Shown: positions 1 to 64,000 of the stretch, piece by piece
How the letters are laid out: each line of letters opens with the position of its first letter
Numbering within the stretch: position 1 is the stretch's first letter
Position numbers and translations under genes: made by a program
The notes under the pieces: model-generated
The model's input: the letters and a program-made list of their open reading frames with translations, nothing else
What the model was told of the DNA's origin: nothing
Databases searched by the model: none
Assembly: GCF_000340215.1 (NCBI RefSeq)
Contig: NW_006921542.1
Span: 493,610 to 557,609 of the forward strand
Source: Pseudocercospora fijiensis CIRAD86
Taxonomy: Eukaryota > Ascomycota > Dothideomycetes > Mycosphaerellales > Mycosphaerellaceae
Direction of reading: 5' to 3'
DNA length: 64,000 bases

Positions 1-248
1 TGTAGCCGGCAGCGTAGCCGGCATTTTTAGTCCTTAGTACTTATAGAATTTTCGAATCCTACTTAGGCTACGTAGTTGTATAAAGGTACTTATATAACCT
101 CAAATCTATAGACAATTAGCTAAGGGCACTAACTAATCAAAAGTATATACATATATATAAGGCATTATAGTTTAGTTCGGAAACTGTACTCCTTAGGTAT
201 AAATTTTATCCTTTCGTTTACGGTTCAATTCCCTAACTGCTTAGTAGA

Positions 249-773
249 ATGTCTTTATCTAGATCTAGGTAGAACTTATCGATTTCCGTCGAAGCTCTCT
301 TTAAGAAGTTCTAGCACTTTCCTACTAAACTATACTCTAATATTAAGTACTAGGATAGCTCCTCCCTCGATATTAGTACTATATACGAAACAGCTATAAG
401 GTAGCTCTATAGGGCGTTCTACTAGTTACTCGCTATACTACGGCCGAATGCTAGTTCGTTCCTTAGAACCCTAGGTTATTTAGCAGATATTAAGGATAGG
501 GTAGGCAGTGACTTCGTATTATATAAGGAAGTAGAGGCTGCTATAGAGGAGTCCTTTAACCTATAGAAGATAGTAAAAGATATAGAGGCAGCTATAAGTC
601 TAGGTACCTAGTTAAATTTCTAGTAGGTAGAGTATAAGGATATTTAGTAGGAGTATTAGGTAGAGTTGCGAAAGCAGGTATATAATATAGTCTAGAGAAC
701 AGGGATAATGCCTATAACTATAAGTATTAGGTTCTTTAATCTTCCTCCTTTTTTCCTTATTTTCTTTTTATAA
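249..773 (+). pseudogene. Unrecognised 174-codon frame in the left hAT copy
   Basis: ATG at 249 opens a frame that runs exactly 174 codons to TAA at 771. Its internal stops are mostly TAG, the product expected from RIP of TGG or CAG. The readable product is helical, with segments such as SISVEALFKKF and DIKDRVGSDFVLYKEVEAAI near the middle. I recognise no family. It lies next to the element end and is transcribed opposite to the other frames of this copy. A matching copy exists at 22961-23484. Confidence 0.5.
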
Positions 774-1074
774 AAATCCAAACTAATACAAATTAACTAG
801 AATGTCTATCTTCTTTTAGTTCTTTGTAAGACCTAGCAGCGTAGCCGGTAGCGTAGCCGGTAGCGTAGTCGGCCTTTTTACTCCTAAGCACTAACGGGTT
901 TTTCGAAGACTTCTATTCTATACGGCTAATAAAGTATACTATACTATATAGGTATGCTTAGAGAGTATTTAAAGCGCGGTATATAGCGCCGTATAACAGC
1001 GGCTTATTTCGTATATAGAAAAGCTTATAGACGATACTACGAACATCCTTCCTACTAGTATATCTATCCTATCT

Positions 1075-1745
1075 AGCACTATCTCAAATGTAGACATTCT
1101 AGCCTTTTAGAATCTAATCGAGTGCTTTGAAATCCTTGTCTATAATCGTTATACGCTTCGCGTAGATAGCTATAAGGTTGACCGCTAAAATAGTATTAGT
1201 ATAGTCCGAAAAGAGGTAGAAGAGAAATATATATTCGAAGATACGAACTAGGTAGGCTTCTATAGCCTCTTAAAGGGCGCCTATCGTAGGGGCTTAGAAG
1301 CGAAGGTCCGTTCTATAATCCTAGGCAATTTCGCGAATAAGTCGTTAGAAAGGAGCTTTGCGGATTAGGAGCTTAGAACTCTTCTAATACTACCGAATCT
1401 TACGGAGGGCTACGGCTAAAGAAGGATTAGTAAAAAGATAGTAAGAATACCGGCTACGCTACCGGCTACGCTACCGGCTACGCTACCGGCTACAAATAGG
1501 ACTTACTTCCTAGGCGCTATTAACGCTTTATACGATTGCTACTAGTAGTAGAAGCGCTAGTTGTCGTCTTACGTAGAGCCTTATCCGCCGTTATCTTACG
1601 CGGAGCCTTGCTCGCGACGCCCTTTCTAGTACCGGAGCTAGCGGTAGTAGTAGTAGCCCTCTTGCGTTAATATACTAGACTCTTTCTATTATTTCCGATC
1701 TTATTACGACCCGTAGAAGTAGCAGGTCCCTTCTTGCGAGGCGTC
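1075..1745 (-). pseudogene. Histone H3-like gene 1, left hAT copy (RIP-degraded)
   Basis: The minus-strand translation contains KAPRK in a Lys/Arg/Thr-rich tail, then TVALRKIR and LLIRKAPF, RLIREIA, DLRF, AIGAL, EAYLV and AKRITI in the order and spacing of the histone H3 tail, alpha-N helix and histone fold. Stops are TAG/TAA where TGG, CAG or CAA is expected. The first inferred intron ends ctttAG (about 1413-1418), a canonical acceptor that the right copy has lost. The N-terminal tail is ~40 residues longer than in canonical H3, starting around MPRKKGP-like sequence near 1743 (the start codon itself reads ACG). Histone H3 packages DNA in nucleosomes; whether this variant was ever functional is unknown. 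Confidence 0.85.
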
Positions 1746-2312
1746 GTAACTTAGTTAAGTAGACTCGCTATTATAAAAGTCGTCGAATTAAGGAAAAAAG
1801 TGCGTTACGAAGGTATATAAAGGCGCGCGCGGAGCGAGGGTATTACGGAGGTAGTAGATATAGAGCGTAGAGGTATAGGTATCGATACGAAGGTTGAAGA
1901 TAGCGAGAGAGGTAGTATCGCGGTATCGCTAGGCAATAGAGTAAGTTTCGCGCAAGCCTATATTATAGTAACGTTAGAGTAAGGAAAGAAGGCAGGTATA
2001 GCTAAAAAGGCAGGTACGGCTAAAAAGGCAGGTACGGCAGACTTTGAAACATAGCCGGTATATATAGCCGGCATAGTAATAGGCGAAAGCCTCCTTTTAA
2101 TAAATAGCCGGCGTAATAATAGTATCCTACTATAGTATAGATATTCTTTAGTAATGCCTTTACTAGCTATAGTAATCTTATAAGTAACCTAGGCCTATTG
2201 CTAGCAAATATAAGAAATATTAGGTAGGCTATACTAAACAAGCTAGTTATTTAGTAGGAAAAGGCCTACTACCGTCTCTATATGCCGGCTACGAGTGCCG
2301 GCTATCGCTCTA

Positions 2313-3041
2313 AATTCAACTCCGCCCTATCTCGGAGGCTAAGGTACCGAGCGGAAACCCTACAGCTTATATTTACTCGGTTATCGCGGAGCGCTTATAG
2401 GTAAGGTATTAGAAAAGAGTATAAAAAGTACGAGAAGAGTATCCTAGGATATAGGTCGTAAGTAAATAAGAGTAGTACGCCTAGTTATTTATATAGTACG
2501 TTACTCTATACGACTAAGAGCCTATATTATCTTATACTTCGCTTATAAGACCTCGACTCTACTAGTATACTATCGATCTCCTCCTCGGTCGCTAATACGC
2601 TGTCTTAATTCTTCTTCGAGTTGCCGGACTTAGTACGCATCTATAGCTATACAATAGCGCTACGTATTATAGAGAATTAACTCCGCCGTATCTCGAAGGC
2701 TAAGGTACCGAGCGGAAATCCTATAGCTTATATTTACTCGGTTATTGCGGAGCGATTATAGGTAAGGTATTAGAAAAGAGTATAAAAAGTACGAGAAGAG
2801 CATCCTAGGATATAGGTCGTAAGTAAATAAGAGTAGTACGCCTAGTTATTTATATAGTACGTTACTCTATACGACTAAGAGCCTATATTATCTTATACTT
2901 TGCTTATAAGACCTCGACTCTACTAGTATACTATCGATCTCCTCCTCGGTCGCTAATACGCTATCTTAATTCTTCTTCGAGTTGCCGGACTTAGTACGCA
3001 TCTATAGCTATACAATAGCGCTACGTATTATAGAGAATTTC
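2313..3041 (-). repeat. 361-bp tandem duplication, left hAT copy
   Basis: Two direct copies (about 2313-2675 and 2679-3041), both ending in the complement of ttctctataatacgtagcgc, mirror the duplication at 20731-21443. Because both arms have it, the duplication came before the split of the two element copies. Confidence 0.85.
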
Positions 3042-3429
3042 TCGTTAAAGTTTCTCTCTCGTAGGCTTACTATCTACCTCGTAGTATAGAGGATTAAAGT
3101 GCTAATACTAAAGAATCTCCTTATAGTTAGGATACTAGGGCTCCTTAGGACCTTTGTATTTTAGGTCTAAATAGAGACGTATTATAAAAGTTCTATCGCC
3201 CTTTCGCTTACTACCCGCTAGGTCGCGATATACGAGGAAACTAATCTAAATGTAGCTCGTCTCTATAATAGCTAGGTAAATATAGAGCGCTAGGTTTCTA
3301 CTTCGTACCTTAGATTTAGGGACGGCGCGGAGATAAAATCAGAAATGTAGCCGGTACCTATAGCCGGTAAAAGGATACGAAAATAGGCCTCCTCCTAGGT
3401 TAATCTAACGACTAAATACAATTTCCAAC

Positions 3430-3930
3430 TAATCCGCTATAAACCGACGCCGAATTTTAGCTAGAAGCTATATATCTTTATTTTAAAGAGTAACCCGCTT
3501 TATATAGATAGCAAGGAGGTTTAAAAGCTTAAGCTCGGTTACGAGAAATGCCTCTATAGCTTCCTAAAGAGCAATAATCGCCTTAGCCGTAAATCGTATA
3601 CTAGACCGAAAATCTAATATAATTTCTCGGACGAGTCGCTAGAAGGGAGTCTTAGGGATTAAAAGCTCGGTCCCTCTTTTGTTTTAGAAAAGCCGGATCT
3701 AGCGAAGGGTAATAGTACCTAGTTTAAAGCGCCGCTTCTTTATCGTCGAGTCCTACCTTATTCCCTTTCTTTTAATAGAAAGATAACTTTTCTTCGCGAT
3801 AGTCTTCGTCCGCCTACTCTTTTTAGCCTTCTCCTATCTATCTATAGCCTTCTTGTTTTTCGGTACTATTTTCCGAGGAACCCCCTTCCTTTATATATAC
3901 TATAGAGAGCCTTACTCTTCCGATATCTCG
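3430..3930 (-). pseudogene. Histone H3-like gene 2 (divergent), left hAT copy
   Basis: Minus-strand mirror of the gene at 19800-20340, with the same divergent H3-fold motifs and basic N-terminal region. RIP stops fall at equivalent glutamine and tryptophan codons. It lies about 1.7 kb from H3-like gene 1 in the same orientation within this copy. Confidence 0.75.
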
Positions 3931-4384
3931 TTCTCGCTACGGTTTCCCTATACTTAGCTTGCTTTACCCTTGCCCTTTAGCCTCTAAAGATATTTATCTA
4001 TGCGTTTAGGCGACGAGGGTATATCGGTAGGACCTAGAAAATTAATAAGTATATAATCGTAAGGAGATATTAATGCTTCTTACCTTCTAGAATAAATAGT
4101 CTTCTATTAAACCGCCTTAGTAGGTTATCGTTAGATTCGAATAAAGGATAGTAGCTTAAGGAAGGGGAGGTAGCCGGCTTAGGAAGGCCCGAAGAGCCGA
4201 ATCCTTAAGGTATATTTATCTTTAAGAATATAGGGAAAGGGAAGAAGGAGAGGAAGAGCGAATAGAGAATTAGAAATAGTCCGTAGGTAAGCGGGGTCGG
4301 TTGCTATAGTAACTAGTCTATTTAGGTCCTAGGAATTCGAAATACATTTCGGATATATACCGGCTATATACGCCGGCTATATTA

Positions 4385-6760
4385 CTTTATACGTAAACGC
4401 TTCGTCTCCTTAAAGCTACTCTAAGCCTATATACGTTTCCGCTTCTCGACCTAGTATCGCCTTCTACCTCCGCCCTCCTCCTCTTCGTTATCGCTAATTA
4501 GGGTTTCGCTTAGACTAAATTTCGTATTCTCTTCGCGCTCCTAGGTTTCTTCGATCTTAAGGTTTTCTAATTCCTCGATTAACTCCTTAAGTATAATCTT
4601 TAGTAACCTGCCTTAGCGATTCTAGTAGAGGAGATAGTATCGGAATACTATAATAGATTCGAAGGTAGTAGGCGAGTATATTCGATTAAAGCGGCCCTAG
4701 TAACGAGCGATACTAAAAGACCTCTTATAGCCTATATCTACGCTCGGGATAGCGAGGACGTCCCGAGCGACCGACGCTATCGTTAGAAACTTAGGCTCTA
4801 ACCGCTACTATATAGCGAGAATATCGTCTCCGAATTCGTCTAAAAGACCGGTAAGATCTAGAGATTATTAGCCCTCTTTCCGAGCCTACGGGTTTATACT
4901 TACTCGCGCGCCGATAGAGATCGAACTCTTCTTTATTTACTTTAGTAGTTGCTTCCTCTTCTGCCTCTACTTCCTACCTGCGAAACAGGTATAATATCGG
5001 AGCCTTCTAAACCTTCTTTTTCTTTATAGGAGCTATATTTAGACTAGTTTCTTTCCGACGCTCGTAGAATATCTTTTCTAGAATAGTCTAGTAATACTTC
5101 GGCTATACCTCGTCCGCCTTCTATTCCGGCCTCTACTAGTATATATCCTTTTCTACCGGGTTAAGCAAGTACGTAACGCTATAGATATCCCCGAACGACT
5201 TAAAGGTAGCACTATAATATTTATATAACTTAGTATAGGAGGTGTCTATAGCTTTCGTTATAGCTACTTTCTAGGGAACGCTCTTCTTAGCTAGCTTAGC
5301 TACGGTTTCCTCGAGGTCGTTAAAGAGCTAGTTATAGTACGTAAAAACAAGGTAGATCGTCGGTCCTCGGGTTCTTCTAATCGTAGTAGTAACCTTCGCG
5401 TAATACTTACTAATATCGACGAGATACTCTACTTAGCGCTATTCGGCGGCGGTAAGGCCGAGCTACTTAATACCCTCGGAACTCTAATAGATCTCGAGAG
5501 CGGTACGTAAAGTATACCCCCTCGTAACTATATAGAAAGTCGAATCGAACCGGGTCTTAACGTCTTAGATAAAACGGAGTAGGCGCTAAGGAGGCCGCTT
5601 TTGCTATCGCTTATTCTATACGATATTCTAGGTATCGGTTTTAGAGCGCTCGATTAGGTTCTTTTAAATAGCCTCGAATCGGTTATATCTCTATAAGCTC
5701 GAGTTCGTATATATTACTAGACGACGAAGCTAGAGAAAAAGAGTTAGAACTATACTAGGTTGCCGGCTATAGGTGCCGGCTATAGACAAAAGTTATACCT
5801 TATACAAAACGAGAGCGAGGCTCTCTACCTTATCCCGTCTTATTGCTATAATAAGTTTCTCGACTTTTAACTTTGCTTTATCCTTATCTAGGATCTTCTA
5901 TTAGTCGTCGTTTAATAGTGCAATTTTAAGCGTCTTAAATAGGGCTCGGATCGCGATTTGAACTATATAAGCGAGGTAGGGAAACTTCTATAGGGATATA
6001 ACTAGTATCGACGTCGGCTCCGATTTAATAGGGCTAGGGCTATTACTAGGCTCCTCTTTATCGTTATTATCGTACGTATTATCGTACGTATCCGGAATTG
6101 TAGCGAGCTTAATATTCGGAAGATTAAGCTAGATTATAGATATTATAATCTCCCCTACGTACTCTACCCTATCGATACGATTAGTAATTTTAAAGACATA
6201 TACGAGTAAATTGTATATATAACGCCTTATATAATATTCGATTATTACTAGTATTGTCCGTAGTAATCGAGATTAGTTTCGTTATTACGCTAACCCTATC
6301 TATTACCGTATAGATAAGCTTCGCTATATCCTTACTAGTATAGGAACCTAGAATTTTAGGGAATCCGATTATAAGTTCCTAGAGTTTCTAATCCGAATTA
6401 ATAAAGTATAGTATAATCGAGAGGAAGGAGGCTCTTATAGTCCGGCTTAACTAGCTATCGATAGTAATAAGCTACTCGGCGAGTATAACGGAGGATCTCC
6501 CGAANNNNNNNNNNNNNNNNNNNNNNNNNNNNNNNNNNNNNNNNNNNNNNNNNNNNNNNNNNNNNNNNNNNNNNNNNNNNNNNNNNNNNNNNNNNNNNNN
6601 NNNNNNNNNNNNNNNNNNNNNNNNNNNNNNNNNNNNNNNNNNNNNNNNNNNNNNNNNNNNNNNNNNNNNNNNNNNNNNNNNNNNNNNNNNNNNNNNNNNN
6701 NNNNNNATAGCTAGTATTTCTATATAGACTCCCTTTCGTAGAAGTCTTCCGGAAGACCGT
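4385..6760 (-). pseudogene. hAT-family transposase relic, left copy (contains assembly gap)
   Basis: Minus-strand mirror of the right-copy transposase. The DNASNN core corresponds to about 6246-6275 and the dimerisation region to about 4620-4900. The 5' part falls in or beyond the N run at 6505-6706. RIP stops are frequent. Confidence 0.82.
6505..6706. other. Assembly gap (202 N)
   Basis: This run of N lies where the right arm has about 17164-17270, a segment of only ~110 bp that contains a C10/T6 homopolymer run. The gap size is therefore probably an estimate, and the missing bases can be guessed from the other arm. Confidence 0.95.
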
Positions 6761-7009
6761 TTGTAGCTAGTATTTCGTTTGCTAGTTGCTTAAAGTCTTC
6801 GGGGGAGAAATCGGTAGCCTTTAATCCTAGAGCTTCCTTAAGCGTAGCCTATAATAATTAGCTAGACCTCTACGGTTAATTCAAGTAGCCGGAATCTATA
6901 GCCGGAATCTGTAGCCGGCAGCTATAGCTAGCATTTTAGAAGACGTACCTCTTTCTAGAACGCTATATCTGTATTAACTCTCCTCTCTCCTTAAGATTCC
7001 CGATACCGT

Positions 7010-8850
7010 TTAGAATAGAGATAGTTCGTAGGCGATAAGTTCCTATCCCCTAGTTTTAGGTGTTTTAAGATTAAACCGTAGAAGTTATAGACAATTACTA
7101 GTTAACCTTTAAGTCGAGAAGTCGTATAACGGTATAATGCCCCCTCTATAAAGAACTTCTAGAATATATCCGTTCGCTCCTTACTCCCCTATCGCATCGA
7201 GTACTTCCGGAGTTTATACTCCTTTAAACGTAAGTATAAAGGGAACTATATCTTATAGACCTATTAATTAAACTACTCTATATACTCGGGTTTCTAAAGA
7301 TACGCCTAGCTAGCCTTTTCGAAGATTTCCGGGTTAATACTCGATGTTCTTATATCTCCGAACAACCTTCTACTTAGACTCCGTAAAGGTAAGGACTAGG
7401 TAGTAGTACCCTATAATAAATTCCTACTACTAGGATTCGGAGAGGATAAATCTAGCCCTAGTCGTCGTCTAGGACTCGATAGGCTCGGCCGCTCGAAGGT
7501 AAGTATACGACCTCCTCTTAACGTTATCGTAATCTCGCTCGTATACTAGACTATTTCGACTATCGTCTCGTTATTACCCTTCCTAGTATAGCGCCTAGTA
7601 TATATACAATGTCGGTCGGTATGTTTTAAGGTTTCGTACGGTAAGGTAAGGACTTAGGAGTAGCAGATGTATACTAGCAGCTATAGGGAAACACCCTTTC
7701 TTTTATAGTATCGTATCGTTAGGAATAGCTAGGTAGTAAATAGCTAGCTACCTTTTTTTTTGTTTCCTAGCCACCTAACCACTAGATTTTTTTTTCCTAG
7801 CTACCCTAGCTAGCCTAACTACTAGAATTTCTTTCCTAGCTACCCCAACTACCCAAATTTTGCCTTCTATACGGCGGCTCTCTCCTACTAACGGAACCGA
7901 GCTACTATACCTAACGAATCTAAGCTCGTTTTTAGTCTTAACCTATCCTCTTTCGGTATAAGATACTCGATAAGCAAATGCTTAGGCCGAGTCTAACTAC
8001 GAAACCTAAGACTAACTAATAGCTCTATTAACTAATCCTAATCCTCGAACTCCTTCCGCTTCTTAGTAAAGACCTTAAAGAGCGCTCGATCTTCTTCGGG
8101 TACCTACGGAGTAGTCGAGATAAAGCCGTATCGCTAAAATAGGTAATCCTTCGGAGCCTTATATAGAGATTTAGAGAATTCTAACGCTAACCTATCCTAC
8201 TAGTAGCTTAGATTCCGGATATAAGCCCTCTCTACCTTAGTAAAGATTTTATATAGTAGTAGCACTCTACCTTCGAGAAACGCTTTCTATTTAACTATTA
8301 GTATCTGCCGGCTACAAACGCCGGCTATATATACCGAGTATAGAATAATTACTTATATCCCTTCCTCCTATAGTAATACTTCTACCGTCCCTAGATACCT
8401 AGCCCCGATCGCATTAATTATAAGCTACTTTGCCTTTATAGACGTAAAGGCTTCGCTCTAATACTAATAAAGAAACTTCTACTCTATATCGAGGATATAA
8501 AGACGACTAGTCTCGATTCTAATCCTTACTAGCTTTTCGTAGTAGCTTTAACTATAATTTTCTAGATTAATAGGACTTATACCTTAGCCCTTTACTAGTA
8601 TCTCGTCTCTTTAACTATACTCGATCTACTTCTAGCGCTTATCGTCTATAGTATTAGGCTTTAAGACTATACCTATTACTAGATCGACGTATAGTATCTC
8701 CTCGCTTTTTTTAGTTCCTTTATTCGTAGTATTAAGCTCTATCGCGGCATCCTAAACTCTAGTATTGTTATTCTTAGCTATCTAAATATCTCCGTTACTA
8801 TCGGTCGTATCGATAGAGGTAGCGGCTATAGGTCTAAATGCTATTAGTTA
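7010..8850 (-). pseudogene. Unrecognised RIP-degraded coding regions, left hAT copy
   Basis: Mirror of the right-arm frames at 15005-15960 and 16120-16880, on the minus strand. The same readable segments and GCCGGC separators are present (about 8305 and 8868). No function is recognised. Confidence 0.45.
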
Positions 8851-8924
8851 ACGTATTAAAGAAAAATATGCCGGCTATAGCTGCTAGCTATAGCTACCGG
8901 CTATAGCTACTAGCTACGGCCGCT

Positions 8925-9260
8925 AGCTAGATTAACTTACGCTACTAGAACTTTACGCTCGAAAACTAGCCGCAATTCTTTCCTCCTCTTAGCTTTCTCT
9001 TAGATTGTCTTCTTATTCTAACCTTTACTTTTTTCTATAAGCGCTAGCTATCGATAGAATACCTTATTCCGCGCCTTTCTTCTCTTATCTTTAGCTCTTT
9101 TATCCTTATCTATCTTCTTCTTTCTCTCGCGGTCTCGTACGGAATTCTTCTTCGTAGAGTACTCCTCTTTAGTCTTACGCTTTTTAGTTAGACGCTTAGG
9201 CAAAACAAACTCGCGGTCTTTAGTTCTATCTTCTATTTAGCGCGCGGCGCGCTTCTCTCT
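8925..9260 (-). pseudogene. Lys/Arg-rich basic frame, left hAT copy
   Basis: Mirror of the frame at 14590, with the same charged composition and almost the same stops. Function unrecognised. Confidence 0.42.
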
Positions 9261-9410
9261 TACTATTATAAAGGAAAGGGGCGGGGGCGTAGCGTATAGT
9301 AGTTATTATCGGTATAGGTATAGAGAAAGAAGTTAAAAGTATAAGAATATCGCGAAGCCCTAATTGTTACCGCCTATATAACGTTATATAGGTAAGCTTT
9401 CGCAACTACG

Positions 9411-9693
9411 GTAACTACGCCCCGGCAATAGTAACTACGCCCTAGTAACGGTAACTACGCCCTAGCAACGGCAACTACGCCCTAATAACAGTAATAAAGC
9501 GTAGTAAATACAACCTAGTAACTATTATAGCCGGCAATCGTAGCCGGCAGTCGAATAAGAGTGTCCTTATAGTAAAACTACGCCCTAGTAACGGCAACTA
9601 CGCCCTAGTAACGGTAACTACGCCCTAGCAACGGCAAAAGAGCGTAGTAAATGTAACAGAGTTACTATTATAGCCGGCAATCGTAGCCGGTAG
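9411..9693 (-). repeat. Subterminal 20-bp tandem repeats, left hAT copy
   Basis: Repeated units of GTAACTACGCCCTAGTAACG type (20 bp, variable) occur in two clusters, separated by a direct repeat that includes gaataagagtgtccttatag. Clustered subterminal repeats are the usual transposase-binding arrays of hAT elements; that function is inferred here. Confidence 0.7.
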
Positions 9694-9831
9694 TCGAATA
9701 AGAGTATCCTTATAGTAAAACCAATACAGTCTCTAGTTTAAACTAGGAATCTATATAGTTCGAAAAAACCAAACCAGAACTAGGGAGCTAGTTCGCCGCT
9801 AAGAAACTAAACTATATACGTTTAGTAGTTC

Positions 9832-9856
9832 GGAAACCGAACTACTGCGGGGTCTA
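9832..9856 (-). repeat. TIR of the left hAT copy
   Basis: On the minus strand this reads TAGACCCCGCAGTAGTTCGG and continues into the same subterminal sequence as 13974 onward. It is followed by gtttaaat (9857-9864), the only flank of this copy visible in the window. Confidence 0.8.
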
Positions 9857-12800
9857 GTTTAAATCGCCTTATCGATAAACACAAATCGTAGAATAATAAC
9901 TAAGCCCTCTTAAGTTATACCTAGGAAGATAGTAGTAGAGAAAGCAACTTAGGTAGCGAGAATAAAGATTCTAAGAAAGGCGTAGCAAATCTGGATATAA
10001 GGCGAGGGAGTGCTGCTGTAAAATATCTCTAGAAGTAGGAGTTCTGTAGAACAACGCTAGGTAGGTGAGGGGAGGGGGAAACAAGTTAGCTTTTGAGAAT
10101 AACGTGCGATACTATAGAGGGGAATAAGAACTTTGCTTAAAGAATAGCTACTTAGTACTAAACTATAGACCTATAATACTTGAAATTTATACCTAAATCG
10201 ACTATCTTCCGATACTAATAGCTTTATGTCGCCTATTATAACACCTTTATTTGCAAAGGGTAAGACAATATAAAGGTTACAAGCAAGAGCCCTATAATTG
10301 CTTACTTTAAGCTTAAGTTCTAGGTTCCTTCGAGCCTATACTACTCTATAATTATATAAACCTCGAGAGAGCCGTAGAAGTATTATTATATATAGGACGA
10401 ATAGCTATAGAGGAACCTTTAGTCTATACCGGCCTAAGTACTCTAACCGCCTTTAAGGTCTTAACTCTTCCTAGGCCTATAAAGTTCTTAATTGCTAGCG
10501 GCTCTAATACTCTTAACTTCTTAAAACTAAGACAATACCTAGGCAAGCTCTTCAGAAGAGGCCTATAGTATCGAATTATAGCTATTAAAGAATAGCTTGT
10601 ATCTTCCGGAGACGTTAATACCTCCTCGTAAAGATTAGGATTACTATCTTAAAACCTAAAGTCTACTAATAGAGAGATAACGCCTAGGCCTTCCTTACGC
10701 CTCGAAGTAATTAGCACTTAGGTAGAAACTATTAGCCTACCTATTATATCTCGTCGTATAGAAAGTGAATTACTTAACTATATATAGTTCTCGGAGTAAC
10801 TACCAGTTTCCTATATTAACAGAGCTAATATCCTTATAGTAGAGGTTAAATGTTATTAAGGACTTTATTATAGATAGCTAGCTCCTATAAATATACTAAT
10901 ATCTTTTATTCGAGTATTACTACGTATATTACCCTTCTAAAGTACTAGATAATACAAACTACGTAGGATACAGGCCTCTAGGTATACGGAGGCTTATAAT
11001 TATTATAGTAAATAGGTTAGGTATAAAAACGACCCTAAAACTTACGGAGAAATATAGAGTAACCCTAGAGGTATAGACCTAGAAGAAGAAGAACCGAATC
11101 CCGAGCGTAAGGCCTAGTTAGGCATTTAATAAACTCTCTGCCGACTCCGTAGCTGTAGCGACGCCCGGCTTTAATATAGATAGATTAATAGTATATCTAT
11201 ATCCTAACTACTACTAGGTAAAGGGTATAGCGGGCGTAGAACCTACCTAATATATAGTATATCTATATATATAAACCTACCCTAGTAGAATATACAGCTA
11301 TTTCTCTCTCGCGAGGGAAACTAGTTTCGAGGCAAGAATCTTACCGGTATATATAGAGAGAGGTACTCCGCTAAAGCTCCGTTTATCTAGGGATTTTGCG
11401 AAGAATATTAGGGCTAAAGTAACGAACTTTATAGGTATCCGGTTAGGTCGAATACTATTAATTTTAGGAAAGCTTCTAAGGTACCCGTAGACGTATACTT
11501 TACGATTCTTAATAATAAGAACCTAAACTACCTTCTTTATTCTAGCCCAACTTCTTTATTCTAAACTAGCCTCTCCTTCTATTCTAGCTTCCTTCCCTTA
11601 GCCTAAGTTCTTATTAATTTAGTATATATACTAAAAGGGATCGGTATCTACTATTAAGCTCGAGGAGGAGATAGAAGGGTAGTATTAATAGAGTCTCGTT
11701 TAGTATATATTATTTAGAACTCGTACCGCTACTAGATCAATTTAATAGCGTATATTATATTCTATAAGGACTGCTTTAATTACAAAAACATTATAGTATA
11801 GTAAGGTATAATATCTCCGAATAATATTCTTTAAAGCGAGTCTCTCTAGAGAGATAAAGGATTTATATATATAGTTAATATACTAATAGGCTAGGAGTCT
11901 AGAATTAAGACTTATAAACCTAATACTAGCGTAAATGGACAAGTAGCACCCCCTAATAGTTATAATAACTCTCTATATTACGATAACGTAGATAGGAATT
12001 ATATACTATATAATAAGAACTCCCTACTAGTATAGTTAAAATAATCGCGTATCGATTAGCAATTAGAAAATATAGTTCTAGTATTTTTCGACTACGGGCT
12101 AATGTTATTAGACCGCCTAGAAGGTTTCTACTATTAGAGGCCTATAGGAAACCTATACTAGTATAAGAAGACCAAGTTGCTTTATCTAGGGTACCGAAGC
12201 CTATACTATATAATCGGCTACTACTATCGATATAACTATAACGATTAGTATAGAATAAGTAAGGGAAACGTACGGCTACTAAGGATTAGGCTACTAAGCC
12301 TATTTATTAAATAGATTGTAAGGGAATATAAGCTATCTCTTACTAGCTTATCCTAGAAGATATAACCTAATAAAGGTAGAGTTAATATACTCGCTCGGTA
12401 GTTATTAAATTCCCTAGAAAGCATTTAAGGCATGCCTTAAAGCTATTAATTAAACTCTATAGAGGAGCGATATAGATATTCCCCTATATACCTCGTAGGT
12501 AGAGGCGAAGGTACGTACTACTAGGAATAGCCTAGTATTATCGATTTTCCTTTATATATCGCGGGTAGTATATAGCCCGTTATTAATAAGGAATGTATTA
12601 ATTCTACTATAGCCTTTAGTAACGAAATATATAATCTTATACTACCTTGCCTATAAAAACTTATAGTCTCTCGCTATTTATAAGATAGCTAATAGCTTAG
12701 AAGCTATCTTCTCCTACTTTATATACTATAGGCTATACCTTAGAAATTACCTAGTATATAGTCTTTAACGCTAGTTTCGGTTGAAATAGCGATCCGAAAG

Positions 12801-13973
12801 CGTTACAATCTCTGCTTACGTATTAGTCTCAATTTCTAACTAATAGTAGCGGCGGAATATTAGAGAACTTTAGGTTTTATAACGTACTATAGTAACTATC
12901 TTAATTTTTCTTTGTGGTTAGTATTAGTGTCTAGGTAGAAACTAGACTCTTAATCTATCGGTATTACGATAGCGTAATTTATACCGATAGTAAGGCGATT
13001 AACTAGATCTATAAGGACGCTTCTTTATAAGCTAAAGTCTAGTAGAGCTAGTCGGGATAGTAGTTTTCGACTAGATATAGCCTTTCTACTTACGAAGGTT
13101 ACTAGTAGATTTCTCTTCTAACCTAGATAGCTGCCCTTTATCTACTATAGAAAAGGCCGTTAACGATCTTAGTTGTATTTTCTAATATAATATCCTCCCG
13201 CCTCTATATATAATATCTATATAGCTATAAGTATATAAAGACAAGTATTAAGAGTCGCTAGGAGTCGGACTATATAGTTTAATTATACTATAGCTCCTAC
13301 GGGATGCCTTAGTATACTAGAAGGAGTTACGTAATCGCATCTAAGTATAGAGACCGCCTACCTACCTATATAGGCTTAGAGAAAGTTAATTATTATCTCG
13401 TCTAGGATAATACTAAAAACGCAAAACCTTTTCTTATCTAGTTTGCCTACTCCTAAAGCTTCGTAGTTTACTCGGTAGATAATACTAATATAGTCTACCT
13501 AGACGTACTCTATCGGCCCTATTAATTTTAGCTTTCCTAGGCTCCTTTACGGTACTACCTATATCTACGTCTTACTTATAACGTCGAACTTATACGCGAG
13601 GATATTAGAGACTCGGGTCTACGAGAAAAAGACTAGTTTTCTATATAGTAGTTACTATAAAAGTTAGAATATCGATAGGTTTACTAATTCGACTTATATC
13701 TTTACCGCGCGAACTTCTCTAATCTATATATATATTACCTATTAAGATTACAATTTAAAGAATATCCTATATTAGAGCAGTATAGTAGAAAATAATCAAA
13801 TATTACTCTAGCTAGTAGTAGACTAGATTATACGAGTATAGTGCCTTTATATACGACTATATTTCCTATAATTAAGATATTTAATTCCTAAAGTAACCTC
13901 CTATTAAGTACTTCGATAAGCTATATAGTTAGGAAACAGCCGAAAGCTATAAGTCGTTGCCTAAGAGGCTAAC
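9857..13973. other. 4.1-kb centre of the palindrome, unclassified
   Basis: This is single-copy sequence between the two inverted hAT copies. Most of it is RIP-degraded, with long frames broken by TAG. One readable plus-strand stretch near 13270-13620 includes SKYRDRLPTYIGLEKVNYY and SFVVYSVDNTNIVYLDVLY. I could not assign a family. The first ~450 bp (to about 10300) keeps more CpA and TpG than the rest. Short pyrimidine-rich repeats of ctttattct type occur near 11535-11590. No TIR or LTR pair was found inside. Confidence 0.5.
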
Positions 13974-14006
13974 TAGACCCCGTAGTAGTTCGGTTTCCGA
14001 ACTACT
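13974..14006 (+). repeat. TIR and adjoining hairpin of the right hAT copy
   Basis: TAGACCCCG is followed by a self-complementary segment, agtagttcgg-ttt-ccgaactact (about 13984-14006), so the terminus can fold back on itself. The same layout is seen in the left copy and, with changes, in the short element at 33225. Confidence 0.8.
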
Positions 14007-14139
14007 AAACGTATATAGTTTGGTTTCCTAGCGGCGAACTAGCTCCCTAGTTCCGGTTTAGTTTTTTCGAACTATATAGATTCCTAGTTTAAACTAGAGA
14101 CTATATTAGTTTTACTATAAGGACACTCTTATTCGAACT

Positions 14140-14452
14140 ATATTAGTTTTACTATAAGGACACTCTTATTCGACTATCGGCTACGATTGCCGGCTATAAT
14201 AGTAACTCTATTATATTTACTACGCTCTTTTACCGTTACTAGGGCGTAGTTGCCGTTACTAGGGCGTAGTTTTACTATAAGGACACTCTTATTCGACTGC
14301 CGGCTACGATTGCCGGCTATAATAGTTACTAGGTTATATTTACTACGCTCTATTGCCGTTACTAGGGCATAGTTGCCGTTGCTAGGGCGTAGTTGCTATT
14401 ACTAGGGCGTAGTTGCTATTACCGGGGCGTAGTTACCGTAGTTACGAAAGCT
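14140..14452 (+). repeat. Subterminal 20-bp tandem repeats, right hAT copy
   Basis: This is the mirror of the left array: units of GCCGTTACTAGGGCGTAGTT type around 14235-14275 and 14352-14445, interspersed with a repeated block containing actataaggacactcttatt. Within hAT elements such arrays flank the TIRs. Confidence 0.7.
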
Positions 14453-14589
14453 TACCTATATAACGTTATATAGGCGGTAACAATTAGGGCTTCGCGATAT
14501 TCTTATACTTTTAACTTCTTCCTCTATACCTATACCGATAATAACTACTATACGCTACGCCCCCGCCCCTTTTCCTTATAATAGTAAGA

Positions 14590-14925
14590 GAGAAGCGCGC
14601 CGCGCGCTAAATAGAAGATAGAACTAAAGACCGCGAGTTTGTTTTACCTAAGCGTCTAACTAAAAAGCGTAAGACTAAAGAGGAGTACTCTATAAAGAAG
14701 AATTCCGTACGAGACTACGAGAGAAAGGAGAAGATAAATAAGGATAAAAGAGCTAAGGATAAGAGAAGAAAAGCGCGGAATAAAGCATTCTATCGATAGC
14801 TAGCGCCTATAGAAAAAAGTAAAGGTTAGAATAAGAAGATAACCTAAAAGAAGGCTAAGAGAAGGAAAGAATTACGGCTAGTTTTCGAGCGTAAAGTTCT
14901 AGTAGCGTAAGTTAATCTAGCTAGC
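14590..14925 (+). pseudogene. Lys/Arg-rich basic frame, right hAT copy
   Basis: The frame encodes a strongly basic helical stretch (KRLTKKRKTKEEYSIKKN, then KDKRAKDKRRKARNKAFYR) interrupted by a few TAG/TAA codons. Composition suggests a nuclear, nucleic-acid-binding or coiled-coil tail. I recognise no family. It is the first frame inside the subterminal repeats, upstream of the hAT transposase and on the same strand. Confidence 0.45.
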
Positions 14926-15004
14926 GGCCGTAGCTAGTAGCTATAGCCGGTAGCTATAGCCGGCAGCTATAGCCGGTATATTTTTCTTTAATACGTTAAC
15001 TAAT

Positions 15005-15960
15005 AGTATTTAGACCTATAGCCGCTACTTTTATCGATACGACCGATAGTAACGGAGATGTTTAGATAGCTAGGAACAACGATACTAAAGTTTAGGATAC
15101 CGCGAAAGAGCTTAATACTACGAATAAAGGGACTAAAAAAAGCGAGGAGATACTATACGTCGATCTAGTAATAGGTATAGTCTTAGGGCCTAACGCTATA
15201 GACGATAAGCGCTAGGAGTAGATCGAGTATAGTTAAAGAGACGAGATACTAGTAACGGGCTAAGGTATAAGTCCTATTAATCTAGAAAATTATAGTCCTA
15301 GCTACTACGAAAAGCTAGTAAGGATTAGAATCGAGACTAGTCGTCTTTATATCCTCGATATAGAGTAGAAATTTCTTTATTAGTATTAGAGCGAAGCCTT
15401 TACGTCTATAAAGGCAAAGTAGCTTACGATTAATACGATCGGGGCTAGGTATCTAGGGACAGTAGAAGAGTTACTAAAGGAGGAAGGGGTATAGGTAATT
15501 ATTCTATACTCGGTATATATAGCCGGCGTTCGTAGCTAGTAGATACTAATAGTTAAATAGAAAGCGTTTCTCGAGGATAGAGTACTACTACTATATAAAA
15601 TCTTTACTAAGGTAGAGAGGGCTTATATCCGGAATCTAAGCTACTAGTAGGACAGGTTAGCGTTAGAATTCTCTAAATCTCTATATAAGCCTCCGAAGGA
15701 TTACCTATTTTAGCGATACGGCTTTATCTTAACTACTCCGTAGGTACCTAACGAAGCTCGAGCGCTCTTTAAAGTCTTTACTAAGAAGCGGAAGGAGTTC
15801 GAGGATTAGGATTAGTTAATAGAGCTATTAGTTAGTCTTAGGTTTCGTAGTTAGACTCGGCCTAAGTATTTGCTTATCGAGTATCTTATACCGAAAGAGA
15901 ATAGATTAAGACTAAAAACGAGCTTAGATTCGTTAAGTATAGTAGCTCGGTTCCGCTAGT
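15005..15960 (+). pseudogene. Unrecognised RIP-degraded coding region, right hAT copy
   Basis: There are two consecutive frames. Near 15005-15500 readable pieces include KSEEILYVDLVIGIVLGP and YEKLVRIRIETSRLYILDI. After a GCCGGC motif, 15546-15960 gives FLEDRVLLLYKIFTKVERAY and EARALFKVFTKKRKEFED. Nearly all stops are TAG at likely Trp/Gln codons, so these are decayed genes, perhaps two exons of one gene or two genes. No family is recognised. Confidence 0.5.
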
Positions 15961-16119
15961 AGGAGAGAGCCGCCGCACAGAAGGCAAAATTCAGGCAGTT
16001 AGGGTAGCTAGGAAAGAAATTCCAGCAGTCAGGCCAGCTAGAACAGCTAGGAAAAAAAAATCTAGCAGCCAGGTAGCTAGGAAACAAAAAAAAAGGCAGC
16101 TAGCCATTTACTACCTAGC

Positions 16120-16880
16120 TATTCCTAACGATACGATACTACAAAAGAAAGGGTATTTCCCTATAGCTACTAGTATATATCTACTACTCCTAAGTCCTTA
16201 CCTTACTATCCGAAACCTTAAAACATACCGACCGATATTGTATATATACTAGGCGCTATACTAGGAAGGGTAATAACGAGACGATAGTCGAAATAGTCTA
16301 GTATATAAGCGAGATTACGATAACGTCGAGAGGAGGTCGTATACTTACCTTCGAGCCTATCGAGTCCTAGACGACGATTAGCGCCAGATTTATCCTCTCC
16401 GAATCCTAGTAGTAGGAATTCATTATAGGGTACTACTACCTAGTCCTTACCTTTACGGAGTCTAAGTAGAAGGTTGTCTAGAGATATAAGAATATCGAGT
16501 ATTAACCCGGAAATCTTCGAAAAGGCTAGCTAGGCGTATCTTTAGAAACCCGAGTATATAGAGTAGTTTAATTAATAGGTCTATAAAATATAGTTCCCTT
16601 TATACTTACGTTCGAAGGAGTATAAACTCCGGAAGTACTCGATACGATAAGGTAGTAAGGAGCGAACGGATATATTCTAGAAGTTCTTTATAAAGGGGGC
16701 ATTGTACCGTTATACGACTTCTCGACTTAAAGGTTAACTAGTAATTGTCTATAACTTCTACGGTTTAATCTTAAAACACCTAAAACTAGGGGATAGGAAC
16801 TTATCGCCTACGAACTATCTCTATTCTAAACGGTATCGGGAATCTTAAAGAGAGAGGAGAGTTAATACAGATATAGCGTT
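16120..16880 (+). pseudogene. Unrecognised RIP-degraded frame before the hAT transposase
   Basis: Readable pieces are found in more than one frame, for example FILSES and EFIIGYYYLVLTFTESK, then RSKEYKLRKYSI, KFFIKGALYRYTTSRLKG and LVIVYNFYGLILKHLKLGD near 16600-16800. It could be a separate gene or the N-terminal part of the transposase with introns. The sequence does not decide this. Confidence 0.4.
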
Positions 16881-16905
16881 CTAGAAAGAGGTACGTCTTC
16901 TAAAA

Positions 16906-16983
16906 TACCGGCTATAGCTACCGGCTATAGCTACCGGCTATAGCTACCGGCTATAGCTACCGGCTATAGCTACCGGCTATAGA
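16906..16983 (+). repeat. 13-bp tandem repeat (6 units)
   Basis: Six perfect or near-perfect units of TACCGGCTATAGC sit in the spacer before the transposase. This is a local expansion of the dispersed GCCGGC motif. The equivalent left-arm spacer (6885-6935) has only a few diverged units, so the array length differs between the copies. Confidence 0.85.
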
Positions 16984-17179
16984 TTTCGGCTACTTCAATT
17001 AACCGTAGAGATCCAGCTAATTATTATAGGCTACGCTTAAGGAAGCTCTAGGATTAAAGGCTACCGATTTCTTACCCGAAGACTTTAAGTAACTAGTAAA
17101 CGAAATGCTAGCTATAAACGGTCTTCCGGAAGACTTCTACGAAAGGGAGTCTATATAGAAGATATACCTATATCTTATA

Positions 17180-19386
17180 AACTATCCCCCCCCCCCTTTT
17201 TTCTTAGCGCGATAACCTAGCGTATTATATTCGAAAAGAATAAAGAGGCTACGTTAGACGATATTCGGGAGATCCTCCGTAATACTCGCCGAGTAGCTAT
17301 TACTATCGATAGCTAGTTAAGCCGGACTATAAGAGCCTCCTTCCTCTCGATTATACTATACTTTATTAATTCGGATTAGAAACTCTAGGAACTTATAATC
17401 GGATTCCCTAAAATTCTAGGTTCCTATACTAGTAAGGATATAGCGAAGCTTATCTATACGGTAATAGATAGGGTTAGCGTAATAACGAAACTAATCTCGA
17501 TTACTACGGACAATGCTAGTAATAATCGAATATTATATAAGGCGTTATATATACAATTCACTCGTATATGTCTTTAAAATTACTAATTGTATCGATAGGG
17601 TCGAGTACGTAGAGGAGATTATAATGTCTATAATCTAGCTTAATCTTCCGAATATTAAGCTCGCTATAATTCCGGATACGTACGATAATACGTACGATAA
17701 TAACGATAAAGAGGAGCCTAGTAATAGCCCTAGCCCTATTAAATCGGAGCCGACGTCGATACTAGTTATATCCCTATAGAAGTTTCCCTACCTCGCTTAT
17801 ATAGTTTAAATCGCGATCCGAGCCCTATTTAAGACGCTTAAAATTGCACTATTAAACGACGACTAATAGAAGATCCTAGATAAGGATAAAGCAAAGTTAA
17901 AAGTCGAGAAACTCGTTATAGTAATAAGACGGGATAAGGTAGAGAGCCTCGCTCTCGTTTTATATAAGGTATAACTTTTATCCGTAGCCGGTACCTATAG
18001 CCGGCAATCTAGTATAGTTCTAACTCTTTTTCTCTAGCTTCGTCGTCTAGCAATATATACGAACTCGAGCTTATAGAGATATAACCGATTCGAGGCTATT
18101 TAAAAGAACCTAATCGCGCGCCCTAAAACCGATACCTAGAATATTGTATAGAATAAGAGATAGTAAAAGCGGCCTCCTTAGCGCCTACTCCGTTTTACCT
18201 AAGACGTTAAGACCTAGTTCGATTCGACTTTCTATATAGTTATAAGGGGATATACTTTACGTACCGCTCTCGAGATCTATTAGAGTTCTAAGGGTATTAA
18301 GTAGCTCGCTCTTACCGCCGCCGAATAGCGCTAAGTAGAGTATCTCGTCGATATTAGTAAGCATTACGCGAAGGTTACTACTACGATTAGAAGAACCCGA
18401 GGACTAACGATCTACCTTGTCTTTATATACTATAACTAGCTCTTTAATAAGCTCGACGAAACCGTAGCTAAGCTAGCTAAGAAGAGCGTTCCCTAGAAAG
18501 TAGCTATAACGAAAGCTATAGATACCTCCTATACTAAGTTATATAAATATTATAGTACTACCTTTTAGTCGTTTAGGGATATCTATAGCGTTACGTGCTT
18601 ACTTAACCTAGTAGAAAAGGATATATACTAGTAGAAGCTAGAATAGAAGGGGGACGAGGAATAGCCTAAGCATTACTAGACTATTCTAGAAAAGATATTC
18701 TACGAGCGTCGGAAAGAAACTAGTCTAAATATAGCTACTATAAAGAAAAAGAAGGTTTAGAAGGCTCCGATATTATACCTATTTCGTAGGTAGGAAGTAG
18801 AGGCAGAAGAGGAAGCAACTATTAAAGTAAATAAAGAAGAGTTCGATCTCTATCGGCGCGCGGGTATATACTAAACCTATAGGCTCGGAAAGAGGGCTAA
18901 TAATCTCTAGATCTTACCGGTCTTCTAGACGAATTCGGAGACGATATTCTCGCTATATAGTAGCGGTTAGAGCCTAAGTTTCTAACGATAGCGTCGGTCG
19001 CTCGGGACGTCCTCGCTATACTAAGTATAGGTATAGGCTATAAGAGGTCTTTTAGTATCGCTCGTTACTAGGGCCGCTTTAATCGAATATACTCGCCTAC
19101 TACCTTCGAATCTATTATAGTATTCCGATACTATCTCCTCTACTAGAGTCGCTAAGGTAGGATACTAAAGATTATACTTAAGGACTTAATCGAGGAATTA
19201 GAAAACCTTAAGATCGAAGAAACCTAGGAGCGCGAAGAGAATACGAAATTTAGTCTAAGCGAAACCCTAATTAGCGATAACGAAGAGGAGGAGGGCGGAG
19301 GTAGAAGGCGATACTAGGTCGAGAAGCGGAAACGTATATAGGCTTAGAGTAGCTTTAAGGAGACGAAGCGTTTACGTAGAAGGTAA
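17180..19386 (+). pseudogene. hAT-family transposase relic, right copy
   Basis: The core near 17280-17560 reads ITIDS...SRTIRASFLSIILYFINSD...ELIIGFPKILGSYT...ISITTDNASNN, the RNase H-like catalytic region of fungal hAT transposases. The segment at 18885-19150 reads LLDEFGDDILAI, EPKFLTIASVARDVLAI and IGIGYKRSFSIARY, the C-terminal hAT dimerisation domain. An acidic stretch and a basic KRKR tail follow, ending at TAA 19384-19386. The enzyme would cut and paste DNA between TIRs, leaving 8-bp duplications. Internal stops are of RIP type. An N-terminal BED-type zinc finger was not recognised, and introns or frame changes between the core and C-terminus were not resolved. Confidence 0.88.
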
Positions 19387-19799
19387 TATAGCCGACGTAT
19401 ATAGCCGGTATATATCTTTAATATATTCCGAATTCCTAGGACTTAAATAGACTAGTTGCTATAGCAACCTACCCCGCTTACCTACGGACTATTTCTAATT
19501 CTCTATTCGCTCTTCCTCTCCTTCTTCCCTTTCCCTATATTCTTAAAGATAAATATGCCTTAAGGATTCGGCTTTTCGGGCCTTCCTAAGCCGGCTCCTT
19601 CCCCTTTCTTAAGCGACTATCCTTTATACGAATCTAACGATAACCTACTAAGGCGGTTTAATAGAAGACTATTTGTTCTAGAAGGTAAGAAGTATAAATA
19701 TCTCCTTACGATTATAGGCTTATTAATTTTCTAGGTCCTACCGATATATCCTCGTCGCCTAAACGCGTAGATAAATATCTTTAGAGTCTAAAGGGTAAG

Positions 19800-20340
19800 G
19801 GTAAAGTAAGCTAGGTATAGGGAGACCGTAGCGAGAACGAGATATCGGAAGAGTAAGACTCTCTATAGTATATAAGAAGGAAGGGGGTTCCTCGGAAAAT
19901 AGTACCGAAAAATAAGAAGGCTTTAGGTAGATAGGAGAAGGCTAAAAAGAGTAGGTAGACGAGGGCTATCGCGAAGAAAAGTTATCTTTCTATTAAAAAA
20001 AAGGGAATAAGGTAGGACTTAACGATAAAGAAGCGGCGCTTTAAACTAGGTACTATTACCCTTCGCTAGATCCGGCTTTTCTAAAATAAAAGCGGGACCG
20101 AGCTTTTAATCCCTAAGACTCCCTTCTAGCGACTCGTCCGAGAAATTATATTAGATTTTCGGTCTAGTATACGATTTACGGCTAAAGCGATTAGTACTCT
20201 TTAGGAAGCTACGGAGGCATTTCTAGTAACCGAGGTTAAGCTTTTAAACCTCCTTACTATCTATACGAAGCGGGTTACTCTTTAAAATAAAGATATATAG
20301 CTTCTAGCTAAAATTCGGCGTCGGTTTATAGCGGATTAGT
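19800..20340 (+). pseudogene. Histone H3-like gene 2 (divergent), right hAT copy
   Basis: One continuous frame without an apparent intron. A Lys/Arg-rich N-terminal stretch contains VPRKIVPKNKKAL (compare KAPRKQLASKAAR of H3). It is followed by KRRFKLGTITLR, GTELLIPKTPF, RLVREIILDFRSSIRF, EATEAFLV, YTKRVTL and NKDI. Order and spacing match H3 from the alpha-N helix to alpha-3, with no length change between EAFLV and KRVT. It is far more divergent than gene 1, as expected of a fast-evolving or CenH3-type variant (inference). Interruptions are TAG or TAA at positions that are Gln in H3. The true start is not visible. Confidence 0.8.
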
Positions 20341-20424
20341 TGGAAATTATATTTAGTCGTTAGATTAACCTAGGAGGAGGCCTATTTTCGTATCCTTTTA
20401 CCGGCTATAGGTACCGGCTATATT

Positions 20425-21445
20425 TCTAATTTTATCTCCGCGCCGTCCCTAAATCTAAGGTACGAAGTAGAAACCTAGCGCTCTATATTTACCCGGCTAT
20501 TATAGAGACGAGATACATTTACATTAGTTTCTTCGTATATCGCGATCTAGTAGATAGTAAGCGAAAGGGCGATAGAACGTTTATAATACGTCTCTATTTA
20601 GATCTAAAATATAAAGGTCCTAAAGAGCCCTAGTATCCTAACTATAAGGAGATTCCTTAGTATTCGCACTTTAATCCTCTATACTACGAGGTAGATAGTA
20701 AGCCTACGAGAGAGAAACTTTAACGAGAAATTCTCTATAATACGTAGCGCTATTATATAGCTATAGATACGCACTAAGTCCGGTAACTCGAAGAAGAATT
20801 AAGATAGCGTATTAGCGACCGAGGAGGAGATCGATAGTATACTAGTAGAGTCGAGGTCTTATAAGCGAAATATAAGATAATATAGGCTCCTAGTTATTTA
20901 GAGTAACGTACTATATAAATAATTAGGCGTGCTACTTTTATTTACTTACGACCTATATCCTAGGATACTCTTTTCGTACTTTTTATACTCTTTTCTAATA
21001 CCTTACCTATAATCGCTCCGCGATAACCGAATAAATATAAGCTATAGGATTTCCGCTCGGTACCTTAGCCTTCGAGATACGGCGGAGTTAATTCTCTATA
21101 ATACGTAGCGCTATTACATAGCGATAAATACGTACTAAGTCCGGTAACTCGAAGAAGAATTAAGATAGCGACCGAGGAGGAGATTAATAGTATATTAGTA
21201 GAGTCGAGGTCTTATAAGCGAAGTACGAGATAATATAGGCTCTTAGTCGTATAGAGTAACGTACTATATAAATAACTAGGCGTGCTGCTCTTATTTACTT
21301 ACGACCTATATCCTAGGATACTCTTCTCGTACTTTTTATACTCTTTTCTAATACTTTACCTATAAGCGCTCCGCGACAACCGAGTAAATATAAGCTATAG
21401 GGTTTCCGCTCGGTACCTTAGCCGCCGAGATAGGGCGGAGTTGAA
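20425..21445 (+). pseudogene. Unrecognised frame with a 361-bp tandem duplication, right hAT copy
   Basis: A decayed frame reads KSKVRSRNLALYIYPAI, then FIIRLYLDLKYKGPKEP and PLYYEVDSKPTREKL, interrupted by RIP-type stops. Its 3' part (about 20731-21091) is repeated directly at 21092-21443, both blocks starting ttctctataatacgtagcgc. It lies between the two H3-like genes. I do not recognise the product. Confidence 0.5.
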
Positions 21446-21998
21446 TTTAGAGCGATAGCCGGCACTCGTAGCCGGTATATAGAGACGATAGTAGGCCTTT
21501 CCCTACTAAATAACTAGCTTATTTAGTATAGCCTACCTAATATTTCTTATATTTCCTAGCAATAGGCCTAGATTACTTATAAGATTACTATAGCTAGTAA
21601 GGGCATTACTAAAGAATATCTATACTATAGTAGGATACTATTATTACGCTAGCTATTTATTAAAAGGAGGCTTTCGCCTATTACTATACTAGCTATATAT
21701 GCCGGCTATATTTCAAAGTTTGCCGTACCTGCCTTTTTTAGCCGTATCTGCCTTCTTTCCTTACTCTAACGTTACTATAATATAGGCTTACGCGACGCTT
21801 ACTATATTGCCTAGCGATACCGCGATACTACCTCTCTCGCTATATTTAACCTTCGTATCGATATCTATACCTCTACGGTCTATATCTACTATCTCCGTAA
21901 TACCCTCGCTCCGCGCGCGCTTTCGTATACCTTCGTAACGTACTTCTTTCCTTCATTCGACGACTTTTATAATACCGAGTCTACTTAACTAAGTTACG
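21446..21998. other. Spacer between unknown frame and H3-like gene 1
   Basis: It holds two GCCGGC motif sites (about 21450 and 21700) and short imperfect repeats of the type tgccgtacctgcctttttta. I see no gene. It would contain the promoter of the H3-like gene. Confidence 0.5.
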
Positions 21999-22665
21999 AT
22001 ACTTCGCAAGAAGGGACCTACTACTTCTACGGGTCGTAATAAGACCGGAAATAGTAGAACGAGTATAGTATATTAATATAAGAAGGCTGCTGCTACTACC
22101 GCTAGTTACGGTACTAGAAAGGGCGTCGCGAGTAAGGCTCCGCGTAAGATAACGGCAGGTAAGGCTCTACGTAAGACGACGACTAGCGCTTCTACTACTA
22201 GTAATAATAATCGTACGAAGCGTCGATAGCGCCTAGGAAGTAAGTCCTATTTATAGCTAGTAGCGTAGCCGGTAGCGTAGCCGGCATTCTTACTATCTTT
22301 TTACTAATCCTTCTTTGGCCGTAGCCCTCTATAAGATTCGGAAGTATTAGAAGAGTTCTAATCTCCTAATCCGTAAAGCTCCTTTCTAACGACTTATTCG
22401 CGAAATTGCCTAGGATTATAGAACGGACCTTCGCTTCTAAGCCTCCGCTATAGGCGCCCTTTAAGAGGCTATAGAAGCCTACCTAGTTCGTATCTTCGAA
22501 TATATATTTCTCTTCTATCTCTTTTCGGACTATATTAATACTATTTTAGCGGTCAACCTAATAGCTATCTACGCGAAGCGTATAACGATTATAGATAAGG
22601 ATTTCAAAGCATTCGATTAGATTCTAAAAGGCTAGAATGTCTATATTCGAGATAGTACTAGGTAG
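21999..22665 (+). pseudogene. Histone H3-like gene 1, right hAT copy (two introns, RIP-degraded)
   Basis: Exon 1 (about 21999-22239) encodes a long basic tail with RKGVASKAPRK. Intron 1 (22240-22318) begins GTAAGT, has an actaat branch site and ends TGG here (TAG in the left copy). Exon 2 (22319-22501) encodes TVALYKIRKY, SSNLLIRKAPF, RLIREIA, DLRF, AIGAL and EAYLVRIFE. Intron 2 (22502-22549) begins ATATAT, explained by RIP of a GTATAT donor, and ends TTTTAG. Exon 3 gives NLIAIYAKRITI and a short tail. Both inferred introns join in frame. Stops in the frame are TAG/TAA at expected Trp/Gln codons. The product would be ~170-180 residues against ~136 for canonical H3, mainly because of the tail. 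A CENP-A-like role is possible but cannot be told from the sequence. Confidence 0.87.
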
Positions 22666-22960
22666 GATAGATATTCTAGTAGGAAGGATATTCGTAGTAT
22701 CGTCTATAAGCTTTTCTATATACGAAATAAGCCGCTGTTATACGGCGCTATATACCGCGCTCTAAATACTCTCTAAGTATATATATATAGTATAGTATGC
22801 TTTATTAGCCGTACGGAATAGAAGTCTTCGGGAATCCCGTTAGTACTAAGGAGTAAAAAGGCCGGCTACGCTGCCGGCTACGCTACTAGCTACGCTACTA
22901 GGTTTTTTAAAAAACTAAAAGAAGATAGACATTCCGGTTAATTTACATTAGTTTGGATTT

Positions 22961-23484
22961 TTATAAAAAGAAAATAGGGAAAAATAAGGAAGGTTAAAGA
23001 GCCTAATACTTAAAGTTATAGGTATTATCCCTGTTTTCTAGACTATATTATATACCTGCCTTCGTAACTCTACCTAATACTCCCTATAAATATCCTTATA
23101 CTCTACCTACTAGAAATTCAACTAGGTACCTAGACCTATAGCTGCCTCTATATCGTTTACTATCTTCTATACGTTAAAGGACTCCTCTATAGCAGCCTCT
23201 ACCTCCTTATATAATACGAAGTTACTACCTACCCTACCCTTAATATCTCCTAAATAACTAAGAGTTCTAAGGAACGAACTAGTATTCGGCCTTAGTATAG
23301 CGAGTAACTAGTAGAACGTTATATAGAGCTGCTTTATAGCTCTTTTATATACTATACCGATACCAAGGGAGGAGCTATCCTAGTACTTAATATTAGAGAA
23401 TAGTTTAGTTAGAAAGTGTTAGAACTTCTTAAGGAGGGCTTCTAGGGAAATCGATACGTTCTACCTAGATCTAGATAATAACAT
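22961..23484 (-). pseudogene. Unrecognised frame, right-arm copy of the 249-773 gene
   Basis: Mirror copy of the frame at 249. ATG is preserved as cat at 23482-23484 and the stop as tta at 22961-22963. The copy is about one base shorter, so it carries an indel. No function is recognised; conservation of ATG, stop and frame in both copies argues that it was once a real gene. Confidence 0.5.
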
Positions 23485-23849
23485 TCTACCGAGCAGTTAG
23501 GGAATTAAATAGCGAGCGAAAGGATAAAATTTATACCTAATAAGTGCAGTTTCTAAACTAAACTATAATAGCTTATATATATATATGCTTTTAATTAGTT
23601 AGTGCCCTTAGCTAATTGTCTATAGATTTAGGGTTATATAAGTACCTTCCTATAACTGAAAAATGCCGGCTACGCTACCGGCTACACTCTCGTATCTTAT
23701 AAAGGGCTTACTTCGAGTTACGTAGAGATTCTTACACTTCTTAGAAACCGATAAATTCTATAGTTCGAACTAGCTAATCCTATAGTTGCTTAGCAAACCA
23801 ACCTAAACTAAACTAGATCTTCGGCTTAGTAAACTAAACTAAACTAACC

Positions 23850-23878
23850 CGAACTACTATAGGGTCTAGATTTATCGT
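23850..23878 (-). repeat. Outer TIR of the right hAT copy
   Basis: Read on the minus strand this is TAGACCCTATAGTAGTTCGG, matching the start at 13974 with two transition-type differences. The preceding run of aaactaaacta units is also present just inside the right end of the short element at 33225-33581. Confidence 0.8.
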
Positions 23879-23899
23879 ACTAGATACGACCTAGCTCGT

Positions 23900-26330
23900 A
23901 GCCGATAGGGCTTCTCGCTCCTTACTAGTAACGATAGCGGCTACTTAAAAGAGCTACGAGAGACAGTTAAGAAAAGAATGCTAAGTATACGGCCTACCCT
24001 AGATATCTAGCGATAAGGGATAGCCCTTAAGCCTATTGCTAAGCCCGGTATCGACGATCTTATTAAACAGTTCTAAGACCTAAAGTTTTACGTCGTCTCC
24101 CGAGACAATTAGAAAGGTCCTACTATAGGCCCGGTTAATACTAATACCGATTCGTATACCCTATAACGCCTATATCCCTTCTAGAGCGATAATGCCCTTA
24201 TAGCTTAGGTATATAATCACTAGTTTATATAAGGGCCGACTATTAATGCTTTTGCCTTTTAGTCTATTCCTAGTATAGAGGGTCGCTATTACTATTACGG
24301 AGCCGAAGGCTACCTTCGCCTAAACTATAAGCCCTATCGGTATATATAGGACTAAGGGTTCTACTATATTCGAGACCGTGCTTAGTACCTCGGGCCCTTA
24401 GGTACCCTATACGCTACCCTATTCCGCTTCCGTAATAGCCCTATCCTCCTAAAACTCGCTATTATACTTCCGCTCCTCGAAGCCTATTACTAGTAAGAGA
24501 TTATATTCCTATCTTAATTTAGGATAGAAGCCCTTTGAAAACAATTTAACTATCCTCCTTAGTAACCGAGACGAACTACAGCTCCTAGTACTATAGCTTA
24601 ACTAGCCTCTCGAGTCCTAACTCCTCGAGCCCTAGCTCCGATAATTCCTTCTACTCTACCCCCTCCGCCTTTAAGGTCTCCGGGAAACCCTTATAGAGGG
24701 ATCGCCTTAAACGATACTCGGAACGGCCTTCCTGCCCCTACTACTGCCTCTACTACTACTAGGCGGGTTATACTATACTAGAGACCCTATAATCTAGGCG
24801 TTATCGAGGAAGCCGATAAAGAGCTAGATTTTAGCGATTACGAAGCGGCTATAGTTATAGATACCCTTACCTATACTCGTAGCTAGGATGCTCTACTTAG
24901 GAATAGTCTTCCCGTTACCGCTATTACCGACGTAAACAGAATTCAGAAGGCTACCGCTAAGTAGAAGGGTACTACGAAGACTAAAGGCATTCGTAATATA
25001 GTTTAAGGACTTAGTGTTCGTAAGGCAGAGGAGGCAATTCGAAAACAAACCTAGCCTCGAAGAGCTACTTAAAGGTCCCCGAGCCTACTACCTCTAAGAG
25101 CCTAGTCTAAGGAAAGGGTTAGTCGTAACCCCCCTACTACTAGCCCTTCTAGTACCTATAGGTAGCCTACGGCTAAATCCTTAAATAGTAACGCTAGCCT
25201 ATCTAAAGATAGTAACTTAGAAATAGATAACGTACTACCGCCTACCCCGAGACCTACCGCTAAAGAGCTATCGAAAGGGGTAAACCCTCCGAGCCGGTAG
25301 AGAGCTATAAGAAAGGAGCCTAAGACAACTAAAATTATAAAGAATCTTTAGAAACATTATAAGGACCCCGACTTTTAGGTAAAGAAATTCCTTAGTAGAA
25401 ATAGAATATAGCTTAGCAATACTAAGGCCCTCGCCTATATTCCGGAATATTAAAAGCTCGTTGCCCGTTAGCTAAACGATAATGCGCTTGCTTTAAGAAT
25501 TCGGGAGCTAGAAAAGGATAAAACCGATAAGATTCCGTACTAGATTATAGAGATAGCAGGTAGGGTAGCTACCTTAGCTACTAGGAAAACTAGACCTAGA
25601 CGATCTAAAGACTACCCTATTCTAGTCCTTACCTCTGCCCGGGAATTCTTTACTAGCCTTAACGAAGAATAGGGCTACGAGGAATACGAGGCAGCTAACG
25701 AAGAGGTTATCCGGGACCCCGATTCGATAAGCCGGAGAAACAGACTTTACTACTACGCTATATAGGTTATTTCGTCTAGGGTAGATACCCTTCCTAACGA
25801 AATACTCTATATCGACCCTAGCTAAATACGCCTCTTATTAGTTAACGATAACTTCGTCCTTGTTCCTAGCCCGTATATTACTATTACTATTAATAGGTGC
25901 CTTAAGATCCGCGCTCTTATTAATAAAGGCTCCGAGGGGAATATATTAAATACGAAGTTCCTATAGCGTACTAGCCTTGCTCTTTTAAAAGGTCTTATTC
26001 TAAATATACGAGGAGCTAGAGGAAGAGCTAAATTTATTAGTATTAGTACTTCCGTTCCTATCTCAACCTTTAATATCGAGTATAAAACCGATTTCCTTGT
26101 TATACCCCTAGGAGATAACGACCTCCCTATTATCCTTAGTCGCCCTTAGGCTCGTAAGAACCGCCTTATCGCTCGAAATATAGACGACGGCTCCTAGGAA
26201 GGGACTATCTCTACGCGCGGAGGCCGCTCTACTACCTTTACTACCCTTACTAGCTCTAAGAATTATATCCTACTTAAGGAGCTCCTTAGTCGCAATAATA
26301 CCTAGTAGTTGAAAAACTAGGTAGCGGACG
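23900..26330 (+). pseudogene. Gypsy gag-protease relic
   Basis: A long Ser/Pro/Arg-rich frame with gag-like composition is followed at about 25860-26150 by a retropepsin-like domain. This reads TITINRCLKIRALINKGSEG, where the catalytic DSG-type triad appears as NKG because of RIP, and then FLVIPLGDNDLPIILSRP, matching the flap and ILGRP-type end. The domain would cut the Gag-Pol polyprotein. Stops are mainly TAG. It ends shortly before a TAGC-repeat hairpin at about 26461. Confidence 0.7.
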
Positions 26331-26479
26331 AGAAACTAGCGTCGAGTCTGCCCTAATTTCGAAACCGCTAGGTAGAGGTATTATATATACCGTTATAACT
26401 TATTGTTTAATAAGAAATGTTAATATAGAACTATATAGCGAAAATAACGGTAGCCGTAAGGTATACTAGCTAGCTAGCT

Positions 26480-29400
26480 AGGGTATATTAATTAGTCCGG
26501 TAACCGGCCCGCCCCTACTTCCGCTATCTTTTCCGACCTCGCTTAAACTAGCCCCGGCTTATTCCGGCGGTCCCGGCATCCCTATATCCCTATAACTGCC
26601 CTCTAGTTGTAGCCTATATAAAGGCCGCCTAACTAGCTACCCTATCTAGGAGCGGGTATACGACGACGTACCGATCCTAGCTATATAGCGCTAGTCCTTC
26701 CTTAAAAATCCTTCCTAGCTATATCTAACGATTAGCCTTATCCGGCTCGGGCGTATAGAGGCAATTCTCGAGCCTATAACCCGAGACGATTAGGCTATAA
26801 TACTTTAATAGTTAGAAGCGAATAGGTTTTACGAATAGTATAAGCGGTACTATAGATTTTAGAGTTTTCGAAGGTTCCCTACCTAGCTCCTATCTCTTAA
26901 GAGGATGCTTAAGGAAGATTCGGAGACTAGTAGGTACCGTACGGTCGGGGTTTATAGAATATATAAGAAGAAGGTAGACAAAGTAAGACCTATAGAGGCT
27001 AGTACTATAGTAACCGGAAGTATAACAACCGGTAGTAACCCTTACTAGAAAAAGAAACGGCTTGCTCGAGAAGCGTTGCTTCCGCCTAGAACCGGGCTAT
27101 ATAACTAGAAGTACTTAATTAAGAAGTTCTTAGATATACTACGCGGCTCGCGTCTTACTAAAGAAAGGAAAGCAAAGCTTCTTATTAGAATAGAGCTTCT
27201 TCCTAAAGAGCTAGATCTATTCTACGAGATACTTTATAATAGGGAGAAAGCCCTTACCTAGAGCTTTACTAAAATTAGAAGAGTCGACGCGGACGTAGTA
27301 CCTCCTTAACAGATCCGAACAATTCCTTATAAGCCCTAGAGAAACCTAACTTTCCGCCTCTAGCCTAGCTTAGTAAACATTATAGAAGAAATAATCCGAA
27401 AGCGAATTGCGAATAGGGTACTTAAAGTTAGCGAAGGGGTATACCGAAACCCCTAGTTCTTAGTTTAGAAGAAGGGAACTAAAAAGTATCGCCTAATTAA
27501 CGCTACTATAGAACTAAACCGCTATATAATATAGGACGGAAACCTCCCTCCTAATACTAATAGCTTTATAGAGGATTTTGCTAACTATACTATCTCGTCC
27601 CTAATCGATTCCTTCTCTAGGTATAACTAAGTCCTACTTTACGAGGCCGATCGGGATATAACTGCCTTTAATACCCCGCTTAGCCTTATACGGATAACTA
27701 CCCTTCCGTAGGGAGTAACAAACTCCGTTACCTAGTTTGTCCGAGTAGTTATAAGGATCCTTTTCGATTATATCTCTTACCGTACGAGGCCTTTCGTTAA
27801 CGATATTAGTATTAAGGGTCCGAAGACCCGATATAATAATAAGGAAGTCGAACCTAGCTTAAGAAGGTTCGTTACTAAGTATATTTAATAGATAGATAGA
27901 GTTCTCGCAGATATCGAGCGTACTAGATATACTATTTTAGGCCTAAAATCTCAATTCCTCTATAAAAAGCTAAAGGTTATTAGCTACGTTATTAATATCT
28001 CCGGGAGATACCCTAATATAGAGAAGGTTATAAAGATTATCGTATAGCTAGTACCTAAGAACTACTTAGGCGTATAGGCCTTCCTTAGAGTTTGTATCTA
28101 CTACTATATCTAGATCGAAGGCTTCGTAATAATAGTAAGAAGACTCTTCTATCTCCTAAAGGCCGATATCGAATTTTCTTAGGGACCGGGTTAGCAAGTC
28201 GCTATAGATACTTTAAAAGCTATACTAACTACTACCCCTACTCTTATCTCGATTAACTATACTAAGGGTACTAGATTAATTGTCCTTCTCTTAGATACGA
28301 GTAGGTCCGGGTATAGTAGTAGCCTAAACTAATACGAAAGGGACAATACAAAGAAGCGTTACCCTATTCGGTACGAAAGCGGTCTTTAGACTAATAGTAA
28401 GGCCCGATATAACGCTAGCAAACGAGAATGCCTTGCCGTACTTAAACTACTAAAGAAGTTTAAGAAGTATCTCGTTAGGTAGTACTTTCGGATCGAAATC
28501 GATACTACTACCCTTATCTACTAACTTAATAAGTTAGCCTCGGATCTCCCTAACTCGGTAATAGCTCGCTAGGTAGCCTAGATCCGACTATTCGATTTCG
28601 AGGTTAAATATATTCCCGGGCGGAAGTACTCTACGGCTAATAGGCTATCCCGTCGTAATTCTACTAAAGAGGATATCGCCGAGCGAGATAACTAAATCGA
28701 CGACGATAATATAATCGATAACGACTTCTTTTATAGTATAGTCTAGACCGAGCCTATCGATCCCCTAGCTAAGTCTAGCTTCCTTAACGAGGACGAATAT
28801 TAGTCTCGAGAATCGCTTCTTATTAGATACTTTAAGTCTACTCTTCGTTTTCTATAGGGCATCTCCCGTAGCGAAGCTCGGAGGGTCCGACGAGCTACCT
28901 AGAAATATATTATTAAAGATCGGCTCCTATTTTACTAGCGGTACCCGAATTGCCCCCTTTAACGAGTAATTAATAGCGCGAAGGTCCGAGAGGAAATAAT
29001 CTAATTACTTTATAAGGATTATAGCTATAACGGCCGGGAGGCAGTATACTATCTAGCTTTAAAAAGGTACTTCTAGCACAGTATATAGTCCTAGATCGCT
29101 ATATAGGTTCGATCCTATCGAGTATACCGGATACGAGAAGGGTATAGGATTGCTAGAACGCTTTACCCTACCTATATTCGGGTTATTAGCCGTCGCTAGG
29201 TTGCCGATATACTTTATATCGACAATAAGGGGTCTATTGCCCTAGTACGCGAGGTTGTTAGCGGCTAGGTTAAGGGGAGGATATTTAATTACTCGGGCAA
29301 GTCGGTTACTATAAACTAAATAGCTAAGTTCCTATATAAAGAGGTCTACTACCGATATAGCTACCCGGACGAATTCGTTATAGATAATAGATCTAAAACT

Positions 29401-30993
29401 CGAAAGGATACTAAAGGATTGCTTAAACGAATAGCTACGTACCGAGTCCGGATTTCCCTATACTACCTAAAGGCAAATAGTTAGATCGAAGTTAGAAACC
29501 GACCTATCCTAGCTACCCTTTCTAAACTAATAAATAGCACTATAAAAGGTTAGAGAAAATACCTCCTACCTGTCCTATAGGCTAACCGAATAATATACCG
29601 ACGAACGACTAATAAAACGTATATAAAGATTATATATAAAGAGGCCGATATTATACTTCCTATTAAGAGTACTTATAGAACCTTCTAAATAGTCGACTAG
29701 GATACTATACGTAATACTGCCTTATTACTTATATACCGTGCTTAGCAACTAGTATATATACCTAACGATAACGAAGAAGCGGCCCTCCGGCTAAAGAGGA
29801 CCCGCGAGGAGAATACTCGCTAGTACGATAAGAAAGGAGCAGTATTAAACGCTCCTCTTAAGGTTAGCTCCCTTATACTTATTACTAGGAGCGATATCGA
29901 GCACTTAAGGTCTAGTAAGCTTGCTTTTCGATAGAAGGGCCCCTTTCGTATTACGGAAATTACTACCTCTAGAACCTTATACTACCTTACCGAACTTAAT
30001 AGAGCTAATCTAGCTATTACCCTTCTACGCGATCGGTTAAAGGAAGTACCTCCCTTCCGACCTAACCAGCTCTCGGGGGAAAACGCTAGTATAACGAACG
30101 ACGAACCTATTAATAAAGAAGTCGAGGTAGATAGAGATAGCTAGTCTAAGTCCTTCGCGTCTAGGGACGATAGCTAATCTAAGACTAGTTCCGGTAAAGA
30201 AAGGGATATAGACGTCTATACTATTATATCCCTTCCTAGGGAGGAGTAAAGGCGAGCCTTTAAAGCCTATACTATAGCTATATACCGAGTCGACCCTAAA
30301 GTTAATCCTATCTCTTAGATTAATAACCTAACGCGAGATCTTCTTAGCGTATCCCTTATCGAGGACTATTCGAATAACTGTCTCTTCTTTAATAGCTCGA
30401 CCGAGCCTAATAGTTTTCTAGCTTTTAATTACCCTACCCTATTTACCTAGGGAGGGGTAACCTAGCCTTTAGCTTAGTACTATAGGTTCGGATAGATAGC
30501 AATTCTATATAGAAGGAAGGACCTTTACGAACAAGCCTACTACGTTAGCGCTCTTCCGAGGCTTACCTAGGACCCTAGGGTTCGACTAGTACTATAGCAA
30601 GACCCTAGCTAGTAGGTAACTTAGAGGGTATAGGTCTACGACGAAATAAATATATTAAAGTGGGAATACAACCTATATCTCCTTAAGGCCTTAGTAGAAA
30701 CTAGCCTTGCTACCCTAGTATATACTAACCTATATAGGCGACGAGGTATTAGGTTTCTCGCCTAGGAGGCTATAGACAACGTTACAAACTAGGGAGACAA
30801 CGAATATAGGTTGTCCTTAATAAGGATACGAGATAGGCTTCGGCTTACCTAGATCGAATAGGAGGAGCTCTACTATACCGTTAACTCTAAGGGCCTAGAT
30901 TCGAACCCCGGAGCTTTCGACGAACCCTTAGAAGCGGAGTAGGCTATAGAATATAATAAAATAGGACTACTACTACCTTAGTAGGCCTACTAA
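26480..30993 (+). pseudogene. Gypsy pol relic (RT, RNase H, integrase)
   Basis: The RT region at 27370-27960 contains RNPWFLV, KYRLINATIELNRY, SLIDSFSRYN, DRDITAFNTPL and the active-site strand FVNDISIKGPKT (27793-). There the second-to-last Asp of the DD pair reads Asn by a TG-to-TA change. FEVKYIPGRKYSTANRLSRR near 28600 marks the RNase H/tether end. Integrase at about 29080-29700 includes YRYSYPDEFVIDNRSK and KANS-IEVRNRPILATLSKL-type sequence. A frame of unknown role extends to about 30990. RIP stops throughout make it non-functional. Confidence 0.82.
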
Positions 30994-31799
30994 ACTACTA
31001 ACTAGAGTCGCAATCGCCTACGACTACTTACGTTTATCCTCCTTTTTACTTATATTTACTCGCCTTATATTGATTTTTTTTACTCGCTAGTACCCTTATT
31101 CGCGTACTTAAACGGATTATCGACGTATACTAAGATCGATTGTCCCTTTATACATTAGTATCCGGATAGAGTACTACTACTAGAGCCTTATCGTTGCTTC
31201 TTTTCTTCTTTATACTACTACTACTAAGGGTAGGGGCTTTAGTAAGGAGCCCCCGTCCTTAATAATATCCCTAGACCTACTCCCCGGGGTAGTCTAAGTA
31301 CTAGCCTACCCGCGGAGCGAGCAAATAATTTTAACTCGGTAAAAATACACCTACTAGAAGCTCTACGTCGCGCCTAGGTCGGTAAAACCGAAGTCTACTC
31401 TACAGGGTAAATCTAGAAAAACCTTACCTACCCTCGAAGATTTCCTTTATTCAAAAGCCTTTCCTTTACATTATTTTAGTAGCCTGTATCGGCCGATATA
31501 TCGAGATTTCTAGGAATCTTAGGAGCTCCCGCCTATAGTAGCTAGCTAGCTAGGATATATTATAACTACTACCGCTACCCTATACTACCTAGAGGAGCCC
31601 TTATAACTATACCTTAATACGGTAGGGGTTAGAGCGGAGGGGTTAGTATATTATACAATAATTAACTCCCTAGATCTGAGTGCTCTAGCCTTATACCCTC
31701 GAATCTCGTTACTACTCGAATTACCTAGGCCTCTAGAAATGTTACCGCTACCTACTACTAACACTTTACTTCCTTTAGGATACGTACCTTAGTTTCGGA
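30994..31799. other. No gene seen; possible 3' end of the gypsy-like element
   Basis: RIP-altered, pyrimidine-rich sequence. It contains a TAGC-repeat hairpin motif (31531-31557) that recurs at 35970-35996. An LTR may be hidden here, but no partner was found. Confidence 0.4.
31531..31557 (+). repeat. 27-bp direct repeat with TAGC hairpin, copy 1
   Basis: gcctatagtagctagctagc followed by taggata is identical to 35970-35996. Flanking bases differ on both sides, so this is not an obvious LTR. The inner tagctagcta is self-complementary. A related tactagctagctagctaggg occurs at about 26464. Confidence 0.7.
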
Positions 31800-33216
31800 T
31801 TTATATATAAACGCGCGTATACGCGTAAGGCAGGTGCCTCCCGCCCCCTCCCGTATACCCGCGCTACTACTACGACAAAAAGGCGATCCTTCTCGTATCT
31901 AAACTTCTATATAAACAAATATACCTATACCGCCCTTCTCTCGATAAAGCGATAGGCGCCTATAGTAAATACTACCCTCCTTAATTAGCTATTAAAGACC
32001 GACAAGCCCTTACCTCCTCTACGCGATCCGATACGCAAATTCTCCCTAACGCCTCGTAAGAGCGTAATAGTAGAAGCCTCTAGCCGAGACCTTATTACGA
32101 GCGTAGCCTATAGTAGTATTTCCTACCTTCCTACCGACTAGCGACTAAGCAATTATAATACCCCGCTCGAATAGGTATAGTATCTTTAATCCGCTAACCT
32201 ATCCCGCTAAACTAAAGTAGATATAATCTACGACAATCTAGGGAGTGTTAACAACTTTATTAAAGGTACCGAGCTAACCTATTATCGGCTTAAAGAGGCG
32301 CTCTTTAAAGGGCTACCGAAGGAAATAGGAGATATTCTTCGTACCTAGGGATCTACTATAGTATAGGCCCTCGAGTAGTATATAGGTAACGAATTTACTA
32401 CCCTATAAGCCGCCGCTACTCGCGGAAAGGCTATAGAGGATCGCCGTAAGAACGATATTACTAATAGCCCTATATTCTTTAGGAATTACCTAGACCTCTA
32501 TAATATCCGAGGTAATACCGCTAAAGAGATAGCTCGAGTCTTTAGACTATAGAAAGATAGAAAACTTAATAGCTAGGTAAACTTTAAAGGCGTTAGCTAG
32601 GTTACCGAATTTTAGCTAGTCCTTCGTATCCTAAGCAATTACTTATATCGTCGAATACGTAGAGCAAGATAGGGACGGGTAGATATTAATATAGTTACTA
32701 TTACCGCTAAGGATTACGTAGTAGATAAGGAAGACGATACTCGTAAGGAGGGTAAGAATAAGTTCTTCCCCTAGAAGATAGAAGCTAGTAAAGCAAAGCT
32801 TAAGGCTATCGGTGTTTAAATTAGCTAGTACGAAGGCCCTCCTATAATTGCTATTACTTCCGATAGGCGCCCTTTTCCGAGACCGCTAGGTAGCTACGTT
32901 AAAGGTACCGCGTCTAAGACCCTAGGACTTAATATCCCTCGGTCCTATATAGGTATATACGAGCGAATTAGTATACCTATTAGATTACCGGTTATATATA
33001 ACCCGGCTAGCGACCCTCTAGCTAGACTAAATAACTAGTAGCTATCCCCCGCTCGCCCTACTTAGCCTATCGGCTCTCGATAAAACACGCCTCTATAACG
33101 CGATACGACTCGCTCTAATCTCTTAGTCGAAAACTCTACTTTACTACCCGATCGAACTAGTAGTAGGAGTAGCAATAATAGCCTTGCTCTAGGGGCTCCG
33201 CCTACTCGTCGAATTC

Positions 33217-33224
33217 GGACTACT
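33217..33224 (+). repeat. 8-bp target site duplication (left)
   Basis: ggactact directly precedes the TAGACCCC terminus and is repeated at 33582-33589 after the other terminus. An 8-bp duplication is diagnostic of hAT insertion. Confidence 0.9.
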
Positions 33225-33581
33225 TAGACCCCGTAGTAGTTCGGTTTGCGAACTATAGAACGTATATAGTTTAGTTTCTTAGCGGTACCCCTCTAGTTTA
33301 GTTCTGGTTTGGTTTTTTACCCCGCTAGTCTAAGCCGGTTTCCGAGAAAATCCGACTAAACTACGACGGTATACGACGATATACGACGATATACGACGAC
33401 CTCGGATCTAGTCCGGAGGCCCTATATTATATGCGCTATACGGTTGTATCTGTATTTCGGGCTATTTAGACGTGTTTTAGGTCGGGTTTTTGTCCGTAGC
33501 CGGTACGTAGCCGGCAAACCGGTCCGTATACCGGTTCCTTAGTAAACTAAACTAAACTAACCCGGACTACCGCGGGGTCTA
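33225..33581 (+). mobile_element. 357-bp non-autonomous hAT element (MITE-like) derived from the large element
   Basis: It starts TAGACCCCGTAGTAGTTCGG and ends ACTACCGCGGGGTCTA. The first ~100 bp align with the start of the large element at 13974 (gtatatagttt, agttctggtttggtttttt) and the last ~45 bp with its end (cttagtaaactaaactaaac). A GTAGCCGG pair is kept inside, together with three tacgacgata-type repeats. It has no coding capacity, so it would have depended on the hAT transposase of the large copies. Insertion split the unclassified frame of 31800-35960. Confidence 0.92.
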
Positions 33582-33589
33582 GGACTACT
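33582..33589 (+). repeat. 8-bp target site duplication (right)
   Basis: ggactact, a perfect copy of 33217-33224, lies immediately after the right terminus of the short hAT element. Confidence 0.9.
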
Positions 33590-35969
33590 ACGCCTATCCC
33601 CCCTCTCGGTAGAACTCGTAGATCGAGTAGACTTAATAAGCTAGGTAGAGACCTTGCCGTATCTCTTAAAGAGAACCTAATAGACGACCTCGATATCTTA
33701 GGACCTAAGCGAGGAGGTACTATATACTATAAGGAGCTAACCTACGATAAAGACACTTAGATTAGAAACAACCTAGCCTACTATAGCTATAATAGATTTT
33801 CTAAAGCCGACCGTAGTGCCTTAATATAGTACGATAGTAAATCTAATAACGCTATATAGGGGAGAGCGATTGCCCTTATTGTAACTACCCCTTACCCGCC
33901 TTACTATACTTATACCTGCTATCTGTTTAGGATAGTAGTTAGGTTCCGAGGGAAGATTAGTCGGGATTAGATAATAGAAACCTTAAGCGGCCCTAGATAT
34001 AAGTACCGGAACGACCTTCTCCGCCTTCGGAATAAGCGACCCGATTTGTTTCGGAAGACTCGCCGCCCTCCTATCCCTAGCGACTACCTTAGACTATATC
34101 GTTTCTTCCCTAAGGCCTATAGCTACGAGAGTAAGATATATAGCCCTTTAACTATCGAACGTATTACCCTAGCGATCGCTACTAAGATTTGTAAGGCCTT
34201 CTCCCGTATAGGAGTAATAACTAAGGCTAGCTAGGATACCTAGGTAAGGGATAGTACTATTACCTTAGATAGTATTATAAGCGATAAGGGCTCTACCGAG
34301 CTATATAGAGCGGCCGTCTTTAGTTAGTACGATAATAAGAAAGTCGAAGTCGCTGCGGCCCCTCTACCCTTCGGAAAGACATCCCTATCTAACTAGTTTA
34401 AACTAGAGGCTATAATATACTTATAGTACTAGCGTAAGGTTAACGGAGTTTCGAATAAGGGCTAGCTTCGAACCGCCTTCTATTCTAGGTTCTAGTAGAT
34501 CTACTAAGGAGACCCCGTCTACTAGCTCCTCTACGGCCTTACTCGCCCTAACTACGCTCTTAACCTAATCTCCTATCCGTACTACGCTAAGATAACTCAA
34601 CCTAGTAACGGTAGCTCGACCGAGTTTGCCTATATTAACTAATACCCTCTCGATCTCTAGGAAGGTATTACTATAAACTAAGTTTAAGGTTCCGTATCCT
34701 TCCTTCCTAAAACTATAGAGACTACTACGAAGGTCTTCGCTAGGATCTACTAACTAGACGTCTTTAATAAGTAGTATAAGGAACTTAAGATCCTTCGCTA
34801 GGAAAAAGGCCTTATATACGCCCCTCGAGGTTATATTCTCTCTATTAACTATAATATACACTACCTAAATACTAAGATAGAGAATACCCTTAATAGCTTT
34901 ATTAAGAACGAGCTAAAAGGCAAATATCGAAACGTAGGCTAGGAGCAATATCCGGTCGGTACCCTTAGAGTACGATTAACCCTTCCCTATCTTCTATATA
35001 GCGCTTAGGCATTACTAAAGAATACTAAGAGGATAACTATGCTCCCCTAGTTCTATCGATACGACTTAACGACTAGAAAGCTCGATTACGAAGCTAGAGG
35101 TACCTTCTAGGAACTTGCCGCTACCTACCGAGACCTTCTTCCTAGTCCTACCTTACCCTCTAGTCTTACGAACAAGTATAGTGCCCCTCTATACGCGTTC
35201 CTAGCTATAGTGCGCCTACGTAATAATAACCTAATCTCGGAAGCCCTCGTCGGTTAGTTAAAATAGGATAACACTATAGTATAATAGTATATTCGAAGAC
35301 TCTTTCGTAACCTTAATTAAGAAGGCTCCTCCTATATACTTAAGAACTATTTAAAGTAGTATCGCAAGGATATAGCGTTAGTATACTCTGAAATAATAAG
35401 TAAGGTTATTCGGCTCGAGTAGGAACGTTTCGGAGAGAAATTATTCTTTAAGGCTCTTATATAGTCTTTAAAAGATTAGAGCTATATCCTAAATAATAGC
35501 GAGGATCGGTATATATGCCTAAACTAGGATAACTTCTATAGATACTAGCCTACGCCTAACTCTAGGGAGGAGTTCGACTAGAGAGGCTAGGGATTTATAT
35601 ACTAATAGGAGCCTAGTAAGGCGGACCTTCCTCCTAACTAGCGGTAATCTAGCGCTCCCTTAGCGAAACCTACTACCTACCCTTCGAAAGTCTCTACTCC
35701 TAGTAGGATACTCCTAAACGTTAACCCCTAATAGCTTAGTACTCCTAAGCGGCAGCCTCTTTAGCTATCCTCGTTAAAGCAGCCTATAAACCCTATAGCG
35801 AATCCGAATAAGCGATAGACTCGCTAGGATATACGAGCTAAGGCGACGCGGACCTAGGCTCTTATCGACTAGTTTAAGTAGTAAGGGCGTAGAGGAAACT
35901 ATAATAGGTAGGGTCGTAGAGGAAACTATAGTAGACTAGCGGTTCGTAGTAGGAAGAAATAAGTAAGAG

Positions 35970-35996
35970 GCCTATAGTAGCTAGCTAGCTAGGATA
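35970..35996 (+). repeat. 27-bp direct repeat with TAGC hairpin, copy 2
   Basis: Identical to the copy at 31531 and located just after the end of the long unclassified frame. The two copies bracket that frame at a spacing of about 4.4 kb, so they may mark the ends of an element. Confidence 0.7.
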
Positions 35997-37389
35997 CCTT
36001 CGTAGGGTAACTAATTTAGTTCCTTTATATATTTAAGGTTTCTTAGTCCGGGAGGTAAGAAAGCATTAGTCTAAGGGTAGACTTCTTAGTCCGGGAGGGA
36101 AAATATAGTAGGGAAACCCGGCTTAGTATAGGTATACACTTTTATATCTTTCCTTTCTTAGGTTATATATATATATATATATAGGGATAGACAACTACGA
36201 CAATATATAGAAGGATAGATATAAGGAATGTATCTTATCTAGCTATAATATAGCCTCCTCTACGATTATCATCTTCTCTTAAATATTTATAATACTTCGT
36301 CTTAGAAATATATAATGCTACGCCGACCCCTCGCAGTTACCTAAGCGCTATTAAATACTAGGCATATAGTATATAGTCCCCTATATATATACCTCTACCT
36401 ACGACCTACTCGTTACTCCTATACTATATCGTTTTCTTAATAACTTTATACTCTTAAAGTAGGTTACTTAACTACCCTAACAAAAAGGAATAACAATAAA
36501 AATATAATAATAATAATAATAAAGACGATAATAATAAAGAAGAACAGCAAAAAAGAAGAATAATAATAAAGAAAAGGGAGAATAATAAAGAGAAGGAAGA
36601 ATAATAAAGAGAAGGAAGAAGAATAAAGAGAAGGAAGAAAAATAAAGAGAAGGAAGAAAAATAAAAAAAGGGAAGAATTCTAAACTATTATTAAAAAGGT
36701 AATAGTTACTAGCAGTTACTACCCGGTAAATGAAAAAAAGTCTAATATTTTTAATACCGCTACTATAGTTTATTAGTAAAAGATTAGAAGTTTACGAATA
36801 TTAAAACTATAAAACAATAACGACCTCGAAGAGAAGATAGATATAACGCGGCGGTAGGTATTAGAATACCGCTAGCTCTTTTTATTATTGTAGAATTTAT
36901 TTTAGAGATAATAAGTTATTAATATAGCGACTCCCATCTAGAGGATATAATTTAATATTTACTCCGAGTAGAGAGAATATCGTCTTAGTAGAGTAATAAT
37001 ATTAATTTCGTATAGTGTATATTATCCCTCGATATAATTTTACTAAGTACGTAATAAACATAAAGTACGTAGTTATTATACGTTAATATTAGGTATAGGT
37101 ATAACTTTATCGCGAGTATATTAATCGCGAGGAAATTATATAAGACGGGATCTAGGAAGAGGTAAGGGTAGCGGATCTAACTACTAAGGCCCTACCTAGC
37201 TTAGGGTTTATAAAACATTTATAGAAGAAAGGCAAGCCGTAAGAGAGGAGTTTACTATAGCCGTTTCCGATATTATTAATAATACTACTACTTAATATAG
37301 TAAATACCGGTAACCTTTCTACTACTAAGCTCTCCGCTAATCTCGTTAAAGACTAGAAAGGGATCGCCTATAATCTCGACCTTATAGTA
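35997..37389. other. RIP-altered low-complexity stretch, no gene seen
   Basis: It contains a duplicated cttagtccgggagg motif (about 36038 and 36092), a (TA)n run near 36164-36184, the purine-rich repeat listed separately, and AT-rich sequence with TAG/CTA excess. No reading frame could be assigned. Confidence 0.5.
36490..36675 (+). repeat. Purine-rich degenerate tandem repeat
   Basis: It begins with (ataata)n and continues as units of the aataaagagaaggaaga type, ~17 bp, on the plus strand. The strong purine/pyrimidine strand asymmetry could reflect an old poly-A-like tail or slippage. It has no CpA or TpG, so it could keep its repeat structure under RIP. Confidence 0.75.
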
Positions 37390-37890
37390 TAATAGTGTCT
37401 AATAGTATTTATAGTAATAGTATTTAAATAATAACTACTAGAGACCTTACTACTGCTATACTTAATACTAATACTATTAAACACTATAAAGGGGTTAACG
37501 ACGATCTAGTCTTAATAATAGTACCCGAATCTCTTCGCTAGTAGTAGGACTATATCTACGAAGTAGTCTTTAGAGCCTATATCCTCTTTCCTATATATCC
37601 GTATAGCTTTCGCGCTAGATTGTTAGTTACCTTCCTAGCTTTGCCTTTGCTTTTGTCTCTACCGTCGCTCGGTGCCGGCATCGTAATCGTTTATAGTACC
37701 CGGATCTCTACTCTGTCCCTAAAGAGCCTCTAGAAGAGACAGTTCAAACCCAACTTCGATGAGTTCGAATCTCTTTACAAGACATTGTTCGACATTAGTG
37801 AGGTCTATCTAGTCGAGGCTTATCCAGTGAGCTGCACGTGCGATTTCCGCGCAGAATGTCGCCCGAAGGACGCTCTGGCACGTTAGGCAA
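37390..37890 (+). pseudogene. RIP-damaged gene fragment crossing into the normal island
   Basis: One plus-strand frame reads LTTAILNTNTIKHYKGVNDD, LVLIIVPESLR, then after three consecutive TAG codons DYIYEVVFRAYILFPIYPYS, a hydrophobic LLVTFLALPLLLSLPSLGAG (possible membrane segment), STRISTLSLKSL, one more TAG, and NFDEFESLYKTLFDISEVYL followed by a Cys-containing part, ending at TAG about 37883. RIP-type stops occur in the left part only; the right part has normal codons. I do not recognise the protein. It may continue in other frames to 38380 through introns or frameshifts. Confidence 0.45.
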
Positions 37891-38383
37891 CCTAGCGAGC
37901 GAACTTGCCTGGCAAACTGCTCATGCCAGCTGCCAGAATACGACCAAGGACTAGATGTAGAAGCAGCTCGCCATAGTACTGCTATCAATGCCGGACCGGA
38001 CTTGAAGTGCGATGAAAAATGTCCAGCATCAATCAATCTGTTACGGCCTGGTTTCAGGACTTGGTTCAAGAGCGAGTGCAAGTCCTGCAAGGTTCGCAAA
38101 GACAGACATTGCTGTTTCCTCCGACCAGAAGGGACGTTCCGGCATAAAAAGCCTCCTCTGCGGTCACTGCCGTGACCAGGTCTTCACGATCCACGACATG
38201 ACATCGCTAGAGATTCTGATCAAATATGGGGCAATAAAGGGAGAAGGATTTCGAGAATACGCCAATGAGGCCGGGATTGTGCTGGAAAAAGTGGCGAAAA
38301 GACAACGTCATACTCGCCAGATCTCCATAGCCGGCATACATTGTGTTGGCCACGCGTTTAAATCCAAAATTTTGTGCGGATAG
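37830..38383 (+). CDS. Possible coding remnant, frame uncertain
   Basis: Two overlapping plus-strand frames look partly protein-like. One (about 37830-38173, no ATG) is cysteine-rich: ERTCLANCSCQLPEYDQG, DLKCDEKCPASINL, ECKSCKVRKDRHCC. The other (ATG 38012, stop 38381-38383) ends with SLEILIKYGAIKGEGFREYA and EAGIVLEKVAKRQRH. Together with 37390-37890 they could be exons of one gene, but no convincing splice sites were found. A minus-strand frame of similar length overlaps, so the call is weak. Confidence 0.25.
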
Positions 38384-40309
38384 ATGGTCTCGTGGTGGCC
38401 CGCGAATGGCGCAGTGTGCGCGTCTGACTCTTCCTGACCTCGGTATCATCGCAGGTGTCGCGTGGTCCGGCACTCAAAAGTAGTAGGCCGCTTTACAGGA
38501 TGGGTATCGCTATTATGCTTAGCTGTTAGCTTCATGAAAGCGGCTTTGCGCGTGCCCGCCTCTATGAGATCCATGTCGCTGCGATGTACATTTGACTCAT
38601 CTCTGCCTAGAGCACCCTGTGATTCGACGTGATGGTAGTTGCAGACATCATTGGGGTCGGCAGCAGCCACTTGAAATGTCCAGCCGGTGTTGAGACAAGA
38701 GATCACTTCTATGCCTTCCTAGGTCGAGGGAATCCACACTTGTACGTGATGCATTGTGCCATGTTCCACTGGGAGCATGCCTTGTAGCATATTCAAGCAG
38801 CCAGGTGATTCGCTCATGAACCCAAGATCGTGACGTGTAGGAGATCAGTCGTAGAAAGCTTCACTGTCGATTTTCATCATTTCATGTAACGTGGAAGGTT
38901 GTGTGGCTTCGGGCGTGGCTTGGCGCTTGGTTGTCATGAAATCCGTGACAACTAAGGAGTGGAAGCAAGTGCGTCTGGAAGCACCGCCGTGCTTGTGCAC
39001 TTTAAGGCAGTCCAGTTATGGAAAACATTGATGCTGCATTTGTTCACAAGCGCTGCAATCATTCTGTGAGCGCCGGCTTTCGAGCATATGCAACAGCGAC
39101 TCGGAGGCCACATCTGCGCACATATCATCCCCAACTCCCCGATGCGCCAACAGCTGCTTAAACTCGTGTTCTCTCGGAAGCTCACTACCGGCCATGAGCA
39201 TTTGAGGTTCTTCCTAGATTCCGGCAGACCTGCATCTCGAAGACTTCGACAATTTTGTTAGACGGTCGCACGCACAGGGACTGGCTGGAATATGAAGCTC
39301 CTATGCGTTGTATAGACTGCATTCAATGAGCTACCAGCAAAACGCTTTCCTGCCCTCGATCATTACAGTATGTGCTGATGGCCATACTCACCAACGCCAC
39401 CTCTGGCGTAGGAAAAGCTGGTTGCAGACATTCGAGTCTTGGACGACAGCTCGGTGACTGCATCCCTGTCAGCGACGTTGTCCACGAGAGCCTACGCGAG
39501 AAGTCAAAGACGACTACGAAGAGCTGCTTTCCCCAAACGTCTATGGACACCCGCTCTGCATCGGCTGCTAATGCGATCCTCGGAGCTCTTTTCGACGTCC
39601 GTCAGGCGGGATGAAGAGTGATGAGGCTAGTATGAAGTAGCGTTCATGCGAATCTCGGAAGTCATCTAGGCAGCCAGTCTGGTTCACTTTCTGCAAACCC
39701 AGGGTAGGCGTTCGACTGGCGAATGTAGCCGGCAATTGGGGCGGTGGAGATAACTTGCACACTACTTGGCCTGGGTCCTGCTTAATTTCAAACAGAGACC
39801 CCAGCATCCAGACCGAGATGAGGTGTCCGCTTTCAGCACTCCACCTAGGATGCCTACCTCTGGCGAGATTGACGCGCATAACCAGAGCGCTTCGACTTCC
39901 TGGCGCAGGGCAGCGTGTTTCCGAGCAGGTTGCGGGTGATTGTGTCAATCTAGAGCCTCCAATTTGCAGCCTGTGTCTGCGTCCAGAGTCCCGCATTTTC
40001 CTTTGAGCTCCGGCTTCATTGATACCACCGCCATCTCAGAGACTATCAACTACGGCGCCTGCATTCCGTTACTTGTCGCGGAGCACGTAGCAAGCATCAA
40101 CAAGCACTACCACAGCCACCGGTGTCCACGAGATGCCAGATGCCACTAAAGGAAGAACAGCACCCAAAGAAGTCCGGCAGGTCCAGATTTGCGGATGATC
40201 GCGAAGAAAAGAAGCAGCAGAAAGTACGATATGGACGAGAGGCAACAGCTGTAACGATCCATGACGGTCGTATTGAATTCACGAGAGCGCCATCAGTGCA
40301 CTATGTTGC
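38384..40309. other. Non-RIPped stretch without a convincing gene
   Basis: Dinucleotide use is normal. Several 60-140-codon frames occur on both strands but overlap each other, and none shows a recognisable motif. Single tagccggc motifs occur at about 38328 (just upstream) and 39727. It may be intergenic DNA or a decayed gene. Confidence 0.4.
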
Positions 40310-40740
40310 CTGTTCATGTTTTCCTTTATGCTGGTGATGCCATGCCCCCACGCTGGTAATGTCTCCATGCTGCTCATATTTCTGCGCTGTTCATATTCCC
40401 ATGCTGTTCATGTGTCTACGCTGCTCGTGTCTTCGTGCTTTGAAGCTTTGAATGTCTTCGTGCTTTGTATGTGGGTATGCTGCTCATGTTTTCATGCTTC
40501 GAATGTCTTCATGCTGCTCATGTCTTCATGCTTCGAATGTCTTTATGCTTGGAATGTCTTTATGCTTGGAATGTCTTCATGCTTGGAATGTCTTCATGCT
40601 TCGAATGTCTTCATGCTTCGAATGTCTTCATGCTTCGAGTGTCTTCATGCTTCTCGTGTGTTTGTGCTGGTCGTGTGTTCATCCTGCTCGTGCGTTCATG
40701 CTACTCATGTCTTCAAGCCTTGAGTGTCCCGTGCTTTTCG
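40310..40740 (+). repeat. 17-bp minisatellite
   Basis: Units of GAATGTCTTCATGCTTC, regular from about 40500 to 40650 and degenerate on both sides. Since 17 is not a multiple of three, all three forward frames give similar low-complexity Cys/Ser/Phe/Met/Leu peptides over 100 codons long. These open frames are by-products of the repeat, not genes. Confidence 0.88.
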
Positions 40741-41661
40741 TCTCTTCCGCCAGCGCAGAAGCCTGCCATTCTGCGGTGGTCTCTTTCATGAAAGCTCGAT
40801 TCCAAGCGCTGATATTCTGGTGCTCTTCTCGTACCAAGTCCGTGACGGTGACGGTCTGCTTCAGATCATAACGAGTGGCTTGCCCAATCTCGAAGCACTC
40901 TTCATATCTGGCTTCATATCGGGGCAGACTGAACTTTTGGAGGGTCTTGGGCGGGTGTAAGGATTCGGCATTTAAGGGCGAGCTCCCACGTTTGACTTCC
41001 GGTTGCGTCTGTTCAAGTGATCTTTGCGGACCTGGATGTGAAGCGAAGTGACAGCTTTGGCTCGTAGGCTCGCATATGTTGAAGAAGAGCATGCACATTC
41101 GTGGACTGTCGCCGTGCTTCCTGCGTAGATGCAGATTCTTTGTCCCTCGTCAGCCGCGGCGCGCTTGTCAGCGTCAGTTGCTCGTAACTTTGCGGACTTG
41201 GCTTAGGCCGGCGCAGCCACTGCCAACTGCTTCAGCTGCCAGCGCAGTCCCACCACCTGGCATGCCTTCCACTCTGCAACGAATGTGTTTTTCTACTACA
41301 CCTACTCCATCGCGCTGACTCATCGAACGCAGCACTCGACAATACTCCAGGATGGCCTAGTTCGCAAGACTTTTTAATGTGCCTGACAGCGTATCCAATT
41401 TCACAGGCCAGCTTCCAGCACGTTTCGTAGCACAGGGTCGCCAAATCCATTTCCTCGTTGAGTGACCACCGCGATTTCAAGCGTACTCGGCGGCGAAGGT
41501 CAGCTGCAGAATTGGGACACCAGCATCCATAACCCCACCGAGGCAGACAAAATCATCGCCTGCCCCGAGTCGACTGATGGAGCTCGGCGGAACGATTTGC
41601 GTGATCTCAGTCGATGTGTTTAACATCCTGACGACTGGTGCCACCCTTGGTGAATGCAGGG
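40741..41661. other. Non-RIPped stretch without a convincing gene
   Basis: A 139-codon minus-strand frame (40679-41098) has mixed charged composition and could be an exon, but it runs into the minisatellite and shows no known motif. Nothing else is supported. Confidence 0.35.
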
Positions 41662-42260
41662 CATGACTATCGAACTCCTTTCTACACCTGTGCTGTGACG
41701 GGAATGAATTCACTAGTCCTTATCGCACCTCTTGCTATGAAAGCCCATCCGGAAGCACGTTGAGCTGCTGCCAATACCGAAGTCCTGTCGAAAGAATCCC
41801 AGTCAACACCCTCAACTAGAGGTAGCCTTGGGGAGGCTCATGATTTCATGCAGAACATGACTACCGAACTTCTTCCTACAAATGTGCTGTGCCAAGGACC
41901 GATTCACAGTCGGCATTACAGTTCTTACTATGAAGGCCCGTCTCGAAGCACGCTATTCCGCAGCTAACACGAAAGTCTTGTCGAAACAGTGTCCTTCGAC
42001 ATTCTCAATATACTTAGGACTGGAGACAGCTTTGGGTAGCCTCATGCTTTCATGCAGCACATCGTCACCGAATTGCCTTCTGCAGCTCTGCTGCGCCATA
42101 AACCGATTCTCTGGTTTGCTGCAAAGGCCTATCTCGAAGCTCGCTGTAGTGCTGCCAACACGAAGGTCCTCCCACTGTACACCTGAATTGCGATCAGCGG
42201 TCTTGCGAAGGCAGTCGTTACCGCAAAACATGATCTGCGTGCCGCCTTCTTCCTCATGCG
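41662..42260 (-). repeat. Degenerate ~200-bp tandem repeat (about 3 units)
   Basis: Unit starts align at 41662 (catgactatcgaactccttt), 41856 (catgactaccgaacttcttc) and about 42059 (catcgtcaccgaattgcctt), a spacing of 194 and ~204 bp. Later landmarks also recur (tcgaagcacg, aacacgaaagtc, gggtagcctcatg). On the minus strand copies 2 and 3 encode similar peptides (DVLHESMRLPKAVSS and HVLHEIMSLPKATSS) in one frame, but a TAG separates them. It could be a non-coding satellite or a decayed internally repeated gene. Confidence 0.65.
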
Positions 42261-42428
42261 CACTATCCGCTGCCGGTCGAGGCTATACCTGTTTTCGGTC
42301 AAGCCAGCGATGGAAAGAAGCCCGAGGGGTAATATTCAACGATCTTGCAGCGGCGGGTGACATTTTATGGGTGGCGTGGCTCTCTTCCCTACTAATGAGG
42401 CCTAGGGCCTTGCGAATCGGACGTCTTC

Positions 42429-42707
42429 ATGCGTTGGAGGACGGCTAGCTCGCAGAACGCTGGCGAGCCTTTTGGTTCTCCTTTGCCGGTATTCAGCTGG
42501 CCGCTGTTATTAGGCCCTGGACATTCATACGACGGGCTCTTGCACGGCTTTGCCAGCACTGCGCCTGCTTCAGGTAGCCTTTTCGGATTGGTCAACAAGC
42601 AGCAGTCTCCCGGGTTCGGCAATACGGACACCGGCAGAGGTCTCTTTGGAAGCGACAACAACTTCATAACAAGGCATCAGGTATCCCGACGCCAGTGTGG
42701 CGGTTAG
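42429..42707 (+). CDS. Small frame with FG/GLFG-like segment, possibly a gene remnant
   Basis: ATG 42429 opens a 92-codon frame whose middle reads SGSLFGLVNKQQ and FGNTDTGRGLFGSDNN. This resembles the Gly-Leu-Phe-Gly-rich N-terminal regions of fungal nucleoporin-like and some BTB proteins. No folded domain follows in the same frame, and the frame stops after 92 codons. It may be a truncated paralogue or chance. Confidence 0.25.
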   Translation: MRWRTASSQNAGEPFGSPLPVFSWPLLLGPGHSYDGLLHGFASTAPASGSLFGLVNKQQSPGFGNTDTGRGLFGSDNNFITRHQVSRRQCGG

Positions 42708-42719
42708 GACATGTAATCG

Positions 42720-43489
42720 CGGAGATTACACAATGCATGGTCACTTTTGCGATTACCCGAGGTAGAGTATTCATCCACTACTTCTTTTTCATAGACACCC
42801 TTGCGTTTTGAGCATGAGCACTGCTATCTCATATGCCAGTCAGAACGCGAGGAAAATGACACATACAGAACATGCTTGCGGGAGGTTTCAAAATGGCTTA
42901 TGGATAATCTGGCGAACTACAATGCGGCATGATTCGCCGTCCGTGGGATGAGCAGCTATGCTCTGGTGGATTGCGGCAGGATTGCAGACGTGATAGAAGA
43001 TGAAATGAGTGACACGAGGATTACCATGCATTGCCGAGTAGATGAAGTTCAGCCAGTGTTCGGCCAGCTCCTCCAAATGGCTCACGAGGGCACTCCAATT
43101 GCCTGTCGCTCAAGTGATGGGTACATCGAATGGCGACGAGCCAGGATCTCGAATGCCCTCAGGTGTTCGCTCACGAACGTAGCTGGCTATGAAGGACTGC
43201 CAACGACCAGATGACATTCGGAATGATAGATGATGGGGGATCTCTTTGATGTAGGAGAAGCCTGTCTGGAGTGCATGATATTCGCATCTGATGATGACCA
43301 GCGAATTGATCGGGAACAACTCCCATTGTCCGAATGCTGCACACACGTCAGCTTCTGTCTCGCTACCTAGACGTGATTGATACTCACCTGAAGGGGCGAA
43401 TGGCTTCTGGCTCCGTTCGGGATCTGGGTTCTTGTCTCTCGGGCCGAGTCAGCAGGATTTGCACTGAGTGAGCATGCAATACTCCCAAT
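42720..43489. other. Non-RIPped stretch downstream of the F-box-like gene
   Basis: This is the 3' side of the minus-strand gene at 43490. Short overlapping frames exist on both strands (42948-43214 plus, 43110-43346 minus) but nothing is recognisable. It probably holds the terminator of the F-box-like gene and intergenic DNA. Confidence 0.4.
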
Positions 43490-44314
43490 CTATGCTAGAC
43501 CGAGTGACTGCAGGATCTGCAGCCGAGTCGACTTATTAGCCCTGTGGATCTCCTTGACGAAAGCTATGATGGCTTTGAGATTTTTCTCCGGTGCGTCAGG
43601 GTTGGCGATTGCAAGCCGTCTAGCCTTCTCTCGAATCGCTTCTATATCCTCCGTCTGAAGGACGTCGGTCAATTGGCCGGTGCTTCCAGTCGCAAAGTGG
43701 CTTTCTAGGCTGATGCGTTCAACCTTGAGTTTGCCGTCGCGGAGCATACGAGCCCACCGTAGCAGGTTGTCCTCGTACGTCGTCTCGGTAGTCGTGGACA
43801 CAGTCGTGATAGTATGAAGGCCAATCTTGATATCCGGGGCGCCAGGGTACGATGAGAATGGCGGATTGTCCAGAAGCCGTGATGAAGTCTTCGTCATCAA
43901 CTCGTGGCCGCGCTCGATGGCCTCCGAGGATGAGAAGTCGATGAGAAAGACAAAGGTCGAGATCTTGACGAACCAGCTCCAGGTATCTCTCATTTCGCGG
44001 TGAATTTTCTTCGAGGCGAGCATCAAATTCATCGGCCACACGCGGGAGATGTGCTCAAGCTCATCATTGTGATGTTGGAAACCGTCTTTTTGAAAGTGCA
44101 CCAGGAACTTTGAGCTCTTCGGAGTTAGGGAGTGTCGATAGATCATGAGTCGAAGCTCAGGGGGCAGGCCCATCATCGAGAACGGGCACTTGGCTGGTGA
44201 TTGTCGGTGGGCTGCTGCTTGTCGGTAACGCATATCGCTTTCCTTTTGCCGTCGCATAGAGCGAGTCTCAATTAGGCTGAGTGGCATATTGAGTGTGGCG
44301 TGAGCTATTCGCAA
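43490..44314 (-). CDS. F-box/2EXR-like protein, 274 aa
   Basis: This is the only clean gene in the window. Residues ~43-62 read CPFSMMGLPPELRLMIYRHS, the short F-box/2EXR-type start (LPxELRxxIY) common in Pezizomycotina. The remainder is a mixed alpha/beta region with a charged C-terminal part (residues ~210-270, EDIEAIREKARRLAI) and no signal peptide or membrane segment. The length is usual for this large fungal family, whose members are mostly uncharacterised; true F-box proteins recruit substrates to SCF ubiquitin ligases. A second Met at residue 20 or 28 could be the real start. Codon use is normal and no RIP is seen. The copia LTR lies 130 bp upstream of the start, so any promoter is short, shared with the LTR, or lost. 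Confidence 0.8.
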   Translation of the reverse strand: MRIAHATLNMPLSLIETRSMRRQKESDMRYRQAAAHRQSPAKCPFSMMGLPPELRLMIYRHSLTPKSSKFLVHFQKDGFQHHNDELEHISRVWPMNLMLASKKIHREMRDTWSWFVKISTFVFLIDFSSSEAIERGHELMTKTSSRLLDNPPFSSYPGAPDIKIGLHTITTVSTTTETTYEDNLLRWARMLRDGKLKVERISLESHFATGSTGQLTDVLQTEDIEAIREKARRLAIANPDAPEKNLKAIIAFVKEIHRANKSTRLQILQSLGLA

Positions 44315-44439
44315 GGTACTGTTCAGTAACAGATTCGGCCGAGGATGTGAAGGTGATGTCTGTTTACGAGGTGCATGTCAGAACGGTTAGAAGTTAGAAG
44401 TAGCAGGGACGGGAGCGTAGGAAAGCGGACGGGCATCGC

Positions 44440-44444
44440 CGAGT
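44440..44444 (+). repeat. 5-bp target duplication of the outer copia (left)
   Basis: cgagt precedes the left LTR and recurs at 63873-63877 after the right LTR. Confidence 0.85.
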
Positions 44445-44623
44445 TGTGACGCACCAGCTCAGTCACATGATTATTATATGACTTCTTAGCATAAGAAAGC
44501 ATTCTCACACTGTTTTTAGACTATAGAACAGATAGAATATAACTAATATAATTACTTACTTATTAAACAAGCGCTCTTAATAATATAGTATTACGTACGT
44601 AATCTACTATACTAAGCGTAATA
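44445..44623 (+). repeat. Left LTR of the outer copia (partly un-RIPped)
   Basis: It starts tgtgacgcaccagctcagtc and ends aagcgtaata. Over the first 38 bp it differs from the right LTR at ten positions, all C-to-T or G-to-A in the right LTR. From about 44545 on it is RIPped like the right LTR, and in places more so (aatataattac versus aatacaattac). Confidence 0.93.
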
Positions 44624-44637
44624 GTTATAAGCCTAGG
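44624..44637 (+). promoter_or_regulatory. Primer binding site relic of the outer copia
   Basis: gttataagcctagg directly follows the LTR and matches the primer binding site of the inner copia (ggttatgagcccgg on the minus strand at 57190-57203), allowing RIP transitions and a one-base offset. Its complement corresponds to the anticodon arm of initiator tRNA-Met. Confidence 0.6.
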
Positions 44638-44979
44638 TTTACTCGTAATTAGAGACTTCCTTAGCAAAATTTAAAATAAGACGAGTTCTTTAGTATAGTT
44701 AACCTATAGAATATTAATTAGTATTAGGTTAAGGTCTCTATAATTATATAGAACTACCCCTATCTGCTCTATCTCTCTTAGCTAGTAACCGCCTTAGTAG
44801 TAGTAAGCTAATTATCCTTCGTAGACCTAATAAATAGGATCTTTAGTTTAAGTAAACTAAGTCGTACCTAACTAGATATAAGACCTAGGTCTTTACTAAT
44901 CCGTACTCGACCGAGCCTACTAAACTAGTATAACCCCTTCTCCCGGATTTCGACATATAGCAACTAATAACTAACCCCC

Positions 44980-45880
44980 TATATTAGGCTAGTATAAAGC
45001 TTACTAAGGGACACTTTAATACAAGGAAGACAGAGTTTAAACGCTTTAGGATTGTACGTAATAAGACAATTAAATATCTAGCAATAACTATAGATATCTA
45101 CTATTACTTAGAGATTACTAATTCTAATATAGACAATATAGTACTAACTATACGGCTTATCCTAATTCGATTAAAGGACAAGCTCGTACCTAATACTTAA
45201 TAGTAAAGAACTACTCTTAGTAAGGAGCTATACCGCCTTATAAATTCTAAGTAGGTATAGAACCCCGAGTACTAGTACGAGAAATAGCTTAATCCTGATA
45301 AGACTATAAAACGTATATAGTACCCGGAATTTAATTACTTAGTAACTTACCTATATACTATAGTCGCTAATATAGATAAAAGCTATAGTAAGGGCCTCTA
45401 TATAATATATTAGGTAGGACTAACGGTTAACAACTTCTAGCAACTATTTAATATAGTAGGAGATTACGCTCGTAATATAAGTCGAATAACTTTAAGAAAG
45501 AGATCTTTATTCGGCATAGTATATAAAGAAGACAGTACCTCTAATACTATACTATAGGGTACTAGTACTATTTAGGGTACTAGTACTACTAAAGATAGGA
45601 AGCGCAAAGCTAAGTCCTATACTAAGCTTACTAGAGTTAGCGAGAAGAAGGCCTATAATAGCCGTAGTAAGTATATAGTTATTAACTATCGACTACGCGA
45701 TAAGATTAAAGGGAAGGATAAGGATAGTAAGTAGAAGGCTAAGTTAAAGTTCTTCGAAGCCTATCTATAGAAGAATAAGGGATTCTGCCTTAACTAAGCT
45801 AAATTCTTTAAGGATCTATTAGCCTAGAAGATTGTATAGCAATACTATAGGTCTTCTTCTAATAATAGAGATAATACTAG
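44980..45880 (+). pseudogene. Outer copia gag relic
   Basis: The plus-strand frame has gag-like composition: a helical region near 45010-45200, then a Lys/Arg-rich part (RKRKAKSYTKL, INYRLRDKIKGKDKDSK) near 45600-45730, followed by KFFEAYL and a short Cys/Asn segment where a zinc knuckle would be expected. Stops are TAG/TAA of RIP type. Gag would form the particle that packages element RNA. Confidence 0.55.
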
Positions 45881-46169
45881 AATAGGCAATAGATTAGGAA
45901 AAGACTTACTAGCCTACTTCTTTAAACCTAATACTCTAGACCTATTAGCCTTCGCCTTAGTTACCCTTATACTAACTACTTATCTGTTAATAGCTATAAA
46001 TAGGGGCAAGAAATAGAACCCCTTTGTTAGCCTAATCTATAATAGTAGATCTAACTATAATATTATTAACTACCCTAGTCGCTTTAATTTTTAGGCAGTA
46101 TTTATTCCTACTACGAGCTACTATTGCAATAGGTACTAGATATAATAAAGTCGTCGCTATTAGAAGGGC
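45881..46169 (+). pseudogene. Outer copia protease region (5' part of pol, interrupted)
   Basis: Near 46030-46110 the frame reads NSRSNYNIINYPSRFNF, corresponding to the copia protease site (D-S-G/A plus H-I) with RIP substitutions. The frame is cut by the gypsy insertion at 46170 and its continuation resumes at 59097. Confidence 0.6.
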
Positions 46170-46174
46170 ATCCT
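46170..46174 (+). repeat. 5-bp target duplication of the gypsy element (left)
   Basis: atcct precedes the LTR at 46175 and recurs at 59092-59096. Confidence 0.88.
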
Positions 46175-46370
46175 TGTAATAGGGGTTATATTAGCAGGTA
46201 GATAGGGTAGTAATAGGTATAGTAGTATTCGATAAGGATCTAGGAGGAGAAGGAGGAAGGCAGGCTAGTTAGCCTAGTACTAAGCGCCAAGCCCTACCTA
46301 AGGCACTAAGACCTTAGCTTTACTCGGTCTAGTTATATGCTAATTACGTATAGCCTCTTTAGCCCTAATA
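46175..46370 (-). repeat. Left (3') LTR of the gypsy element
   Basis: 196 bp, starting tgtaataggggttatatt and ending gccctaata. It differs from the right LTR by a handful of transitions only, with no length change. A purine-rich tract (minus strand GAAGGGAAGCG, about 46372-46384) borders it inside. Confidence 0.93.
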
Positions 46371-47655
46371 TACGCTTCCCTTCTAAAGGCTACGCCCTCG
46401 TAGCCTGTCTATATTCTAATCTTAACCTCTATTACTACTAACTTAGCAAGTCTAATAAGCTGCTTAGCCCGCGCTAAATTAAATACTTAACTACCTAATT
46501 ATATAACTATATTAAACCTCACCTTCTAATATAATATCTAACTCTAACTGCGCTATCCTTATATATAATAAAGTAATACACATCTACTAGAATTAAGGGC
46601 TATCGGATAATTATAATATAAGCGCGTCTTCCCTACTATAATAGGTAGGCGTACGAGGTATTATAGCACTGCCTCCGTTCTAAGTAATGTTATACCGAGT
46701 TCTTTGCGTCTACTCTAAAAGACCTAGAATTGTCCGCTTCCGAGGGTTGTTCTTATTTTTATAAGGGCTATTATTTACTATCGTAGTTTCGCTAGCCCTA
46801 ATTAGTTAGGTTTAGTAGCCTTTAATTGTTAATTAATCTTATCTTTTTAAAACGCAGTTCGTCTAGTTTCTATAGATAAAGGCTATTATAAGTGCAATAG
46901 TTAAGGTTCGCCTCGCTTAAAGGGTCGGAAAGATCGAGGAGTAACCTATTGTCCGTAAGATCGATCCCGGCTAGCTTAGCTCTATATTTTTGCCCTTAGC
47001 TAGTCTATTAATCGCTTAACCTTTTTAGTCCCTAAGCCCTTCGAATAGCTTAACCTTTTTAACCTAGTTAGTATAGTGCGTTTTAGCCTTAGGCTATAGT
47101 ATAGGTAAGGTTGTTCTTATAGGTATAGTAAGGATAACAAGTAAGGTTAATAATAGTAGCGAGTAGGTAACGTTAATAATAGCGGCGCTAGCCGCCTTAG
47201 CTCTAACTTTACCTTATTCTTCCTTTCCTTCTTTAACTAGCAATACACTTAGTAATACTATTACTAATATAGCCGCGCCGCCTTTCGGTATACCGCTAAC
47301 TCGTACTACGGCGCTATTATTACTATTGCTAGCACTATTCGTCTATACGCGCGCTGCCTTCGCCGACCGCCTAGGCCTTAGAGCCTCGATAGAACGTAGG
47401 AATAAGAGGGGGCGTTAAAAGAAGGGTCTTATAGGGTACGCTAGTAAAGAGGTAGATTCCTTAAAAGAGCGGCGAATAGTTAACGCGTTATAGTGCGCTT
47501 ATTAACACTCGGTACGTATTTACTATAGTAGTGTAGTCTTGTAGTCCCTTACTAATAATTATCTTGCCTCTAATTAGTTAGCTAATAGCACCCCGGGGGT
47601 GTTATTAATCCTAGGCCTTTCTAGTAATATTATAGGCCCTTAGCCTTCTTCTTGT
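46371..47655 (-). other. Non-coding 3' region of the gypsy element
   Basis: Between the end of pol and the left LTR. No frame is recognised. The polypurine tract lies at the LTR edge. Confidence 0.5.
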
Positions 47656-47659
47656 TCTT

Positions 47660-49600
47660 TATACTAGTCTAATACTCGTCTAACAACTTAGCTATATCCT
47701 TAAAGGAGCCTTTAGCTTCCTACGAGTCCTATTTAGGTAAATAGCCTTGCTATCTTAATAGGTACTCCTTCTTGCCCTACCTAGTTCGATGCTTTAGGAT
47801 ACGTTCTATAGACTATAGCTCTTTACTATTAGCTAAGACTTCTCCTAACTTAGCAGGCGCTTTATTGCCTTCGCGCTAGTAGTATAGTTTAAGAAGGGAT
47901 ATATAGAAGGTATTATAGATAGTATAATAAGGAGGAAGCTACAACTAGTAGGCCTATATACCCTTAGCCTCTCGGATGCGGAATAGGCTAATATATCTTA
48001 GTACGAGCTTAGGCCTTGTTTTACTATTAGGTAATAGGTGTTTGCGGATGCGGAGGTTCTTCGTACTAAGTATAACTATATCGCCTTGCTTAAAGGCTAT
48101 TAGTATATAGCGCTTATCGTAGTAGGTCTTTGAGTACTCTTAAGCCTTTGTTAGCTTCTTAGCTATCTTAGCATAGATTTCTCGCATCTTCTAGACACGT
48201 TCTATTACCGCTAGTATTTCTAGTACTTAACGCGCTTCCCTTTCCTTACGCTCGGCCTCGAGCGAGGTAAATAGATCTTATAGTAAGGCAGCGTTTTAGC
48301 CTATTATAGCTATATATAGTAAAACCTTAGTTAATAAGTATATACTATTGTTATATACGAATTCTATAGGTTGTAGGAGGTTAACCCAATCCTCGGGGTT
48401 CTTATTAATATAGCTACGTAGGTACTACTATAGGGTAGCATTTTGCCTCTCTATTTAACCGTTAGTCTATAGGTAGAAGGCTGTTAATAGCCGATGCTTT
48501 AGTCTTAGCTATAGGCATATTTCGCTCTAATAGTGCGATATTAGTATCGATCTACGATTAGATACTATCCCTTTAGGGGTTCCCTAATAGGTATAGAAGA
48601 TATTATTCTATAGCGCTTCTACTATATTAATAGCAGTCTAATCTTTCCGCGCCGGGATATATCGAGCGCCTTTAGTAAATCGATCTACTATAATAAGGAT
48701 AGTATTATATATATCCTTGCTACCCCTACGCTTAGTAGGAGGAAGGCCTATAATAAAATCTATTATAAGTTCTACGAATAGCTTCCTAGGAATAGGAAGT
48801 AAAGACAACTCGCTAAATAGCAAGTGCTTTAGTGCTTTAATACGCTAGTATACTACGTAGGTCTGTACGTATTCTTTTATATGCCGTTTACTATTCGGCT
48901 AGTAGTATATACGCGATAGTAGCTCGTACGACCTCTCTATACTATAGTAACTAGCAAGCTTACTATTATAGTATCGCTTTAAAAGCTCTTATTTAATCGA
49001 TTGTTTAGCGGGGATATAGTATCTACCCTTAAACTTTAAGTAACCCTTGTCGTCGATCGACTAATTATTACTCTTACTAGATCGAGTCGTTCGTCTACTT
49101 ACAAGCCTATTAATACGTTTATTAGCAAAGGCGTCCCTCTACTAAGCCCGTAATAGCTTATCTATAAACGATTAACTATCCCTATTTGTAAGGTTATTTA
49201 ATAGCACCCTCGCTATTAAACGAGGTACGTATTATATATATCTAATAGTACTAGTAGCCGGAACTACTAGAACCTCTTCTATAGTACTATCGCTATATAG
49301 GCTATTACTATAGATAGCAATATCTTTAATCGAGTTATTATAGCTCGAGCGATCTACGTCCTTTCTAACGCGTACTAGAAGAACGACAACTCCGCTATAG
49401 TATTTGTTGCCGCCGCGGGGTCCGGAAGTCCGCTTATCCTACGCTTGCTTATTAATAATACGGGCTATAGCAATCTTATACTATAGGGTTAGAAACAATA
49501 AATTAATAGATTAATAAGTCTCGCTATCGTAATTAGGCCGCCTCGATAGGCTATCGGTAGGGTTGCTTGCGCCTAGCCGGTATAATATATTAAAATCGAA
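47660..49600 (-). pseudogene. Gypsy integrase with C-terminal chromodomain
   Basis: Integrase is recognisable at 48638-48823 (LIIDFIIGLPPTKRRGSKDI, ILIIVDRFTKGARYIP), followed by NGQIERQNATL near 48470 and the GPY/F-type region. At about 47660-47840 the frame reads ILKHRTR-GKKEYLLRWQGYLP-KWDS and KLLDEY, a chromodomain. Chromoviruses use this domain to steer integration to methylated-H3 chromatin, which agrees with insertion into another transposon. The gene is RIP-inactivated. Confidence 0.85.
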
Positions 49601-49899
49601 CCCGGCGAGGTAGACGGCCTATCTAGCCTATCGACCTATAACCCTTATAACCTTAGTAATACTACGTAGGTTATTATAGTCTATATAGACCTAAATTGTA
49701 TACTAAGTACTATCGAGATAGTAGCGCTAGTACTTAAAGGCTTCTACGATTGCTAAGAGCTCTTACTTATAGGTCTTATATCGACGCTCTATATCGATTA
49801 TCTTTCGTAAAAAGAAGGCAATCGGGTACTAATAGGTATTATTAGCCTACTATAATATAATAGCTAATATAGCGAACTGTAAAGCGTTAGTCTTAATAC

Positions 49900-51600
49900 G
49901 GATCTACCTACTTAGTACGAAATAGTATAGTAAGGGGACTTTAGTAAAGCGTTGCTTTAAACCGTTAAAAGCGGCTTACGCTCTATTAGTCTATTTAAAT
50001 TCTCTAGTTAGGTTAGCCTTAGTTTTAGTAAGCTTAGTTAGCGGCATTACATGCCGTAAATAGCCTTTAATAAAGCGGCGATAGAAGTTAGCGAAGCTAA
50101 GGAACGATAATAGCTCCTTAATTAACGTAGGAATAGGCTATTTAATAATAGTCTAAATACGGTTAGGGTTAGCCTTAATACTATTAGTTAATACGAGGAA
50201 GCTAAGGAAGGATATCTCTTTAGTAGCAAAGGTGTATTTAGAAGGCTTATAGTATAGTCTATAGGCCCGTAGGCGGTCGAGCACCTTACGTACTATAGCC
50301 TAGTGCTCTATAATATTAGGTAAATAGATATAAACTAGGATATTATCTAGGTAAACTATATAGAGGTAGTCTAGTAGGCCTAATAAGGCCCGATTAATAT
50401 AGGACTAGAATGTTATAGGGGCATTAGCTAGCCTAAATAGTATAACTAAATACTCGAAATAGCTATAGCGAGTACGGAAGGCTATTTTCTATTTATCGCC
50501 CTTACGAATACGGATACGATAGTACGCATCCTTAGTGTCTAATATAGTATAGAAATAGGCGCTAGAAAGGCGATCGAGGGTCTTATTAATAAGCGGAAGT
50601 AGACAGCGGTCCTTAATAGTAATAGTATTAAGCCTACGGTAATTAATATATAGACGTAGGCTACTATCCTTCTTAGGGACAAACAGGATCGGTATACTAG
50701 CAGGGCTATTGCTATACTAAATTCAACTATTAGCTAGGTTCTTATCTAGATATTTACGCAATATAGCAAGTTCTCGTTCGCTAAGGTTGTAGAGGGGCCT
50801 AAAAGGGACCTCTTTGCCCTCTATAATGTTAATTTTATAATCCGTCTCTTTAAATATAGGCAATATCGATACTAGGTAGTGTTTAAACATATTAATATAG
50901 GTTTCTCGAATAGGCTATAGTATACGAGCAAGCTAATTAGGGTCTATACTATTAGGGGGCATAGGTTTATTATTATTACTACTAAGCAGATCGGCAGTCG
51001 GGTTAGATAAGGCGGAGGCTAGTATCTATATTAGGTTGCTAATAAATAGGACCCAAATATCGTTAGGGCACTCGCTAATATTAATATATTTAATATCCTC
51101 TTTCCTAGCGATCCTAAATCGCTATTGTTAGAGTCCTAAGTCTATAGTAATAGTATATTGCTTAAGGATAGGGTTACTAATAACAATATCGGACAGAAGG
51201 TTGTCTATATCTACTACGTAGGTAGTAAAATCTAGTAAGCGCTCGTTGCCGAGGTCGTCTCTTAGAACTATAGGGACATAGTAAGCCCTATAGGTTAAGT
51301 GCCGAGCGTTATTAAACTAAGCAAGGGTCGGCATGTTAGTTCTAGGCAATTGTCGAAGGTCTAATTACTTAGCTAGGCGGTAGTTAATAAGGGCACTAAC
51401 TGAATTTCCTAGATCTAGTATAACCTTAGTTTTATAGTTAGTTCTATACGTGTCCTATATAAGATAGGTACGTATAATAGCTAGTATAATGTCGATAGTT
51501 TTACGCCGTACGAGGCTAATAGTTAGTGCGGCGCTTACTCTTTTTTCGGAGGTTAGCCTATAGAGGTAGCGTTAGCCGCTAAAAGGTATTTCCTATATTT
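49900..51600 (-). pseudogene. Gypsy protease and reverse transcriptase relic
   Basis: Protease lies around 51250-51450 (KVILDLGNSVSALINYRLAK, matching the DxG active site with LGN). RT at about 50000-50720 includes FVPKKDSSLRLYINYRRLN, FYTILDTKDAYYRIRI, FEYLVILFRLANAPITF and the active-site strand YIVYLDNILVY, where the second Asp of YLDD is Asn. The RNase H part follows. Stops are of RIP type. Confidence 0.85.
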
Positions 51601-51619
51601 AGCGGAAGCGCGGTTAATC

Positions 51620-51718
51620 CGGGTCTAATCCCTTAGTTTATCGTATTAGCCTAGTAGATAGCTAGTGCTGTTATAGTTAAAGCACTTTAATCCGGTTAGG
51701 GGGTTGCTATAGCTATTA
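51620..51718 (-). pseudogene. Gypsy zinc knuckle (gag C-terminus), beside the inner insertion
   Basis: The minus strand reads KCFNYNSTSYLLG, a stop, then Y, which is the spacing of a CX2CX4HX4C knuckle. Three of the four metal ligands have become Tyr: TGT to TAT for Cys and CAT to TAT for His, as RIP predicts. The knuckle would bind element RNA. The inner copia is inserted directly upstream, splitting gag. Confidence 0.7.
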
Positions 51719-51723
51719 CTACT
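51719..51723 (+). repeat. 5-bp target duplication of the inner copia (left)
   Basis: ctact precedes 51724 and recurs at 57506-57510 if the right LTR ends at ...ccaaga. Confidence 0.75.
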
Positions 51724-52025
51724 TGTTGAATTGTGTAGTAGTAGTGTAGGCTAAACTGTATTGTGTTCGTTGTGTTCTATCCAAACTAGTAACTATCCTA
51801 GGCATATATATATTTAGTCCTTCCTATTGTCGAGTATCCTTACTATTATCGGCTACTCCGACAATAGTATCGGTATATCCGATAGTTCTAGAGGCGCCGT
51901 ATTACGCCTCGTAATCTTATTTCTTTATATATAAAGGCTGTATATATATAAAGAAGGATATAAGGACAAAGCAGCCCGAAATTATCATTTACTCGCTTTG
52001 AGGCTAACAAAGCTTATTTCTAAGA
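51724..52025 (-). repeat. Left (3') LTR of the inner copia
   Basis: It begins tgttgaattgtgtagtagta on the plus strand and is followed inside by cacccccgtaag, whose minus strand (cttacgggggtg) is the polypurine tract. It differs from the right LTR by about a dozen transitions and no transversion or indel that I noticed. Confidence 0.92.
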
Positions 52026-52439
52026 CACCCCCGTAAGCGGTAGATAGCCGATAAACAATCCTATTATATAGAATCGTAGGTTTTGTCGTACTTCGAGGGA
52101 ATGAAGTATTGTTTAGTAGATTTTTGGTTTCCCTAGATTTCCCCGGACTAACTAGGCTTAATCCGGTAATTTTCCGCAAAGTCTCTTCCGACGTTACCTC
52201 GTCGTTTTATAGAGAGTCTTTTTCGACCGTTAGTTTAATACTATTAGATAGTCGTATAACACCCTAAGTATATAGATCTAGGAAGTTTTATACGTAGAAT
52301 CGAATAGTATACTCGGTTTTGTTCTAGGGTTAGGAGTTCTATAGTAAATAGAACATAAGTATACGTACTCTTCTATAGAGTATATTACGTATATCTTTTT
52401 ATTTTCTAGGGCAGTTTCGATTCTAGACGGTTGCTTAAG

Positions 52440-55400
52440 TCCTTATAGGCCTAATAAATCCTTTAGTCTAGTAAATATAGGTGCCGATAGTGCCTTAGTT
52501 AGTAGATCGGCGATTTGATCTTTTGTATTTATATATACTAGAGATATTACTTTGTTTTCAAGTAGTTCTCTTATATAATGATATCGTATATCGATATGTT
52601 TTGTCCTAGAGTAATGCTCTGGATTTTGTGCTAGTGCTATAGCACTTTGGCTATCGGTAGCTATAGTATTTCCTTCTAGATTTATATCTAAGGATACTAT
52701 TAAATTAGATAGGAATTAGTATTCCCGAGTAGCTTCCGTTAGAGCTATATATTCAGCCTCGCAACTACTAAGCGCTACGGTCTTTTGGAGCTTACTAACC
52801 CAAGATACCGGTGCCTTATCGCCTAGCGTAAAGATATACGCCGTAGTTGATTTTCGGTTATCTAAATTGCCCCCGTAATCGGAGTCGCAGTAACCTTTAA
52901 GAAGCGGCGGACGATTAGCCCGATAAACAAGGCCATTCTAATTAGCATTAAGATATTTCCAAATCCTATCTAGGGCTCTAAAATGAGTCCTATCCGGATT
53001 AGACATATATCTTGCTACTTGCCCTACCGCGAAAGATAGGTCGGGTCTCGTTTGTATAGCTAAGTATATAAGAGACCCTACTTGTTTTTGATACTCAGAT
53101 AGGTCTTCTATAGACGCTTTAGCCGTAGACTGTTTTAGGATTACTCCTTGCTCCGTAGGAGTAGCTACGCTAGCGCTAGTTTCTTTATTAAACCTCTTTA
53201 GTATCTTTTTAATATATGCCTTTTGGGAGAGTTCTGCTACCCTATTAGGCCTATCCCTAGATACTTCTATACCTAGATAGTATCGTACAGGACCTAGATC
53301 GGTAACTTCTACCGTCTTAGAGAGATATTCTCGTATAGAGTCGATATCTTTTTTATTCGGACCGAATATAAGTAAGTCGTCAACGTAGCACGTAATTCGG
53401 ATATTAGTTTCCTTATTTATAAAGGCAGCCTCGTCCTTAGGTATCGGTTTAAAGCCTATAGTAGCTAGTAGGCTACTTAGCTTCTTAAACCATTGCCTAG
53501 GAGACTGTTTTAATCCGTATAATGCCTTATTTAGACGGCATACCTTATTCGTATTGTCCGTATAGCCTATAGGCTGTTCGACGTATATTTCCTTGTCTAT
53601 TTCGGCATTTGGGAACGCGGATTTTATATCCCACTGTTCTATTTCCCAATTAAAATAAGCCGCTAAGTAGAATAACGATCGCCAAGTTTCGGGCCTTGCC
53701 GTTTAGCTAAAGGTTTGATCGTAATCAATCCCTTTTACTTGGTTATACCCTTTTACTACCTATCGGGATTTATGTTTTACTACCTCGCCTTTCTCGTTTA
53801 ATTTTGATTTATAAACGAAGCGTCCTTTTAGCGCTTTTCGGTCCGGCGGTAGTTCTACTAGTTCCTAGGTGTTTTGAGCTTGTAGATCGGTTATTTCTTT
53901 AAGCATAGACTCTTTCCACTTCTCGGAATCAGGACCATTAATAGCATCTTTATACGTATCCGGATCGGTAATATTATCGTCCGCTAAGTACGCTATTTCG
54001 TCGTTGTTTCTATATCCTTCGTATAGATCAAACATATCCCGTATTCGGGTATTAGCCTCGTCTTTGGCTAGTCTAGGCCTTTTATATTTAGGCTCTTCTT
54101 GTATACTAGTAGTAGATTCCGGGGCGTCTAGAGACTGTTTCTTAGGTAGAGTAACTTCTAAGCTCTCTAATTCTTCTAGCATATAACCGCTAGGCCCCGG
54201 CAGTACATTGCTATCGTTTTGAGTAGTAATATCTCTAATAGTATTAAGTTCTATAGTCGGTATATCTTGTAGTGTATCCGTACTAATAGATTCTTTAGTA
54301 GTATAAGTAGTACTACTTAAGAATACTCCATCGAGTATCTTAACGTTTCGAGACCAAACTACGCGCCTAGCTTCTAAGTCGTACAGTTTGTATTGTTTAG
54401 TACTAAAACCAATTAGTATAGCTCTTCGTACTCTAGATTCTAGCTTTTTCGGCGTCTTGTTCGTATAGTAAGCAATAGAACCGAACGTTCTTATATTACT
54501 TAGGTCGGGTTTCTCCTTATATTTTAGCTCGTAAGGCGTTTTAAAACCGAGGGCACTATACGGTGTCCTAACATAGATATATTCCGCGGTTTCTAAGGCG
54601 AATTGCTAAAATCTTTTGCTTAGTCCGGATTGAATTAGTAACGCCCGTACTCTATATAGTAGAGTTCGATTAGGTCTTTCGATTAGGCCGTTTTGTTCCG
54701 GAGTATAAGGAGCCGACAGTTCGTGTCTAATACCGGAGTTCTTTAAGAATTCGGTCGTAGGTTTATTAACGAATTCCGTACCGTTATCGGTTTTAAATCT
54801 TTTAAGGCTCGGGCGTTGTACATTATTACTAAACTCGTTTTCGGAGTGTAGTTTATAATGTTTAATAGTAGAGAGTACTTCGGTTTTAAAGCGTAAAGTA
54901 TACGTAGTAATAAAACGACTATAACTATCTAGAAAAGATATAAAGTAACGAAAGCCGTCTATAGAGATAGGTTCTATAGGGCCGCAGAGATCTGCAGTTA
55001 CTTTATCTAGATAGCTATTAGCCGGTTTACTTATTTCTCGACTTATAGTCTTGGAGAATTTCGCTTTAAGACATATCTCGCAAGTAAGATTCTTATTACT
55101 AGTAAGATCTTCTTTGATAATCGAGGTTCCGGTAGTATTTTCTATTATTTTAGACATAGCAGGATATCCTATATGTCCTAAGCGTATATGTAACTCTCGA
55201 TAAGGATCTCGATAGACGTAAGCTTCGGGATTTATATCGGTAGTTGTCGCTATAGCGGCTAGTTCTCCGGCTTCTATCGGTATCGTATAAATTAACCGGT
55301 ATAGGTTCCCGATACGTCGTCCGATAGTAAGGGATCTTGCTCGCTTATTATTAACCTCTAATAGGTAGGCTTGACCGTCTTAAAGATGTACTTGGACTCC

Positions 55401-56660
55401 GGCGGCGTCTAATTTTGCTACGGATACGAGGTTTACTTCGAAATCCGGTATATAAAGGCAATCCTTTAAGATATACGGTTCTTTCGTATCCGTAAAGGTT
55501 AATTGTACGTCTCCGTATCCGGGTGATATTATAGTTTCCTTACTACCCCATTTAACGGGTGTATTCCGGGTAGTATAGGTCTTAAAATAAGCCCTTTCGT
55601 TTATAATATGCGAGGTACAAGCCGAATCCAATAGAAACTGGACGGTTCGATTCGTGTTTTTTGCCGATATATCGCGAATATAAGACGTTAGGTTCGTATT
55701 CGAGTCCTTAGGTTGTTCGTTAGTAGCCTCGTTACTAGCGTAGAGTACTACTTCTTCGTTTAGGTCTCGGTCGGTATCGAGTATATCTATATCGGGATAG
55801 CTTTGATTCCTACTAGATAACTCGATATTATACGCGTCCTTAGTCGTATTTAGGTCCCTCGTATAGTGGGCTTCTTGTTCGGTAGCTCCTAAGTCCTTAT
55901 TCTTAAGGTAGCTTGGTTTTTTCTCCGGGTATTTAATCCAACACTTATTTTCTAAGTGTCCTATACCCGTACGACCTTTTCCGATACAGCAGGTGCATTT
56001 TAAATGCGGATTCCTTAATTTGCTAACTCGATTATTACTAATAGGGGCTGCCGGAGTAGTCCGAAAACCGCTATTAGTATAAAGGACCCTAGCAGTTTCA
56101 TAGGTTTCTAACCGTCGAGATTGGTCTAAGAGGCCGTTTACTATATCGTCGAGGTATAGTATATCTTGGCTATCGTCTCTAGATCGATTCGTAATCGTAG
56201 TAATAAAGGTAGAGTAGTTTTCGTCGACTCCGTTTAGTAGTAGCGAAATCGATAGCTTTTCGGGTATAGCTATTCCTCTAGCTTCTAGGGCACTTATAAG
56301 CCTAGTATATTCGTTTACGTAGGTCTCTATAGTACTAGCAATAGCTAGGTTATAATTAAATAGCTTGCAGAATAGTTGGTATTCGGCGGCGAATCCCTTC
56401 GGAGAGTACCGTTTTTCTAAGATATTCTAAGCTTCAGCCGGCGTCGTAGCGGTTTTTACTTGTAATAGAGGCCCGTCTTTAAGGGTTAACCTTAGTATAG
56501 AGAGTGCCGATCTTAGGGTTAACTCGTTATTACTAGGATTCTCTTCTAGGGCCCCTTCGTATCCTTTATAAGTTAAGATATTCTTAACTTTTTCGGACCA
56601 GATCTCGTAGTTACTACTACCGACTAGCTTATCGGATTCCGGTATAAGTCGGTTGGTCAT
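52440..56660 (-). pseudogene. Inner copia gag-pol polyprotein (few RIP stops)
   Basis: It starts MTNRLIPESDKLVGSSNYEI at 56660, a typical copia Gag start. A Cys-containing segment CTCCIGKGRTGIGHLENKCW lies at ~55950. The protease LLDSACTSHII is at ~55625 and the GAG-pre-integrase LHIRLGHIGYPA at ~55190. Integrase (55157-54606) contains CEICLKAK, DLCGPIEPISIDG, FKTDNGTEFVN and PYTPEQNGLIERPNRTLL. RT has an intact active site CYVDDLLIFG at ~53390-53360. RNase H has SCEAEYIALTEATREY, ATDSQSAIALAQNP and RTKHIDIRYHYIRE, ending near 52440. Stops seen so far (for example about 56427, 55380, 54606 and 53865) are TAG/TAA at likely Trp/Gln codons. Confidence 0.9.
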
Positions 56661-57189
56661 TTTGACAGATATAGGTTGTCTTTTTCTAATGATTATAGTT
56701 TAATCACTAGTTTAATCTGTAGCTGTTTATCCTAAACCGTATATTCTTACTTAAGAAGCTATCTTAAGTAGAGTGAGTATAAGGAGTTGGTTAATTCTTT
56801 AGATTAAGACTAGTAGCGTAGGTCTTTCTTATAGATTAATAGATTAATCTATCGGTTTTCACTACCTTCGGTAGCTTGAGTTTCTCTTCGAGGGTCTTTT
56901 GAAACTACAATAGTTTTGATAGTAACCGTTGTAATTACGAAAGAGTCGTTTGTTTCGATTTTTGATAGTAGTCGGGTATCCGTATTTAGAGTATTTGATT
57001 GGTATTGTTCTTGTCCGCCGTTATTGTCTTCGTATAGTAGTATACTCGGGGATTGGTTATATAAGTCGTTTATATATCGATAGTCGTCTGGATTAAAAGT
57101 ATCCGTTATCGATATATAGTAAGATCGGTAGGGTATTTCGAATAGTAGTCGATAGCGAGTAAGGCTTAGTATCTTAGGTTAAGAGCTAG

Positions 57190-57203
57190 CCGGGCTCATA
57201 ACC
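57190..57203 (-). promoter_or_regulatory. Primer binding site: initiator tRNA-Met anticodon arm
   Basis: The plus strand reads gggctcataacc directly against the LTR edge (57192-57203), the same sequence as the anticodon stem-loop of eukaryotic initiator tRNA-Met (CAU anticodon). The minus strand ggttatgagccc is therefore complementary to an internal tRNA fragment, as established for Drosophila copia, which primes from a tRNA-iMet half molecule. Confidence 0.8.
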
Positions 57204-57505
57204 TGTTGAATTGTATAGTAGTAGTGTAGGCTAAACTGTGTTGTGTTCGTTGTGTTCTATCTAAACTAGTGACTATCCTAGGCATATATATATTCAGTCC
57301 TTCCTATTGTCGAGTATCCTTACTATTGTCGGCTACTCCGATAATAGTATCGGTATATCCGATAGTTCTAGAGGCGCCGTATTACGCCTCGTAATCTTAT
57401 TTCTTTATATATAAAGGCTGTATATATATAAAGAAGGATATAAGGACAAAGCAGCCCGAAATTGTTATTCACTCGCTTTGAGGCTAACAAAGCTTATTTC
57501 CAAGA
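57204..57505 (-). repeat. Right (5') LTR of the inner copia
   Basis: It begins tgttgaattgtatagtagta on the plus strand and contains a TATA-rich stretch (ctttatatataaagg, about 57401-57417) that could include the promoter. It is followed by ctact (57506-57510). Confidence 0.92.
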
Positions 57506-57510
57506 CTACT
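57506..57510 (+). repeat. 5-bp target duplication of the inner copia (right)
   Basis: ctact, copy of 51719-51723. Confidence 0.75.
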
Positions 57511-58640
57511 ATTATTAGTCGAGCGGTTAGTATTATAGGGATACGAGCCCCTTCTACGGCCCCTATCGCGGCCTCCTCTATATAGTCGCCGGCTACGCCC
57601 TCTTCTACGGTTATTATTACTATTCCTATTATTAGTACTATTATTCTAGTAGGAACCTTAGTTTCCTCCGCGGGCACGGTTACTACGGTTAGTACTAGCT
57701 AGTCGGATCCTCGATTCTAGTCGTTACTAGAGCTAAACAGCTCGTTTAGCTGTTTCTACTTCGACTATAAATTGAATACGTATTAGATTAGCGTATTCGA
57801 ATATACGACGGCGGTCTAATTTAAGGATAAGCTCCTACCTAAGTTTTAGGCGTATCTTAGAGATCTATATAGAATTAGTTTTAGCCGGAAGGTTATCTTT
57901 AAGGGTCTTTAAATAGGCCTCGAATAAGCGAGCCGATTAATTAGTCTTTTGCTTAGCTCGAAGGTACTAGTCCTAAGCATATTATTGCCTTAGTATGGGG
58001 TTTCTAAGGGTATCTAGTATAATAGTTTTATAGGTTTGCTACTAAATAGCGGTCTAATTATCGAGGGAGTCAAAATAGTTATCCTAGGTGCGTTTTAGGT
58101 CGCTATTAATGTACTACACAGCGTAGACAACTAATAAATAGTCGTCTAGAAGAGCCTTTAGCGCGTTTCGCTAATTAAGCTTATAGTTACGAATATAGTC
58201 GTTGTATTGCTTTCGACTAGAGCTATTAAATACGGTATAGTCCTTAAGCTTAGTATCCTTCTTTTAAATAGTTAGTAAGGAAGGTCCTACTATTAGTTTA
58301 GTAGTAGTTATCAGGGCTTCCTAGAGGCGACGGAGCTCGAGGAGGTTATCCTTTAGCTGCTATTCTTAACGCAGGGCAGTAAGCCTGTTTTAAGTGGCTT
58401 CCTAAAGTCTCCCTACTAGTTAGGGCCTAAAGGCTAGTTAGCTATATCGTCGATTAACAATGTTGTTAAGAATGTCGTTAATAGGCAATTCCGGATTATT
58501 ACCTAGAACTATAGGTTCTTTAGTAGGCCCTTTAGTAGGCACTATGCTACTAGTGTTGTTATTGCTAGCACTACTAGTAGCGCCGCGGTTGTTATTATTG
58601 CTTCGTAATAAGCCGGCTATTATAATAAGGGGTAGCACTA
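57511..58640 (-). pseudogene. Gypsy gag relic (N-terminal part)
   Basis: The frame starts near 58638 (MLPLIIIAGLLRSNNNN), passes an Asn/Ser-rich segment and a helical gag region (DYTVFNSSSRKQYNDYIRNY, near 58200), and ends in an Arg/Gly/Asn-rich stretch (SRRLYRGGRDRGRRRGS, near 57560) before the inner copia insertion. RIP stops are frequent. Gag would form the virus-like particle. Confidence 0.65.
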
Positions 58641-58878
58641 ATAATATATTATAGCCCCTTATAGTACAGATATAGCGGAATTAGTAGGTATCGGCCTAGT
58701 GTAATTAACTTAGTGTAATAGGCCGTATAGAAGGCCTTGCTTAATAATTAGTACGGTTATTTTAGTAGAATAGTACGTATAGGTCCCGTTCTTCGGGCGT
58801 AATATAGTTAAATCGATGGTTTTCGTAGCTATACCGCTAAAAGCTTGAAATAAGGACTATCTAGCTACTGCCCTTAAA

Positions 58879-58895
58879 GGGTAGATCGAATACTA
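58879..58895 (-). promoter_or_regulatory. Primer binding site of the gypsy element
   Basis: The plus-strand text gggtagatcgaatacta abuts the LTR. Its last three bases, cta, are what RIP makes of the tRNA 3' CCA, so priming from a tRNA 3' end is likely, unlike the two copia elements. The tRNA was not identified. Confidence 0.5.
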
Positions 58896-59091
58896 TATAA
58901 TAGGGGTTATATTAGCAGGTAGATAGGGTAGTAGTAGGTATAGTAGTATTCGATAAGGATCTAGGAGGAGAAGGAGGAAGGTAGGCTAGTTAGTCTAGTA
59001 CTAAGCGCTAAGCCCTACCTAAGGCACTAAGACCTTAGCTTTACTCGGTCTAGTTATATACTAATTACGTATAGCCTCTTTAGCCCTAACA
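58896..59091 (-). repeat. Right (5') LTR of the gypsy element
   Basis: 196 bp, starting tataataggggttatatt and ending gccctaaca. It is followed by the atcct target duplication (59092-59096). Confidence 0.93.
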
Positions 59092-59096
59092 ATCCT
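59092..59096 (+). repeat. 5-bp target duplication of the gypsy element (right)
   Basis: atcct, perfect copy of 46170-46174. Confidence 0.88.
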
Positions 59097-62000
59097 TTAC
59101 TATTAAGTTAGTAACTAGTTAACCCCTAACTATTAAACTAAGGGAATGCCTCTATATCCCTAACTTCTATACTAATATTATTAGTAGGGCAGTTTTCTAT
59201 CACCGTAGGTTTAAGCATAATAAGCTTAATAATATTCTTTATAACCTATAAGGGAAACTACTAGTCCCTCTTAGTAGGCCTAAAAACTATATACCCTATT
59301 TCGATATTATCTATAAAGTAGATAGTAAACCTCCGCTCGAATAGCTAATAGGGGATAAAGGCAGGCTATACCGATACCTATTCTAACTATCGTAGTTAGT
59401 AATAATAACAAAACTATTAGCCTACGTAATAGTACGCCGCTCCGCCCGTCTACTACTATCTAGGTAACTTACTCTAAGAAAGATATACGAAATATTTAGA
59501 TACCTAAGTATAGAAAGAGAAGAGGAACTTGTTAATAGGGTTAATAGAATAAAAAGAGATTATATATATAATAATAAGGTCCTAAGAACGCCGCTCTATC
59601 CTATATATATATAAGCAAAGGGCAAGAAGCTTATCTCTAGAAGACTAAGGCACTATAATATATTAATACTAACTCTACATAGACTTATTGCAGCCGACCT
59701 AATATAGCTAGATCTAGCCTATAATAGTAATTAGTACATTTTTTATATATATAAACTATATACTAGACTTTACTATATACAGACAATTAGTAATCGCTAA
59801 GAATTAACTCTCCTTTAGTGCTAGAACTAGTTAGCCTCCTTCGTACGTAGTATTAGTAGAGACATTATCTGTTTGTTATCTAATAATAAAGGAGGAATCT
59901 TAGGCCTTCGGTTTCGATCCTACTTACGTAATAACTATACTATATAGAGGCTAATAGCCCTATATATATTAGAACAGGACCTAGCTAAGCGAGTAGGCCG
60001 TACTATTATTAAGGTAGCTTAAGCCTTAATAATATATACTAGATTCCTATATAACTTATAGCTAGAAGTAGTTTATATAGCAACCTTCCTAGTTAATAGA
60101 TTACTAAGGTTACGTACTACTAACCTACTAATACGTGCACTATACGAGATTAGTACTAGATATAAGCCGAATATAGCCTATATCTACTAGTTTAGAGCAA
60201 GGGCATATCTAGTAATCTATAGTACCGAGACAACTAACGGCAAAAGGAAAGCTATACTACTAAATACTATAAAAGTAGCCTTACGCACCTATATTAGATA
60301 CCTATATAGATACGAAGGGCACTTAATTAATCGAATATAGATCCCCTCGCGTATAATAGTCCTCCGTATAAGAGATATTATATTAAATAAGTCTAGGTTC
60401 TATAGTAGATATAATACCGACCTTAGTATTAATCTTACTAACTAAGAACTTTCGGAGTATAGTAATCTTAAAGAGCTATAAGTACCTGCCTCGAAGTATT
60501 AGTTTAATAAGCTTCGAGAAGTATACGATATACCTCTATACCTTATTAGGTTTAGAGCTAAGGGGGTAGATATACTAATAGGACCTAGTCGACTTATAAT
60601 AGTTAGCCCTATAAGGCTAGTAGAGCCTATTAGACAAGGACTACCTTAACAATTACTACCGATACTACTAAACGAGCTATAGCTTATACTAGTGCCGAAA
60701 GGGCTATTTCTAGAGCCTTAACTATAGAAACAAGACTTTCTAATTAATCTACGCGATATACTATAACCGCGTAATAATATACTAGATAGATTAGTAGACC
60801 TAACTATTAATTAGTAACCTAAGGAAACTAAGAACGATGCTAGTAATTATACCCCTACTAACAATATAGACGTACTAGGTTACGTAGATAAGATAGATAT
60901 AAATATACTACATATAGAGCTTGCTAAATTGCTAATACTAATTAAAGTAGCTAATGTATCTTATCGTTCCCTACTAAATATAGGAGGCCCGTACTATCGA
61001 GTTAACAACCCCTATAAACGATAGCGAGTAGTAGTAATCTACCGAGTTAGCAATCGAGAATAAGCGAGAAACCTCCTACTATTTAACAATCTATATATAG
61101 CTATAGAACACGAAGCTAGATTAACATATAGCAATAGTACCGATTAAGCCGATAGCGATCTATTACTACTACTTCCTTATAATAAGAACGATCTAGCCCT
61201 TTTACCGAAGATCTTCGACCTACTAGTAGAGCTACGTAACTAGCGCTAAGTAATAAAGAGCTAGTTTAAAGAGCATTAGATATACGCTATAAGGGTTAAG
61301 TTTAATAAAGCGCTTTAAATAGGGACATTTAAATAGGTAGACATTACTATACTAGACATCCCTAACCTTCTACCTCTTACCTAGGTATTTAAATATAAGA
61401 CTAATACGAATAGTCGACTAGTAAAGTTTAAGGCAAGAGTATATATAAGAGGGGACCTATAGAAGGGTACGTACCTATACCTTAACACTTATAGCAAGGG
61501 TATTTAGGGCCCTAATAGCTATTACTACTAAGTTTGACTTAGAGGCTAAGTAGATAGATATAGTAAATGCTTTCCTTAACCCTATACTACCCTATATACT
61601 ATATCTAAAGCTACTAGAAGGTTTTGAATAGAAGGGCAAGGTACTACGTCTGCTTTAGGCATTATATAGACTATAGGAGTCGCCTCGGCTTTAGTATAAT
61701 CACTTTATAACTACCCTCGAAAACAAGCTTCGAATACAACTAGTAGAGAATATAGACTACCTATATACCGACCTAGATAACTAGGTATTTATCTTCTTCT
61801 ATATAGACAATATAGTACTACTATATTGTCGCTAATACTAATAGAAGGTAATAGATATTAAGTGAAAGCTAATATAGGAGTACGAGCTTAATAAGCTCGG
61901 CTAACTATTATAGTTCCTTAGTATTAAAGTAAAGCGAAACCGTAGTACTAGGCAACTATAGCTATCTAAGAAGGCATATATTAAGAAGATAGCTTAAAGA

Positions 62001-62840
62001 TAAAGTATTATAATAGCTAGTAGACGAGCTAAAGCCCCCCTACTAACTAGGTACGAGCTATATAAGAAACTAACTTCTAGTAAGGATAACTATACTCGAC
62101 TTAATTTAGTAGCAATACGAGTATATTAAAGCCGAGTAGGATTACTTAACTTTGTAGCAGTCCAAACAAGGCATAATATAGCTAAGGTAGTATCGTTATT
62201 ATTAAAGGCTCTTTAAAACCCTAGACAAACAGATATAGCTACTACTAACTAGTATATTAAGTATCTGCTTTAAACTAAAGAGTTCTGTCTAGAATATAAC
62301 TATAATAGACTAGCCGTTACTATACACTTAAGTTAGGAGCTATAAGAGTTCTATAGTGTCTTAGATACCTTATACGGTAATTATAAGGGCACTAGGCAGT
62401 TATCGGAAGGATAGTTGTTTAGCTTGTTTAATAGACCAGCTAATTAGAACGTAGTACGACAGTCTACTATTACTAAATCTACGACTAAGGCTAAACTACT
62501 AGCCGCCTTCTATATAGGCTTAGAACTAATCTAGTAGAAGCGTCTCTTTAATAATATTAGCCTTACTTTAGATAGCCTTCCTATACTATACTATAATAAT
62601 ATATAGACTATTCGTATTATTAAGGCGGATACTAGCAAGCTAGACACTAAGCTTAGGCATATAGACATCTATTAGTACTAGCTGCGCTAAGAGTATAAGG
62701 CAGGCCGTATTCTCTATAAATACTTAGTAATATAGAATATGCCTACTAATAGACTAACTAAGATCTATAGTCTATAGAACTAACTAAAGTTTATTTAGCA
62801 ACTAAGACTAACTATACTAACGCCTAACCCGTAACGCAGA
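59097..62840 (+). pseudogene. Outer copia pol relic (integrase, RT, RNase H)
   Basis: This continues the copia polyprotein after the gypsy element. Integrase sequence covers about 59600-60450. RT at 61500-61860 reads ALIAITTKFDLEAK, IDIVNAFLNPILPYTLYLKL, GKVLRLL, and the active-site strand as FYIDNIVLL, where the second Asp of YxDD is Asn by RIP. RNase H at 62400-62740 reads STITKSTTKAKLLAAFYIGL and ADTSKLDTKLRHIDIY. After that PTNRLTKIYSL-type sequence ends the polyprotein. Numerous TAG/TAA codons make it inactive. Confidence 0.85.
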
Positions 62841-63693
62841 ACGAATATAGGGTATATAAGGAGGGAAACTCTTTCTCTAACGACCTCTTCCTCTTTAATA
62901 ATACGAGGACAACTCTATATAATACTTAGCGGCCGCCCCTCTACTAACTATAACTAAGTCGATTAAATATAGCTTTATCGATTAGTACTAATAAAAGTGT
63001 CTAATACGATAATAACGACTAATTAGGATAAAGGATTCAACCTTGCCTTCTTATAGAGGCTAAACAATAGTATAGGCAATCTTACCTTACGGGGTACGTT
63101 ACTATCGCCTATATTATTACTTCGAGCGTTACTTCTACTAACTAATAACAAGTCTACGGCAATTGTATTAGTACTAGTAATAATAGTATAGTAGCCTTAG
63201 CTAAGGGTAGCGTCCTTAGTCTAAGTTACCTATCCTAATTTATTAAATCTGTTTAACTAATATATATCTTACTTAATCCTTTATCTAAGTAAATAGACGC
63301 TACCTATGCGATTACTATAATAACCGATAGTATAATATAGAGGGCTTAGTTCAATTGAACTATCTTTACTAAATAGTACGAGTTCTTAAATAAGGCTCTA
63401 GTTATCGGTCCGTACTTTAACTATATAGGAAGAAAACAGTTCCTAGTAATAGGGACCGTATATAAAGGTGTATACGCAGTCTAGATTATATAACGATATC
63501 CTTCGGGGTACTCGGGATATAAAACAAGACTCTCTTATATATAGTATAGATTTAAACTAATTTTTTGTTATTTTAATAAAGTACTATATAAGAAGTTAAA
63601 AAGATTAATTTTTCTTTTGTTTTTATATATAGAAGCATTAGCTACCTTACCTAGAAAGGAAGGTATACCCATTTTATATAAGCTAAGGGAGTA

Positions 63694-63872
63694 TATAACG
63701 TATTAGCTTAGTTATATAATTATTATATAACTTCTTAGTAGAGGAAAGGATTTTCATACTATTTCTAGACTATAGAAGAGATAGAACATAACTAATACAA
63801 TTACTTACTTATTAAACAAGCGCTCTTAATAATGCAGTATTACGTACGTAATCTACTACGCTAAGCGTAATA
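63694..63872 (+). repeat. Right LTR of the outer copia (fully RIPped at its start)
   Basis: It starts tataacgtattagcttagtt and ends aagcgtaata. The same length as the left LTR (179 bp) and collinear with it; differences are transitions apart from a short divergent patch near 63726-63740. Confidence 0.93.
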
Positions 63873-63877
63873 CGAGT
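63873..63877 (+). repeat. 5-bp target duplication of the outer copia (right)
   Basis: cgagt, copy of 44440-44444. Confidence 0.85.
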
Positions 63878-64000
63878 GTTATACTCCTAGCGAGGAAGGG
63901 TTTATTACTATTATTAACTCTATTTTTAGCCCGTTCCTCGGCTATTCCGAGTACGGCTTAAGACCGCTAGCTGTCTATTATTAGACGCTATACTAGGCTC
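63878..64000. other. Right flank of the outer copia, RIP-altered
   Basis: These 123 bp should originally have joined the left flank ending at 44444. They are TAG/CTA-rich, unlike the left flank, which is normal. No gene is visible. Confidence 0.5.

What the first reader, a model, noticed from the sequence alone, without database searches (positions are those of the whole stretch)
19800..22665. Two histone H3-like genes carried as cargo by a ~10-kb hAT transposon
Within the TIR-bounded element at 13974-23878, two separate frames show H3 motifs in correct order. Gene 1 has KAPRK in the tail, then LLIRKAPF, RLIREIA, DLRF, AIGAL, EAYLV and AKRITI. Gene 2 has TELLIPKTPF, RLVREII, EAFLV and KRVTL. 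Both recur in the inverted copy. Gene 1 has an N-terminal tail ~40 residues longer than canonical H3, and gene 2 is strongly divergent, as in CenH3-type variants. I know of no described hAT element carrying H3 variants. A transposon-encoded nucleosome component could affect chromatin at the element, centromere behaviour or silencing (inference).
Basis: partly seen in the sequence, partly recalled or inferred. Interest (0 to 1): 0.93.

Follow-up and report, generated by a model that had tools for sequence, protein, structure and literature searches.

The report
Dead histone genes inside a transposon
A jumping gene in what is very probably a banana-leaf fungus carries two histone H3-like genes wrecked by the fungus's own mutation defence; this was published in 2019, but one of the two genes appears to keep introns, which contradicts the published account of how it was captured.

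Summary
The element runs 13974-23868 (9,895 bp, not to 23878), with TAGACCC terminal inverted repeats, transposase remains and two RIP-damaged H3-fold genes (Pfam Histone 1.7e-19 and 3.7e-20, stops masked). Both recur in the inverted copy.

It is not new. Element and host-H3 features match Pseudocercospora fijiensis, for which Dhillon et al. 2019 (PMC6710886) described this ~9.5-kb hAT with one or two H3-like genes (784 copies, RIP-inactivated) and the same in five relatives. Manning et al. 2013 (PMC3538342) described an H3-bearing hAT in Pyrenophora tritici-repentis. The CenH3 suggestion is not supported.

What I add is a correction. The 2019 paper infers capture of an intron-free transcript and calls a 16-aa difference an insertion. 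In gene 1 that stretch is 48 nt in all 23 distinct copies examined, with branch-site and acceptor motifs, a GT donor left in 3, and its removal gives H3 spacing. A second intron lies one codon from a host H3 intron. Gene 2 shows none. Between two element subfamilies, transversions in the pooled globular exons favour third codon positions (p=0.0028, uncorrected), a hint of selection inside the element before RIP.

The parts
13974..23868 (+). RIP-damaged hAT-type element, 9,895 bp, carrying transposase remains and two H3-like genes
   Evidence: TIRs; RIP signature
13974..13993 (+). left terminal inverted repeat
23849..23868 (-). right terminal inverted repeat, two transition differences from the left one
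17221..17560 (+). transposase remains; a hAT-like catalytic pattern is read by eye only (recalled motif, no database hit)
   Evidence: no hAT family hit here
18898..19320 (+). transposase C-terminal part resembling the hAT dimerisation region, below Pfam's cut-off
   Evidence: PF05699: this window copy 0.16, 12.2 bits; 9 of 9 copies scanned match at E<=1, first member 0.0051, 17.0 bits against 21.4
19555..20336 (+). gene 2: H3-like gene without visible introns; ATG at 19555, N-terminal extension; extension and fold are in different frames in the window copy but in one frame in the subfamily-B copy L003
20037..20336 (+). gene 2 histone fold
   Evidence: PF00125 3.7e-20
20729..21442 (+). tandem duplication (353-361 bp spacing) between the two H3 genes
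   Evidence: families D5 and D10
21990..22239 (+). gene 1 exon 1: basic tail (start uncertain) ending ...RLG plus first base of the next codon
22240..22318 (+). gene 1 intron 1, 79 nt here
   Evidence: 22 distinct copies matched: donor GTAAGT 21, acceptor TTTAG 21 (this window copy reads TTTGG), lengths 79-116 nt (one duplicate locus removed)
22319..22501 (+). gene 1 exon 2, the best-conserved H3 part (LLIRKAPF ... EAYLVRIFE)
   Evidence: PF00125 1.7e-19
22502..22549 (+). gene 1 intron 2, 48 nt, very probably the published '16-aa insertion'
   Evidence: 23 distinct copies: 48 nt in 23, acceptor TTTTAG in 23, donor GT in 3 and AT in 20 (one duplicate locus removed)
22550..22663 (+). gene 1 exon 3: (S)VNLIAIYAKRITI..., 3' end uncertain
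1..9856 (-). second, inverted copy, running past the window start; stretch matching 21740-22800 (gene 1) at about 936-1998, stretch matching 19400-20500 (gene 2) at about 3268-4368

Best explanation
This is one copy of the H3-carrying hAT family already published for P. fijiensis. A hAT transposon acquired H3 coding sequence between its terminal repeats, multiplied to hundreds of copies, and was then mutated to death by RIP. My refinement is that the two H3 genes differ in history. Gene 2 shows no intron and is a divergent H3 with an N-terminal extension, compatible with capture of a spliced transcript. Gene 1 carries two introns of its own, so it came from an intron-bearing gene (or gained both introns later) and is not a plain transcript copy. 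Shown: architecture, intron signals, RIP damage, linkage of both genes in the copies looked at. Inferred: that the proteins were made and under some selection while the element was active. What they did is inference only; the likeliest role is H3-type variants deposited in nucleosomes, of uncertain benefit to the element.
For: Published family: same length, TIR/TSD pattern, two H3-like copies per full element, a 16-aa difference between them, intact three-exon host H3 on scaffold 6, RIP of the other copies. Here: 9,895 bp; intact H3 on contig C6, three exons as read from its frames; 772 first-look histone candidates; perfect 8-bp TSDs in 8 of 20 fetched copies; gene 1 1.84-2.46 kb downstream of gene 2 on the same strand in 47 of 47 pairs within 6 kb, 3.6 pairs expected by chance. 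Introns. Purine/pyrimidine state between subfamilies: 1 change in 126 intron sites, 55 in 508 exon sites, 24 in 412 flanking sites. Coding constraint: pooled globular exons 25/199 third-position against 22/397 first+second-position changes, one-sided p=0.0028; frame-shifted controls p=0.91 and 0.98; three flanks p=0.27, 0.53, 0.56. Gene 2 fold changes less than its extension (11/300 against 34/446, p=0.028).
Against: No RNA evidence of splicing. Intron 2 has a GT donor in only 3 of 23 distinct copies (the rest AT, as RIP of TpG would give). The constraint signal comes mostly from exon 3 (p=0.0036); exon 2 (0.33), gene 2 fold (0.12), gene 1 tail (0.93) and gene 2 extension (0.57) are not significant alone; nothing is corrected for multiple tests; gene 1 exons change faster than flanks (p=0.009). 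Only 4 subfamily-B copies were compared with 15 of subfamily A.
Confidence: 0.85

Rival explanations
1. Published version: an intron-free H3 transcript was captured once, both H3-like copies derive from it, and the 16-aa difference is an insertion that arose before amplification; passive cargo.
For: PMC6710886 reports exon-exon junctions without introns after its own correction of RIP. Gene 2 here shows no intron. Gene 1 and gene 2 group together, though weakly (0.73).
Against: Gene 1 has branch and acceptor motifs, and in some copies a GT donor, at the borders that leave H3 spacing, in both subfamilies; intron 1 lengths are 79, 91, 102, 103 and 116 nt, some not multiples of three apart.
Confidence: 0.15
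2. The H3 genes were functional element genes that helped it transpose or resist silencing, selected inside the element (transposon-encoded histone variants).
For: The 4 subfamily-B loci also have both genes; third-position bias in pooled globular exons; another H3-bearing hAT with expressed H3L in P. tritici-repentis.
Against: Tail motifs are not conserved between subfamilies; several regions show no constraint; gene 1 exons change faster than flanks; no functional data.
Confidence: 0.3
3. Gene 2 is a captured CenH3.
For: Several of the best protein-database hits of the L003 copy are annotated as CenH3, but the length rule excluded canonical 136-aa H3s there. The tree puts the two genes beside the CenH3 clade with weak support 0.56.
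Against: No loop-1 insertion, RF not RW, outside the CenH3 clade (clade support 0.96); the 60 PDB matches shown of 176 are H3.
Confidence: 0.03

Closest known systems
H3-carrying hAT family of Pseudocercospora fijiensis and five Mycosphaerellaceae (Dhillon et al. 2019, PMC6710886; text parts 1-5 of 7 read, abstract to methods)
   Same: Element length, TIRs with two RIP-variable sites, 8-bp TSD, two H3-like copies, a 16-aa length difference, RIP of the copies, intact host H3.
   Different: Paper reports no introns and no dimerisation domain; here gene 1 shows two introns and the transposase C-terminus gives a sub-threshold PF05699 match in 9 of 9 copies scanned.
H3L hAT element of Pyrenophora tritici-repentis (Manning et al. 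2013, PMC3538342; passages and part 1 of 2 of section 20 read)
   Same: hAT transposon with a divergent H3 between its TIRs; H3L matches neither H3 nor CenH3 completely.
   Different: 5.6 or 2.3 kb, one H3L per element, mostly intact and with ESTs; the 2019 paper found no similarity between the element sequences.
Host histone H3 (L001) and host CenH3 (L009) of the same assembly
   Same: Histone fold; gene 1 exon 2 is 78% (subfamily A copy L021, 54 sites) or 64% (subfamily B copy, 55 sites) identical to host H3.
   Different: Host H3 introns lie at TAR/K and KPG/T and none at FE/DTN. Host CenH3 reads RWQSQAI.

Membership tests
hAT superfamily | 8-bp target-site duplication | tested here: met
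   perfect in 8 of 20 fetched copies; not in the window copy itself
hAT superfamily | short terminal inverted repeats | tested here: met
hAT superfamily | hAT transposase domains (DUF659, dimerisation region) | tested here: inconclusive
   0 families on whole masked frames, both strands; C-terminal piece PF05699 under cut-off; 2019 paper reports a hAT domain in 277 of 471 elements
P. fijiensis H3-hAT family (2019) | ~9.5-9.9 kb, two H3-like copies differing by 16 codons, RIP-inactivated | tested here: met
   9,895 bp
Histone H3 | H3 histone fold | tested here: met
   PF00125 1.7e-19 and 3.7e-20 for the window frames; PDB H3 hits for pieces of other copies
Histone H3 | canonical conserved N-terminal tail | tested here: not met
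   gene 1 tail reads (A/T)RKGVASKAPRK in most subfamily-A copies, differs in B; no ARKS context seen in gene 2
CenH3 / CENP-A | loop-1 insertion, W in the LRW motif, CenH3 clade | tested here: not met
   (60-residue region, 39 sequences)
Transcript-derived retrocopy (gene 1) | absence of introns | tested here: not met
   sequence signals only, no RNA

The most novel reading that the evidence does not exclude
The two H3 genes were long-term, selected genes of the element: transposon-encoded histone variants with their own gene structures, one intron-bearing and one intronless with an extension, that the element used on its own chromatin (for example to resist H3-tail-based silencing), until RIP ended the family.
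Probability: 0.25. Interest if true: 0.75.

Novelty: already known. Interest (0 to 1): 0.35.

Why it matters
The element is published, so the discovery itself is not new. The intron evidence matters because the published inference of transcript capture rests on the absence of introns. If the H3 genes have their own introns and were constrained in the element, H3-bearing hATs in two fungal groups become candidates for transposons that encode chromatin proteins for their own benefit.

Tried and rejected
Rejected: chance motif match; CenH3 identity. Led nowhere: Pfam on whole masked frames of the transposase region (0 families); protein-database search with the masked transposase (none of the 7,995 scored candidates reached E<=0.001); phmmer of open frames from L038 and L039, two other hATs of this genome, against the element frames (nothing listed at E<=1); DUF659 and dimerisation families over the genome (21 and 47 matches, not compared systematically with H3 positions). 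Protein search with the L003 copy of gene 2: 39 matches among 744 candidates, none above 54% identity; with gene 1 exon 2 of L020: 272 matches among 382 candidates, the 120 listed at most 73% identical. A predicted Peltula H3 (P0052) has an inserted stretch at the FE/DTN place that could be an unspliced intron; a lead only. A pattern search for the TIR had the wrong spacing and found nothing. Positive control: the last part of the transposase shows a third-position excess at p=0.055, the stretch before it none (p=0.84). In one search two of the ten compared loci (L005, L024) are one copy.

Full report
WHAT IS THERE. The window lies on contig C11 of a 73.9-Mb, 30-contig assembly. Positions 13974-23868 form a 9,895-bp element with TAGACCC... 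terminal inverted repeats. CpA and TpG are at 0.13 and 0.10 of expectation inside it, against 1.21 and 1.17 in the island at 37.5-44.5 kb, so the element is RIP-damaged. Masked pieces of other copies match PDB H3 chains: gene 1 exon 2 as in L020/L033 at 1.7e-22, gene 2 fold of L003 at 6.3e-27.

FAMILY. A genome search with Histone gave 772 first-look candidates, 150 scored; the best is the intact host H3 on C6. Gene 1 exon 2 gave 758 candidates, 150 scored. After dropping host genes (two rows and one row), 148 gene 2 and 149 gene 1 places remain, each with stops inside the match; 47 pairs lie within 6 kb, all 47 on one strand with gene 1 1.84-2.46 kb downstream, 3.6 expected by chance. These lists are only the best-scoring part of the family. 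One search listed 40 of 477 left-terminus candidates; I fetched 20 of the 39 that are not the window. Gene 2 was found in 15 of these 20 loci and gene 1 in 14 of 20, in both cases including L023, where they lie on the opposite strand. In 8 of 20 a right TIR lies within the 10 kb with a perfect 8-bp target duplication, and those 8 have both genes. The window copy has no matching duplication; its left flank shares 11 bases with that of L031 and then differs, which I cannot explain.

ALREADY PUBLISHED. Dhillon et al. 2019 (PMC6710886; outline and text parts 1-5 of 7 read) describe this family in P. fijiensis: 784 H3-like copies in 471 elements, 133 elements of 9.5-9.9 kb, 20-bp TIRs with two RIP-variable sites, 8-bp duplications, one or two H3-like genes per element, a 16-aa difference between the two, the original three-exon H3 on scaffold 6, and the same event in five related species. 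The host H3 here lies on C6 and reads as three exons. The organism name is thus inferred, strongly, though this assembly has 30 contigs and the paper names 56 scaffolds. Manning et al. 2013 (PMC3538342; passages and part 1 of 2 of section 20) reported an H3-bearing hAT in P. tritici-repentis with expressed H3L that matches neither H3 nor CenH3 completely. The listings of my searches showed no later paper on these introns, but no search used that word and the library lacks most subscription journals. PMC4981457 (P. fijiensis genome) I saw in passages only.

INTRONS. The 2019 paper infers capture of a transcript from absent introns. In gene 1 I find signals of two. One search examined 24 loci, but L011 and L030 are the same copy, so 23 are distinct. 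Intron 1 (22240-22318) was matched in 22 distinct copies (one has masked bases there): donor GTAAGT in 21, a TACTAAT-like branch site in 22, acceptor TTTAG in 21 (the window copy is the exception), lengths 79, 91, 102, 103 and 116 nt through a small internal tandem repeat. The splice makes RLGT-VALRKIRQY (as in L020), matching the host's KPGT-VALREIRRY; the host intron is one codon earlier. Intron 2 (22502-22549): 48 nt and acceptor TTTTAG in 23 of 23, donor GT in 3 and AT in 20, which fits RIP of TpG. Removing it leaves FE-SV-NL against FE-DT-NL of H3, so the published 16-aa insertion is very probably this intron. Gene 2 reads through the KPG/T and FE/DTN places without a break.

SELECTION. 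Four loci (on C12, C17, C20 and C11) form a second subfamily with both genes. RIP makes only transitions, so I compared 15 subfamily-A with 4 subfamily-B copies in purine/pyrimidine state, skipping columns that are mixed within a subfamily. Pooled globular exons (gene 1 exons 2 and 3, gene 2 fold) show 12/198, 10/199 and 25/199 changes at codon positions 1, 2 and 3 (one-sided p=0.0028). Shifting the frame gives p=0.91 and 0.98; three flanks give p=0.27, 0.53 and 0.56. Gene 2's fold changes less than its extension (11/300 against 34/446, p=0.028). Against this: exon 3 drives the pooled signal (0.0036), and the other parts alone are not significant (exon 2 0.33, gene 2 fold 0.12, gene 1 tail 0.93, gene 2 extension 0.57). 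Gene 1 exons change faster than flanks (55/508 against 24/412, p=0.009), while introns barely change (1/126). P values are uncorrected. I read this as a hint, not proof, that H3 proteins were maintained inside the element.

WHAT KIND OF H3. In a FastTree of the 60-residue exon-2 region (39 sequences; ten labelled CenH3 by me from their RW motif or record name), the CenH3s form a clade (0.96) that excludes both genes; gene 1 and gene 2 group at 0.73, and this pair sits beside the CenH3 clade at only 0.56. Identity to host H3: gene 1 78% over 54 sites in subfamily A (L021) and 64% over 55 in B; gene 2 57-60%. Gene 1's tail keeps an RK/KAPRK core with G where H3 has S10 in nearly all subfamily-A copies; subfamily B differs. 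A silencing-escape role is speculation.

TRANSPOSASE. Whole masked frames gave no Pfam hit. The C-terminal piece matches the hAT dimerisation region below cut-off in 9 of 9 scanned copies, chosen from 18 with coordinates; the window copy alone is weaker (0.16). The 2019 paper could not find this domain.

Noticed in passing
33225-33581: A 357-bp element with the same kind of TIRs and similar end sequence as the 9.9-kb hAT, flanked by perfect 8-bp duplications (GGACTACT): probably a short non-autonomous derivative.
   Followed up: partly
37500-44500: Island without RIP signature (CpA 1.21, TpG 1.17) between RIP-damaged repeats; one 274-aa frame at 43490-44314 (-) resembles 2EXR below cut-off.
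   Followed up: partly
40406-40745: 17-nt tandem repeat array inside the RIP-free island.
   Followed up: no
54606-55157: Open frame on the minus strand with an integrase core domain (rve, 4.6e-12): probably retrotransposon remains.
   Followed up: no
13966-13973: The 8 bases left of the window element equal the target duplication of copy L031 on another contig; 11 bases are shared, then the flanks differ. Unexplained.
   Followed up: partly
22240-22318 and 16902-16990: Small tandem repeats with a TAGCCGG/CCGGCTA core recur in several parts of the element, including gene 1 intron 1.
   Followed up: no
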